NCBI GenBank assembly: GCA_028289325.1
Contig: JANQQN010000055.1
Location: 1-64,000 of the forward strand
DNA: 64,000 bases
Source: Myxococcota bacterium
GTDB taxonomy: Bacteria; Myxococcota; Kuafuiibacteriia; Kuafuiibacteriales; Kuafuiibacteriaceae
Direction of reading: 5' to 3'
Below are positions 1 through 64,000 of the stretch, piece by piece (the first letter of the stretch is position 1; each line of letters begins with the position of its first letter). Both the position numbers and the translations under genes were made by a program. Below the pieces are notes generated by a model. That model made no database searches. It was given only the letters and a program-made list of their open reading frames with translations, and was not told the origin of the DNA.

Positions 1-93
1 AGACCGCTTGGCCGCGGTCCACAGCCGGCGTTGGAGTTGGCGCACTTTGTCCGGCGTCCGTTGACGCTGGGGGGAGTTGGGCCCTTCGGCCAT
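1..93 (-). CDS. Group II intron reverse transcriptase/maturase, N-terminal fragment running off the left edge
   Basis: Reverse complement from ATG at 93 reads MAEGPNSPQRQRTPDKVRQLQRRLWTAAKRS, resembling LtrA-type N-termini (VRxLQRxLWxAAK). Not in the ORF track because it has no stop inside the window. Confidence 0.55.
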   Translation of the reverse strand, partial: MAEGPNSPQRQRTPDKVRQLQRRLWTAAKRS

Positions 94-400
94 GCCCTCA
101 CGCGTGCCTCCGCTTCCGGCGTTCTCTAGGCAGGGGTCCTTCCCTGGGGCCGTGTTGTGTTGCACGACCCTCGTCACGGTACTATGACCCCCTCGGACAC
201 CCGCTGACCGGTGGCAGCTTTCACCTTCGGCTTATGCGACGCACCTCGCCGTGACGATGGCCGGTCAGACGGGCCTCTCCTGTTCCGAACGGTTCCTTGC
301 GCACGTGCCACGCCCCATACCCCGCCGGAATCCGCCGCGCGCTTCGGAACCAGCGCAGCGGACATGGCCTTCGCCGTGACATGATGTCAGTGACCATAAG
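94..400 (-). mobile_element. Probable group II intron RNA/5' region upstream of the intron-encoded RT
   Basis: Non-coding on the minus strand immediately upstream of the RT start; contains a segment (..gaggtgcgtcgcataagccgaaggtgaaagc..) typical of intron RNA upstream of ltrA-like genes. Boundaries not resolved. Confidence 0.3.
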
Positions 401-480
401 CATCGGACCCCCCCATTTCCAGAAGCATGGGGCCAGCAGCCGACTCTCCGACCGTCGGTGAGGGTGCCATAAGATGCGGA
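391..480. repeat. Imperfect direct repeats, candidate terminal transposase-binding repeats of the left IS21-family element
   Basis: gtgaccataagcatcggacccccc (about 391) and ggtgccataagatgcggaggagtgggacccc (about 463) share CATAAG.ATCGG/ATGCGG followed by GGACCCC; located outside istB as expected for IS21 ends. Confidence 0.35.
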
Positions 481-641
481 GGAGTGGGACCCCGGAGGTC
501 GGCGTAGCCGGCCGACGCTCCGGAGCCGGAGGCGGAGGTCAGCGGGCCCGGGGCGTACGTCGCTTTCTGCCCGTGAGCTGCTTGACGACGGGCGTGGTAT
601 CGCCGTCGGCGTTGGGGACTTCCGGTTTGAGGCGGGAACGG

Positions 642-1364
642 TTACGACTCGCCCTCGATGACGAGGTCGTATGCATTGTTCTTGAACCGGTCGACGGCGC
701 TTTGGGCAAGGAGCGTGTCGTCGAAGACCGCGAGCCATTCAGATGTGTCTCGGTTGCTGGTCACGATGGTCGCTGCTCTCGCATTGCGTTCGACGAAGAG
801 CTGGTAGACATCACGACTCTCATCGCGGGTCATCGGCTCGAGTGCAAAGTCGTCGATGATCAGCAGATCCACCGTGCTCAACTCGGTGACCAAGGTGTCG
901 CGGGAGTTGTCAAGACGGCTTTGCTTCAGCTTCCGCAGCATCGCGTCTGCCCGATAGAACTGGACACTGAAGGCGGACCTGCATGCGATAACGCCGAGAG
1001 CGTTCGCGATGAAGGTCTTGCCGACACCGACCGGACCAAGGATTGCGACGTTTCTTTGGGCCTCCACGAAGCGAAGACTCGTGAGCTCCTGAAGGGTTCT
1101 TTGGTCAATGGAAACGGTCGCGGACTTGTCCCATCGCTCGAAGACCATATCCGGATCGAGACCGGCCTTCGCAGCCCGTTGGCTTGCGGAGGAGCTCTGA
1201 CGCCTTGCGACCTCATCCGAGAATAGCATTAGCAAGAAGTCCTCGATTTCGATGCCTTTGTTCTTCGCGAGTGTGATGCGCTCTGGCAACGTTGGAAGCA
1301 TTTTCCCAAGACGGAGCGCTTTCATCGCGGTCTTCAGTTCGGGGGAGATCAGCACCGCCGTCAT
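642..1364 (-). CDS. istB: IS21 family helper ATPase IstB
   Basis: Walker A GPVGVGKTF, Walker B VDLLIIDDFAL, sensor TIVTSNR; ATGA overlap with upstream istA-like frame. Confidence 0.9.
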   Translation of the reverse strand: MTAVLISPELKTAMKALRLGKMLPTLPERITLAKNKGIEIEDFLLMLFSDEVARRQSSSASQRAAKAGLDPDMVFERWDKSATVSIDQRTLQELTSLRFVEAQRNVAILGPVGVGKTFIANALGVIACRSAFSVQFYRADAMLRKLKQSRLDNSRDTLVTELSTVDLLIIDDFALEPMTRDESRDVYQLFVERNARAATIVTSNRDTSEWLAVFDDTLLAQSAVDRFKNNAYDLVIEGES

Positions 1365-2110
1365 CGCTCTTCACCCTCCTTCTTGCCGGCAGCGGAGATC
1401 GTGCGAAAGCTGTCCTGCGATCGAGCGAACTTGGATGACGGAAGCCGAACAACCTTTCTGGCATTATCGCCAGCGTTCTCGAGTCGCTGGGCCGCCCGGA
1501 GCATCCGCCCGACACGAGGCACGTCAACGACATCGAAGTCTAGCGAACGGCGGCACACCTCGTTCACCCGGTCGATGCCGTACTTCTCGCATAGACGAAG
1601 CAATGCATAGGCTTGCCGCATTCGTGTCCAAGGCAGGGGACCTTCCAGGAGACGTTCGACGTAGCTTCCCACTATCTGACTCTTGTCGTGAGCCCGTTGA
1701 ACGAGGCGTTCGATGCTCCGTGTGGCGTACACGGCCTTGCCCGTTGGATAGTCGTTAGGGTCGGTCGACCGCTCGCCTGATTTCATCCGGGGGTGGACCT
1801 TGATGACTTCGTTGCGGAAGTAGATGCGGACGGTCTGGCGATCGATCCGCACGCGGACCCAGGCTTTGCGCTCGGCGTAGAGATGCGGAACGGAGTAGAG
1901 CGCTTTTTTGACCTGGATGTGGTGGTCCGGATGGACTTTCGCGTCACACCATCCGGCACGTCAAATGGCTCAGTAGGCGCGGGCAGGAGTCGTGATTGCT
2001 CTGCCGTCTCGAACTCCTCCCTTGGCACTCGTTGTGTCGTGCCATGGATCCGCGCGCCGGCCACATCTCGGCACCATCGTTCCGCGTGGGCGCGGATCTC
2101 GTAGATGTTC
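1361..2110 (-). pseudogene. istA: IS21 family transposase IstA, C-terminal part only, frameshifted
   Basis: Frame 1361..: KVHPDHHIQVKKALYSVPHLYAERKAWVRVRIDRQTVRIYFRNEVIKVHPRMKSGERSTDPNDYP. Upstream part WCRDVAGARIHGTTQRVPREEFETAEQSRLLPAPTEPFDVP lies in another frame (ORF 1783..2607), joined near 1935. N-terminal HTH and most of the rve domain are missing. Confidence 0.75.
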
Positions 2111-3240
2111 GGACCGACATCGTCTTCACGCAGGCCGGCAAGCGAAGAGTGCAGTTCTTCTCGTACGTGCTCACGCATAGCACGAGGAAGTACATTCAAG
2201 CGTTCGAGAGCTACGATCTGCACGCACTGATGGAGGGGCACGTCGGCGCGTTCGAGCGCTTTGGCGGCTGCGCCGAGCAATGCAAGTACGATGGACAGAG
2301 CGCCGTCGCTCGATGGGAAGGCCATCAGCCCATCTACAATCCACGGTTCTTGGCCTTCTGCATCCACTACGAGATGCGGCCGTGGGCCATCCGTGGCAAT
2401 CCGAATCTTCGCCCCAAAGTCGAGCGGTCCTTCTGGGAGACCGAACGGTCCTTCCTGAATGGTCGTGAGTTTCGTGACCTCGCCGACCTCCGCCAACAAC
2501 TCGGCGAGTGGCTCGATCAGATCGTCGACCACCGACGGCGAAAAGGGACGACCGCGCTCGAGCGCTTCGCCGAAGAGGCGCCTCACCTGGTGCCGCTGCC
2601 GCGCCACCCGTACGATACGGCCCGTGTCGTCTACCGCCTGTGCACGATCGACGGCTTCCTCGAGTATCGCGGCAACCGCTACGCCGTGCCCTACGACTAC
2701 GTGACCGACATCTTGCCGGTGCGGGCCACCGAGCGCGTGCTCTTCGTCTACGCGCCCGATCTATCGTGCATCGCCCAGCACACGCTCGCGCCGCGCGGTG
2801 GTGGTCTCGACCCCGGCGGTTTCCACGAGCCGCGTCCGCACAAGCCGACCATCGAGCTTGGCAAGCTGCGCGACGTCTACGAGGGCATCGGCGCGGGGGC
2901 CGCTGACTTCTTTCGGGCGATGAGCGCCGGACCCGCGCGCCAATGGAGCTACTCGGCGCGAAGAATCCTGCTGCTTCGCCAGCGCTACGCAACCGAGGAC
3001 CTCGACGCTGCGCTCGGCCACGCCGCGCGCTTTGGCGCGCTTGCCTATGAGTCGGTCCAGCGGATCCTCGAAGCTCGCCACCGGCCGCGAACGCTCGACG
3101 AGTACGTCGCCGCGGAAGCCGCCCAACGTCTGGATGCGCTGATCGGCACTCGACCGACCGAAGCCCGCGACCTGACCGAGTACGACCGCATGCCCGGCAC
3201 GCCCCTCGACCCGGAGACCTTCGATGACGAAACGAAATGA
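1996..3240 (+). pseudogene. istA: IS21 family transposase IstA, 5'-truncated (homology starts near 2107)
   Basis: RRVQFFSYVLTHSTRKYIQAFESYDLHALMEGHVGAFERFGGCAEQCKYD...VERSFWETERSF, C-terminal Mu-transposase-like part; overlaps the istB start at 3224. Confidence 0.8.
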
Positions 3241-4201
3241 ACAACGCCCTCGGCCAGGCGGAAACATGGCCGCGAAGGCGCCCGGGGCGGGCCGGGCCCC
3301 GGTCTCCGAGGACCTGGTCCTCACTCGGCTGCGGGACCACTTAAGATTCCTGAAGCTGAGCCACACGCTCCGCAACCTCGACGATCTGCTCGCCTGGGCG
3401 CGGCGCGAGCAGCCCGGACCAACAGCGACGCTCGAGCACATGCTCGGCACGGAGGTCGCCACGAAGCGCGATGCACGCATCGACCGGCGGATCACCACCA
3501 GTGGGCTAGTCGAGCGAAAGACGCTCGAGGCCTTCGACTGGAACTTTCAGCCTACGCTGGACAAGGCCACTATCGTCGAGCTCGCGCGCCTCGACATTGT
3601 CAGCCGGGCCGAGGACGTCTTGATCCACGGTAAGCCCGGGACCGGTAAGAGTCACATCCTCAAAGGCATCGGCCTCAAGGCGTGCGAGCAGGGCGTCAGC
3701 CTGCGATACGCTCGATGCGTCGATCTGCTCGACGATCTGCACGCCGGCCTCGCCGATGGCACGTACCCCAAGCGGCTTCGCGCGTGGGCGCGTCCGCAGC
3801 TGCTGATCATCGATGATGTCGGGCTCGGTCATCTCAAGAAGCGCGACGACGAGCCCACCGCCGCGCACACGCTCTACAACCTCGTCGACCGCCGTCATGG
3901 CCGAGCGTCGACGGCGATCACCTCGAACATCGACCTGAGCGATTGGGGTCGCTACCTCGGCGACGCCATCCTCACTACCGCGATCCTCGATCGGATCGTC
4001 ATGAATGCGATCCGAATCCGCATCGACGGTCCGAGCTATCGACAGCAAGTGGCCGACCAACGCGCCAAGAAGCGTGGCGCGAAGCGCGGCCGAACAAGTC
4101 ATTATGACGACTCGAAGAGATCGGCAGCTCATCTGCCCCGGCCGCGTCCGCCGTATCGGAAAAGACGGCTTCGCCTTCATCCAGAACCGATTCCTGCATG
4201 A
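3224..4201 (+). CDS. istB: IS21 family helper ATPase IstB (second element)
   Basis: Walker A GKPGTGKSH, LLIIDDVGLGHL, TAITSNIDLSDW. Confidence 0.9.
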   Translation: MTKRNEQRPRPGGNMAAKAPGAGRAPVSEDLVLTRLRDHLRFLKLSHTLRNLDDLLAWARREQPGPTATLEHMLGTEVATKRDARIDRRITTSGLVERKTLEAFDWNFQPTLDKATIVELARLDIVSRAEDVLIHGKPGTGKSHILKGIGLKACEQGVSLRYARCVDLLDDLHAGLADGTYPKRLRAWARPQLLIIDDVGLGHLKKRDDEPTAAHTLYNLVDRRHGRASTAITSNIDLSDWGRYLGDAILTTAILDRIVMNAIRIRIDGPSYRQQVADQRAKKRGAKRGRTSHYDDSKRSAAHLPRPRPPYRKRRLRLHPEPIPA

Positions 4202-4526
4202 CGGCTTCCTCGATACGCTCACTCACCACGAACGCTCGCTCTATTTATTCTTGGTGCTCGGCGGTGACCGCCGAGGCATGAGCTACTACGCCTACGACCG
4301 GATCTGCGGCGTCCTTCGAATGACCCTCGACGACTACATCCAGGCCCGCAACAGCCTCATCGATATGGACCTCGTCGCCTTTGATGGGACGGCCTTCCAG
4401 GTACTCGAGCTGCCGCCCGCGCCGCAGGCTCGGCGACGCCGCGGGCTGCGCACCGACAGGGATCTCGAGCAACACGACTCCTCCACCATTCGGCGCCGGA
4501 TCCTCGATGCCCTCGCCAAGCCTTGA
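4104..4526 (+). CDS. Small winged-helix-like IS21 passenger protein
   Basis: MTTRRDRQLICPGRVRRIGKDGFAFIQNRFLHDGFLDTLTHHERSLYLFLVLGGDRRGMSYYAYDRICGVL...; overlaps the 3' end of istB in another frame and lies inside the IS end repeats. Confidence 0.7.
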   Translation: MTTRRDRQLICPGRVRRIGKDGFAFIQNRFLHDGFLDTLTHHERSLYLFLVLGGDRRGMSYYAYDRICGVLRMTLDDYIQARNSLIDMDLVAFDGTAFQVLELPPAPQARRRRGLRTDRDLEQHDSSTIRRRILDALAKP

Positions 4527-4694
4527 GCTTGACGCGAACCCGCCGAACCACCGCACATCCAGAGAGTCCAAACGATCCAAAGACGGATCCAAACGGACCT
4601 ATTTCAAAACGGTCAGTTTGGGGAGCCTGTCCGGTCCAGTGTACTGGATCAGTATCCCGCCGCCCAACCCCCGCTGGCATTATCGAGGGCCGAT

Positions 4695-4727
4695 CGAAGT
4701 GGATCTCTCAAACCGCCGAAGTGGATC
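4695..4727. repeat. Right-end repeats of the second IS21 element
   Basis: CGAAGTGGATC at 4695-4705 and 4717-4727 (22-bp spacing), downstream of istB/passenger. Confidence 0.5.
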
Positions 4728-5097
4728 CATCTTAAGCCGCCGCCGAGGGGGGACTGACTCCCCTGAAACCGTCCAGCATGAGCGACGGGCGCATCGCGCT
4801 CCCGCGCGTCTTACCCATCGTTCTTCAGGACGCACCATGCATTCAATATAGCAGACGGCGTGCTCCCAAGACCGATGCGTCAACGTGCCAACTCGCCGGC
4901 CGGACAATCACCGCGGGCGCGCACCCCGTCCGGACCCCGTGCCTCTGCGTCCAAATGCCCTACTTATGCCGGGTTACGGAGGGCTTGGCTTACGGGGCCG
5001 GAGTCGCCGAAGATCTTCGCGGTGTATGAGACCAGCTGGGCTCCTGCCCCCAAGGCCGATGACCAGCCCAAGAATCGACCACGAAATGGAGATCCGA

Positions 5098-6882
5098 ATG
5101 ACTCGACAGGGCGCGCTCTTATCTTCGACCGCATCGTTGCTGCTGGCGCTCCCCGCCGTCGACGTCACCGCCACTGCACCGGAGCCGACCCTCGTCGCCA
5201 TGGACATGATCGTCGACGCACGGGTGCCGATGCGCGACGGCATCACCCTCGCGGCCCGCATCTGGAAGCCCATCGGGGCGGGCCGCCATCCCGTGGTCAT
5301 GCGCCACACCCCCTACTTGTCGGACGAGACCCATCTCCGGGCCCGCAAGTTCGTCGCCGCAGGTTACGCGTTCGTCAGTATCGATCGTCGAGGTCGCGGG
5401 GTCTCGGAAGGCGAGTTCGTTCCTCTCGCTAACAGCGGCCCGGACGGCGCGGACGCGATCGCTTGGCTCGCCAAGCAACCGTGGACCGACGGACGCGTCG
5501 TCACGATGGGCGGGTCCTATCGCGGCATGGTGCAGTGGCAGGCCCTGGCGCAAGCACCGCTGGCGCTCGCGGCGGCCGTACCGACGGCTGCCGTTTATCC
5601 GGGCTGGGACTTTCCGGCGCCCCGCGGAATCCCGTTGAGCTACATGGCCCGATGGCTATCGCTCACGGCGGGTCGGGCGGACAACGAGCAAGTCTTTGGG
5701 GACTCGTTGTACTGGCGCGACAAGTACTTTCGCGTACACCGTGGGGAAGCAGGCTTCGATCAGCTGGCGAAGATCAGCGGTGCTCCCAATGATCGCTTTC
5801 AGGTCTGGTTGGCCCATCCCGGGTACGACTCCTACTGGCAGGCGATCAACCCGACGCCCGCTATGTACGCCAGGATGAAGCCGCCGATCCTGAGCATCAC
5901 CGGCTACTTCGACGGCGACCAGGAAGGCGCCCTGCGCTACTACGACGAGCACATGACCCACGGCGCGAGGAGCGCGGCTCGACGGCATATCGTGTTGATC
6001 GGACCCTGGTCCCACGCCGGTACGCGCTATCCGCAGTCGAAGCTGAGCGGACTCAAGTTCGCCGAGGCCTCGGTCCTCGACCTCGACGCGCTGCATATTC
6101 AATGGTTCGATCATGTGTTGCGGGGCAAGGCGAGGCCCAAGGTGCTGGCAGATCGCGTCAACTACTACGTGATCGGCGCTGAGGAATGGCGCTCGGCCCC
6201 CTCTCTCGAGGCCGTCGCATCCGACGAATGGACGCTGTATTTGAGCTCCGGCGGGGCCACCATGGACAGCCTCTACGCGAGCGGACGCCTGGTCGACGCT
6301 CCCAAGGACAACGAGCCGCCTTCGGTCTACCTATTCGACCCGCGCATCAACCGCGAACCCCAAGACTGGGCCATGCGGAAGCCCACGAACGACGACTACG
6401 TCACGCAAGACGATGCCCTGCGACCCGGCCGCCTGATCTTTCACAGCGAGCCGCTCGCCAGGCCCCGCACCGTGTGTGGTCGGATGACCTTTGACGCCAG
6501 CATTGCCCTTAATGTCCCCGACACCGACGTCGAGGTGACGGTGTACGAAGTGACCGCCCGTAACCGGCTGCATTGGCTTGGCCGGGATCGAGTGCGTGCG
6601 CGCTTTCGGCGCGGCGTCGACCGCCCACAGCTGGCGGAACCCGGCAAAGTCGAGACGTGGAAGTTCGAACGTTTCTGGTGGACCTGTCGTCGGCTTCAGG
6701 CCGGCAGTCGATTGCGGCTCGTCGTCGCGCCCGTCGACTCGCCGAACTGGCAGAAGAACCACCATACCGGCGGACGCATCGGGTTCGAACGCCCCGCCGA
6801 CGCGCGAGTCGCCGCCGTCTCGCTGCATCACTCTCGCCGACGACCGAGCGTGTTGCGGCTTCCGATCGCCAAGGATCGATAG
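5098..6882 (+). CDS. CocE/NonD family (X-Pro dipeptidyl-peptidase-like) hydrolase, probably exported
   Basis: MRDGITLAARIWKPIGAGRHPVVMRHTPY, nucleophile GGSYRG, C-terminal jelly-roll-like region; N-terminal hydrophobic signal after ATG at 5098. Confidence 0.85.
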   Translation: MTRQGALLSSTASLLLALPAVDVTATAPEPTLVAMDMIVDARVPMRDGITLAARIWKPIGAGRHPVVMRHTPYLSDETHLRARKFVAAGYAFVSIDRRGRGVSEGEFVPLANSGPDGADAIAWLAKQPWTDGRVVTMGGSYRGMVQWQALAQAPLALAAAVPTAAVYPGWDFPAPRGIPLSYMARWLSLTAGRADNEQVFGDSLYWRDKYFRVHRGEAGFDQLAKISGAPNDRFQVWLAHPGYDSYWQAINPTPAMYARMKPPILSITGYFDGDQEGALRYYDEHMTHGARSAARRHIVLIGPWSHAGTRYPQSKLSGLKFAEASVLDLDALHIQWFDHVLRGKARPKVLADRVNYYVIGAEEWRSAPSLEAVASDEWTLYLSSGGATMDSLYASGRLVDAPKDNEPPSVYLFDPRINREPQDWAMRKPTNDDYVTQDDALRPGRLIFHSEPLARPRTVCGRMTFDASIALNVPDTDVEVTVYEVTARNRLHWLGRDRVRARFRRGVDRPQLAEPGKVETWKFERFWWTCRRLQAGSRLRLVVAPVDSPNWQKNHHTGGRIGFERPADARVAAVSLHHSRRRPSVLRLPIAKDR

Positions 6883-6901
6883 CCGTCCGGGGATCACTCG
6901 G

Positions 6902-8410
6902 TCAGCAGGCGTCGCGGACCAGCTCGAACGCGTGCGCTAGCGCCAGCAGGTCGAAGTCTGCGAACGGCATCCCTACGAACGAGATGTTCCCGAGCGGAAT
7001 GCCGCTCGGGTCCAGGCCTACCGGCGTCGATACCTCCGGGAGGCCGAGTCTGTTGGCGAAAGACAAGGGGGTCTGAGCGCTCGGCCACTGGTCCGCCGTC
7101 GACGGCGCCTGGTGTCCAAGGGTGGGCCAGATCATGGCATCGAGACCACGACTCGCACAGAAATCGTGCAGCTCCGAGACGAGGGCGTCTCGTCGTTCGG
7201 CGTAGGCGAGGCCTTTGCTCGACTCCTCATAAGGGACGTCGGCCATGGCGAGCACGGCCTCAGGTTCCTCCGGCAGGTCGGAGTAGTAGTATCGATACGC
7301 CGGAAGGACCAGAGGCAAGAGCTTCGCCGCGCCTTCCCGCCGACGATCGAGGTATCGAACCAGCGCATTCGCGCACGCCCGCAGATCGAATGGGCTCGCG
7401 CCCGCCGCCTTCAAGCGGGCGGAGACGTTCTCCATCGTGACCGGCGGATTGATACGAACGATGGTGGATCCGGCCGCCTCGAGTCGGGAGAGCGCTGTCG
7501 TGAAGGCTGTGGCTTGCAGCGACGGGAGCGCGTCGAGTTGACCGTGCGATTCGACGAGCCCGAACCGAATGCTCGAAAGCTCCGGAGGCGACGCCGGACC
7601 CGCGACCTTGCCTCGCGACCTGAGCGATAGCGCGTCCGACGAGTCGGGGCCGGCCAGGACCTGGAGGACCCGCGCGGCGACGGGCGCGCTGGCGGCGAGC
7701 GGTCCATGGCAGTCGAGCCACGGCCAAGTCGGGATCACCCCGGAGCGCGGCACGAGGCCAAACGTCGTTTTGACCCCAACGATGCCACAGTAGTGAGCCG
7801 GGATGCGGTTCGAGCCGCCGTCGTCGGTTCCGAACGCGGCATCGCAGAAGCCTGCTGCCACCGCGGCCGCACCGCCGCCACTGGAGCCCCCGGCGACCCG
7901 TGCTCGGGCGGGATAACGTGGATTCCAAACCTGCCCCGTGGCGGTCGAGAGACCTGCGCCGCCGTAAGCGAAGTCATCGGCGGCGCCCTTACCCAGAACG
8001 ACCGCGTCGGCCGCCCGTACGCGCGCCACCTCGACCGAGTCCGCTGCTGCCGCGGCCGTGAACGCGCGTGCCCATTCTTGGTTGGAACCGTCCGTGGGCA
8101 CGCCCGCCACGTCGAAGGTCGACTTCGCAAGGATCGTGAGCCCGGCGAGGGGACCCGCGGTTCCGTCGCTGAGCGCCCCGTCGACCCGCCTTGCGGCCTC
8201 GACGGCGTCGGGGTTCAGCCACGCGACGGCCTGCAGGGTGGAATTCTGCTTCGCGATGCGGTCCAGCGATCGCATCACCGAATCGACGGTGTCGTTTCGC
8301 TGGGCGCGACGGGGTGCCGGCGCGGACCGAGGTCCTGGTGAACTCGGCAGCGCGCATGACACACCGAGACCCGCTACGCCCGCCAAGACATCTCGGCGTC
8401 GCCACGTCAT
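6902..8410 (-). CDS. Amidase (amidase signature family), exported
   Basis: GGSSGGGAAAVAAGFCDAAFGTDDGGSNRIPAHYCGIVGVKTTFGLVPRSG; twin-Arg-like leader MTWRRRDVLAGVAGLGVSCALP. Confidence 0.9.
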   Translation of the reverse strand: MTWRRRDVLAGVAGLGVSCALPSSPGPRSAPAPRRAQRNDTVDSVMRSLDRIAKQNSTLQAVAWLNPDAVEAARRVDGALSDGTAGPLAGLTILAKSTFDVAGVPTDGSNQEWARAFTAAAAADSVEVARVRAADAVVLGKGAADDFAYGGAGLSTATGQVWNPRYPARARVAGGSSGGGAAAVAAGFCDAAFGTDDGGSNRIPAHYCGIVGVKTTFGLVPRSGVIPTWPWLDCHGPLAASAPVAARVLQVLAGPDSSDALSLRSRGKVAGPASPPELSSIRFGLVESHGQLDALPSLQATAFTTALSRLEAAGSTIVRINPPVTMENVSARLKAAGASPFDLRACANALVRYLDRRREGAAKLLPLVLPAYRYYYSDLPEEPEAVLAMADVPYEESSKGLAYAERRDALVSELHDFCASRGLDAMIWPTLGHQAPSTADQWPSAQTPLSFANRLGLPEVSTPVGLDPSGIPLGNISFVGMPFADFDLLALAHAFELVRDAC

Positions 8411-9651
8411 AGCATCGTCCGTCGGATGTCTGGTCCGTAGAAGGCTTGCCAGTAGGCGGTATCCACATCGGCGTTGGGATGCAGCTCGGGGCGCTCCCAG
8501 CTGAAGATCTTCACGACGTCACCCGCGGTGACGTCGGTCGCCTCTTGGCCCAGATCGATGATCATGTGATTGTAGTTTCGACCATCCGTCGCGTCATAGA
8601 GGCGACCACGGATGTCGACCTTCTTGGTCTTCCCACGAGCGGGGTTGTAGCGAAGACCGTCGTGGACCCCGATCCCGATGGTGGCATAGTAACGGGGCGC
8701 GGCCAGCTCGATAGGAAGCCCCGCGATCGAGCCATGACCGGGCGCGAGTTGCTCCACCCGGAGGACACGGGTCATCAGCCGGTGCGCGACTCTCAGATCG
8801 AGCTGACTTGCTGCCTTTCGGCTCGCGCTCGGATAGACGCCGTAAATGATCAGTCCCGGACGGGTCGCGTTGCAGCCTTTCAACGTCTCCGGCCGGCCGA
8901 GGATCGGGTTCGAGTGCGGGGCGTGAATGACAGATGGACGAAGGCCCGCCTCCCTGAACCGCTCAAGGGCGGTCGTGAACCGCTCGACTTGGGCTGCCGT
9001 CACCGCGTCGTCGTCGACATAGTAGGTCGAAAGCCCCTCCACGAGGAGGTGCTTCGCTGCGGCGAGGGCACGTGCCCACTCTTCGGCCCGAGAGAACAGC
9101 GCGCCCATGCGCCCGTACCCAGTGTCGATCTCCAGATGAACGGGGACCGGGCGACCCAGCGTCCGCGCGACGGGGGCCAGCATCGCGATCTCGTCGAGCG
9201 AAGTGAGCGACAGCCGCACACCTCGGAGGACCAGAGTTTGGGCGGTGGGTCGATCGACCCGCGCGCCCATGAGTAGGATAGGCTTACGCACCCCGCCATT
9301 CGTCAATCGAAGTGCCTCAGCCGGTCGCACGACCATGGTTCCCCAAACCGCGGGCACATCATCCAGCGCCTTGGCGACCTCGACATCCCCCAGGCCATAG
9401 CCATTCGTTTTGACCACCGCGACCACACGCCGCCCACCCGTAGCGGCGGAGATCACCGAGGCGTTGTGGCGAAGGGCATCGGCCCGGGCCTCGATCCAAG
9501 GAAGATAGTGATCGGTCGGCGGCTCGCCGGCAGGTGTCGGCCGACACGCGGCGCCTGCGGTTCCCAACAACACAGGCGATGCCAACGCCGCTTGAGTCAG
9601 TCGGCGTCGGCGCAGATCCACCTCGTCTGATTCCGTGGCCTCGCCGTTCAT
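8407..9651 (-). CDS. Alanine racemase-like fold-type III PLP protein with exported leader
   Basis: PLP-lysine motif VVAVVKTNGYGLG; leader RRRRLTQAALASPVLLGTAGAACR; ATGA overlap with the downstream amidase. Confidence 0.8.
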   Translation of the reverse strand: MNGEATESDEVDLRRRRLTQAALASPVLLGTAGAACRPTPAGEPPTDHYLPWIEARADALRHNASVISAATGGRRVVAVVKTNGYGLGDVEVAKALDDVPAVWGTMVVRPAEALRLTNGGVRKPILLMGARVDRPTAQTLVLRGVRLSLTSLDEIAMLAPVARTLGRPVPVHLEIDTGYGRMGALFSRAEEWARALAAAKHLLVEGLSTYYVDDDAVTAAQVERFTTALERFREAGLRPSVIHAPHSNPILGRPETLKGCNATRPGLIIYGVYPSASRKAASQLDLRVAHRLMTRVLRVEQLAPGHGSIAGLPIELAAPRYYATIGIGVHDGLRYNPARGKTKKVDIRGRLYDATDGRNYNHMIIDLGQEATDVTAGDVVKIFSWERPELHPNADVDTAYWQAFYGPDIRRTML

Positions 9652-9855
9652 GGACTCTGCTTAGAGCTATATATATGTATTTGCAATAGACATGCATAAA
9701 AGACTACGTTCTCGGTCGCGACGCAAGACGCGTTACCGACGCGCACAGGTCTACCGCAAAGAGCTGCGTCTTTGTTGGCGCGAAGCCACAGCGACCCGCC
9801 AGCTGAAGCCATCTATTGCGTGGGCGGCTGAGGGTCGGCCAAGTGGGTGGCGGCG

Positions 9856-10008
9856 TTATAAACGTCTCTTCGTCAACGCCTCCAAGAACGCGACGACCGC
9901 GTCGATCTCGGCTTCAGTGGCTTCGAATGGTCGAACCAATCCCGACTTGAGTGGGCTCAGTCGGCCGTCGCTGGCGTCGGGGCCTGATTCGATCGTTATC
10001 GGTCGATG
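9856..10008 (-). pseudogene. Remnant of a di-heme cytochrome c peroxidase-like C-terminus
   Basis: Minus frame reads SDGRLSPLKSGLVRPFEATEAEIDAVVAFLEALTKRRL*, like the C-terminal ...LTxxEIxxLVAFLxALT of MauG/CCP-type proteins; no full gene upstream. Confidence 0.4.
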
Positions 10009-10406
10009 AACTCTTCGAACCACCGCGAGTAGAACTCAAATGTATTAAGCCGTTTGACGATCTCAGTCATGACCTCCAAAGCGTCACCATCAGGCGATAC
10101 CATGAAAATAAGGAGGAGGTCGGCCCGTTGCGGCTCGACCGTCAAGTTGACGTCGGTCTCCAACTGCACGCAGCGCGGTCGACGCTCGTCGATGAGCGCC
10201 GCGGCCAGCAGGCACCAGACGGTTCGGTACCGGCCCATCGCCCCGCAGTCTTGGCCGATTCACCGCCCGGCACCAGGGCAACGTTCGAGGATCACTGATC
10301 AATCCACGCCATCAGCCGCTGGATCACGTCGCGAGCGCCATCGACGTCGTCCTCCTCGATACACTCCAGAGCATCGCGCAATGACCCCGCGATGTGATTC
10401 ACAATC

Positions 10407-10500
10407 AGGGCGCTCAAGGGCGCTAAACAGCCATCGCCGACCTGATTATCGCCGTCCGGAGCCACAAAGGGCGCTCAACGGCCATCAACGGCGCTGAAAT
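10407..10500. repeat. Short iterated GGGCGCTCAA-type repeats
   Basis: AGGGCGCTCAAGGGCGCTAAACAGCCATC and AAGGGCGCTCAACGGCCATCAACGGCGCTGAA within ~95 bp. Confidence 0.5.
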
Positions 10501-10508
10501 AGGCGTAT

Positions 10509-10528
10509 TTCGATTCCCGCCGGCTCCA
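10509..10528 (+). other. att-like tRNA/tmRNA 3'-end fragment
   Basis: TTCGATTCCCGCCGGCTCCA resembles a T-loop/acceptor 3' end (TTCGATTCCCGC..CTCCA) but lacks the pairing 5' T-stem and acceptor strand. Confidence 0.4.
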
Positions 10529-11157
10529 ATCCAGCCAATGACTTCAATGACTTAGACAAAACCCATCGACTCAAAGTTACCCGCCGGTCCTCTGACATTC
10601 TTTGTTTCGAACTCAACCTTTCGCGCCATCGACGCTCAGGTAGCCTCGACACAACCTGTTCCGAGCTGCTGGCCACAGCTGACACCGGCTCCATCAAAGG
10701 AACGAACCAATGAAGGAAACGAGGTCCGCTAACGGCGCTTCGAGCCGTAGCCACCGCGCAGCTGGGTGATCGTGAAGTAGCGCAGCAGCATCGAAACTTG
10801 AGCTACGCCAAGCGTACTTGCCAACGTCGTACGGGACCGAGCGTCGCGACTTCATCTCACCGGCCGGTCATCGACCAACCCTTGACCGCGCGACGTGAGT
10901 CTTGGAGGCCTTCGCTTGCCGGGCGACTCACGAAGAACCTCGACGAGCGTGCTTGAACTCGAGCGATTCCGTCGATACTACAACGGCGTGCGGGCTATCG
11001 CGCACTGGACGGACACCGAGTGATCTAGCCGAATCGACGAAACCTACCCGCGCCATGGCCGACAGATCCTCACGGCAGAGGCCTCATCCATCTTCCCATG
11101 GAGGCGCAAGTAAGGTTTCGCCCCGGACGGCGGTTCGACCGAAACCGCTTCCTCGCG

Positions 11158-13590
11158 ATGAAAAAACTCAACGCTGGACCCTGGTACGGCGCAGGGCTCG
11201 CACGCGTGTGGTACGGGGTTTTCGTGCAAGGAGTCTTAGGGCATCAGGCCGTCGCCATTGGTCTAGCTTCAGCATTGGCCGGGTGCGTCGCCTCGGGAGC
11301 GGCAGGTTCGGGCGCCACCCAGAGTCTTCGCGAGGTCAAGCCTTACGAGTTGGGCTCTCGATACACTACAGTTTATGGGGAAACCAAAGCCAACGACGTG
11401 GAGATCGTTCCATCGATCCGCCGGGTTGAACCTATCTATCCAAGGCGGGCGGCCGAACGGTCTATCCAAGGCTGGGTCGTCATGCGTTTTCGACTCGACC
11501 CTGCGGGATGGCCACAGGCCGTCCGAGTGATCGACTCGGCGCCGGCGAAGACATTCGACAAGGCAGCGGTCTCGGCCGTATCGAAGTGGCGGTACCGGCC
11601 AGCGACACGGAACGGTCGGCCCGTTCATCGTCTGGGCATCTCCGCCAAGCTGACGTTCAGATTGGACTGGTCGGATTCGGATGCTAATCTGGAGATGGAC
11701 GATGGTACCAGGTGGTCGCCGGAGTCCACGGACCAGCATCCAGGTGGCAATGAGATCGTCGGGGCGCCATACTTCGCTCAGACCAAAGCTTGCGCCCAGG
11801 TCAAGCTCTCACCAGACGGACGCCGAGTCAGCGCGGTGCTCAACAAAGGAGGCGAAGCCTACTTGAGGATCATCGATGCGATGACCCTGGAGGCCGACAG
11901 CACTTACCACCTGAAGTCTGGCGGCGAAATCATCACCTATGGCTGGTCTGGCAATAACGTCATCTTGATGGAAAGTTCGCGAGACACGATACGTGTCGAC
12001 GTCGAGAGGCGTTCGACGGAACTCCTCGATGGGCGCCGATGGATCGCTCGCCCCGTAAACGACCACGGCCCGATCGTCAGCATCGGCGCCCCATCCGGCG
12101 TCGCGATCGGCCTGCAGGGAATACGCTCTTCGATCTACCGATTCAACAGCGCTCGCGCCGAGTTTGAAGAAGTCCCAACGCCATATCGGCTCAAGCAGGT
12201 CGTCCTCAGGAAGAACGGCGAAGTCCGGTGGGCACTCAGCATCAGCGACCAGCGTCCGCGACTCGTCACACACGAGGACGGCGGCTGGAAGCAGCACGCA
12301 TCTCTTTCTGGCGATACCCGACTGATCGGCTACACCAGCGTCGATGACGTCGTATACCTCGTCGACGAAGACGCGGCCGGGCAGCCGGCGGTGTTCGGTA
12401 TTGGCTCCGACGGTGAGAAGCGCAAACTCGCCCAAAATGGTCGGCATACGCCCTCTGGCTTCGTCTTCGACCAGGATGACCGCCTGGTGGCGGTCGCCTT
12501 CGAGGAGGAGACTCCCAAGCTCGTGGTCTTGCAGCCCGATAGCCGAGTGGCTAGGTTCAACCTCCGACTCGAACAGCAGCTCACGAGCCAGCATGTTCTC
12601 ATTCGGAGCGTTGCGGACGACGGGCGGCATGCGATCGCCGCCGTTTACTCCGACCGCCGGCCGCTGCGGTATCTGTTGCTCGACCTCCATCAAGGACAGG
12701 CCCGAGAGCTCTGCTCGGCCTTTGCTGAGCTCGACGAAAGAATGGAAGCGCCCACCGAAGTGGTGCGAATCGACGCGAGCGACGGTTTGGCGCTTCACGG
12801 CCGGGTGACTCGGGGCCTGCGAAGGGATGGCGACACCCAAGCTTCAGCCGACTCCGCGCCCAAGGCGCGACCGGTCCGAGGCCTGGTGGTCGTGCCCGCT
12901 GACGACAAGTCCTGGGTATTCGATCGAGACGCGCAGTTCCTGGCCGCCAATGGTTTTTCGGTCTTGCGGGTCAGTTACCGAGGTACGCCTGGCTTCGGAC
13001 CAGCTTACGACACCACCAACCGGCGACGGTGGAATCGACGAATCCTCCAGGATGTCGTCGAAGCGACGCGGTGGGCCATCGACAAGGGCGTCGCTTCGGA
13101 GGGCCGGCCGATCTGCGTCATGGGGCGAGGCTACGGTGCGTATGTCGCGGCCATGGCCGCGATCATCGCGCCGAAACTCTATACGTGCATGGTGGGCATC
13201 TCGGGCTTTTATAACGTTCCGCAAGCCGTCGACGATGCTGATGCCCCCGCCTCCTATGTAGGCAACCTGCTCTTCGAGTCGTGGCTCGAGGAAGCAGATC
13301 CCACCGTTCGCGAAGTCTCACCTTTCCATCGGGCGAACGAGCTCCGTACGGCAACGCTCCTGGTTCACGGTCAGAAAAGTAGGGATGTGCTGGCGAGCCA
13401 GTCGGAAACCATGGCGAGGGCGCTCGAGAAGTACGGGACCACGGTCGAACGATTCATGCCACCCACGCAAAAGTTTGACAGACCTGGCCCGCGGACCGCG
13501 CTCTACCGCCGGATGGCCCATTTCCTGAATCGGCAGAGCGCGGCCGCAGACAAATCGCCGCCGATATCGACAAGTCCTGTCATTAGATAG
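11158..13590 (+). CDS. Lipoprotein with TonB C-terminal-like domain fused to S9 (prolyl oligopeptidase)-like beta-propeller and alpha/beta-hydrolase domains
   Basis: Lipobox LASALAGC; TonB-CTD RVEPIYPRRAAERSIQGWVVMRFRLDPAGWPQAVRVIDSAPAKTFDKAAVSAVSKWRYRPA; C-terminal S9-like VLRVSYRGTPGFG...ICVMGRGYGAYVAAM. Confidence 0.8.
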   Translation: MKKLNAGPWYGAGLARVWYGVFVQGVLGHQAVAIGLASALAGCVASGAAGSGATQSLREVKPYELGSRYTTVYGETKANDVEIVPSIRRVEPIYPRRAAERSIQGWVVMRFRLDPAGWPQAVRVIDSAPAKTFDKAAVSAVSKWRYRPATRNGRPVHRLGISAKLTFRLDWSDSDANLEMDDGTRWSPESTDQHPGGNEIVGAPYFAQTKACAQVKLSPDGRRVSAVLNKGGEAYLRIIDAMTLEADSTYHLKSGGEIITYGWSGNNVILMESSRDTIRVDVERRSTELLDGRRWIARPVNDHGPIVSIGAPSGVAIGLQGIRSSIYRFNSARAEFEEVPTPYRLKQVVLRKNGEVRWALSISDQRPRLVTHEDGGWKQHASLSGDTRLIGYTSVDDVVYLVDEDAAGQPAVFGIGSDGEKRKLAQNGRHTPSGFVFDQDDRLVAVAFEEETPKLVVLQPDSRVARFNLRLEQQLTSQHVLIRSVADDGRHAIAAVYSDRRPLRYLLLDLHQGQARELCSAFAELDERMEAPTEVVRIDASDGLALHGRVTRGLRRDGDTQASADSAPKARPVRGLVVVPADDKSWVFDRDAQFLAANGFSVLRVSYRGTPGFGPAYDTTNRRRWNRRILQDVVEATRWAIDKGVASEGRPICVMGRGYGAYVAAMAAIIAPKLYTCMVGISGFYNVPQAVDDADAPASYVGNLLFESWLEEADPTVREVSPFHRANELRTATLLVHGQKSRDVLASQSETMARALEKYGTTVERFMPPTQKFDRPGPRTALYRRMAHFLNRQSAAADKSPPISTSPVIR

Positions 13591-13748
13591 TCTTTGCTCG
13601 GGGCCGATTGGATTAGACGGCCTGGCAATGGCGGGCTGAGCTCGCGAGCCACGCAAAAAGAAACGGAGCGGGAGAGTGTCAGAAGGCTCTGTGTAAAGGG
13701 ATTGCGCTCCGATCCCGTTTCTGTTCTGAACTGGAAAGAGGCAGCAAG

Positions 13749-15143
13749 ATGGCCGAAAACGAGCACGAATCCAAGATCGAGGACCCAGTGGAACTTGGCT
13801 ACGTCACGTCGCCGTCGGGCATGTTGGTCGTTGTCGACTGTGGGTTGTTGAACCTGTGGGCTCACAGCGCCGCTCCATCGCTCCCCGAAGGGACGTTAGA
13901 TGATCCGGAAGCAGAAATAGAGGCCAACAACGCCCAAGACCTCTTCCTGGAAGGCCCCGATGCACGAGCGGCGGGACTCGCATACGATCGTGGCTGCCAT
14001 CCCCTTTTCATTTACGACGTGCCGAGAAAGGCAGTCGCGAACCTCGTCCAACACTTCAGCGACTTTGCGAAAGACAACAGCTACGAGGCCGTGCTGACTC
14101 CGCTCTCCGAACGGATCTCTCACCGAGAGAGAATCGCTCTTCACCTGGCAAGCGGTGAACCAAAGAATGGGATCTCTTTCCACGGTATCTCAGCCGCTGT
14201 CGTTTCCGGCATCCCACCCACAAAAAGGCTCAGGGTACTTGGCCGACGGCGTTCGGTGGGCTCGGAGTTTGAGAGCCGGTGGCACGACGTCTACCTAGAG
14301 CTTCAAACCGACGCTAAAGTAGTACGGTCCGAACTCCGGGGTTATGCCGCCGTTGACAAGGCACGGCTGATCTTCGCGGACGCGGACGGACTTGGCGACT
14401 GGATTCACGAGGATCCCATCGATGGTCGGGCTGACTTCGTCTTCTGGGGCGCAGATGCAGAACTTGCAGCCACCCAGGCGAACGCTCCTAAGTTAGATGA
14501 ACAGAACTTCGGATGGCAAGACCTCGAGGTCAGGAAGGTGATCGAGCTTGGTACAAAAGTCGAGGCGCTGCGCTCCGAAAAAGGCTGGCGATTCGCTACT
14601 GATTTCCGTCCGCATTCACACCATTGGCAGGCAATGGAAGAAATCAGGCTACGGGAGACTGAATCAGCGACGGTCGTAGTCGGCTGCAGCGAGATGTGCG
14701 TCTTCATGACTTCTTGGGGAGATGGCCTGTTCGAGGTGTATGCCGACTATGACGCGCAGGATCGTCTTGCTCGCGTCCGGATAGCGTTAGGAACCGACCG
14801 GACCCTGAAGCGAGTGCAAGCCGTCGAGGAGCGATACTTTGGGGATTTCGCGAAGATGGCATTCGTCAGTAAGAAGGTGGTCGAAGATGGCGGGTGCGTG
14901 CGCTTTCTCTACCGAGAAGAACCTGACCGCGAGCAGGACAGTGGCTGGAGAGCTTTTGCAGGAGGGGAGACAGACGATTACGCAAACGATGCGTCAAACG
15001 TCCTGCCCATGCCTCTGCGTGATCTGCTGGAGCGCGACGCGAGCATTGAAGAAACGCTCAGAGCGCCGGTTGGGAGCATGTTCGAGCGCGAGTCCTGCGA
15101 CGCTCTGTTCACACTCGTAACAGACTGGGAGCTGGACAGCTAA
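13749..15143 (+). CDS. Immunity-like multidomain protein (DUF4241-like plus C-terminal DUF2185/Imm33-like)
   Basis: SWGDGLFEVYADYDAQDRLARVRIALG (DUF4241-like) and AFVSKKVVEDGGCVRFLYREEPDREQDSGWRAFAGGETDDYANDASNVLPMPLRDLLERDASIEETLRAPVGSMFERE (DUF2185-like). Confidence 0.7.
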   Translation: MAENEHESKIEDPVELGYVTSPSGMLVVVDCGLLNLWAHSAAPSLPEGTLDDPEAEIEANNAQDLFLEGPDARAAGLAYDRGCHPLFIYDVPRKAVANLVQHFSDFAKDNSYEAVLTPLSERISHRERIALHLASGEPKNGISFHGISAAVVSGIPPTKRLRVLGRRRSVGSEFESRWHDVYLELQTDAKVVRSELRGYAAVDKARLIFADADGLGDWIHEDPIDGRADFVFWGADAELAATQANAPKLDEQNFGWQDLEVRKVIELGTKVEALRSEKGWRFATDFRPHSHHWQAMEEIRLRETESATVVVGCSEMCVFMTSWGDGLFEVYADYDAQDRLARVRIALGTDRTLKRVQAVEERYFGDFAKMAFVSKKVVEDGGCVRFLYREEPDREQDSGWRAFAGGETDDYANDASNVLPMPLRDLLERDASIEETLRAPVGSMFERESCDALFTLVTDWELDS

Positions 15144-15177
15144 ATTCGGACGCCGCTCTGAAGCCAATGAAGCGATT

Positions 15178-15702
15178 ATGTCCGCATTCACAGCCGAAGC
15201 CATTTCTGAGCCTGACGACCTGAACTGGTGCTACGGTCCTGAGGTTCCCGTTCCCGCGATGGGCGGAGACTCGATCACCTTCGTCTTCGAATCCTATGCG
15301 GAGTCCACGCAGAGGGATGCGCTGGTACGTGTCGCCAACACCTTCGCGGCCGCCCCCAAGACTCTCCTAGAAGCCGCGGAACCTTTCCTTGCAGAATACT
15401 TGCGTGACTGTAACTCAGACTGGGCCCTGACAGACGATGAATACATTCATGTCGCCACCCCGTCGGACGTCTGGAGTCATGTTCACCTCCCCGAGGAGGT
15501 TCACGTTACGGAACGCGACGAGACAGTCTATCTGGTCATCGAGGCCAATTGCGACTGGGAACCTGAACACGGACTCATGCTCGTATTTGACGAAAACCTG
15601 CAGTTGGTGAAGCTTGGCCCCTACGATGGCCATGTGACTAATGAGCATGCCTTTGCTGACCCTAGCCTTCGCGGTGTCGTCTACCGAAGACGATCGAGCT
15701 GA
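15178..15702 (+). CDS. DUF6985-like protein, probable immunity type
   Basis: VYLVIEANCDWEPEHGLMLVFDENLQLVKLGPYDGHVTNEHAF; 34 bp downstream of the DUF2185-like gene on the same strand. Confidence 0.65.
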   Translation: MSAFTAEAISEPDDLNWCYGPEVPVPAMGGDSITFVFESYAESTQRDALVRVANTFAAAPKTLLEAAEPFLAEYLRDCNSDWALTDDEYIHVATPSDVWSHVHLPEEVHVTERDETVYLVIEANCDWEPEHGLMLVFDENLQLVKLGPYDGHVTNEHAFADPSLRGVVYRRRSS

Positions 15703-16094
15703 AGCCATCCAACAAACTGACTCGCCCCGAGTTCACCAGAGACGCGCGTGAGTCAGTGGCATTACCTCGACCAGTGAACACCGGATATGTGGAGAGAAAC
15801 ACGTGTTGAAGACGGCGAAGCGCGACGTAGGGTCAGCAACCGTTCAAGTCGGAAACCGTGAAGCTGGATCTTAGAGGACAGCGCTCGGCCCCTGATACCA
15901 TCGCGCAGTATCAGTTGCACGAAGCACTCGTATACGATCTGTGGCTACATATCAGCGGCGATTCGCTGCTAAACAGACATCGTCCACCTTTGAGGCAAGG
16001 TCAAAGCTCCGTACCCGATCTTCTGAGACGCCTTCCTCAGGCATCATCGACACATCGGCTTCTCCCGCCCTATCCTCGCTCAGTGCCCGCTTGA

Positions 16095-16622
16095 ATCGCT
16101 TGCCCGAGCTGCAGTCTGAAACACACCGCGCGCCCCGACGGGCGCTGTCCTCGGTGCGGTGAATTTGCAACAGTCGAAGCCGGGCTGGTCTCAGGCGGGG
16201 CGGCGCCCGCGTCCTTCACCCGACCCTCCCACGACGTCGAGACGGACGACCCTGACCTGGGTGGATTCCACGAGGCCCTGCGTGCCCACCCGTGCATCGT
16301 CGGTGTCGTCTCGCTCTTCATCGGATTCGCGTTCAGCCACTGGCTGATCCTCGGCCCGATGCGGGAAGCCGACCTGCAGGCCGAGGAGGTCATGATCAGC
16401 GCGAAAGGCGTGCTCGTGGGGGTCGCCTTCACCTGCCTCGGTGTCCTTCTGACTGTCTTCGGCCCCTATGTCGCGAGCGCGCTGTGGCCCCGAGAGAACG
16501 AGTCGAGGACCCCCGGCCACGCGATGGGCGTGGGCATCGCCCTCCTCGCGTTCATCACTTATCTGGGCGTCGAATCCTACATTCAGAGCCTCGGCTATCG
16601 GCTCGAGCCGTTTTGGAAATAG
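16095..16622 (+). CDS. Zinc-ribbon membrane protein, start unresolved
   Basis: Open frame after TGA at 16092 reads IACPSCSLKHTARPDGRCPRCGEFATVEAG...HPCIVGVVSLFIGFAFSHWLILGPMREADLQ... with three to four TM helices; the ORF track only lists the internal ATG at 16359. Confidence 0.55.
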   Translation: MACPSCSLKHTARPDGRCPRCGEFATVEAGLVSGGAAPASFTRPSHDVETDDPDLGGFHEALRAHPCIVGVVSLFIGFAFSHWLILGPMREADLQAEEVMISAKGVLVGVAFTCLGVLLTVFGPYVASALWPRENESRTPGHAMGVGIALLAFITYLGVESYIQSLGYRLEPFWK

Positions 16623-16648
16623 GCGATCGGAAGGCTCCTTGAGTTATC

Positions 16649-17317
16649 ATGCAGTGGCCCATGTTTGCACCGTCCGCAAGATCAATGGCGGCGCTCGAGC
16701 TCGCACTCTTTGTTGGCATTGTCGCCGGCCATACCGTCGGTATTCTGCCGATATCTTCCACGCCGTTGTTGGTGGTGCTCGTCTGGTGGTCCCTTCACCG
16801 GCGGCACATGACATGGGCTTCCATCGGGCTTCTGTGGCCGAACAAGGTGGTGGTCTGGGTGCTCACCGGCGTAGTTGCGGCAGTGGTGCTGCAGTTGTGG
16901 GGTACATGGGTTCAAGAACCCTTCTTCGATAGACTGACCGGACAAACGCAGGATCTGTCTCAGTTCTCGCAGATGAAGGACAACTTGGGATTTCTTGTTG
17001 TCATGCTCATCCTCAATTGGCTCTTGGCGGCCTTCGGTGAGGAGACCGCCTATCGCGGCTATCTTCTTAATCGGCTCGCCGACCTTTTCGGCCGGACCAA
17101 GCTCGGATGGACCGCGGCGGTCGTGTTCGGATCTGCAGCTTTCGGGGTGGCCCATTTGTGGCAAGGCACATCCGGGGTGCTCGATGCTTCGGTGATGGGG
17201 GTTTGGTATGCGCTGCTCTATCTCGGAGCCAATCGCAACCTATTGGTCCCGGCGGTCGCTCATGGGGTCAACAACACGAACGGACTCTGTCTCATCTATC
17301 TGGGATACGGCTTATAG
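16649..17317 (+). CDS. CPBP family intramembrane metalloprotease
   Basis: EETAYRG, FGVAHLW and HGVNNTN motifs (EExxxR / FxxxH / HxxxN). Confidence 0.85.
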   Translation: MQWPMFAPSARSMAALELALFVGIVAGHTVGILPISSTPLLVVLVWWSLHRRHMTWASIGLLWPNKVVVWVLTGVVAAVVLQLWGTWVQEPFFDRLTGQTQDLSQFSQMKDNLGFLVVMLILNWLLAAFGEETAYRGYLLNRLADLFGRTKLGWTAAVVFGSAAFGVAHLWQGTSGVLDASVMGVWYALLYLGANRNLLVPAVAHGVNNTNGLCLIYLGYGL

Positions 17318-17700
17318 GCGGTATTCGCGAGACGCGACGATCGATACGCCGTTCGTGGAGTCGATGTACCTCGGTATCTTCTTCAACCGCGGTGTCCTTC
17401 GGAGGGGCGTGAAGATCCGTGCGTCCGGTCGAGTGCGGCGTAGACTCGCGCCCTGCGACTTCTTGATTCGCGCGACCCCCGAGATCCCGCTGCTCAAGCC
17501 TCCGGCAAAACCCGAATCGCCGACAGAGGATGAACCTCTCGGATCCCGTCCCCTCCCGGGCAACACCGGGGCATCCACAGTGCTCGAAGCGCAAGTCCTG
17601 CACAACATACTCCTCTCGTGGCACGAGCCCCCTTGCGCAGATGCCCTACGGCTCAAGGGCCGGCCGAGCGACCAGGCACGGAACTTGCCGACATCATGCT

Positions 17701-20700
17701 ATGGCCGCGCATCTAGATCGTCGGAAGATCGAGTCGACCTTCTCCTCCGGTCTAAACATCAGACAGATCTCGGAAAATGGTCGGGAATACCTGCGGTCTG
17801 AATTCAATATCTCGGACGCCGACCTTCAGGACTTCGCGCAGGCAGGCGATCCCGAAGACGGGGTTGACGTGGTTTCGGGCGACGTCGAGTTGCGGGAGTT
17901 CGGCACCCTGATTCTCGGCGATGAGAACCTGGTCGATACGTCGTCGCTTCCGCCACAAAAGGCGGAGCGAATTCGGGACCTGTTCGATTTCTTCGCCCAA
18001 GAGATGGCCAAACAGACGGCGCTCGCCTCACGCCAGGGCGACACCGACGTATCCTTCGACGTTCGCCCCCCGGCGCCCGTCGGCATTCGAGGCACGGGGC
18101 AGACATCGGTCCTGGCCCCGCAGGCCGCAGATCAACGCCCGCCGCTCACCCCCGATGAAGTCATCCTCAGCGCTCCGGTATCGACGCCCGGCGTGCTGCT
18201 GGTGAACGTCAGCGCTACCCGCGAAGAGATCGCCACGGCTTTGTACGGCGATCCGACGCGCACCGACGATTTCGATATCGTCACGCCGCAGCGGGACGGA
18301 GGCGACGACGCGCTGGGCTCCGAGGACGCGGTGGCGGTGATGCCACGTGATCCGGCCGATTTGACGAAGTTTGCCCTCGCCAAGCTCCGGCCTGCGTTGG
18401 AAGCCGCCGTCGTCCTCGACGCCGCGAGGACGGCCGACAAGCTTCGAACAGACTACTACCTCGTACCGGGCGAAGTGAACGAGCTCGTTTTCCGGAGTCT
18501 GAAGTGGTCGCAGCTGTCGGAGTTCACCGACGCTCGCGGCAACAGCTATTTCGACCGATACTTGCTGGCGCTCAAGGGTGAGAAGATCGGCAGGTCGAAT
18601 GCCCTCGAGCGGCTGCAGGCTCGGACGGACTCCGAGCAGCTCGAAAAGGCGATCAAGCTTCGCTCAGACGCCGTGAACGTCCGCTACAAGGTCCGGGATA
18701 CCGACCGAAGCGGGAAGTTCAGCCCGGGAGCGGTCATCGGTCGGTTCTATTGGGCGGGCGAAGGCGGCGAAGGGAGCTTGCAGCTTCGTGTCGGTCCGGA
18801 GCTCGCGGTGGCCCATACTCGCGAAGAAGCCGAGATCCTCACCCGCAACTCGCCTTTCCAGGCCATGCGGGCCGTGGTCGAACAAGAGGTCAACGGAGAA
18901 AGGAAGTACGTCGGCTACGGCATCGTGCACGCCAATCTGGACCTATTGGTGCAGGGGCCTGCGGAAGGCGCCGAGGGGCGCTTCTTTTGGTACCACCGCA
19001 CCACCATCTTCATTCCTGAAGGCAACAGTCCAGGCGACCTCTTCCGCGACTCCCCGACCGTGCAGGCGACGCAGCAGCGTCTCCTCGACGAGGCTATCCG
19101 TCAGGCCGGAACCGGTGATTTGCACAAGCTCTACGCGCTCCAGCTAGACGTCCTGGCCCGCGCCTCGATAGACGAGCGCCTCCGGATCGTGAAGCTCGTA
19201 GTCCAACGCGATAGTTTTGACAGCGAAAAGGCCAACCAACTTCTGGCTCGAGTTATCCTCAGCGTTCAAAACGATGACTTCCCTGCCTTCGAACGAAAGC
19301 TCTCGACGACCGGACTCTATCGGGCATTACTGCGCAACGACCGCGGGCTTCGCCCATTGGCCCGCGTATTCACCTTAAAGACGTTGAGTTCAATTCCGAT
19401 CGGAGGCGAGGCGCTCGACAATATGCCCGTACTGCGGATCGGGAGCGCGGACTGGACCAAACGATGGGCCTTCGGCGTCCCGGTTACCGTCAAGTCGCAG
19501 CTCGTACCGCCCTCCCAGTGGGCTCCGGAGGACGCTCCGTCGTTCGATCCATCCCGACCGATCCCCGGCCGAGAGCCAGCCCTCCCTGGTGAAGCGGCGG
19601 GAACCGTCGACCGGGCCGCGATCCGATTCGACTTACAGTCCCAGTACCGACTCACGCCCGCGGACGTTAAGACCGAAGGGAGTTCCGGTCCCTACCTGCC
19701 CACTCAGCTGGTCATGGTCCAAGTCGACACCGATGACGGCCCCCAGTTCCGGATCGTGACCGCTCTCGAGGCGGCGGCGATGACCTCCGGTCCCGGCTAC
19801 GAGGCCATCGTACAATCGGGAACCGATGCCGTAACCGTCGCCCTCATGGCGCAGGCGGGCATGAGTTTGGCCGCGACGTTTGGCCCCGCTTTCGTCAACG
19901 GCGCCGCTCGGGGCGGCATGAGCGCCGGTCTTCGGGCCATGGCCGCACACGCTGCCACTGAGGCCGGAAAGCAGGCGCTTCGCCAGTTCGCTTTCGATGC
20001 GGGCCTGTTGGCCACCGTTCTTGTCGTCGAAGAAAACCGCAGCGCCCTCGAAAAGACCGAAGCCGGCCGAAAGTTCCTCGCCGCCTACGACGTCGCGATG
20101 GTTGGTCTGCTCGCGTATGGCGGATATCGGCTGCTGAACTCCGGGATGGTCGAGCGGCTCGCTCGTTTGGGAAATGCCGCCGTCAAGTCGCTATCAGGTC
20201 GGGCGCAGGCCGCCGCGCGACGGATCGAGGTCGAGCTCCAGGCCCTTCAAAAGACCTTCAAGACGATGAGCGAGGCCGACGAGCTCGTCGCCGTCACCAC
20301 CAATGGCACGCGGGTCATGGTCCCCGGTAGCGAACAGCGCTTCGGCCATCTGTTGATGATGGCGCGGGGCGATGTAGCGACGAAGGCCTTGGTCGGTCGC
20401 CTGCCCGCCGGCGCGGGGAAGACCACGGCCCAAGAGACTCTGGCCTGGCTCCAGGGTGGGGCGACCACTCGGGAGGCCCGACGCGCGTACGCCGCCATCG
20501 CCAATCACGCGAACGCCCTTCCGACCGCCAAAGAAGCCGAGGCCTTTCTCGGCCGAATCGCCAGGATTCGCAGCGCCGGCAAGCCACCCGCGGTCGTCGC
20601 CGACCTCCTCGTGACGGCGACTAAGCAAGGCAGCTTGGCCCAGCAGCTTCAGTACCTGGAAGCGGTCCAGGCACTGGTCTCCAAGAGTGCACTCACGCAG

Positions 20701-21402
20701 GAAGCGCTGAAGGTCCTGGGTCAGAAGGCCCGCCAGGGCAAGCTGGACGTCGTCTGGCTGATGAAGGAGACCAACCTGTCGGCGGAGACGATCAACTTTC
20801 TCGGCAAGGACTCTCAGACGCCGTGGAGGCTCCTGCAGCGCGCCTCCGCCACATCACCCATGCCCAGCAAGTCGGTGATGATGGACTTTCAGCGGCGCGT
20901 CCGCGGTATGGCCGGCGAAAAGGCCGCTGAAGCCGCCGTCAAGGAATGGCGAAGAACCGTCGGTGCGCCGGCCTATAGAATTGATCGAAGGCAAGTCCCG
21001 GCCGGCAACAGCAAGCTCGACTACCGGTTGGTGTCGACGGGCGACGGCCCCAGGGCGACCGCCCTCATGGAGGTCAAGGGCTGGAACAGGACCGCTTGGA
21101 CCAACGCCATCGAAGCCGGGAACGCCAAGATCGCCGGCGAGACGCTGAAAGGCAAAGCGAGGGACGCGTATCGCAAGATGCAGCACCTGATCAAGCAGCT
21201 GAAAGACGCAACCGCCCACGGCACGGACGCGCCATTCCTGATGGTCACGGACGATATTGCGCACCTTGTGCCCGACCTTAGGAATATCCTCAGCTACCAC
21301 GGGCTCGGCAATGTCAGGATCGTCTATATGGCCGAGGGTCAGATTGCGGCGGCGAGCGCACAGATTCGCGGAGGACTAGGGTTGCCGGTGAAGAAGAGAT
21401 GA
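17701..21402 (+). CDS. Large polymorphic toxin candidate with C-terminal PD-(D/E)XK-type nuclease domain
   Basis: 1,233 aa from ATG 17701; hydrophobic central segment; C-terminus GEKAAEAAVKEWRRTV...NSKLDYRLVSTGDGPRATALMEVKGWN...KMQHLIKQL (E..D..ExK..Q arrangement); stop overlaps the start of the next gene. Confidence 0.65.
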   Translation: MAAHLDRRKIESTFSSGLNIRQISENGREYLRSEFNISDADLQDFAQAGDPEDGVDVVSGDVELREFGTLILGDENLVDTSSLPPQKAERIRDLFDFFAQEMAKQTALASRQGDTDVSFDVRPPAPVGIRGTGQTSVLAPQAADQRPPLTPDEVILSAPVSTPGVLLVNVSATREEIATALYGDPTRTDDFDIVTPQRDGGDDALGSEDAVAVMPRDPADLTKFALAKLRPALEAAVVLDAARTADKLRTDYYLVPGEVNELVFRSLKWSQLSEFTDARGNSYFDRYLLALKGEKIGRSNALERLQARTDSEQLEKAIKLRSDAVNVRYKVRDTDRSGKFSPGAVIGRFYWAGEGGEGSLQLRVGPELAVAHTREEAEILTRNSPFQAMRAVVEQEVNGERKYVGYGIVHANLDLLVQGPAEGAEGRFFWYHRTTIFIPEGNSPGDLFRDSPTVQATQQRLLDEAIRQAGTGDLHKLYALQLDVLARASIDERLRIVKLVVQRDSFDSEKANQLLARVILSVQNDDFPAFERKLSTTGLYRALLRNDRGLRPLARVFTLKTLSSIPIGGEALDNMPVLRIGSADWTKRWAFGVPVTVKSQLVPPSQWAPEDAPSFDPSRPIPGREPALPGEAAGTVDRAAIRFDLQSQYRLTPADVKTEGSSGPYLPTQLVMVQVDTDDGPQFRIVTALEAAAMTSGPGYEAIVQSGTDAVTVALMAQAGMSLAATFGPAFVNGAARGGMSAGLRAMAAHAATEAGKQALRQFAFDAGLLATVLVVEENRSALEKTEAGRKFLAAYDVAMVGLLAYGGYRLLNSGMVERLARLGNAAVKSLSGRAQAAARRIEVELQALQKTFKTMSEADELVAVTTNGTRVMVPGSEQRFGHLLMMARGDVATKALVGRLPAGAGKTTAQETLAWLQGGATTREARRAYAAIANHANALPTAKEAEAFLGRIARIRSAGKPPAVVADLLVTATKQGSLAQQLQYLEAVQALVSKSALTQEALKVLGQKARQGKLDVVWLMKETNLSAETINFLGKDSQTPWRLLQRASATSPMPSKSVMMDFQRRVRGMAGEKAAEAAVKEWRRTVGAPAYRIDRRQVPAGNSKLDYRLVSTGDGPRATALMEVKGWNRTAWTNAIEAGNAKIAGETLKGKARDAYRKMQHLIKQLKDATAHGTDAPFLMVTDDIAHLVPDLRNILSYHGLGNVRIVYMAEGQIAAASAQIRGGLGLPVKKR

Positions 21403-22133
21403 GTGAGTCGATTTCTACTGCGGTGTGGGTGATCTTCAGTGGTCGTCCGGCATCCGAGACGAAGCCAGAGGCAAAGGCGTACTTCGCCCCCTTTCCATCC
21501 GAGGAAGTCGAACCGTGGCGATCGGTCACGACCCCCGGCGGCAGCGCACTTTTCTCTCACGAGCCGGGCAGCGAAGGGCATCACGACATGCCCCTCGCCG
21601 AGAAGCTGTCCCACAAGGGCGTCGTCGCGTTGTGGTGGACGGCGACCGACACCCTGCTGGAGTTCGACAACGGTCGAGAGCGTTCCGAACCTCAGCGAGC
21701 GCTCGTCGATTGGTTGCGAGAACACGGCGTCGAAGAAGAAGACGACGACGAACTTTTGCCGACACCCGACGTCACCTCGGTCGCCGTCTTCGTCGGTATG
21801 GAGGCCGAAGCGGTCGCCAAACTCTTCACACAAGACGGCATCGAAGTCAGCTCGGGGCCGGTCGGCGCCATCGTTCGGCACACCAAGGGCCAAGCGTCGT
21901 TCGCCGCGAAGCTTGTTTCCAAGAAAGTTGGTCGTACCGCTCACGTCATTACGATCACTCGCACACCCCAGGAGCCTTTTTTAGTCGAGATCATTCAGGG
22001 CGATAAGTCGCTCGGCTTCTTCGGCGACGTGCTCGGCTCATGGCCGGGAATGGTCATTCTCGACGACGTCTTGGGCGAGCGCGAGCCCCGTCGAATTCTC
22101 TCTAAACTCGGCTTGTCGGACTTGGCGAAGTAG
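21399..22133 (+). CDS. Putative cognate immunity protein
   Basis: ATGA overlap with the toxin-like gene; acidic cytosolic 244-aa protein without signal peptide; no recognised family. Confidence 0.5.
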   Translation: MSESISTAVWVIFSGRPASETKPEAKAYFAPFPSEEVEPWRSVTTPGGSALFSHEPGSEGHHDMPLAEKLSHKGVVALWWTATDTLLEFDNGRERSEPQRALVDWLREHGVEEEDDDELLPTPDVTSVAVFVGMEAEAVAKLFTQDGIEVSSGPVGAIVRHTKGQASFAAKLVSKKVGRTAHVITITRTPQEPFLVEIIQGDKSLGFFGDVLGSWPGMVILDDVLGEREPRRILSKLGLSDLAK

Positions 22134-22184
22134 ATTCTTAGCGACGCGATCCGCCCCTGCCAGGTCCGTCGAGGTGGACAAGCG

Positions 22185-23780
22185 TCAGGCGGCGCCCACG
22201 GGGGCGGTCACGGTGGAGCGCTCCAGCGCCGCGGCCGCGAAGGCGGGGCCGGCATCGGCGAGCTTGTGGAAGGCGACATCAACGCCGTGGGCGCGAAGCT
22301 CATCGACTTCGTCATCGTAGCTGGCGGTCGCGGCAATGGTGCCGCGGTAGCCGGCGCCGCGGAGTTGGGCGACGGCCGCCATGTTCTCCTCGTGGCTATC
22401 GATCGCCAACATGACCAGCTCCACCCGTTGTGGATCGATCTCCAGCCTCGCCCAAAAATCGGCGTCGGTGGCGCTGGCCTCGAAAACGCGGCGCCCCTCG
22501 CTGGCCATGGTCTTCACCACCTGCTCGTCAACGTCGAAACCGACCAGGTCTTGGTCGCCCACCAACCCCCTTGCTCGTTCGTAGGCGTAGGCTCCCACTT
22601 CGCCCAGGCCGAACACGAGCACGCGGGCCGAGCCCACGCGGACGGGCTGCTCCTCGGGGATAGGCGTCTGTCGTTCGAGTCGCGTGAACCACTCTCGGTA
22701 GGCAGCGTACAGCTCGAAGGCGCGGCGATTGAGCAGCGACAGGGGCACGAAGCTTACGCCCATGGCCAGCGCGAGGGTGACCAGCCACGTGGGTTCCAAC
22801 CAGCCCTTGGTTACCGCTACCGAGCAGACGATGAGCCCGAACTCACTGTAAGGCGTGAGGCCGAGTGAGGCCAACCACGCGCTACGTGAACGCAGTCCGA
22901 AGCGGGTGAAGAGCACCATGTACAGCACGCCCTTGACGGGAAGCAGCAGCGCGAGGCCGGCCGCGACGCCAAGGTCGGCGAGGCTCGGCGCACCGGTCAG
23001 ACCGATAGTGACGAAGAAGCCCACCAGGAGGAGGTCCTTGATGCTGAGGAGCGCCGCCGACAGCTCCTTGGCCTTCGGCATGCCGCCGACGATGGCGCCG
23101 GCAACCAGAGGGCCGAGGTCTTCCTTGACCCCCACGAGGCCGAACAGCTGGGCGCCGCCGAGGGTCAGCGCGAGACCGGCGAGCACGAGGAGCTCGCGGT
23201 GACCCGCCCAGGTGAGCAGTCGGCCGAACACCGGCCGAAGCAGCGGCAGCCCGAAGAGCCCCAGCGCCCACGGGCTCGGCACCGTGCCTTTGGTGACGGC
23301 GAGAAAAGCGACCGCCACCAGGTCTTGGACGACGAGGATACCGATGAGGACACGCCCATAGAGGGCATTCATGTTCTCGCGGTCCTCTAGAATCTTCACC
23401 GAGAAGAGAGTGCTGGAGAAACAGCCCACGAAGGCGATCGCCACGACGCCGATGGGTGCGAGCGCGGCGAAGGGGGCCACCCCCAGGGCCATCGGCGCCG
23501 CGAGCGCGACCGCGCTGATCGCCGTGAACAGGACCGTATGCAGCAGCGACGTCCCGAGCACGTGCGGCCGTAGAAGCGAAGGCAGGTCGAGCTTGAGGCC
23601 GATGGCGAAGAGCAGGAGCTGGACACCGATGTTCGAGAGCGTGGTGAGCGAAGGGTCAACCTTGAGCCCCAGCTGCTTCATGAGGAAGCCTGCGGCCAGA
23701 AAGCCGAGGAGGGGGGCCTGTCCAAGCTGCTTCACCGCGAGGCCGAAGAAGAAGGCGATACCGATCCAGGTCAGATCCAT
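22185..23780 (-). CDS. Monovalent cation:proton antiporter-2 (CPA2) with C-terminal TrkA-N (RCK) domain, KefB/YbaL-like
   Basis: ~12 TM region plus ARVLVFGLGEVGAYAYERARGLVGDQDLVGFDVDEQVV; start at MDLTWIGIAFFFGLAVKQLGQAP. Confidence 0.85.
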   Translation of the reverse strand: MDLTWIGIAFFFGLAVKQLGQAPLLGFLAAGFLMKQLGLKVDPSLTTLSNIGVQLLLFAIGLKLDLPSLLRPHVLGTSLLHTVLFTAISAVALAAPMALGVAPFAALAPIGVVAIAFVGCFSSTLFSVKILEDRENMNALYGRVLIGILVVQDLVAVAFLAVTKGTVPSPWALGLFGLPLLRPVFGRLLTWAGHRELLVLAGLALTLGGAQLFGLVGVKEDLGPLVAGAIVGGMPKAKELSAALLSIKDLLLVGFFVTIGLTGAPSLADLGVAAGLALLLPVKGVLYMVLFTRFGLRSRSAWLASLGLTPYSEFGLIVCSVAVTKGWLEPTWLVTLALAMGVSFVPLSLLNRRAFELYAAYREWFTRLERQTPIPEEQPVRVGSARVLVFGLGEVGAYAYERARGLVGDQDLVGFDVDEQVVKTMASEGRRVFEASATDADFWARLEIDPQRVELVMLAIDSHEENMAAVAQLRGAGYRGTIAATASYDDEVDELRAHGVDVAFHKLADAGPAFAAAALERSTVTAPVGAA

Positions 23781-24013
23781 GACGCCTACCTCTTTCCGTA
23801 GCCTCAACCCGTCGTCCACCCCCGAGCGGACGAGACCCTCGATTCCCCCCACCGGACCGTATCGGGCGTTCCGTGCCCCACCTCACCGGGGGCGCGCCGG
23901 TCTGCAGATCGCCTGACACGCGCAGTGGACGGAACCGTGAAGACCCGCAGTCACTCGTCGTGCGCCTCGTCCCGCCAGTGATCGTGCTGGTCTGCCGCTG
24001 CCTGTCGGGCGGC

Positions 24014-25018
24014 CTACGAAGAACCTCGGCGAGCGAGCTTGAACTCTCGGCTGAAGATCGTCCACAGCCTGCTGCGTCCATGCTGCTCGTTCAACCGCGC
24101 GAACAGGTCGTCTCTGGTCATGCCGAGCATGCCGGTCAAGACCTGGCCGTACCACGCCAAGTTCTCGCGGGCCTCGGAAACCGACTTGCTCCTAAGGAGG
24201 TTTTTGAACTCGTCGAACACGCGGTCGCGGCTCAGGTTGCGGACCTTGGTCCCGCCGTGTGCGGACTCTAAGACGAAGCCGATGAATGCGGTGGGCACAC
24301 CATGCCGGTTGGCGAGGAACTGCTCCCAGTCTCGGTGGCCGCGAACAGAGGCCACATTCTCGTCGAGTTGTTCGACGAGGTCGAAACGGCTTCGCGGGCC
24401 GCGGAACGCCTCCATCGGGGATTCGGAGTCGAAACGCCCCAGTAGAAAGTCGATGGCTTCGAGCTTCATCCCGGACCTCTTGGCGAGATAGCGACGTTTG
24501 CCTAGGTCCGTTCGGACCTCGCCCACCGTATGGTGGCCCTCGACTTCGTCGCGACCCAACAGATCTTTGATCTGCTCCACGAGCTCCTGGACGTCATCTC
24601 GGAAGTGAGGATCCCAATTGATTCGAATCGAATGGCATCCCAGAAGTGGCCGGATCTCGTCCGGAACCTCATCGCGGCGAGGCAGCTCCGCATCCTGCAG
24701 CAGCAAAGGGATGACAGGGATGGAGCGGCTCAATAACGTCTGCACCTCGAAACGAACAGTGTCGTCCTCGCCATAGATCCGCACGCCGTTCCGATCCTCG
24801 GCGGATGCCCAGCTCGGTCCGATGGCGACGATGCCCGCTTCGCAGTTGGCAAGCTTGGTTCCAAGGACCTCACGAAAAGGGAGCCCGGCGGGAATGGACC
24901 CGACGTCATGAAAGACGGTGCCTTCTCCGAAAGCGTCGAGTAAGTGGTCGACGACTCGCCCGACCGAATACTTGGTGTCATCGCGACGGTAAGAAACAAA
25001 GAGAAATGGTTCAGTCAT
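24014..25018 (-). CDS. TIR domain protein with uncharacterised C-terminal region
   Basis: FLFVSYRRDDTKYSVGRVVDHLLDAFGEGTVFHDVGSIPAGLPFREVLGTKLANCEAGIVAIGPSW...RFEVQTLLSRSIPVIPLLL. Confidence 0.85.
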   Translation of the reverse strand: MTEPFLFVSYRRDDTKYSVGRVVDHLLDAFGEGTVFHDVGSIPAGLPFREVLGTKLANCEAGIVAIGPSWASAEDRNGVRIYGEDDTVRFEVQTLLSRSIPVIPLLLQDAELPRRDEVPDEIRPLLGCHSIRINWDPHFRDDVQELVEQIKDLLGRDEVEGHHTVGEVRTDLGKRRYLAKRSGMKLEAIDFLLGRFDSESPMEAFRGPRSRFDLVEQLDENVASVRGHRDWEQFLANRHGVPTAFIGFVLESAHGGTKVRNLSRDRVFDEFKNLLRSKSVSEARENLAWYGQVLTGMLGMTRDDLFARLNEQHGRSRLWTIFSREFKLARRGSS

Positions 25019-25221
25019 CAGCAGTTCCGAGACGGCCCGGCGACAAGTTAGTTCCTCGACGCACGGTAGTCAGCAACCAATATGGTATCTGATCATGTAG
25101 GCGGCTGCCAAGTATCGTTCCAACAAACCGATTGCGGTGACGTCGCTCTGCGGAGCTGGGTTGCCTCACGAACTTTATGGCACTATCTGAGCCCTCTCTC
25201 CCTTAGGGAAGATGCGCCGAT

Positions 25222-26061
25222 TCAGAAGTCTCTCTTCGGCGCTTCGATGATGTCATCGGTAGTGGTGGCCCCCTCGAAATCGTCGAAGGTATCGACCTCG
25301 ATCGGAGAATCATCGAGGTTGTCCTTATCCACGTAACGTGTGAACGCTCCCCGAACACACCAGAACTCGATTCCATCGAACGAAGCGAAGCGGGCGGACT
25401 CCGGCTTGAATCCACCGCTCGCGCGAAGACACGCCCACGTCCCGCCTTCCGGAGTGCGGAAAACTTGCGCGCCACTACTCTGGCGTCGCGGTGGTGTGTT
25501 GAACGACTCCGGCCGACGTGGAGCATCGCGCCCTGGCCGCGGACGGGCGGTGGCGATGGGCGCCGAAGAGCCGCGATCCGTCGGTGCTCGACGGATGAAA
25601 GCGACGAAGTCGGCCACCTTCTGTCCCTGGGGCCCGGCCGATCGCGCCGCCACCTCGATGAGCGTAAGGACCTCGGCGAATCCGTCTGGTCCGTTAGCTG
25701 CCGCCGCGCGGCCCGCATATCGAGCTGCCGCTGGTCTCTTGCCGGCGACGAATCGTTCGAATGCCGCGCCCATGTCGTCGCACCCTTCGAGCTTCGCTTC
25801 TTCGCAGGAATTCTCGACGATTATCCGACCAGCGGCACCGGCCACCGCCGAGCCGGCAAGCTTAGCTGCGCCGCCGAGACGTCCATTCACGCCCGCGCAG
25901 CCAACCACGAGCAGCAACGCCGCCGTGGCACAGGACCGGCGATAAGCAATGCTGATATTTGCGTGGAAGTATCCCCGTCGTGAGGGATACTGAGAAACTT
26001 TCGCACGCCCGAAGACATTAAGCCCCACCGCGAGGATACTGGCACAGGGTCCGGCGCCCAC
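25222..26061 (-). CDS. Hypothetical lipoprotein (true start probably internal)
   Basis: ATAALLLVVGCAGVNG lipobox followed by Ala/Gly-rich and Pro/Arg-rich regions. Confidence 0.55.
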   Translation of the reverse strand: MGAGPCASILAVGLNVFGRAKVSQYPSRRGYFHANISIAYRRSCATAALLLVVGCAGVNGRLGGAAKLAGSAVAGAAGRIIVENSCEEAKLEGCDDMGAAFERFVAGKRPAAARYAGRAAAANGPDGFAEVLTLIEVAARSAGPQGQKVADFVAFIRRAPTDRGSSAPIATARPRPGRDAPRRPESFNTPPRRQSSGAQVFRTPEGGTWACLRASGGFKPESARFASFDGIEFWCVRGAFTRYVDKDNLDDSPIEVDTFDDFEGATTTDDIIEAPKRDF

Positions 26062-26598
26062 GCGATACGCTGATGCAAACCGGTTCGGCGGTTGACTCGC
26101 CCGGATGCATTCCGGTGGATGTACGAGCGCCGAGCCAGGCTATCACCGGCCCGGCTGTAATTCTTTCTTCTGCAGATTGCGCTTCGGGGAGATTCGGAGC
26201 GAAGCGCCGCCGGCACGCACGACGCTGTCAATAGACTGCATCGAACCGAGTGCAACCTCCTCACTAAGAAGACGCGGCCTCGATTCTGTCTTTTGAACTC
26301 CGGCGTCAATCGACACCCATGATCGAACACCCAACATAATCCATTTAAACGAACTCCACCTTAACAAAGCCAGCAAAACGCCGAGATCGATCAACTTGGA
26401 TCGTACGACCGCGGGCGCCACACCCAAGTCAGCCTCCACGTAGCGTGTTTGCATTTATGACGATGTAAAAACTATGACGATAACCAGGACCCGATATCAC
26501 GAACCTACAGGTGCCCAGAGTTCTGCCCCCGGAATGCGCAGACAATCGCCGGGCCCGGGTTGCGTCAGCCAGGCAAACTCGTGAAGCTAACCGCGCTC

Positions 26599-27291
26599 AT
26601 GGCGGATCGAGATTCCAGCAAAGCACTCCACAAGAACGTCGACTCGGTGACTTCCGAGGCTCATGGCCTGTCCCGGCGCGCCTTCCTCAGAGGCACGGGC
26701 CAGACCGCCGCTGGGGCCGCGGTCCTCCAGGCTGCGCTGACGCAGTGCGCCCCGTCGACCAAGCCCAAGATGGCCGCGAAGACCATCGGTCCGGGGGCTG
26801 TCCAGGTCACGATGCGCGTGAACGGCGCGAACCGTCAGCTCGAGGTCGAGCCGCGAACGACGCTGGCCGATGCGCTGCGGACCGAGCTGGGCATGACCGG
26901 CACCAAGGTGGCGTGCGATCGCGGCGCCTGCTCCGCCTGCACGGTCTGGATCGACAAGGCGCCGGTGAGCGCATGCATGACCTTGGCCGTCGACATCGGC
27001 GGTCGTGAAGTCACTACGGTCGAGGGACTCAAGAAGGCGGGTGAGCTTCATCCGGTGCAAGCGGCCTTCATCAAACATGACGCCATGCAGTGCGGCTTCT
27101 GCACACCGGGAATGGTCATGAGCTGCGCGGCGCTTCTGGAGAAGAAGTCGAATCCGTCCCTCGACGACGTGAAGCGCGCGGTCAGCGGCAATCTCTGTCG
27201 CTGCGGAACCTACAACCACGTGTTCGACGCGACGCTGGACGCGGCCAAGCAAACGATCGCGCGCCGGACCCACGGTCAGCGTGAAGGCTAA
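26599..27291 (+). CDS. [2Fe-2S] subunit of a periplasmic xanthine dehydrogenase-family aldehyde oxidoreductase (PaoA-like)
   Basis: Tat leader LSRRAFLRGTGQTAAGA; CDRGACSACTVW and CGFCTPGMVMS...CRCGTY Fe-S motifs. Confidence 0.9.
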   Translation: MADRDSSKALHKNVDSVTSEAHGLSRRAFLRGTGQTAAGAAVLQAALTQCAPSTKPKMAAKTIGPGAVQVTMRVNGANRQLEVEPRTTLADALRTELGMTGTKVACDRGACSACTVWIDKAPVSACMTLAVDIGGREVTTVEGLKKAGELHPVQAAFIKHDAMQCGFCTPGMVMSCAALLEKKSNPSLDDVKRAVSGNLCRCGTYNHVFDATLDAAKQTIARRTHGQREG

Positions 27292-27311
27292 GCCCGGGAG
27301 GAGACGACGAA

Positions 27312-29729
27312 ATGGCCAAGCCCAATAAACGCAACGACCAGAAACTCCGCTCGGTCACGCTGCCGCACGGCATTCCGGAAGACGGGATCGGCGCCGTGCG
27401 CCGCCAGATTCCCGCCGACGAGCCTCCGCCCTGGCCGGTGAACGCCGAGCTGGCCGTGGTCGGAAAGCCGACGCCCCGTCTGGACGGAGAGCTCAAGGTC
27501 ACCGGCGGCGCTCGCTACACCGCGGACATTCAGCTTCCCGGCATGCTGTACGCGCGGCGCATCGTGTCGCCCCACCCTCACGCCCGCATACGCTCGGTCG
27601 ACACCACCGAGTGCGAAAAGCATTCTGGCGTCAAGGCCGTTCACATCATGAAGCGTGAGCTGAAGACGGCGAAGCTCGAGGATGCGAGTAAGGAGCTGAA
27701 AAGCGACTTTCCGATTGTTCGTTACGCCGGGCAGCCGATCGGAGCCGTGGCCGCCGTCAGCCAGGCCGCCGCCGACGAGGCGGCCGCGCTCGTGAAGGTC
27801 GAATACGAGATCCTCCCGTTCGTGGTGGACATGGAAGTCGCCGAGAAACCCGGTGCGCCAAGCGTGTATCCGGCGCCCGCGAGCCAGGCGGGCACCGCCG
27901 GCGGCGGTGGCGGCCCGAGCGGTATTCCGCTGAACGGAAACGTCCGCGGTCCAGTGAGAAATCGGCGGAACCAAGGCACGCCGGAAGGAGACGTCAAGCA
28001 AGGTTTCGCCGATGCCGACGTGGTCGTAGAGGCCGAGTTCCGGACTCAGGTGCAGACCCACAGCCCCATGGAGACCCACGGTGTCGTGGCCGATTACAAG
28101 CCCGACGGACTGACGGTCTACGCATCCACGCAAGGCACCAAGTCCGTGCGCAAGGAGATCGCCGACCTGTTCGAGCTCCCGTTGAGCAAGATTCGCGTCG
28201 TCACCGAATTCATGGGGGGCGGCTTCGGCGCCAAATTCGGCATCGGCAACTACGGGATGCTCGCCGTGCACCTATCCAAGAAGACCGGCGCCCCGGTGCG
28301 GTTGATGCTCGATCGAAAAGAAGAGCACCTTTCGGTGGGCAATCGACCGAGCTCCCGACAGAAGCTCAAGATCGGCGCCAAAAAGGACGGGACCCTCACC
28401 GCGGTGGCCCTGGACTCCGTGGGCACCGCCGGCACCGGTACCGGGTCGGGGACCGGCGCGCCGGCGTTCTTGATGTACAAGTGCGTGAACACCGAAATCT
28501 CCGAGGCCGACGTGTTCATCAACGCGGGACCCGCCGCTGCCTTCCGCGCCCCTGGCCATCCCCAGGGATGCTTTGCGCTGGAGCAGGTGATCGACGAGAT
28601 CGCCGAAAAACTCGGCATGGATCCGCTGGCGCTCCGAGACAAGATCGACGTCGACGAGAAGACGACCATCGACAGCCAAGCACGCCGGGTAGAGCGCAAG
28701 CTGGGCGCCGACATGTTCGGATGGAGCAAGCGTCGGCCTCCTGCCAGCGACACCGGCCCCATCAAGCGAGGCGTCGGCATGGCGCAGGCCATCTGGTACC
28801 GCTTCGTAGACCTCGACTCGGGATGCACTCTCCGGCTCGGCCAGGACGGCTCGGTGGAGCTAATGTCGGCGGTGCAAGACATCGGCACGGGGATCCGTAC
28901 CGCCCTTGGCCAGGTCGCGGCCGAGGAGCTCGGCCTTCGGCCCGAAGACGTCGCCGTGCGAATCGGCGACACGGCGTTCCCCAACGGCCCCAACTCCGGG
29001 GGAAGTCAAACCACCGGCGGTCTCACCCCTGCCGTCCGCGACGCGGCTCATCAAATCAAGAACAAGCTGATCGACGCGGTCGCCAATGCGACCGACGCCG
29101 AAGCCAAAGACCTCACCGTCACCGAAGGGCGCGTTCGCTCCCAAGACGGGAAGATCGACCTGCCGTTCCGAAACGCCTGCAAGGCACTACCCACCGAGTT
29201 CGTCGAGGTCACGGCGACCCGAAAGCCCGACTACGGCGGGTTCGAGCGTGATTTCGGCGGTCGTGGGGGCCTCGGCGTCGGCGGGATGGGGGGCGTTCAG
29301 TTCGTGGAGGTCGAAGTCGACACGGAGACCGGCATCATCAACGTCGAGCGGATCGTCGCCGTCCATGACTGCGGACGACCGATCAACCCTCTCGGGGTCG
29401 AAAGTCAGATTCAGGGCGGCATCCTGCAAGGGATCAGCTACGCGTTATTCGAGAACCGCATCCTGGATTCGCAGTCCGGCCACATGGTGAATCCGACCCT
29501 GGACACCTACAAGATCCTCGGCTCGCGCGAGACGCCCCAGATCAATGTGCGGATCATCGAGCAGTACCACGGCCGCAGCAACACCGACGCCGGTGGAATC
29601 GGCGAGCCGGCTACGGTGCCCACGGCAGCGGCGATCGCCAACGCCTTCTACAACGCGACCGGCAAACGGGTCCGTGAGCTGCCGATGACGCCGGACGTCG
29701 TCCTCAACGCTCTCGGCGTGCTGGGCTGA
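27312..29729 (+). CDS. Molybdenum cofactor-binding subunit, xanthine dehydrogenase family (PaoC-like)
   Basis: KVTGGARYTADIQLPGMLYARRI, FMGGGFGAKFG, AFRAPGHPQGCFALEQ, GGIGEPATVPTAAAIANA. Confidence 0.9.
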   Translation: MAKPNKRNDQKLRSVTLPHGIPEDGIGAVRRQIPADEPPPWPVNAELAVVGKPTPRLDGELKVTGGARYTADIQLPGMLYARRIVSPHPHARIRSVDTTECEKHSGVKAVHIMKRELKTAKLEDASKELKSDFPIVRYAGQPIGAVAAVSQAAADEAAALVKVEYEILPFVVDMEVAEKPGAPSVYPAPASQAGTAGGGGGPSGIPLNGNVRGPVRNRRNQGTPEGDVKQGFADADVVVEAEFRTQVQTHSPMETHGVVADYKPDGLTVYASTQGTKSVRKEIADLFELPLSKIRVVTEFMGGGFGAKFGIGNYGMLAVHLSKKTGAPVRLMLDRKEEHLSVGNRPSSRQKLKIGAKKDGTLTAVALDSVGTAGTGTGSGTGAPAFLMYKCVNTEISEADVFINAGPAAAFRAPGHPQGCFALEQVIDEIAEKLGMDPLALRDKIDVDEKTTIDSQARRVERKLGADMFGWSKRRPPASDTGPIKRGVGMAQAIWYRFVDLDSGCTLRLGQDGSVELMSAVQDIGTGIRTALGQVAAEELGLRPEDVAVRIGDTAFPNGPNSGGSQTTGGLTPAVRDAAHQIKNKLIDAVANATDAEAKDLTVTEGRVRSQDGKIDLPFRNACKALPTEFVEVTATRKPDYGGFERDFGGRGGLGVGGMGGVQFVEVEVDTETGIINVERIVAVHDCGRPINPLGVESQIQGGILQGISYALFENRILDSQSGHMVNPTLDTYKILGSRETPQINVRIIEQYHGRSNTDAGGIGEPATVPTAAAIANAFYNATGKRVRELPMTPDVVLNALGVLG

Positions 29730-29759
29730 GGCCGGACGAAGGCCTGGAGATCAACGACG

Positions 29760-30740
29760 ATGAAATCGATGAACGCTTTCGCCTGGACCGAAGCCCCCTC
29801 CGTGGATGCAGCCCTGGCCCAGCTGGATGGCCGCGCGGTTGTCAAGGCGGGAGGATTGGACCTCCTCGACCTCATGAAGGAAGGCATCGTAGCCCCTGAC
29901 CGCCTGGTCAATATCAGAAACATCAAAGGCCTCTCGCAGATCGAAGACGACGATCGAGGCGGGCTGCGTCTGGGTGCGCTGGTTACCCTCGCTGAACTGG
30001 ACGCCCATCCCGCCGTGCGAGAGCGTTACGGCGTGCTGGCCGACGCCGCCGGTCACGCCGCCACCCCCAACATCCGCAACACGGCTTCACTGGGCGGTAA
30101 TCTGCTCCAGCGCCCGCGCTGCTGGTACTTCAGGTCCGCCGACTTCAACTGCAAGAAGAAGGGCGGCGTGAAATGCTTCGCGATGGAAGGCGAAAACCAG
30201 TTCCACGCCATCTTCGACAACCGTACCTGCGCGATGGTGCATCCGTCGTCCACCGCCACCGCGCTCTTGGCGCTGAACGCTTCGGTGGTCCTCAAGAGCG
30301 CCAAGACCGAACGGACCCTGCCCCTCGCCGAGTTCTTCGCCCGCCCCGAGCAGAATCTCGAGCAAGAGACGGTGATCGGCGCCGACGAGATCCTCACTGA
30401 GGTTCGTATCCCTGCGCTCAGCAATAAGACGAAACAGGCCTTCATCAAACAAGGACACCGCGAGTCGTACGACTGGCCGCTGGCCAGCGTGGCCGCCGTG
30501 CTGGAGATCGACGGCGGCGTCTGCAAGAAGGCGTCGATCGTGCTCGGCGCCGCGGCCGCAGTCCCCTATCGGACCGAAGCCGCGGAAAGAGCGCTGGTGG
30601 GCGTCCCCATCGACGAACAGACCGCCCGCCGCGCGGCGAGCGAAGCCTTAACAAAGGCGACCCCGCTCGCACACAACGCGTACAAGGTCCCGCTGTTCGA
30701 GACCGTCATCCGTCGGGCCCTTCTGAAGGCCGCCGCTTGA
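29760..30740 (+). CDS. FAD-binding subunit, xanthine dehydrogenase family (PaoB-like, extra [4Fe-4S] Cys set)
   Basis: NIRNTASLGGNLLQRPRCWYFRSADFNCKKKGGVKCFAMEGENQFHAIFDNRTCAMVHPSS. Confidence 0.9.
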   Translation: MKSMNAFAWTEAPSVDAALAQLDGRAVVKAGGLDLLDLMKEGIVAPDRLVNIRNIKGLSQIEDDDRGGLRLGALVTLAELDAHPAVRERYGVLADAAGHAATPNIRNTASLGGNLLQRPRCWYFRSADFNCKKKGGVKCFAMEGENQFHAIFDNRTCAMVHPSSTATALLALNASVVLKSAKTERTLPLAEFFARPEQNLEQETVIGADEILTEVRIPALSNKTKQAFIKQGHRESYDWPLASVAAVLEIDGGVCKKASIVLGAAAAVPYRTEAAERALVGVPIDEQTARRAASEALTKATPLAHNAYKVPLFETVIRRALLKAAA

Positions 30741-30750
30741 AGGAAAAGAA

Positions 30751-30978
30751 ATGAATAAGCCCTTGTCGATCCTCGACGAGCCAACGCTCTGCCGTTACCT
30801 CCAAACCAAACCGGTCTTCGGACTCGAAGAGCAAGCAGGACTGCCGTGGGGCGAAGGAGCAGCCACCAACCAGAGCTTTCGGTGCCTACAGACCACCGAG
30901 GCCGCCGGACCCGATGAGCAGCTCGCTCACCCCGAGTCTTGTCGATCCGCCCGCGCCTGCTTCACGAAGAAACGGTAA
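30751..30978 (+). CDS. Small Cys-containing protein downstream of the aldehyde oxidoreductase operon
   Basis: MNKPLSILDEPTLCRYLQTKPVFGLEEQAG...SFRCLQTTEAAGPDEQLAHPESCRSARACFTKKR; 10 bp after the FAD subunit, same strand. Confidence 0.55.
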   Translation: MNKPLSILDEPTLCRYLQTKPVFGLEEQAGLPWGEGAATNQSFRCLQTTEAAGPDEQLAHPESCRSARACFTKKR

Positions 30979-31009
30979 CCAGGCGGCGACAAAGACTCAG
31001 CGCGCTCGT

Positions 31010-32686
31010 TCACCGCCGCTGAACCTGCAGCGGCACCGGCTGACTCACCCATCGCCCCGCCACGACCCGGGCCTCGCGTTTGTTGACCAGCGCGACGGGG
31101 ATCTCGACCTCCACCGAGAACTTGCTGATGCGACGGCCGGTCGACCGATCCTCACGAACCATGGCCGGTCGCCAACGCCCCGCCGGAAGCTCCTGATCGT
31201 CCAACAGCAGCTTGAACTCGGGCGTGGGCGCTGTGCCTTTGAGCGAGCTCACCAGCACGAACTCGACGGCGACGATATGTCGGGCGGGCCGAGAGCGCCT
31301 GAATCGGGTATACGGCGGCTGTTCGACCCTTCGAGTGGCCTTGCGCAAAGTGATGCCCTCCCCGTCCGGATCTTGCGGCGCCGCCGGAACGCCCGCGGAC
31401 GGGCCCGACCGGCCTCGCCCTCGCTTCGAGGGGGGCGGCGGGCGGCCACCGATGGGGACCGCCGTCCGCGCTCGGACCAACATGGCGTCGAAGCCGGGCG
31501 GGAAGTGGCGATTCGACTCGGGGCTGACGTCTTTCAGGATCGCGAAGTTGCCGAACAGCGCATACTCGATGGGCAGCGCAAAGGCGATGCCTTCGGCCTG
31601 CATGATCTTCGCCGTTACCACCCCAACGACTCGGCCGTCACGGCTCACCATCGGCCCGCCACTGTTGCCAGGATTCACGGCGAGATCCGTCTGCAGGTAC
31701 ATCGTCTTATGGAACATCCGCCCGCCGTGACTGAGAATGCCCCGGGTCAACGTGAGATCGAGACCGCCGGGGGAGCCGACGGCTGAAACTTCGTCGCCCA
31801 CCACCAGGTCACTCGCCCGCCCCAGGGGCAAAACCGGGCGGCTGCAGACATGGCTGGGTCCACACTCAATGAGCGCCAGGTCGAGGTCCACGCCCTGCCG
31901 AATGACCTTTCCTTCCGCCCTCTGGCCTTGAAAGACCAAAGTCACCCTTCGCTCGGTCGCGACATGGCGGTTGGTCAGAAAGAGTCCGGGTCGAATCACG
32001 GCGAAGGCGGTGCCTGCCCCTCCGGACGGGGACTGCACCATCACCACCGAGTCGATCAAGCTTGCGGCGCTCCGCGGCGGCGCTTGCTCGATGGGGGGAG
32101 GAGGCGGCGGAGTCACGTCGCGGTCCGAGATGTCCGACGACAGTCGGACCGCGGTCAGCTGCGGCGTCATTCGTCGCAGAAGCAGATCCGCCCCCACGAC
32201 GAATGCGATCACTAGCGCGAGCGAGAGCGCCAGTAACGTCATCGCGGTACGCACCGCCGACGACCGGCCGCGCCCGGGGCTCCGGGGCGCGGCCACCGAA
32301 CGACGTGCCCCGTTTGGGCGACGATCTCGAGGGGAGGCCACAGATCGCGGTGAGGCCGGGGTCGACGCCGACTCGACCATCGCGGACACACCGTGTTGAT
32401 CGAGGAACGTCTTGACCTCGCGAAGCCTGACCAGCGGCATCTGTTTGGCCACGTACGCTGGGCCGCGTCGGAGCGCGTCGGCGAATTCGCCCGCCCCCGT
32501 CGGCAACGGCAGTCCCGCGTTGTGAAGGAGCATCCCGATCGCATCGGCGTGCTCCGGTGCGGCGCTGACGGCAAGGTGCCCGAGCAGCGCCTGGCCGCAC
32601 GATGGGCAAGCGATCATCGAAGCGGTGGTGGGCGCTCCGCAGCTCGGACAAACGGAATTGTCGCTCACGGACGTCAAGGGTGACAC
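31010..32686 (-). CDS. Zinc-ribbon, membrane-anchored trypsin-like (S1C/HtrA-like) serine protease
   Basis: CPSCGAPTTASMIACPSCG; TM TLLALSLALVIAFVVG; FLTNRHV, VDLDLALI, AVNPGNSGGP. Confidence 0.85.
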   Translation of the reverse strand: MSPLTSVSDNSVCPSCGAPTTASMIACPSCGQALLGHLAVSAAPEHADAIGMLLHNAGLPLPTGAGEFADALRRGPAYVAKQMPLVRLREVKTFLDQHGVSAMVESASTPASPRSVASPRDRRPNGARRSVAAPRSPGRGRSSAVRTAMTLLALSLALVIAFVVGADLLLRRMTPQLTAVRLSSDISDRDVTPPPPPPIEQAPPRSAASLIDSVVMVQSPSGGAGTAFAVIRPGLFLTNRHVATERRVTLVFQGQRAEGKVIRQGVDLDLALIECGPSHVCSRPVLPLGRASDLVVGDEVSAVGSPGGLDLTLTRGILSHGGRMFHKTMYLQTDLAVNPGNSGGPMVSRDGRVVGVVTAKIMQAEGIAFALPIEYALFGNFAILKDVSPESNRHFPPGFDAMLVRARTAVPIGGRPPPPSKRGRGRSGPSAGVPAAPQDPDGEGITLRKATRRVEQPPYTRFRRSRPARHIVAVEFVLVSSLKGTAPTPEFKLLLDDQELPAGRWRPAMVREDRSTGRRISKFSVEVEIPVALVNKREARVVAGRWVSQPVPLQVQRR

Positions 32687-32788
32687 AGGGGTTCCCGCGC
32701 ATCAACGGCAACCCGTTTGCAGCGCCAGGACCAGACCGCCCCGCTTCAGCCCCGGCAGGGCGACACACGCCCACGGTCGCGGCCCGTT

Positions 32789-35056
32789 CTACAGCGCGAC
32801 TCGCCCCAGCCACGTCAACAGGCCATCGAAACGGTTCACGCTGATCGCTACGTACGAAAACGGCCGGCGAAGATCCAGGTCATCCAACACCTGGGTTCGC
32901 CGTCCGAAGGACACCTCGAGCCACCCCCCGACCACGCGTACGTAGCCCTCAATGCCCAGTCTGAACGGATTGTCTTGCGGGATCATCTCGGGATGGGAAA
33001 ACACCAGGGTCCCGAAGCCACGCACGCCGATCTCGCCATTCAGGACTCGACCGGCGAACCCTGGCAATTCGTATTGCAGTCCGAGCCCCAGCGATGGCCC
33101 CCATTGGATATCGTCATCGTCACGGTTCTGCCTACGCCACGTGAAAATGGAACCCACGTAGAAGTGTAGCCACAACGGCTCGAGGGTCTCATCGGTCATC
33201 AAGCGCTCGCTGCCCGTCAGCAAACGCCATCTCACCTGCGACTCGCCGCGGATGCTCCATCCGAACGATTCCGGGAGAATCAGAAGCGGCGCTTGAATCA
33301 ACTTCGTCACCGGCGCGTGTCTCGAGCCAATGCTCCACCCTCGAGGCTGATGGCGCTCCATCGACATCAGCAGGCTCATGCCGTCCAACGCCGCCTCTAC
33401 CGTGCTGTCGTCGCCGAAGACCTCCGTCGCACGGGCCAATAGTCGAAGTCGCTCGCGGTGCCACCAATCGCGAAAGTCAGCGATCGCCGGCTCCCAGTCG
33501 TGATCCAGTTGATTCAGCTCGTCGGACAGAACCTTTACCCGTGTCAGCTCATCAAAGAGCGGATCACGAGCCGCCTCCTCGAGCGCTCGATGCACTCTCG
33601 CCGGCCACATGTACCCCGCCGCCCGTATAAAGGCGAGCTGAAGTGTATACTCAGACGAAGCGCGGCACGTGCGATCGTCTGCGGCCACTCGCGCCAACAC
33701 CAGCTCGATGTATAAACCGACCAGCTCCGGAGTATGCTCCGCGCCGAGCGTCTTGAGCAGGCCGTCCATCTTCTTGACCCGGTCTCGACACGTCTCGCCT
33801 TCTTTGGCGTCGCTCGCCGCCTTCCATTCCACCCAGGACAGAATGCCTCGGAAGAAATCATACTTACGCAAGCGTTCGCTCATGAACGCGCCGAAGTTGA
33901 AGAGCCGATCTCCGGCAATCAATCGCGGACGCGGAATCGATGTCAGAGGCACGGGCCCTTCGCGCTCACCTTTCCTCAAGGCGATCCGGCCGTTTCGTTC
34001 GAGCGTCTGAAGCTCGGCATCTCTCGCGATGTTCAACAGCTCTGGGATCAAGGCGCCGTAAAAACGCGTACCGATCGCTCGTTCGAGCGCCCACTCACTC
34101 GATTCTGCCCTAGACCGCAGCGACACGGGCACGATCAGCGCCTCGCCGGCCTCTTTGCCTGTCCCTCGCCCAAGGAGAAACAAGGCGCCGGACACGGGAA
34201 CCTGATCGAAGAGCCCACCGTCCGAAAGCCGCTCGGTGCGCAAGCTCTGTCCGGCAGGACAGCCACGAACGGGCGCGGATGACTCCGTGTCGGCGTAACA
34301 GACCTGGACCCGCTGCGGATCCATCAAGTGGGGCGCCGACGCGCTCGCTGCCACGAGGGTTAGGACATCGGAGAACGATATCTCGGGCGCACCTTCTTCG
34401 AGAAGACGAGAAATAGGATATCGCAAGACCGGAATATGCTGTTCATTACGCTCATCCTTGGGATACATCGAGTAGAAGCGGACCCCCTCCTCCTGTACTT
34501 CCATTCTGATGTACGCCGCGCGTCGATAAGTTGAAATCCTATCCGCCCCCAAGTTGTAGGTATGCGGAGTATCAGACAGCAACGAAATCGCTATCCACGC
34601 CGTGCATCCCCGTACGAACCCCTTCCCCTCTCTCACCAACGTCATCAGCTCATCGACGCTGGCTCTGACCGGCTCGAAGCTCATCAATGAGCTGCCTTCG
34701 TCGGGAAAGGTATCTCTCCATTGAAAACCTGCCCATGCCTTCCACAAGCGGCTGTCAAGGGGGCTCTTCGCCGTCGGTGGCGGTTCCAGGCACGACTCGA
34801 TGGCCCCCAAGAGGCCATTGAGCGCGCCCGACGACACCGTCGACACGCGAAGAAAGCGCTCTTTGGACGCGACGATATCTCCATGAACGTGAGCGTAGGT
34901 CACCCCGGCTTGATAGGCCCCTCGCGACACACCAGCCCCGATCACCAAGACTTCCGGCGCCTGCGCGGTCGTACTCGTCAGACTGGCCAAAGCCACGGCC
35001 ACCACGGCGCTCGTCACAACGGGCCCCCGAACATGTATCGACTGACCCCGAGCCAA
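32789..35056 (-). CDS. Patatin-like phospholipase family protein with C-terminal beta-barrel-like tail
   Basis: VIGAGVSRGAYQAGV, TVSSGALNG, SDGGLFDQVP. Confidence 0.8.
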   Translation of the reverse strand: MARGQSIHVRGPVVTSAVVAVALASLTSTTAQAPEVLVIGAGVSRGAYQAGVTYAHVHGDIVASKERFLRVSTVSSGALNGLLGAIESCLEPPPTAKSPLDSRLWKAWAGFQWRDTFPDEGSSLMSFEPVRASVDELMTLVREGKGFVRGCTAWIAISLLSDTPHTYNLGADRISTYRRAAYIRMEVQEEGVRFYSMYPKDERNEQHIPVLRYPISRLLEEGAPEISFSDVLTLVAASASAPHLMDPQRVQVCYADTESSAPVRGCPAGQSLRTERLSDGGLFDQVPVSGALFLLGRGTGKEAGEALIVPVSLRSRAESSEWALERAIGTRFYGALIPELLNIARDAELQTLERNGRIALRKGEREGPVPLTSIPRPRLIAGDRLFNFGAFMSERLRKYDFFRGILSWVEWKAASDAKEGETCRDRVKKMDGLLKTLGAEHTPELVGLYIELVLARVAADDRTCRASSEYTLQLAFIRAAGYMWPARVHRALEEAARDPLFDELTRVKVLSDELNQLDHDWEPAIADFRDWWHRERLRLLARATEVFGDDSTVEAALDGMSLLMSMERHQPRGWSIGSRHAPVTKLIQAPLLILPESFGWSIRGESQVRWRLLTGSERLMTDETLEPLWLHFYVGSIFTWRRQNRDDDDIQWGPSLGLGLQYELPGFAGRVLNGEIGVRGFGTLVFSHPEMIPQDNPFRLGIEGYVRVVGGWLEVSFGRRTQVLDDLDLRRPFSYVAISVNRFDGLLTWLGRVAL

Positions 35057-37587
35057 ATCCCCGGAATGTTGGTGATGCCGAGCATCAGGTAGATGCTGTC
35101 CGTGCGCTCGATACCGGGCCTCGGGACAATCAGATCCCGATACCCGCCGCTTATGCGAAGAATGCCGAGCGTTTCAAAGCTCAGGTCCGCGCCGACCGGT
35201 CCGGTGTCACCCTCGAAGTTTGGTTCCCAGATCGCGTTCGCTTCGATCCGCTGCAGAAACAGACTACCGGGCGCGAACCCCAGCCCTGCCCGCACTCGGG
35301 CCGCGGTCCGCCGATCGAGTTCATCTTCGCGGCGAACGGTCAGCCCCAGCCCTACCGGGACGACAACGCCCGAGTCGCTCTGTATCCCAAGCTCCCACTC
35401 CAGCAGCGGGCCGCCATAGGTCATATCCCAAGCAAAGGTCTGCGGTAGGAGCAGAAAACTCTTGGACCAAAAGCCGCCGGGTGACTCGGTGACGAGCTTT
35501 GAGCCGAAGTACGGCCCGCTTCGCTTCGCAAGAAGGAGGGCAACCGCGGGCTCGATGGCCCCGAAGACCTTGGTGGCGGAAATGCCGGCCTGACGATGGG
35601 CGGACTCCAGACCCGCGTCTGCGGCCCCTTGGTCGTCGTCGAGCTCATTCTCGAGCAGCCGCCGCACGATATCCCTAATAGCGGCGTGTTGGAACTCGAC
35701 CCAGGTCACCGCGCCCAGCTCGGACCCGACCGCGGTCTTTTTCAACCGATCGATGATCCGTGGCACGGCCGCATCGAAGCACACCTCGCTCTCATCCCGG
35801 GTGCCACACTTCTTCTCGAGCGAATCGACGTCCTGCTCGCCGGCCAGCGGCTGCAGGGCCAGGTGTAGAGCGAGGGTTCGGGGAAGCTCCGATCGCTGCC
35901 AGGACTTCAGATCATCATCAGGGCTGTAGCAATGAAGAAGGGGGCCGGGTTCGGGAGCCGAACGCTTCAAGCCGATCGCCTCACAGGCGTCGTGACCTCG
36001 GACCCTCTGCACTTCGGCAAGCTCACGATCCCTGAGAAAGTCGATGAACCGGCGTGGGCTGAGATCTGGATAGATCTCGTCCCATACTTTTGGAACGACG
36101 AGGTCTGCCAGCGATGCGAAGTCGTTGACGAACTTGTCAGGATCCTTCTCCGAGCCCGTCGACGTGGTGGTCAGCGCTCTCAGCCCATCGTATACGCCGG
36201 TCAGGTAGTCGGTGATTCGTAGATCGCGATGAAAGAACGCCCCGAATGCGAGGTATGCGTCGCCGTATAGCTCAAAGTACCGGCTCGTCATGTGGAGGCG
36301 AGACTTGGAGGCGTCGTTGGCCGAGCCGTCGTATAAGCCCAGGTCCTCGGTGCGAAAGCGGGCGAGTCCCTGCAGCTCGTAGTTGCGAGCTTCATCGACC
36401 AGCTTGCCAATGACCGCCGCCAGTCCACCGGTCCGAGACGGCGTTCTTGTGTCCGCGGGGGCGGTCGGTCGCCTGACGAGCTCAGGATTGACAAAAACAA
36501 TTTGGTTTAACTTTAGCCTGTCTTTCGATCTTGGCGAGAGAGGACCCGCACCATCCTCGTCTCTACAACCGCCGGCGTTCCGCTGAAAGCGGGCCTTCTG
36601 TAGCTCCAGCGCCCGGCCGATGGGAATGTTGTCGAAGAACCCGCCGTCGATGAATTGGTCATCAGGGTCATTGAGCGGGATCGGCGCAAAGGCGATGGGA
36701 AACGCCGACGACGCCAGCGCAATATCCGTCACCTCCTTACCCGACATCGTCTTGCCGGGTGACGTCGATACGATGAACCGCGAGTCGAGACACTGCTGCA
36801 GGTTGGCAGCGAGGCGCGTCGTCGAGAGCGCACACGGCTCCTGCTGACACGACGACGTCGAGAAGGTCATGGGGGCCATGAAGTTCATCCGGCGGACGTC
36901 AAAGCCCGGCCGGATCCGGGTCGACTTCGTGTGGGTCACCGTAATGGCAATGTCGACGTTGCAGCCCTTTCGATAGCGCTTCTCCTTGAGCCGCGCACAC
37001 ACTTCCGCGAGCATCGGATTGTAGGCCCGCCGAATGGCCGCCCCTTCCCGCGAATCGGGCTCCCGCGTGCACGGAAGCTGGGCCCCCCTCGAGAGCGCCA
37101 GCGCGGTCTTCACGTAATCCGAGCTCCCGATATGGTCCCGATAGCGCCGAATGTAGCGATCGTTGGGCTTGTCGTCGTCACTCGGGAAAAGCGTATCCCA
37201 GCCGATGTTCACCCACGTATCGAAGAAGAGATTGGAGAACAGCGCGACCCGCCCTTCCTCGAGCTCGCAGTCGCTCAAGGTCGCGAGGATGGTGTTGACG
37301 TTGCCTGCCGAAGCCCCCGTCGCGGTATCGAAGGGCGGCTTGAACCAGCTCGGGGCCGTCTTCTCGACGGTCTTGTACTGCCGCTGGAAACGCTTAGCTT
37401 TGATCAGCGCGAACGAGACACCCGCCTGATATGCGCCGAGGCTTAGCCCCCCTTTGACGACGAGGGCCAAAGAGTCGGATTCAGCACCATAAGCCGGTGA
37501 GACGAGACCCACGGCAATAGTCGCGACCGTCACCATCCTCGCGCGCATCCGCCGCGATGGGTCAAAAAGCATGACCGAGAACCTCAT
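35014..37587 (-). CDS. Patatin-like phospholipase family protein with C-terminal beta-barrel-like tail
   Basis: VVKGGLSLGAYQAGV, ATGASAGNVN, FIDGGFFDNIP; overlaps genes on both sides. Confidence 0.85.
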   Translation of the reverse strand: MRFSVMLFDPSRRMRARMVTVATIAVGLVSPAYGAESDSLALVVKGGLSLGAYQAGVSFALIKAKRFQRQYKTVEKTAPSWFKPPFDTATGASAGNVNTILATLSDCELEEGRVALFSNLFFDTWVNIGWDTLFPSDDDKPNDRYIRRYRDHIGSSDYVKTALALSRGAQLPCTREPDSREGAAIRRAYNPMLAEVCARLKEKRYRKGCNVDIAITVTHTKSTRIRPGFDVRRMNFMAPMTFSTSSCQQEPCALSTTRLAANLQQCLDSRFIVSTSPGKTMSGKEVTDIALASSAFPIAFAPIPLNDPDDQFIDGGFFDNIPIGRALELQKARFQRNAGGCRDEDGAGPLSPRSKDRLKLNQIVFVNPELVRRPTAPADTRTPSRTGGLAAVIGKLVDEARNYELQGLARFRTEDLGLYDGSANDASKSRLHMTSRYFELYGDAYLAFGAFFHRDLRITDYLTGVYDGLRALTTTSTGSEKDPDKFVNDFASLADLVVPKVWDEIYPDLSPRRFIDFLRDRELAEVQRVRGHDACEAIGLKRSAPEPGPLLHCYSPDDDLKSWQRSELPRTLALHLALQPLAGEQDVDSLEKKCGTRDESEVCFDAAVPRIIDRLKKTAVGSELGAVTWVEFQHAAIRDIVRRLLENELDDDQGAADAGLESAHRQAGISATKVFGAIEPAVALLLAKRSGPYFGSKLVTESPGGFWSKSFLLLPQTFAWDMTYGGPLLEWELGIQSDSGVVVPVGLGLTVRREDELDRRTAARVRAGLGFAPGSLFLQRIEANAIWEPNFEGDTGPVGADLSFETLGILRISGGYRDLIVPRPGIERTDSIYLMLGITNIPGIWLGVSRYMFGGPL

Positions 37588-38324
37588 TTTCCACCCAGCA
37601 AGGTCTTGCCGTCGACGCCCAGTCCGATGACGAGAAAGAGGCTGTCGTCGGCAAAACGCTCGAAGTTCGGCTCGTTGCTAGCAAACTTCCAGCCAAATCC
37701 GAGCGAGAAATGCTCAACGAAGCTCACCGAAAAAAGCGCGGACAACGTCTGCGCCGCGTCGGCATCCTCCGATTCGTCATCACTTTGCGATACCGCCACG
37801 TTTGGCTCGAAATACAGGCCCAGCCCCAGCCCCAAAACCTCGATGGTTCTGTTGTCTCCGGTCAACGCCTGACGACGAAACTTGATACCCGTCCCTACCC
37901 CCGAAAATGCGCTGAACTGGTCTGTCTGCCCGTCTTCGGTCGCAAACTGAACGCGAACGAGCCCGGTGTACACCGGAACGGTGATCGACCAGTGCTCGCT
38001 GATCGGAATGTCCGGCGCCGTCTCCTCCAGGCGCTCCTTCGCCCGCTCGACCTCATCGAGCCTTCCCACCGACGTCGAAGTGAGCGTGCCGTTGCTCATG
38101 GAGATCGTCTCCTTGATCAGACGAATGGCCTCGTCACACTTGCGAATCGCATTCCGAAGCTCGAGCGGGTTCGCTCGGTCGTTGAGACAGTCCACAATGG
38201 GTCTCTGCAGTACAGCCTCCGTCGCCTCCGCGCGGACGTCAGCCGGGGTAGGCTCTGATCCATCCGCCTGTGACGCGGCGAAAACCCACAGGATAGCGAG
38301 ACCAAGGGCCGGGACGATACGCAT
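37584..38324 (-). CDS. Exported hypothetical protein, beta-strand-rich, first gene of the patatin operon
   Basis: Signal-like MRIVPALGLAILWVFAASQADG; ATGA overlap with the patatin gene. Confidence 0.6.
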   Translation of the reverse strand: MRIVPALGLAILWVFAASQADGSEPTPADVRAEATEAVLQRPIVDCLNDRANPLELRNAIRKCDEAIRLIKETISMSNGTLTSTSVGRLDEVERAKERLEETAPDIPISEHWSITVPVYTGLVRVQFATEDGQTDQFSAFSGVGTGIKFRRQALTGDNRTIEVLGLGLGLYFEPNVAVSQSDDESEDADAAQTLSALFSVSFVEHFSLGFGWKFASNEPNFERFADDSLFLVIGLGVDGKTLLGGK

Positions 38325-38684
38325 GAAGCGCAGGTCCCACAGATTCCCAAGCCTGTAAAGGTGACCTGCGGCCGGTGGTCAGCCGCTCCAGGCGGGCCGG
38401 ACGACATGACTTCGGACGAAGGAAGTCGATACGCCCCGAACCTCATTTCAAACGCGGAGTCATGATGTTACTCCGGCATCACGCAGACAAGTTCGCGCCC
38501 AAACCCGCGGCCTGAAGGGTCCAGGTGCTGGTGACAGCCGTGCGACCGTGGCGATGAATGGAGAGCGGGTAGAGCCATCCGGGCCGAATCCCGACCGTCA
38601 TCACTCCGCGGGGCCGCGGCGATCGATACTATTCCGATGCGAGGACGACTTCGCTACCAGTGGGCAGACTTCGGACAGCTGACG

Positions 38685-40226
38685 TCATCGGCACCTTCCC
38701 TTTGATGCGCCGAAGCCACGTCCCACGCGACACTTGCGTCCGAGGCGACGAGGTACACCTCGCGGACATCGCCCCAAGTCCCGAACGCCCACCACGAAGT
38801 CCTGCACGTCCACCACCCCATCCCCGTTCAGGTCGGCGGGACCACCGTTTTGACCAAAGGCCTTGCGGATCCTGAGGATGTCGAAGGGACCGACGAATCG
38901 ATTGCCGTTGAGGTCGGCCGGGCACGGCAACCTTGTCCCCTCGATAAGATATGCGCGGCCAACGTCCACACCTGCAAAACTCCGACCTACCGCGGTGACC
39001 AGAAAGTCAGGTATGCGGTCGCCATTCACGTCGCCGACGGAAAGCGCGTCGACGCCGAAAAAATCTCCGCCAACATCGGCAGTGATTCGACGGAGCAACG
39101 CGCCGCTGCGGCCCGAGAATATGTAGGCGGCGCCGGCCTGTGGGGCACCGCTACTATTCAGGTAGGCGGCGACGATCACGTCGTTGTATCGGTCGCCATT
39201 GACGTCAGCGATACCACGGCCAGGTCCCAGGCCATCCCCGGGGGAGAATCCGGTGAAGACATGGACCAGGTCACCGGTTCGCCCAGAGAAGATGTAAGCG
39301 CGTCCGGTCCCCGCCCGCGCATCAACCCCCTCGGCATAGTCGCCAACGAAGACGTCGGGAACCCGGTCGCCGTCGACGTCGCCGGCTCCGGAGGCGAAGA
39401 ACTCGCCGAAGACCGAGGCTTCCGCGGGATCGATGGGTTCGAGTCGATGGATTGTCGATCCATCATGACCGTTGACCACGTAGGCTTCCCCGCCCCCCGA
39501 TGGTCCCGCACCCGCGGCGCCGATGGACAGGTCGACGATCCCATCGTCGTTGACGTCGCCCACGAGCCCCAGGGCAGAGCCGAAACGATGTCCTTCCCCC
39601 GCCCCGTCTTGCGTCCACAGGACAGATCCATCGAGCCCCGAAAATGCAAAGACGCGCCCCGCACCGGAAAACGCGGATGAATTGGTCTGCGAGCCCACGA
39701 TGATGTCGTCGTGGCCGTCGTGGTTGACGTCTCCCGCGCCGCTGACCGAGCTACCGAAACCGGTCGTCGCCGAAACGTCGAAGATCACGGAATGGTCCTT
39801 GCCCGAGTACACGCGAACGGCGCCGCCCCCGATCACGTAGTCCGCAACGCCGTCACCGTTCACGTCCCCGGCGTACGCAACGCTGTAGCCGAGTGCCTGC
39901 CCCGGACTGCCGATAATGTCGTTGATTACCGCGCCCGTGGCGCCCGAGTACAGCGTCGCTCGACCCGAGAAGCCGCTGTAAGCGATGGCGGGGATCAGGA
40001 CCTCGTGAACATGGTCTCCATCGAGGTCCGGGATGCTCGCGCCGACCCATCCGAAGTAGTCACCGACCTGTTCCCCTTCGAGCTGCCGCAGCACCCGAAC
40101 GTCTTCTTCGACGAACTGAGCCGCCGCGGGCCCCGGCCCCATCGCCAACGTGGCAAGGAAGGTCGCCCCCGCGATAGCGCGGCGCGTCTTTTGAAGCATC
40201 CTCGGGCGTGTCTCATTCTCTCGCAT
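38685..40226 (-). CDS. Secreted FG-GAP/integrin-like repeat protein with C-terminal dockerin-like module
   Basis: Repeats of GDVNGDGVADYVIGG..; C-terminal CPADLNGNRFVGPFDILRIRKAFGQNGGPADLNGDGVVDVQDFVVGVRDLGRC. Confidence 0.85.
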   Translation of the reverse strand: MRENETRPRMLQKTRRAIAGATFLATLAMGPGPAAAQFVEEDVRVLRQLEGEQVGDYFGWVGASIPDLDGDHVHEVLIPAIAYSGFSGRATLYSGATGAVINDIIGSPGQALGYSVAYAGDVNGDGVADYVIGGGAVRVYSGKDHSVIFDVSATTGFGSSVSGAGDVNHDGHDDIIVGSQTNSSAFSGAGRVFAFSGLDGSVLWTQDGAGEGHRFGSALGLVGDVNDDGIVDLSIGAAGAGPSGGGEAYVVNGHDGSTIHRLEPIDPAEASVFGEFFASGAGDVDGDRVPDVFVGDYAEGVDARAGTGRAYIFSGRTGDLVHVFTGFSPGDGLGPGRGIADVNGDRYNDVIVAAYLNSSGAPQAGAAYIFSGRSGALLRRITADVGGDFFGVDALSVGDVNGDRIPDFLVTAVGRSFAGVDVGRAYLIEGTRLPCPADLNGNRFVGPFDILRIRKAFGQNGGPADLNGDGVVDVQDFVVGVRDLGRCPRGVPRRLGRKCRVGRGFGASKGRCR

Positions 40227-40376
40227 CCATCTCCTCCTCGGAGGCCTTTTGGCCGCCTCCTACGCATCGGGACCGAGGGATGCCACAGCGCCCAAAACCG
40301 GCGCTGTCAAATTCCTGCTCGTTGCGCCGAGACTACCGCGCCCTCGGGCATGGACACGGAGGCGGCGAAGGCCGCC

Positions 40377-41369
40377 TTACGCCGAACTTCGGGCCAACGT
40401 GACGAGGCGCTCTTCGAGCGCGCGGATGCGTCTCGTCGTCAGGTCTTCGCGAATCCTCGACGGCGGTACACCAAACGTCCGTCGGAAGTTGTGAGCGAAA
40501 TGGCTGTGGCTCGCAAAGCCGAGGTCCAGTGCGATCTCCGTGAGGTCACAGTCTCGCTCAGTAAGCCGGTGGAGCGACGCGCGAAGCCGGAGCTGGTTCA
40601 GGTACTGATGTATGGACGCGCCGATATGGCTGCGGAATATGCGGCTGAGATGAAACGGCGAGGTGTGGATCCGCTCGGCGAGCGCCGATACCGTCAGCCG
40701 TTCCTGATAGGACGAACCGAGCTCCGCTCGGGCCGCTTCGGCCAGCTCCGCGTGGACTCGCACTGCGCGCGAGACTCGACGAGTCGGACGGCGGCCGTCA
40801 CGGACGCGAAAAGCGCTGGCCAGCGTCTCCCGAAGAAGCGTGAGCACCAGGTCTTCCACCCGCATGGGGTCCGGCGCCTCCGTCGAACTGAGGTACGCCG
40901 TGAGCGTCCGCTGAGCCAGATACACGTGGGTGGCGCACGGACCCGAAACGAACGGAAAAGGGGTGCTTGGGCGATCGTGAACCGTCGGATCGTATTCCGA
41001 GACCGCTTCGATAGCCGTTGCCTCGGTGATCACGAAGAAGTCGCAGTGGTCCCCGTCTCGGCTGATCGCGTCGCGGCGGTACTGTTGCCCACGGTTGTAG
41101 AACATGACGGTGCCGCTGTCGGCCACGACCGGCGCCGCCGCAGCGTGGGTGATGCGAACGCTGGTGCGCGGGAAAACGAACAGGTGCGCGGCGATGGGGC
41201 CGGTGTCCGAGAAATCCGGGTTGTCAGGCCGCACCCGAAACCGGGCCGCCCGAACCAAGTCCGTGCCGAATAGATGCTGCTCGAGACGTACCCCTCGGCC
41301 GGCTCGGCGAATGTTCCAGCCAAGAGGGTCAGCGTCGGCGCGACGTTCGGGACGGTCGGAGGGCGGCAA
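40377..41369 (-). CDS. AraC family transcriptional regulator (start uncertain; ORF open to 41657)
   Basis: LTVSALAERIHTSPFHLSRIFRSHIGASIHQYLNQLRLRASLHRLTERDCDLTEIALDLGFASHSHFAHNFRRTFGVPPS. Confidence 0.85.
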   Translation of the reverse strand: MPPSDRPERRADADPLGWNIRRAGRGVRLEQHLFGTDLVRAARFRVRPDNPDFSDTGPIAAHLFVFPRTSVRITHAAAAPVVADSGTVMFYNRGQQYRRDAISRDGDHCDFFVITEATAIEAVSEYDPTVHDRPSTPFPFVSGPCATHVYLAQRTLTAYLSSTEAPDPMRVEDLVLTLLRETLASAFRVRDGRRPTRRVSRAVRVHAELAEAARAELGSSYQERLTVSALAERIHTSPFHLSRIFRSHIGASIHQYLNQLRLRASLHRLTERDCDLTEIALDLGFASHSHFAHNFRRTFGVPPSRIREDLTTRRIRALEERLVTLARSSA

Positions 41370-41538
41370 CCCATGAATAGTGAAACCGATGCACGCCCGG
41401 ATCAAGGGCAAGCGCTTCGAAGCGTCGGCCCGCCCAAGGACGGCCTGTCGGCCATCGCGGCCGCTGGTCGTGCAAAAAGCCGTCGACCGGGTCCAGCTAC
41501 GGAAGCTTCTCGCCGCCGCGACCAAACACTGCACCAAG

Positions 41539-42225
41539 TCACGACCCCACGATCGGTAAGTGGGCCCCGCAAACCTCTCGCACGTCCCGCGTCCGGCCAT
41601 AGAGCCAAACGCTTTCGCCTTCTCGAAGCACCCGACCGGGCCCCGGAGCGCCCTCATACCGGCCGCGAGGCGACTGGATGCCCAACACTACGATGCCTTC
41701 CCTCGCCAGGTGGGCGCACTCGAGCGCCCGGTTTGCGAGGCCGGATCCGACCTGAACCTCGAGCACCCCGTATCCGTCCGAAAGGTGCAGTAGATGGCTA
41801 TAGTCTCGCGCGTCGAGGTCCGTCCATCTGGTGAGGGCCCAAGTTATGACGCGCCCAAAAACTCGATCGATCGCGTCGCTGCAGGCGATAAGGGCGAGCA
41901 TCAGCAAGCCCGCGCCCATCACCAGCCACCCTCGCCACGGCTGCGCATGGTCGGCGATGGTCACGACGGAGAGGGTCAAAGAGCCGAGCACCGAGACGAT
42001 GCCGGCATTGCCGGTGAGCATGAGCATCATGATGATCCGGCGGCGGACCGGATGATTCACGATCCACTCCGATTCGGCGGTGGTGAAGCCCGCGCCGGTA
42101 AGCGCCGACCGCGTCTGAAACCGCGCCGTTTCGCGGGACAGCCCCGTCAACTGAAGGGCCACCGTCGCGATTCGGCCGATGAGCATGGTGATGGCGAGGA
42201 TGACGATGAGGGAGGCAGCAGCCAT
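41539..42225 (-). CDS. Membrane protein with C-terminal TrkA-C (RCK_C) domain
   Basis: Two to three TM helices then YGVLEVQVGSGLANRALECAHLAREGIVVLGIQSPRGRYEGAPGPGRVLREGESVWLYG. Confidence 0.75.
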   Translation of the reverse strand: MAAASLIVILAITMLIGRIATVALQLTGLSRETARFQTRSALTGAGFTTAESEWIVNHPVRRRIIMMLMLTGNAGIVSVLGSLTLSVVTIADHAQPWRGWLVMGAGLLMLALIACSDAIDRVFGRVITWALTRWTDLDARDYSHLLHLSDGYGVLEVQVGSGLANRALECAHLAREGIVVLGIQSPRGRYEGAPGPGRVLREGESVWLYGRTRDVREVCGAHLPIVGS

Positions 42226-42288
42226 CGCTTCCTGGATGCCGCGCGATCGGTCCGGGTTACGGAACGAGACACACAGCCGCCGACGATC

Positions 42289-43557
42289 TCAGCCGGCCGT
42301 CGACCGGCGCGTGGGATGCTGCGTCACCAGGGTCATTTCTGCCGACCGCCGGTCGCTTCGCTGCATCAGGCGGCCGTACATGGCCGCGCCCGGAACCGCG
42401 GTCCATCCGTGCAGGAAGACGCTGAAGAAGGCGGTCACCACGACGGCGTCGAACAGTCGCTCACCGTGAGGAACAGACGCTTCGGAGAGGATGAGAATAC
42501 CGTACAGAATCGATGCCAGGCCTCGGGGTCCGAACCACCCCACAAAAACATAGCTAGGCCACCGTAGGCCGCTGCCGAGGAGTGAAAGCGCGACCGGTAT
42601 CATCCGAACGATCGTCAGGCTGACCAACGCGTAGACCAGGACGGCCGGGCTCGCCGCGCTCAGCGACGGCGTCGCGAACATGGCGCCGAAACCCAGAAAC
42701 ACAGCCAGCATCAGCAGCTGTCCCTCTGTCTCGAGAAACGTGAGCATCCACTCGCACTGATGTCGATGCATGTTGCCCAAAGTCATGCCGCCCACGAACG
42801 CGGCAATAAACCCATTGCCGCCGACAAGCTCCGCACCCCCGAAGCACATCAACGCCAGTACCAACCCGCTGAGCCGCTTGAAGCTTACGGCCATGAGCCC
42901 AGCGTCGCTGGCCCGCCGGACCAACCATCCCCCAATCCAAACGACGATGAATCCCACGAGGGGGCCGAGGGTCAGTTGAAACACGCCGAACTGGATCCAG
43001 TCCTGTAGGGTGCGCATCTCGCCCTGGCCCGTGCTCGCCAATGATACGAAGATCAGAACAAACGGGAGAGCAATCCCATCGTTGAGACCGCTCTCCACGT
43101 TTAGGGCCTGCCTGATGCGAAGCGGCACCTGTGGACTCGATACGACAGCCTGCCCGAGAGCGGCGTCGGTGGGCGCCAATACCGCCCCCAGGGCTGCGGC
43201 CTCCCACCAGCCCAGCTCGGGCAAAAACACCTTCGCCAGGACCGCGCCCAGAGCGATGGATAACGGAAGTCCTATCCCGAGCAGACGCGCGGGAAGCCCC
43301 AGCTCCTTGCGGAGCGCGGCCAGATCGATGCGGGTCGCGTCCCCGAACAGGACCAACACCAAGGTCAGCTCGGCCAGAATATCGAGCGCACCCTCCTCGA
43401 AGTCAAAATGCAGAGCGCCCAACACCGTCGGGCCCACCAGCAGTCCCAGGAGAACAAAGACCATCGGCGGCGTGAGCACCGTCGCCTCCAGCCGCTTGGA
43501 AAGAAGACCGAAGCCCAACACCAATCCAGCGAGAAGCAATACGTCGGCGGGATTCAT
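42289..43557 (-). CDS. Cation:proton antiporter (CPA1/NhaP-like)
   Basis: ~12 TM; PPMVFVLLGLLVGPTVLG, LAPTDAALGQAVVSSPQVPLRIRQALNVESGLNDGIALPFVLI. Confidence 0.9.
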   Translation of the reverse strand: MNPADVLLLAGLVLGFGLLSKRLEATVLTPPMVFVLLGLLVGPTVLGALHFDFEEGALDILAELTLVLVLFGDATRIDLAALRKELGLPARLLGIGLPLSIALGAVLAKVFLPELGWWEAAALGAVLAPTDAALGQAVVSSPQVPLRIRQALNVESGLNDGIALPFVLIFVSLASTGQGEMRTLQDWIQFGVFQLTLGPLVGFIVVWIGGWLVRRASDAGLMAVSFKRLSGLVLALMCFGGAELVGGNGFIAAFVGGMTLGNMHRHQCEWMLTFLETEGQLLMLAVFLGFGAMFATPSLSAASPAVLVYALVSLTIVRMIPVALSLLGSGLRWPSYVFVGWFGPRGLASILYGILILSEASVPHGERLFDAVVVTAFFSVFLHGWTAVPGAAMYGRLMQRSDRRSAEMTLVTQHPTRRSTAG

Positions 43558-43671
43558 CGGTGATGCATCGACCTCTAGGCCTAGATGCACGTCGAGCCGT
43601 TGGGTTACACGGAATCGAAGCCGGCGACTCCCGGTCGCGGTCGGGGCGCAAACCGTTCATCCATCGACAGC

Positions 43672-44259
43672 CTACGGGTCGGAATCTCCACCCCGCAGGC
43701 TGTTGATGGCTCGAGTCACGATGACCCCCCGCATACGATCCATGAGAGGCGCGCTCAGGCCGACGCGCTCCATGCCACCTACGATTCCGCTGGTGTACCC
43801 TTCCGCAATGATCGCGCCGACCGTATCCATGATCCGCGAGAACGAGGTGGACACACGAAGCGCCAGGTCGGGCTCAAAAGTCTCTCGACACTTAGCCGCG
43901 AAAGCGTCTTTGACGGAAGTCACCATACCCAACATGTAGAAGTTGGGAACTCCGGCCCGAATATGGATCAAACCGACGATCCACGCGTCTAGCCAGAACG
44001 AGTCGCCGGGCTCACCGGACACCAGCTTCTCGTACCAGTCGAGCAATGACTTCTCCCTCGTTTCGCGCTCGTGCGCCTGGAGGATCTCCGCCGTCGGCTC
44101 ATACGTATAGAGCTGGTCGTAGAATCGCTTGGCGATCGCGGGCCCCCAATCCTTGGTTGTTGCGACCACCTCTTTGAGGACCTGCCAGTCCTGTTCCGTG
44201 AGCTCGTTGAGCTTGGTGACTCCTTCGAATGTTTCAGAGAAATCCGCTTTCATGGACAT
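43672..44259 (-). CDS. Protoglobin-family heme protein
   Basis: LNELTEQDWQVLKEVVATTKDWGPAIAKRFYDQLYTYEPTAEILQ...HIRAGVPNFYMLGMV; stand-alone globin-sensor fold. Confidence 0.75.
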   Translation of the reverse strand: MSMKADFSETFEGVTKLNELTEQDWQVLKEVVATTKDWGPAIAKRFYDQLYTYEPTAEILQAHERETREKSLLDWYEKLVSGEPGDSFWLDAWIVGLIHIRAGVPNFYMLGMVTSVKDAFAAKCRETFEPDLALRVSTSFSRIMDTVGAIIAEGYTSGIVGGMERVGLSAPLMDRMRGVIVTRAINSLRGGDSDP

Positions 44260-44275
44260 GACTTTACCCTCGAGG

Positions 44276-45352
44276 TCACCGCTCTCCCACGCTGCTGACG
44301 CCCTCTCCAACCGCGGTCAATGCGTTCGCCGCATCGAACACAACCCGCCGGAGCAGCGGAGTCGGGAGCCCAGGCCCCTCGGTCAGCGTCGCGAGTGCGA
44401 TGTGGACCTCATCTTCGTTGATGGTGCATGCGCTGACCGTGAGGCCTCCGTCGCCTTCGAGGGTCACCCGCTTTATCGATCCCAGAGGGAGGAGGTAACC
44501 GACCCGCTCTTGCAGCTCGATCAGTAGACCACAAAGCGCAGCCAGAGGCTCCTGCTGCTCCCCCGATCCTCCGATGGGAAAGCCCAACTCGTCGGCGACG
44601 ACACTCGATCGATGGCCAGTGGCCCCCGCAAGAGGGCGCATGATGGCCTCGAGGGTGCGGTGCGAGTCGCGACCGGGACGCTCGAGGCTCGGCGGCACCA
44701 GGCCCCAGCCTCGAATCTTCTTCAGCTCCCGTATCGCCTGCACCAGCCGACGTTCGAGCTGCTCATTGAGACCTCGGAGCGCTTCCGCGCGCTTCGCTCG
44801 CTCCTTGAGCGCCCCGAGCTCCTGAAGACTACGTTTGGTGAGATCGAGATCGAGAAGGAGTGCATCTCGCTCGGACGCCGCCTTCCGGAGCTTCGGAACT
44901 TCAGCCAGGGCACGTTTGGCCGCGCCGAGCGTGTTCCGAAGGTGGGCGACCTCCTGCTCCAAGGCCGCGGCACGCTCAACCCCCGAGCGTAACCGCTCCA
45001 ATTCGCGCTCATTCCGCTCTTCATCGCGCTCTTTGGATGCCAGCTGAACCTTGATCTGTTCCGCCTGCTGGCGAGCTGCTGCCTCCTGATCCCTCACGCT
45101 CTGTTCAAGGCTCGCCATTCGGCTCAAGGCCGCGTCACGATCTTTGGCCACCGCGTCCCGCTCTCGAATCAGTTGATTTCGCTCGTTCTGCAGCCGCTCG
45201 CGGGCCTCGATGACCGTACGGTGATCTCGAAGATCCGCTTCGTGCTGGGCGGTGACGATGGACAGTCTCCGCGAACCCCAAAGGTAGCCGGCGATCAGCA
45301 AGCTCGCCGCGCCCAGAGCCGAAAGGCACCATATCCAGTGAAGAACCGTCAT
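44276..45352 (-). CDS. Membrane-anchored coiled-coil protein with C-terminal Roadblock/LC7-like domain
   Basis: N-terminal TM, long heptad region, C-terminal RSSVVADELGFPIGGSGEQQEPLAALCGLL...LPLGSIKRVTLEGDGGLTVSACTI. Confidence 0.7.
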   Translation of the reverse strand: MTVLHWIWCLSALGAASLLIAGYLWGSRRLSIVTAQHEADLRDHRTVIEARERLQNERNQLIRERDAVAKDRDAALSRMASLEQSVRDQEAAARQQAEQIKVQLASKERDEERNERELERLRSGVERAAALEQEVAHLRNTLGAAKRALAEVPKLRKAASERDALLLDLDLTKRSLQELGALKERAKRAEALRGLNEQLERRLVQAIRELKKIRGWGLVPPSLERPGRDSHRTLEAIMRPLAGATGHRSSVVADELGFPIGGSGEQQEPLAALCGLLIELQERVGYLLPLGSIKRVTLEGDGGLTVSACTINEDEVHIALATLTEGPGLPTPLLRRVVFDAANALTAVGEGVSSVGER

Positions 45353-45903
45353 CGTGGCTCCAGCCGGATCTCTACGCGTCTATTCAGTCGGTTGGCCGCT
45401 CGGCCGCTCCCCGACCGCTTAGGCTGCTGTTCGCCGAACGCTCGCACCCGGATGCTCGACGCCGGAAGTCCGCGGTCGACCAACCAACGTTTCACGGCCT
45501 CGGTTCGTTTGCGACTCAAGACCTGATTGAACCGGGCCGACCCCACGGCGTCCGTGTGGCCTGAAAGTTCGACGTCTCCGGGAGAACGTTCAAAACCGTC
45601 CACCACCGATTCGAGCTCGCGAGTCGCCGCCGAGCGCAGGTCGGTGCTGCCATTGCCAAAGTACACGACCCAGGTCTCGGGCTGCGGGGGCGGAGGCGGC
45701 TTCGGCTTCGCAACGTCTTCGACCTTGGGCTCGCGAAGTCGGACCGCTAGCGGAGGCATGCTCGGCTCCACCTTTCGCGGCGCATCAGCTTTCGCGCCAA
45801 GGCCGTAGTGGCTTGGAATCAACACGAGGTCCACGTACGCGAGGTTTCCCAGTCCGACGGCACAAGCCACGACAGCACCCACCGACCGCCACCCGGCGAT
45901 CAC
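45349..45903 (-). CDS. OmpA family protein
   Basis: VELSGHTDAVGSARFNQVLSRKRTEAVKRWLVDRGLPASSIRVRAFGEQQPKRSGSGRAANRLNRRVEI; N-terminal TM anchor. Confidence 0.9.
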   Translation of the reverse strand: MIAGWRSVGAVVACAVGLGNLAYVDLVLIPSHYGLGAKADAPRKVEPSMPPLAVRLREPKVEDVAKPKPPPPPQPETWVVYFGNGSTDLRSAATRELESVVDGFERSPGDVELSGHTDAVGSARFNQVLSRKRTEAVKRWLVDRGLPASSIRVRAFGEQQPKRSGSGRAANRLNRRVEIRLEPR

Positions 45904-46319
45904 AGAAGCGCCCGAGCGAACTCGCCCAAGGCTCGTTTTAACTCCAAGAAGATGAGACCCAGTTTTGCCTCGCGGGTAACGAGAAGAAGGACGGCGGTAT
46001 CATCATTGATGGCATTCACGATGACGTAGCCATTGGGCGACCGCACGTACACTTGTTCCATCACCTGATCCATCAGATCCTTTGAAATGCGCTCAGAGAC
46101 GCCTAGCAGCGACGCCGCCATCCCGCCGATCACCTCCTCGTCGACCTCGGCGGGAAGCATGCTGGACACGATGAACCCGTCCATCGTCACGAGCGCGGCC
46201 CCAATGATGTCGGTGGACACCATCCGCAAGGATCGCAATGCAGATTTCACCATTTCGGTCCGAGAGGTCGGCACGGCCTCCGGACGCCGCGTGGGGCGTT
46301 CTGGTCCAGTGTTAGCCAT
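45900..46319 (-). CDS. Roadblock/LC7 domain protein
   Basis: STDIIGAALVTMDGFIVSSMLPAEVDEEVIGGMAASLLGVSERISKDL...GYVIVNAINDDTAVLLLVTREAKLGLIFLELKRA. Confidence 0.85.
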   Translation of the reverse strand: MANTGPERPTRRPEAVPTSRTEMVKSALRSLRMVSTDIIGAALVTMDGFIVSSMLPAEVDEEVIGGMAASLLGVSERISKDLMDQVMEQVYVRSPNGYVIVNAINDDTAVLLLVTREAKLGLIFLELKRALGEFARALL

Positions 46320-46323
46320 CGAT

Positions 46324-47733
46324 TCACTCCATTTTCTGCCGTAGTCGGCGCACATTCGTCAGCAACGTTTGGTTGCCGGGATCCAGTTTGGACGCCACTT
46401 CCCATTCCGCCAGCGCCGCCTCGAGTCGACCGTCCCGACGAAGCTCGAGTCCGCGCTCGAAGTGGAGCAAGGCATCCTGCGTAGGTTCGTCGGATTCCTC
46501 GGGAGACTCCGAGGCCTGCTCGGCGTTACCCGTCGACACATCGCTGGTGCGTCTATACAACGCAAACACATTGGCCGCATTGTCGGACGGCGCGGGTCGC
46601 GGCGATGAAGAGAACAACGCCCCTGGGCTAACGCTGGAAGTCGGCGCTTGCGGGATATGGGTCTTCGAGAACGCCGCCGCCACCCCCGCTTGCTCCGAAG
46701 CATCCCGTCGCATGACAGGCTCGGACCGGATGCTGAGGGAGGCCTCCGGATCGTCCTCGTGGGCCGCCGCTGCGCCCGCGGGAACGGGCGCGTCGGCACC
46801 TGATTCGATGAACAACATTCGCATGAGCCCGGCCAGCATATCGCGCGGCGCGGGCTCATCGATGAGAGCCCTCAAACTCCGCCCCAGCGCCGCGACGTCA
46901 CCACCGCATCGTGACGAAGGTTCGCGCGACAACGCCGCTACGATCTGCCGGTCCACTTCTGGCGGAAGGTCGTGTCGAATCTGAATGGGAGGAACCAACG
47001 GGGCATTGGTGATCTGGAACATCAGCTCCGCTTCGCTTCGGCCCGTGAAAGGTCGCCGACCCGTCAAGAGTTCGTAGAGCGTCGCGCCAAGGGCGTAGAT
47101 ATCCCAACCTGCGTCGGCCGAGGCCCCAGCCAGAGCTTCGGGAGCCACGTACGGCAGCTTTCCTTTCAGTTCCCCGCTGACGGTCAGCGCGGACAGCTGG
47201 GTGGTCGCAACACCCATATCCAGGAGCTTGGTGGCCCCCTCGAACCCCACCATGATGTTCTCGGGGCTGACGTCTCGATGCACCAGCCCAAGCCTACGTC
47301 CCGACGCATCGCGATGATCGTGGATATGGGCCAGGGCATCACAACACTCTGCGCCGACGGCGAGGGCGACCGGCCAAGGTACGGAGGCGCCGATACCATC
47401 GAGGCGCTGGAGCACCTGGCGCAGGGTGCGCCCCCTGACGAACTCCATCTCAATGAAGAAGCGTTCGTGCAGAACTCCGAAGTCGTAAACGTGGATCAGA
47501 TTCGGATGTGATAGCCCCGCGCCGAACGCGGCTTCTCGAACAAATAGTTCGATGAACTGCGGTTGACGGCAGACGTGAGGCAAGATCACCTTCAGCGCGA
47601 CGGGGTGATGGCTGTGGTCGTCGTGGTGGCGGCCTCGCCATACGACAGCGGTCCCGCCGATCCCCAACTCTTCGTCCACGACGTAGGGGCCAAAGATCTG
47701 TCCAGGCCCCAGCTCAAGACTCGATCTGCTCAC
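46324..47733 (-). CDS. Ser/Thr protein kinase with C-terminal TPR-like segment (GTG start overlapping the upstream stop)
   Basis: VDEELGIGGTAVVWRG, VALKVIL, LGLVHRDVSPENIMVG, LDMGVA, DIYALGATLYELLTGRRPF. Confidence 0.9.
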   Translation of the reverse strand: MSRSSLELGPGQIFGPYVVDEELGIGGTAVVWRGRHHDDHSHHPVALKVILPHVCRQPQFIELFVREAAFGAGLSHPNLIHVYDFGVLHERFFIEMEFVRGRTLRQVLQRLDGIGASVPWPVALAVGAECCDALAHIHDHRDASGRRLGLVHRDVSPENIMVGFEGATKLLDMGVATTQLSALTVSGELKGKLPYVAPEALAGASADAGWDIYALGATLYELLTGRRPFTGRSEAELMFQITNAPLVPPIQIRHDLPPEVDRQIVAALSREPSSRCGGDVAALGRSLRALIDEPAPRDMLAGLMRMLFIESGADAPVPAGAAAAHEDDPEASLSIRSEPVMRRDASEQAGVAAAFSKTHIPQAPTSSVSPGALFSSSPRPAPSDNAANVFALYRRTSDVSTGNAEQASESPEESDEPTQDALLHFERGLELRRDGRLEAALAEWEVASKLDPGNQTLLTNVRRLRQKME

Positions 47734-49013
47734 TGCCGCATCGCCTCTTGCGTATCGAGCTCGACATAAGCCTCCAGAAGCGCTGCCGTCACTTCGAAAG
47801 CAACCTGACCTGCGACAGGGGGATACAACGCCTCGCGGAGCCGAACGAACCAGAATCGCCCTGAACGCCACGCCACCATCTCCCGCAGCGCAGACTGCAG
47901 CCGCCGCCACGCGGCGGGGCGAAGCTCATTTGGTGGGTGAGCGTCCTCCAGCTCGACTAAACACCTGTTCGGCGACGACTCGACGTCCGATTCCTGTAGC
48001 GTGGCGGATGCCGCATCACGTCGCGTGGACCTCGCGAAGACCAGCTGTCCTCGCCACAAGTGAATGACCCCGTGCCCGTGCGGGGAATCGGCAACCAGGG
48101 TTCCCGTGGCCCGAGACTGACCGAGAGTTGCGAGCAGGTCCGGTAACGCGATGATCGAAAAATCGCCGGCGAGACCGGTGTCCTGCACAAAGCCGCGCGG
48201 TTCGAGCCGAGAGGCCACCAACTGTCGCAAGTCGACATCGGACGCGACGGAGGGGCTCGACGACACCAGCTCGTTCTCCGCCTGGTGTAGATGACCACAA
48301 AGCGCGAGGGCTGCGACATGGTTCCATTGAACATAGGGCAGCTCGCCCCACTCGGCCTTCATCGCCAAGAAGTGTTTCAAGGCGTCATCGAGCTTTCCGG
48401 ATCCCCACAGCGTCGCGGCAAGCTCAATGCGCAAGTTCAGCGAGCGCGGCCACGTTTCCAACGCCAGCCCCAGGAGTTCTTCGGCGCTTCGAAAGTGGTG
48501 AAGAGAGCGTAGGAACGCGGCCTTGCAGTCCAGGAACCGCTCTGAGCCCTTCGCCTCCGCGGCAAGCGCATCCAATCTGCGCCCGGCATCGATGGTGGCG
48601 CCCGCCTCGATTCCCAGGCGAATCGAATCGAGCTCGATCTCCGCGAAGAGCTCGCCGGAGAACGGCCGACAGGACTGAAGTACCTCGGTCCCTTTCGAGA
48701 CCTCGTCTGCGATCATGTAGGCCGTGCCGAGAATGCGTCGAGGGAGCCACGCGGTGGGGTGGCTATGGATCGCCCGCTGTGCATGCGCTTCGATCCGCCT
48801 CACGGCCATCGCGGCATGGCGGTTGGGCGGGTGCCGGACAAGCTTGCCCAACAGTAACTTGGCGATGTGGGTATGGCCTTCGGGCGACAGGTCGGACCGT
48901 TCGAGAACCGATGAGCGAATCGACTGAGCTAATTCGTCCGCGGAGTAGCTCGAAGCTATCCAATCGCACCCCGGCCGAGTCGCCCTCCTGAACGAGACCG
49001 CATCCCCCTTCAC
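47730..49013 (-). CDS. TPR-like protein with DUF4388-type domain
   Basis: GDFSIIALPDLLATLGQSRATGTLVADSPHGHGVIHLWRGQLVFARS after a helical repeat region. Confidence 0.7.
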   Translation of the reverse strand: MKGDAVSFRRATRPGCDWIASSYSADELAQSIRSSVLERSDLSPEGHTHIAKLLLGKLVRHPPNRHAAMAVRRIEAHAQRAIHSHPTAWLPRRILGTAYMIADEVSKGTEVLQSCRPFSGELFAEIELDSIRLGIEAGATIDAGRRLDALAAEAKGSERFLDCKAAFLRSLHHFRSAEELLGLALETWPRSLNLRIELAATLWGSGKLDDALKHFLAMKAEWGELPYVQWNHVAALALCGHLHQAENELVSSSPSVASDVDLRQLVASRLEPRGFVQDTGLAGDFSIIALPDLLATLGQSRATGTLVADSPHGHGVIHLWRGQLVFARSTRRDAASATLQESDVESSPNRCLVELEDAHPPNELRPAAWRRLQSALREMVAWRSGRFWFVRLREALYPPVAGQVAFEVTAALLEAYVELDTQEAMRQ

Positions 49014-49126
49014 CCCACAATAGCCCTCTAGGGCGGGAGATATATCCCATCAATCCGGTGAAGAAAAGGGACGCCCAACCGCGGGGTCTCCTCGACCACC
49101 GTTGGGTTCCCCGCGGGAGCGAGCGA

Positions 49127-51319
49127 TCAAGCGGTCTTGGCCGTGCCTCCGCGAGGGGCCCAGTGCGCCAGCTTATCCTGTAGCGATCGACGGTCGATGG
49201 GCTTCGTCAGATAGTCGTCCATGCCCGCCTGCAAACACTCGTCGCGCACCCCCGGCAACGCGTTCGCGGTCAGGGCGATGATCGGGGTCCGGAAGCCGTG
49301 ACGGTCGCGCAAGCGGCGAGTCGCGGCGAGACCGTCCAATACCGGCATCTGCACATCCATGAGCACGGCGGCATACGTCTCTTGTCGAGCCGCTTCAACG
49401 GCCTCTTCACCGTTGTCGACGGTCTCCGGCTCGTAGCCCAGACGACGCAACAGATGAACCGCGAGCTTTCGGTTCACGGGGTTGTCTTCAGCGACCAGGA
49501 TTCGGGGATGGTCATGCGACGCGATCGCTGGCGCCGTCTCGGCGATCGAGACCGGGGTCTCCTCGTCCGCCGATTTCTCGACCAGAGTCGGCCATAAGCT
49601 CCCGTGCCGCAGTGGCTTCAGCAGAAGTCGAGGCTTACATCCACCGGGCCACTCGGCGCGAAACGCGAGCCGATGCCGGATCAGGGTGACCTCTGGTCGT
49701 CGAAGAAGGTCATCGAGGTCCTCACCAGCCAGGCTTTCGTCGACGAGTGCACGCCACACCTCGTCGCCGTCGAGGACGCTCCGCACGGCGGACATGTCGT
49801 CCGCGAAAAGGCAGTCTACGTCTTTTCCGCCGAGCTCGGTCGCGAGTTGGGCTCGCAGGCCTGAACTCGGAACCGCAACCACGATCCGGCCCGGCAGCGG
49901 CGACGGCACCGAACGTTTATCCCCGCCGAACGTCGGCATCGGGTCACTGACGTCGAGCGGCACCTCGGCCGTAAAGCATGAGCCCCGCCCGAGGTCGCTG
50001 CGCACGGAGATTTGGCCGCCCATCAACTCGATGAGCTGCCGGCTGATCGCAAGACCGAGCCCCGTTCCGCCGTGCCGTCGGGTCGCGGACTCATCGACCT
50101 GAGAGAAGGCATGGAAAAGCCTCGGCAGCTTGTCGGGCGGAATTCCAGGCCCGGTATCGGTCACGGAGAATCGGAAAGCACCCGACGCCGTGCGTTCGAG
50201 TCGAGCGACCACCTCGCCGCTGTCGGTGAACTTCACCGCATTGCCGAGCAGATTCACCAGCACTTGGCGAAGCCGGCCGGCGTCACTGATGACGTACCTC
50301 GGCGTCGACGGATGGACGACGAGGGCGAGCTCGAGCCCTTTTTCGTAGGCGCGGGCTGACAAAAGGTCGATGACGCGGTCCATGACCTCCGCCAAGTCCA
50401 CGGGGGCTTCGTTGATTCGCAGCTTGCCAGCCTCGACCTTGGAGAAGTCGAGAATGTCGTTGATGATAGTAAGAAGCGAATCGCTACTATTTCGGATGGT
50501 CTGCGCGAAGTCCTTTTGCTCCTCGGTCATCGGCGTTTCGAGCAGCAGTTCGGTCATTCCGACGACGCCGTTCATCGGCGTGCGGATCTCGTGACTCATC
50601 GTGGCGAGAAACGTACTCTTGGCCTCGCTGGCCAGCTCCGCGGCCCGTTTGGCGCTCGCCAGCGACCGCTGGGCTTGTTCGAGCTCCGACACCTTCTGAG
50701 CGAGTTCTTGGTTGCGGCCTTCGAGCTGCCGCTCGAAGTGGTCGCGCCCAACCTCGAACATGCACCCAAACGCGAGTAGAGCGCCGTACACCAACGCCAG
50801 TCGCAGCAGAACAGGAGACGCGTGCGGCACCACCGCGCCGGGGCTGTCGAGCCAGGCTGCGCCGATGATGTTGACCGCCAGCAACGCGACGGCCAAGATC
50901 GCCCCTAAGCGGGCGCCGAGAAAGAACACTGCGACCAGCGGGAAGGAACACAACCAGATGATCCCCGTACCGTTGGCTCCCCCCCAAAAGACAAGACAAG
51001 TGAAGAACACCGATACGCCGGTCAGGCCGATGTAGCTGACGATCCGCTCGTCGAGGCCGCTTCGCAGTCCGAGCAGCAACCCGACCAACACGGTGCCGAA
51101 GCCGAAATCGATGGTGGCGAGAAACCGGTCCCCGCAATAACTATTGTAGGCGCCCATGAAGACCAGGTAGCCGACGGCGACGTACAAGATGAACTTGATC
51201 ACTTTTCGGCGTCGACGACGCAAGTGATCCTCTTGGCACGGCCGCGCGAGCAGGTCGCTCGTGCGCACGCCTCGCCCCGGTCGGCTCGACCGGCGCGCAA
51301 CCGCGACAAGATGGTCCAT
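49127..51319 (-). CDS. Membrane hybrid histidine kinase/response regulator
   Basis: TM region; FLATMSHEIRTPMNGVVGMTELLLE; NAVKFTDSG, DTGPGIPPDKLPRLFHAF, GTGLGLAIS; REC RILVAEDNPVNRKLAVHLL...AVLMDVQMPVLDG. Confidence 0.95.
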   Translation of the reverse strand: MDHLVAVARRSSRPGRGVRTSDLLARPCQEDHLRRRRRKVIKFILYVAVGYLVFMGAYNSYCGDRFLATIDFGFGTVLVGLLLGLRSGLDERIVSYIGLTGVSVFFTCLVFWGGANGTGIIWLCSFPLVAVFFLGARLGAILAVALLAVNIIGAAWLDSPGAVVPHASPVLLRLALVYGALLAFGCMFEVGRDHFERQLEGRNQELAQKVSELEQAQRSLASAKRAAELASEAKSTFLATMSHEIRTPMNGVVGMTELLLETPMTEEQKDFAQTIRNSSDSLLTIINDILDFSKVEAGKLRINEAPVDLAEVMDRVIDLLSARAYEKGLELALVVHPSTPRYVISDAGRLRQVLVNLLGNAVKFTDSGEVVARLERTASGAFRFSVTDTGPGIPPDKLPRLFHAFSQVDESATRRHGGTGLGLAISRQLIELMGGQISVRSDLGRGSCFTAEVPLDVSDPMPTFGGDKRSVPSPLPGRIVVAVPSSGLRAQLATELGGKDVDCLFADDMSAVRSVLDGDEVWRALVDESLAGEDLDDLLRRPEVTLIRHRLAFRAEWPGGCKPRLLLKPLRHGSLWPTLVEKSADEETPVSIAETAPAIASHDHPRILVAEDNPVNRKLAVHLLRRLGYEPETVDNGEEAVEAARQETYAAVLMDVQMPVLDGLAATRRLRDRHGFRTPIIALTANALPGVRDECLQAGMDDYLTKPIDRRSLQDKLAHWAPRGGTAKTA

Positions 51320-51423
51320 AGCCCCAACGTACGGGTTCGGCCCAGTCTAAACGGTCTTGAGGATGTCTCGGAGCCGCGGCAAACAACACGCCGCTTCAAG
51401 GCGCGCATGATACACCTTGGGCC

Positions 51424-52095
51424 GTGACGACATTCTGCAATGAAGCATGGCTGCGAAACGCCGGCCTCATCGAATCCATCGAACAGCACGCCTTCAATCG
51501 GGAGCTGGCCGCCAGCGATCTCGCGCCGGACCGCTTTCAACGCTATGTGATTCAGGACAGCCTATACCTCAAGCGCTATGGTCAAGTGTTGGCGCTTTGC
51601 GGCGCGAAGGCCTCGACGCAAGAAGACCTCGCCTTCTTTACCGCGTCCGCTGGCGAAGCGATCCGGGTCGAGCAGTCGATGCACGGCGACTTCCTCGATC
51701 AGTTCGGGGTGTCCGCAGCCGAGCTCGCTGACGCAAAACCGTCCCCGGTTTGCCGAGCGTATACCGATTTCTTGCTCGCGAGCGCGTGGGGCGAGCCGTA
51801 TCCCGTCGCGGTCGCGGCCACCCTGCCGTGCTTTTGGGTCTACGGGCACATCGGCCGCAACATCGCTCGCCGCACCGTCGACAACAATCGCTATCGTGCT
51901 TGGATCGATACCTACTCTGACCCCGGCTTCGCCCAAGCCGTCGAGCAGATCAAGACGATCACCGATCGCGTCGCGGCCGAAGCGGACCAAGCCACCATCG
52001 TCGCCATGCACGAAGCTTTTCGACTCTCGACCCTATACGAGTACATGTTTTGGGACTCCGCCTACGCGGGGGCCGACTGGCCGCTCATGGGCTGA
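51424..52095 (+). CDS. tenA: TenA/thiaminase II family protein
   Basis: FQRYVIQDSLYLKRYGQVLALCGAKA, LPCFWVYGHIGRNI, YRAWIDTYSDPGFAQAV, EYMFWDSAY. Confidence 0.85.
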   Translation: MTTFCNEAWLRNAGLIESIEQHAFNRELAASDLAPDRFQRYVIQDSLYLKRYGQVLALCGAKASTQEDLAFFTASAGEAIRVEQSMHGDFLDQFGVSAAELADAKPSPVCRAYTDFLLASAWGEPYPVAVAATLPCFWVYGHIGRNIARRTVDNNRYRAWIDTYSDPGFAQAVEQIKTITDRVAAEADQATIVAMHEAFRLSTLYEYMFWDSAYAGADWPLMG

Positions 52096-52139
52096 TGCTC
52101 GGCCCTCTCGCTCGCTCGTATCGAACGAGAGGCGCGAGT

Positions 52140-53855
52140 CTAGGCGGCGGGAGCTTCGCTATCCAACCCGTGAGATGGAAGCCGGTTCAAGACGAACGAT
52201 GGCTTCGGGATCTCGACCTGCAGATCGGGATAGAAATCCTCGAAGTCTGGGCGTGATTTGGCCTCCAGCTGCCGTCCAACATACTGCGCCGGCGCGAGAT
52301 CGAAGGTCAGCCCATGAGCTTTGAAGTCTCCGCTGAGGCGGTGTTGCAGCTGCTCCAATCGAACCAATGTGGACAGATATGCGCTTCGCCACACTTCGAG
52401 AAACAGCCGGTGATCCATCGGGTTGTTGGCGAGCAGCCTACGCTGCCGATTGGAAGGCAAGAACGTGAACACGCTGACTTCCGGATAGCGACGAAGCACC
52501 CAGTTGCGAGCGTTCTCGAAGCGGGTATACGAGATGGTTCGAACGCTTTGATCCAGGTGGTAGAGCAGGCCGCGAGACCGGGCATAACCAGGTTCTTTTG
52601 AAACGTAAGGAACAAAAGGATCGATCACAACCACCAACGTGGCCTCGCGCCGGATCGCTTCCACGAAGTTCGACGTCCGCGTCACCGCGCCGTCTTCGTA
52701 GTATCGACCTTCGATCTCTACCGACGGAAACACCGGAGCGAAACTCAAGGAAGCCTGCGCAGCTTTGCTGATCGGAACGTGGTTGTGCATCTCCGCCCCA
52801 AACAGCACGTGTTGCCGAGCGTCTTGATCCGACGCACCGATGTATAGCTCGGATACGAGCTCACGGAAGTCATTGGTCGTACCCGGCACCTCCAGCGCCA
52901 GGCGGAGCATCTCTTCGAAGGCATCGGATCGAAACAGAGGCTGAACGAAGTCGCTGTACTCGAGAAAGAAGTCGTCGAGAGAGCGACGCGCGCTCCTACG
53001 CACTATGCTCACCAGCCATTTCACCGCGGCTTGGAGCGCTCTCTTCGACCGGGACAGCGCGTGACGATAGTTGAGATGACCGATCTTCAGCAGCCGAAGG
53101 TTGAGCGGGGGCATTCGGGTGTCGCGATGACCGACCAGGCTGGCCATGAATTCGTCGACCGAATACCCGACCGCGAGCGTGCTTGCGACCACGGCGCCCG
53201 CGCTGATCCCAAACAGCATCTGCATCCGATTCAGCGCCCCGGGCGGCAGGCAATCGCTCAAGCACTTGAGAACGCCGAGCTCGAAGTAGATGCCCGTGAT
53301 ACCCCCACCCGACAGGCAAAGCGCCGTCTTGTCGACCCGCCGGGTCTGGATCATCCGGCAAGACTCCACCAAGGCACGCACCGAAAATGGCATCCCGTCC
53401 CTAGGCGCGCCGCCATCGCGGAGGACCTGACGAACCCCGTGTGCCCCGAGCTGCAACAGGAAAGCGTCGACGGCGGGGCCGTCAACGTCGGAGACGAGGG
53501 CGACGATGCGATGAAAACCATACCGAGCCTCGACATCTTCGCGGTGGTCGAGCTGCTTAAGAAGCTCGATGCTCTCCTCCGCCCGTAGACTGAACCGGGT
53601 ACCGTCGCTCAAGGGACGAACGTCGACCAGCACGAGATTCGCATACTCGTGCTCGAGGCGTTGGCGGACGGCCACGGGCGTTCGCTCGTGAGCGAGCGTC
53701 ACCGTAAGCTCATCGATGCTCACCCGAACCGCCCCCGGCATCCAGGTCACGTCGTGTCCCGATTCCTCAAGCTCGCACGCGAATACGCGAAGCGCATCGC
53801 GGGACGGCGCGAAGTAGATGATGTGGCGCTCACCTATGCAGCTGGGAGAATTCAT
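52140..53855 (-). CDS. Patatin-like phospholipase family protein
   Basis: ALCLSGGGITGIYFELGVLKCL, LFGISAGAVVAS, YYEDGAVTRTSNF. Confidence 0.85.
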   Translation of the reverse strand: MNSPSCIGERHIIYFAPSRDALRVFACELEESGHDVTWMPGAVRVSIDELTVTLAHERTPVAVRQRLEHEYANLVLVDVRPLSDGTRFSLRAEESIELLKQLDHREDVEARYGFHRIVALVSDVDGPAVDAFLLQLGAHGVRQVLRDGGAPRDGMPFSVRALVESCRMIQTRRVDKTALCLSGGGITGIYFELGVLKCLSDCLPPGALNRMQMLFGISAGAVVASTLAVGYSVDEFMASLVGHRDTRMPPLNLRLLKIGHLNYRHALSRSKRALQAAVKWLVSIVRRSARRSLDDFFLEYSDFVQPLFRSDAFEEMLRLALEVPGTTNDFRELVSELYIGASDQDARQHVLFGAEMHNHVPISKAAQASLSFAPVFPSVEIEGRYYEDGAVTRTSNFVEAIRREATLVVVIDPFVPYVSKEPGYARSRGLLYHLDQSVRTISYTRFENARNWVLRRYPEVSVFTFLPSNRQRRLLANNPMDHRLFLEVWRSAYLSTLVRLEQLQHRLSGDFKAHGLTFDLAPAQYVGRQLEAKSRPDFEDFYPDLQVEIPKPSFVLNRLPSHGLDSEAPAA

Positions 53856-54206
53856 TAGGGTCGCCTCACGAAAAGAAGTCTACCGCGCCACGTCATAACG
53901 CACTAGCTCAACGCGGCCGAGACCTCGCCGATCCGCGCGATGGACGGCCCTCGTATTCTTCTCCGCGATTTTCATGATCCGCACCGGTTCCCGCTCATCA
54001 CTTCGCGAAGACGGTGCCGCCGAAGCGCAACGACGCCTAGGTCTGCCTCCCATGTCGGTGACCGAACGTCCCTCATTGACCGGCGAGCAAGCACGAAACT
54101 CGGCGCGGCGCCGGCTCGGCAGTCTGGTGTCAGCTCTCTTGTCCACGTTTTGCGATCGATCTGCCCCGCCGGATCGGATCAGTATTCGCGCGTGGCGAGA
54201 TACCGA

Positions 54207-54725
54207 ATGCTCTGCGGGGCACTAACACTTCTGTTGGCATGCGGCGGGTCCGACGGCCCCGACACGGGATCGAACAGCGGTCTGCCGCTCACCCAGCTGG
54301 AAGAGTCGATGCTTGGCACCTGGATTCGAAGTGCTTCGAATGAGACGGAGTACTATATCTTCGAAGAAGGCCGGCTGGCCTGCCGCTTTACCCGCCTCGG
54401 CGACAACTTCACTTCCCGAGCATTCGAAGTGAAGATCACCGACTAGGCCCTGGACGAAGAGAACCCCGAGACCGATGAGAACAGCGCGTTGATTCCGGAA
54501 GGAAGCACACTCATTCCATTGAGCTATCAGGCGGTCGGTGGAGACTTCTTTGACTTCGATAGATACGTCGTCGAGACCGATGCATTCGTCACGAACTACG
54601 TACCCGAAAGAATCGCCCGACGGGTGAGCATCTTCTCTTGGAATAGCGCGCGAATCGCCTGCGACGACCGCGCAATCGGGAGCACCGGAACCAACGAACG
54701 ACGCGGAACCAGGGCCGATGACTGA
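54207..54725 (+). pseudogene. Small lipoprotein ORF split by an in-frame TAG at 54444-54446
   Basis: MLCGALTLLLACGGSDGPDTG...FEVKITD* then in the same frame ALDEENPETDENSALIPEGSTLIPLSYQAVGGDFFDFDRYVVETD... Confidence 0.5.
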
Positions 54726-55177
54726 ACCGTCGACGCGCTCGTAACGATGAACAGACGTATCCTACGAGGCGCCGATGCGTCTATATTGAGTGGATACATT
54801 GCCGAACCACGGCCACCCGCCTTCCCTCGAGACGGGCCGGCCACCTCGGCGTGGGGAGCCGTGGGGAGCGGAGCAGAATGAGCGACGCATTCCGCCACCG
54901 TGCTCAGGAATCGGATACCCTCTTACCTCTTGGCGCCCTTAGTCCGACCGGACCGGCGGCTAAGACTTCCACGGAGTCGCGCTGAAGGCCGCCCGCAGGA
55001 GCGCGTCTGATAGACCTTGCGAACAAGATGTCAACGCGCACTGCGACGCCCGATAACGCGTTGCGCTGCATTGAATGCCCGCCAGGTACCGGACGTCGGT
55101 CGCCGGTCGATTGCTCTCGCGAATGAGTCCGCCTAGCATCGGCGAGTCACCCTCGAAACAAGGACGGATAGTGGAGT

Positions 55178-60745
<5,568 letters not shown>

Positions 60746-60826
60746 ATCACTTGCGCCTCGGCGTTAGCCTCATGAATGGCGCCTTGACCGCGTTCGTGCT
60801 CAAGGCGCCGTACGACCCGCTCCGCA

Positions 60827-61050
60827 CTAGAACAGCTTGGTGACCGTCACCTGGCCGCCGAGAGAGAAGACCGACGACACGGTGGGCGACAAGCCAGGAT
60901 TCTCCAGCGATACCAGGTACATCCGAGGCCCACGCCAAGCCCGACGCCCCAGCCGGCAGCAAGAGCGAACTCCAGACCCCGTGCAGGGATGCATGGTTGT
61001 CCATGGAACCCGCGAAGCCCACCATTTGGGCACAGACTCGGTGAATTGAT
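60827..61050 (-). pseudogene. Frameshifted remnant of an outer-membrane protein-like C-terminus
   Basis: One minus frame reads VGFAGSMDNHASLHGVWSSLLLPAGASGLAW, another continues GPRMYLVSLENPGLSPTVSSVFSLGGQVTVTKLF* (terminal Phe). Confidence 0.35.
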
Positions 61051-61104
61051 CGGATGTCTGAACCGAGACCTCCGGCTCTCACGACAACGACGCGGCGCCG
61101 GGGG

Positions 61105-63408
61105 TCACCACAGCTCGGCGTCGGTGCCTACGGACGCCGAGCCCGCCGCGTCCGCGACGTACGCGGCATCTTCGGGCGACGGCTCCAACGGCGACTCGAC
61201 CGGCTGCAACGCAACGCACCGATGAAGAACATCCAGCACGGATTCGACGGACAGGGGCTTGGGCAGGAACTCGTTCATGCCCGCGTCTTCGCAGCGCTTG
61301 CGATCCGCCGACGAGACATAGGCAGTTGCGGCGACGATCGGCAGGCGGGAACCGATAGTCCGCCGGATGGTTCGCGTCGCTTCCCAGCCGTCCATGCGGG
61401 GCATCTCGCAATCCATGAATACGAGGTCGTATTGGTTCTCCTCGACCATCGCCACCGCCTCTACTCCGTCCTCGGCGAGATCGACCGCGTAGCCTTGTTT
61501 CGAGACGATTCGCCGCAGGAGGAGTCGATTGATCCGATCGTCATCGACGACCAATACTCTGCCGCTCCGAGGGGCCATCAATGGTGGCTCGACCGGCTCG
61601 ACGGCAAAGCAACGCTGGAGAACATCCAGCACGGATTCGACGGACAGGGGCTTGGGCAGAAACTCGTTCATGCCCGCGTCTTCGCAGCGCTTGCGATCCG
61701 ACGACGAGACATAGGCGGTAGCGGCGATGATCGGCAGGCGGGAACCAATGGTCCGCCGGATGGTTCGCGTCGCTTCCCAGCCGTCCATGCGGGGCATCTC
61801 GCAATCCATGAATACGAGGCCGTATTGATTCTCTTCGACCATCGCCACCGCCTCTACCCCGTCCTCCGCGAGATCGACCGCGTAGCCTTGCTTCGAGACG
61901 ATTCGCCGCAAGAGCATTCGATTGATCCGATCGTCATCGACCACCAACACTCTTCCGCTCCGAGGAGCCATCGACTCTCCGTACGTTCGAACGCTGCCGC
62001 CCAGCCGCGCCGGAACCCGGATGATGAATCGACTCCCTTTCCCGAGCGCGCTTTCCAACCGAATGTCGCCCTCGAGCAGGGTTACGACTTTGCGCACGAT
62101 GGCCAACCCGACCCCGGTACCTCCTATCCTCCGGGTCGATGAATCGTCACCTTGCGTGAACATCTCGAAGATGCGTTCGTGGTCGGCGGCCGCAATACCG
62201 GGACCGGTATCCGCCACTTCGACCTCTACCGTTCCCATCTGTCCGCCGTTGGGCTCGAATCGAAGGCCGAGCGTCACCCGCCCGCAATCGGTAAACTTCA
62301 CGGCATTATCGAGCAGACGCTGGGCCGCCTGTACCAGCCTCGGGCCATCGATCACGATCCGGCGCGGGAATCCGCTCGCGACGTCGGTCCGTAGCTCTAG
62401 GCCCTTTCGTTTCGCATCCTCGGCCACGGTAACCATGGACAGACGAAACTCATCGACGAGATCGACGTTCGACGGCGTTGCCTTGGTCTCGTCATCCGTG
62501 ACGGCGACGAAGTCCAGTACCTCTCCAAGGATGCCGGTAAGTCGGCTGGACGAGCGCTGCAGGACATCTATGAGCGCGTCGAAGTCCTCCGGATGGCGTT
62601 CCGCGCGCAGCGCCGAACTCGCGCCGGTAATCCCGTTTAGCGGCGTTCGGATTTCATGACTGATCACCCGCAAGAAGCGCTGGCGAACCTCGAGCGCAGC
62701 TGAGACCTGGTCATAGGCCGCCTTGAGCTCCTGATGTTTGAAGTTGAGCTCTTTCTGTTGAAGTACCAACTCTTGCAGCGCGCTCCGGGAAGCGAACACG
62801 CTTCGGTACATTCGACCCAACCGGCTCCACATCGTCGTCGATTGCGGCGGGGTCACGACGTAGGTCGCCTGCCGACCGGTCATTGACCACGCGACATCCG
62901 CTAGCTCCAACCCGAGGATGAGAGGCAGTCCCTGCAACACACCCGAAGTAAATCGAAAAAACTCCGGCGACACTTCGTAGGGTTCGGGGATCTCGATCTC
63001 TATCCAAATCTGGCCGCCAGGCAGACTCTTCTGCGCCACATTTAGGTGGGAGAAAGTTCGCTCCAGCCCGAAACGATTGCCCAAGGTGTAGAGTAGTTGG
63101 GGACTCGCAACGACAGACAGCGCTTTCCCGACTGCGCCACCGAGCGGCAGTCTGCGCGGATCTTTTGCCCAGTCTTCGAGTCTTACTCCTATTGAAAGCA
63201 TCATCGACTCTGCGCGTCGATAGAGCTCGCAGATATCTCTCCATGCGAATCGTCCGCGATATCCGATGAGATGCTCCAACCCTTCGCGGAATATGACGTC
63301 TTCGTCACCTACCGCCGCTTTGGACACAGACCGAAAGTCTTCAAGGGATTCCGCGGCTACCTCTTTACCGCGCGCGAGTCCATCTATGTCCTCAGCATTC
63401 AATTTCAC
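61105..63408 (-). CDS. Hybrid histidine kinase with novel N-terminal region and two near-identical receiver domains
   Basis: FLRVISHEIRTPLNGITGASSALRAE; DTGPGIAAADHERIFEMFTQGD; two copies of GRVLVVDDDRINR.LLRRIVSKQGYAVDLAEDGVEAVAMVEENQY.LVFMDCEMPRMDGWEATRTIRRTIGSRLPI.AATAY. Confidence 0.95.
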   Translation of the reverse strand: MKLNAEDIDGLARGKEVAAESLEDFRSVSKAAVGDEDVIFREGLEHLIGYRGRFAWRDICELYRRAESMMLSIGVRLEDWAKDPRRLPLGGAVGKALSVVASPQLLYTLGNRFGLERTFSHLNVAQKSLPGGQIWIEIEIPEPYEVSPEFFRFTSGVLQGLPLILGLELADVAWSMTGRQATYVVTPPQSTTMWSRLGRMYRSVFASRSALQELVLQQKELNFKHQELKAAYDQVSAALEVRQRFLRVISHEIRTPLNGITGASSALRAERHPEDFDALIDVLQRSSSRLTGILGEVLDFVAVTDDETKATPSNVDLVDEFRLSMVTVAEDAKRKGLELRTDVASGFPRRIVIDGPRLVQAAQRLLDNAVKFTDCGRVTLGLRFEPNGGQMGTVEVEVADTGPGIAAADHERIFEMFTQGDDSSTRRIGGTGVGLAIVRKVVTLLEGDIRLESALGKGSRFIIRVPARLGGSVRTYGESMAPRSGRVLVVDDDRINRMLLRRIVSKQGYAVDLAEDGVEAVAMVEENQYGLVFMDCEMPRMDGWEATRTIRRTIGSRLPIIAATAYVSSSDRKRCEDAGMNEFLPKPLSVESVLDVLQRCFAVEPVEPPLMAPRSGRVLVVDDDRINRLLLRRIVSKQGYAVDLAEDGVEAVAMVEENQYDLVFMDCEMPRMDGWEATRTIRRTIGSRLPIVAATAYVSSADRKRCEDAGMNEFLPKPLSVESVLDVLHRCVALQPVESPLEPSPEDAAYVADAAGSASVGTDAELW
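61195..61975. repeat. Tandem duplication, period ~393 bp (receiver domain)
   Basis: aacatccagcacggattcgacggacaggggcttgggca at 61228 and again at 61621, with near-identity across the unit. Confidence 0.9.
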
Positions 63409-63459
63409 CCTCTGTCGCGTGTAGGTTTCGGATGCGCGTGATGGCAGGAGGCCACGTCA

Positions 63460-64000
63460 ATGCATGCGAGCGAAACCAGGGATGGACACCAATCTTCCGC
63501 ACCGACGCCGGCGGAGCAGAAGGACGCGGAACGAGTACGCATCGAAAGCACGACGGCCCGCGATCGAATCCTCCGGACGATCGTGAAGGCCAAGCTGCCG
63601 TGGATTCACCGCGACGCGGATGGCGGAACCTTTTCGGTCGGCGCATCGAGACCCGCCCGAGACACCCTGGATCTTCTTCCGCAGTCCGAAGAGATATCGA
63701 TACCGTCCTCAGCTCGGGCCTCCTTCTCGGTTCGTGTCGGCCGAGCGCAGTTCGAACTAGACGGCGCCATCGACCGAACCGGACCACATCTGGAGTTCGG
63801 AAAGAACTGCGACGTATATAGCCTGGCCCGACGTCGTTCGCCCCGAATCCCATGGATGCATGAGATCGCGTTTCAAACCCGACGCGGTGCTCATCGCCAC
63901 GGCTCGATTCTCGATATTGGACCGGGTGGCGTCGCGATGTCTACGCGAGGGACGTTGGACGTCGGCGACGAAGTACACTTCTTCGGCCTCATGGGCATCG
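63460..64000 (+). CDS. PilZ domain-like protein, truncated by the right edge
   Basis: Open frame from ATG 63460 to the window end: ...VYSLARRRSPRIPWMHEIAFQTRRGAHRHGSILDIGPGGVAMSTRGTLDVGDEVHFFGLMGI (RxxxR plus DIGPGGVAM). Absent from the ORF track because it has no stop. Confidence 0.6.
   Translation, partial: MHASETRDGHQSSAPTPAEQKDAERVRIESTTARDRILRTIVKAKLPWIHRDADGGTFSVGASRPARDTLDLLPQSEEISIPSSARASFSVRVGRAQFELDGAIDRTGPHLEFGKNCDVYSLARRRSPRIPWMHEIAFQTRRGAHRHGSILDIGPGGVAMSTRGTLDVGDEVHFFGLMGI

Follow-up and report, generated by a model that had tools for sequence, protein, structure and literature searches.

Two overlapping genes from a Myxococcota genome probably encode a toxin and its cognate immunity protein, which together define a new family of modular Myxococcota polymorphic toxins with a PD-(D/E)XK tip that most likely cuts DNA. 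The toxin would combine an exchangeable export domain, a family-specific body of ∼850 aa and a basic C-terminal tip of ∼195 aa. In the model that we propose, the tip, a predicted member of the PD-(D/E)XK superfamily, most likely cleaves DNA in a target cell, presumably bacterial, and the acidic product of the downstream gene most likely protects the producer and its kin by binding and blocking the tip. The N-domain of the version studied here might direct export via a type III-type apparatus. Our analysis established the structure of the two genes, their homology and conserved coupling, the co-variation of tip and immunity gene and the invariant catalytic-type residues of the tip. The toxin/immunity family is missing from the curated protein libraries that we searched.

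Structure of the toxin gene

The window, i.e., the whole 64-kb stretch of DNA that was analyzed, is contig C236 of a genome (G000) of 8.93 Mb in 587 contigs that is 92.4% complete. An ORF spans positions 17530 to 21402 of the forward strand and encodes 1,233 aa when counted from the ATG at 17701, which bears out the protein size given in a preliminary description of this DNA. This ATG is supported as the start of the toxin because the codon-position GC turns coding-like at ∼17.7 to 17.8 kb, and the N-terminal homology starts 4 residues past its Met. The coordinates of the pair, of the regions of the toxin and of two neighboring genes are collected in Table 1. The hydrophobic central segment pointed out in the preliminary description is real though modest, and the VgrG, PAAR, and Rhs domains that had not been evident to it were indeed not found by domain search, nor was DUF4157. 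Searches of Pfam, NCBIfam, and PADLOC at E≤1 returned no family for the toxin, and no PDB sequence of note matched it.

Table 1. Features of the toxin/immunity pair and neighboring genes (positions in the window)
Feature	Position	Strand	Evidence
Neighboring immunity-type gene with Imm33 and a weak DUF4241 stretch; not assigned to the pair	13749..15143	+	Domain search
Neighboring DUF6985 gene; not assigned to the pair	15178..15702	+	Domain search
Toxin gene, 1,233 aa	17701..21402	+	ORF, codon-position GC, homologues
N-domain, ∼107 aa, begins LDRRKIESTFSSGLNI	17710..18030	+	Similarity to the G000:C336 toxin and to 3 repeats of the G000:C259 giant protein
Family-specific body, residues 163-762, no known domain	18187..19986	+	Homologue comparison
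Weakly hydrophobic segment, residues 710-728	19828..19884	+	Mean hydropathy of 1.42
Conserved linker region ahead of the tip, residues 763-1015	19987..20745	+	Homologue comparison
C-terminal tip, residues 1039-1233, predicted PD-(D/E)XK nuclease, pI ∼10	20815..21399	+	
Predicted immunity gene for an acidic protein of 244 aa; its start overlaps the toxin stop as ATGA	21399..22133	+	ORF, homology, co-variation

The tip and the immunity gene co-vary independently of the body

The stop codon of the toxin gene overlaps the ATG at 21399 as ATGA (junction GAAGAGATGAGTG). As previously described, the downstream product is an acidic protein (pI 4.9) in which we saw no signal peptide by eye, and it had no confident match in Pfam or NCBIfam, nor a noteworthy one in PADLOC or among PDB sequences. 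We searched 146 and 197 genomes of the phylum Myxococcota. Outside the sequenced genome, the body turned up only in one other family (Archangium/Cystobacter/Vitiosangium type), in a few of its genomes and usually in several copies each; a scan of named contigs showed paralogues of the toxin kind in Archangium violaceum, Archangium lansinium, and Vitiosangium, and one Archangium genome contained nine tips. The homologues shared 33 to 34% identity with the window protein across residues 160 to 1229, tip included. Plasmid and viral collections yielded no homologue.

Polymorphic toxins are characterized by a large multi-domain protein that ends in a toxin domain and whose gene precedes an immunity gene. 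This arrangement was present for all 24 distinct tips (including that of the window), each with the same −4 (ATGA) overlap and a downstream gene of 244 to 262 aa. A profile of the relatives' downstream genes, from which the window member had been left out, placed the window gene at the top of the 616 ORFs of the window (E=1.1e-9, 33 bits), whereas the best of 2,000 shuffles reached 5 bits. The invariant overlap and this profile recovery establish that the homology of both genes and their coupling were kept across deep divergence. Across the pairs, the tips had a pI of ∼10 and the immunity partners a pI of 4.5 to 5.9.

We then compared distances among 18 complete pairs, which are not fully independent because they were drawn from few genomes. 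Tip distances correlated with immunity distances (rho 0.52, permutation p=0.0005), whereas body distances correlated neither with immunity distances (rho −0.12, p=0.82) nor with tip distances (rho 0.01). This set leaves out one divergent outlier; when it was kept, the coefficients were 0.65 (tip-immunity), 0.20 (body-immunity), and 0.29 (tip-body). The tip tracks the immunity gene and not the body, so both appear to move as one cassette between toxin bodies, which is the pattern expected if toxin domains are swapped together with their cognate immunity proteins. Exchange between unrelated tip types was not seen on a homologous body, since every intact body found bears the same tip family. Together, the conserved overlap, the homology of the downstream genes and a tip-immunity co-variation independent of the body support the earlier proposal of a toxin with its cognate immunity protein.

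The C-terminal tip is a likely PD-(D/E)XK nuclease

The C-terminal motif reads as had been described (KLDYRL...MEVKGW...Q), with E1073, E1077, D1107, E1124-x-K1126, and Q1166 as residues of the predicted nuclease. D-x15/16-E-x-K is conserved in 24/24 tips, which places a D and a (D/E)xK at near-fixed spacing, as in PD-(D/E)XK enzymes. An RGxAxExxxE-type helix lies ahead of it in each tip, with one variant (RGIVAE). The AlphaFold model of the window tip (pLDDT 68), built on an 11-row alignment, has the order helix-strand-strand-strand-helix-strand, with the D in strand 2 and the ExK in strand 3; a fold search with this model gave no useful match. The model of a relative's tip reached a pLDDT of 79 and a pTM of 0.73, without a confident hairpin (the pLDDT of the strand 1-2 hairpin is <50). 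Its best PDB matches included FokI (ranks 1, 9, and 10), MspJI (rank 3), HamA (rank 5), Nt.BspD6I (the BspD6I nickase, rank 12), EcoT38I (rank 29), Hef (rank 30), and Shedu (rank 32), all of which are PD-(D/E)XK enzymes; the best Foldseek E value was 0.07, so that none reached E=0.001. In Pfam, the window tip matched only the restriction-endonuclease-fold domain of SfsA (PF03749, E=0.035), a weak profile similarity along the E..D..ExK stretch; however, this match is below the curated cutoff and SfsA is not a toxin family. Weak matches to Emfourin, Annexin_2, XFP, and TatD-type proteins were dropped.

The PD-(D/E)XK core proposed in the preliminary description is therefore upheld by the invariant residues, by a helix/strand order that fits in one model and by the enrichment of PD-(D/E)XK enzymes in the fold search, but not by any single significant fold or profile match. 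We conclude that the tip likely has a PD-(D/E)XK fold. That the pair is real but its tip is another enzyme or a pore-forming domain would agree with a fold search lacking a significant match; we consider this unlikely given the invariant D-x15/16-E-x-K, its fit to the predicted topology, the basic pI and the PD-(D/E)XK enrichment.

A known group with such a tip comprises the PoNe DNase toxins and their PoNi immunity proteins, which are associated with T5SS, T6SS, and T7SS (PMC6688995). The window toxin would act in the manner of such polymorphic toxins: here too, a predicted PD-(D/E)XK-type tip containing D..ExK ends a multi-domain toxin, and an immunity gene follows. In contrast, none of the 24 tips conforms to the published motif Kx3GExnGIDx2YxnYx3ExK (PMC6688995), as they have no GIDx2Y and no Y four positions before ExK, and the DUF1911 and DUF1910 domains of PoNi were not detected in the product of the window immunity gene.

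Two toxins of the same genome share an N-terminal domain

Residues 4 to 110 of the window toxin form an N-domain that is common to only three proteins of the sequenced genome: the window toxin, a second toxin encoded on contig C336 and, as three similar repeats, a giant protein encoded on contig C259. The C336 protein (1,311 aa) was matched in an N-domain search of the genome with E=0.0013 and 28 to 30% identity. Its body carries DUF4781 (7e-27), its C-terminus reads as phosphoribosyltransferase-like, and its gene overlaps a downstream LRR gene by ATGA. Profile alignment revealed no relation between the bodies of the window and C336 toxins outside the N-domain. Since only this domain is shared, two toxins of one genome have a common front end but unlike bodies, tips and immunity genes. 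An N-terminal delivery-type domain common to polymorphic toxins with different tips, which the preliminary description had suggested looking for, is thus found in two toxins.

The combined N-domain profile retrieved no further member among 146 genomes; matches to FliG-type flagellar proteins in several genomes (E values of 6e-5 to 0.05) were taken as chance. Contamination of the bin as the origin of C259 and C336 was tested with tetranucleotide profiles, which place both contigs in the same organism as the window: their similarity to the window was 0.995 and 0.985, respectively, compared to 0.976 to 0.985 for the window's own pieces.

Candidate delivery routes

For the window toxin, the strongest delivery hypothesis, although still a weak one, is type III export. 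Four type III/flagellar export-gate (FHIPEP) proteins are encoded in the sequenced genome, and one of these genes lies in a flagellar locus. A 297-aa ring protein of the SctJ type occurs in addition to FliF, so that non-flagellar gate and ring components are present, seen as separate pieces. The gene for the giant C259 protein (∼2,600 residues) starts ∼2.6 kb downstream of a SctV-type gate gene, and the three N-terminal repeats of this protein, each of ∼100 aa, resemble the N-domain. In profile-profile comparison, this similarity had P=8.6e-5 and a score of 30.1, versus a best score of 17.2 in 400 column shuffles. Among real sequence segments from six loci, the single ones with the best scores include the repeats of the giant protein. 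A second protein of the T3SS locus (L120, 15563-16090) also had a high hhalign score but was discounted because the match spans only 24 helical residues.

We tentatively propose that the N-domain serves a non-flagellar type III apparatus as a substrate domain or a chaperone-binding domain, that the toxin belongs to a family of antibacterial polymorphic toxins that have cognate immunity and are delivered by type III secretion, and that swapping of the N-terminus has re-routed the body between the Sec and type III pathways. We regard this proposal as possible rather than probable because the sequence-to-profile signals between N-domain and repeats are weak (E values of 0.013 to 6), the C259 locus was chosen by eye out of four gate loci, the export gate alone and not a whole apparatus was seen there, and a different exporter could be indicated by the RTX repeats and the peptidoglycan-binding domain that the giant protein also has. 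The earlier suggestion that the delivery route may be new is partly supported by an N-domain common to toxins with different tips and resembling repeats encoded beside a type III gate, but secretion by type III is suggested only weakly.

Myxococcus xanthus possesses a needle-less T3SS* and a Kil predation apparatus (PMC10433427, PMC12075869), and both cases involve a myxobacterium with a type III export gate. No substrate domain is described there, however, and the only tie of the N-domain to type III is that it resembles a protein whose gene neighbors one export-gate gene of the same genome. Since PMC10433427 states that no effectors of the myxobacterial T3SS* are known, the N-domain, as a concrete candidate substrate domain for myxobacterial type III-like systems, deserves a test. 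If the type III reading is true, antibacterial polymorphic toxins with immunity proteins would be type III cargo in predatory myxobacteria. An exact-phrase search of the open literature on antibacterial T3SS returned no paper, which is weak evidence given that scope.

Other routes were weighed against the N-termini of the relatives. By eye, these carry a Sec-type signal, with a lipobox-like Cys in many of them and a conserved signal-peptidase-I-like site (ASMSAAG/EE or GASA/ADE), whereas the window toxin has no signal peptide. Delivery by a T6SS or an extracellular contractile injection system (eCIS) could be envisaged, as Archangiaceae-type relatives encode the T6SS protein VipB and a contractile sheath gene is located close to one of the homologues (G165:C269). 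Such delivery is nevertheless improbable for the window toxin: neither VipB nor a contractile sheath was found in the sequenced genome (92% complete), although the same VipB search was positive in relatives and in an E. coli control, the toxin lacks the VgrG, PAAR, Rhs, and DUF4157 domains, and neither route needs the Sec-type signals of the homologues.

Toxins of the SitA type are lipoproteins passed among kin by TraA/TraB outer-membrane exchange and neutralized by SitI. The window toxin recalls them by its occurrence in the Myxococcota, its modularity, its predicted C-terminal nuclease tip, its downstream immunity gene and the several paralogues per genome, and in several Archangium/Cystobacter homologues a hydrophobic stretch at the N-terminus ends in LLASC. 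According to PMC5562445, however, every SitA orthologue has a lipobox, whereas a type II signal peptide with lipobox is missing from the window protein, and the Cys is absent or displaced in relatives L008, L009, L014, and L061, which keep the signal-peptidase-I-like site. The window toxin is not SitA, and we judge delivery of this type very unlikely.

Least probable of all is an intracellular toxin-antitoxin or phage-defense module: two-gene overlapping operons are typical there too and the window protein has no signal peptide, but the protein is 1,233 aa in size with a long family-specific body, PADLOC gave no match, its homologues carry export signals, and tip/immunity cassettes are exchanged between bodies, as is typical of delivered polymorphic toxins.

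Homologues of the toxin N-terminal domain and family

The genome encodes a second toxin/immunity pair, on contig C336, whose toxin has the N-terminal domain in common with the window toxin, followed by DUF4781 and a phosphoribosyltransferase-like C-terminus; its partner gene, joined by an ATGA overlap, encodes a 195-aa leucine-rich repeat (LRR) protein. On contig C259, a type III export-gate locus (L120) encodes a giant protein that carries three repeats resembling this domain, a peptidoglycan-binding domain, and RTX repeats. The same locus also encodes another RTX/DUF3060 protein, as well as translocator-like coiled-coil proteins.

In other genomes, we found a decayed toxin paralogue (L005, G114:C1 around 2,624,900), whose body is fragmented but whose reading frames for the tip and for the immunity gene that follows it both remain open. 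We also found a divergent member of the family (L087, G165:C269), which bears a clear Sec signal; a contractile sheath gene lies ∼1.7 kb downstream of its end.

Genes surrounding the pair

The Imm33 and DUF6985 genes lie 2 to 4 kb 5′ of the pair, and no adjoining toxin was recognized for either. They are possibly orphan immunity genes.

Second toxin/immunity pair and candidate immunity genes
Feature	Location	Strand	Match
Second toxin/immunity pair	L084 (G000:C336), 4303-8819		
Imm33 gene with weak DUF4241 stretch	window 13749-15143	same as toxin	Imm33, 7.8e-23
DUF6985 gene	window 15178-15702	same as toxin	4.9e-27

Elsewhere in the window, a prolyl oligopeptidase-like protein (11098-13590) combines Peptidase_S9 with a TonB C-terminal domain (TonB_C) near its N-terminus, an unusual fusion. 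Downstream of the pair, on the opposite strand, the product of 24014-25018 has an N-terminal TIR-like domain that narrowly missed the cutoff (E 1.6e-5). Near the left end, 642-4201 contains an IstB-like ATPase and transposase-like ORFs, judged by eye to be of IS21 type.
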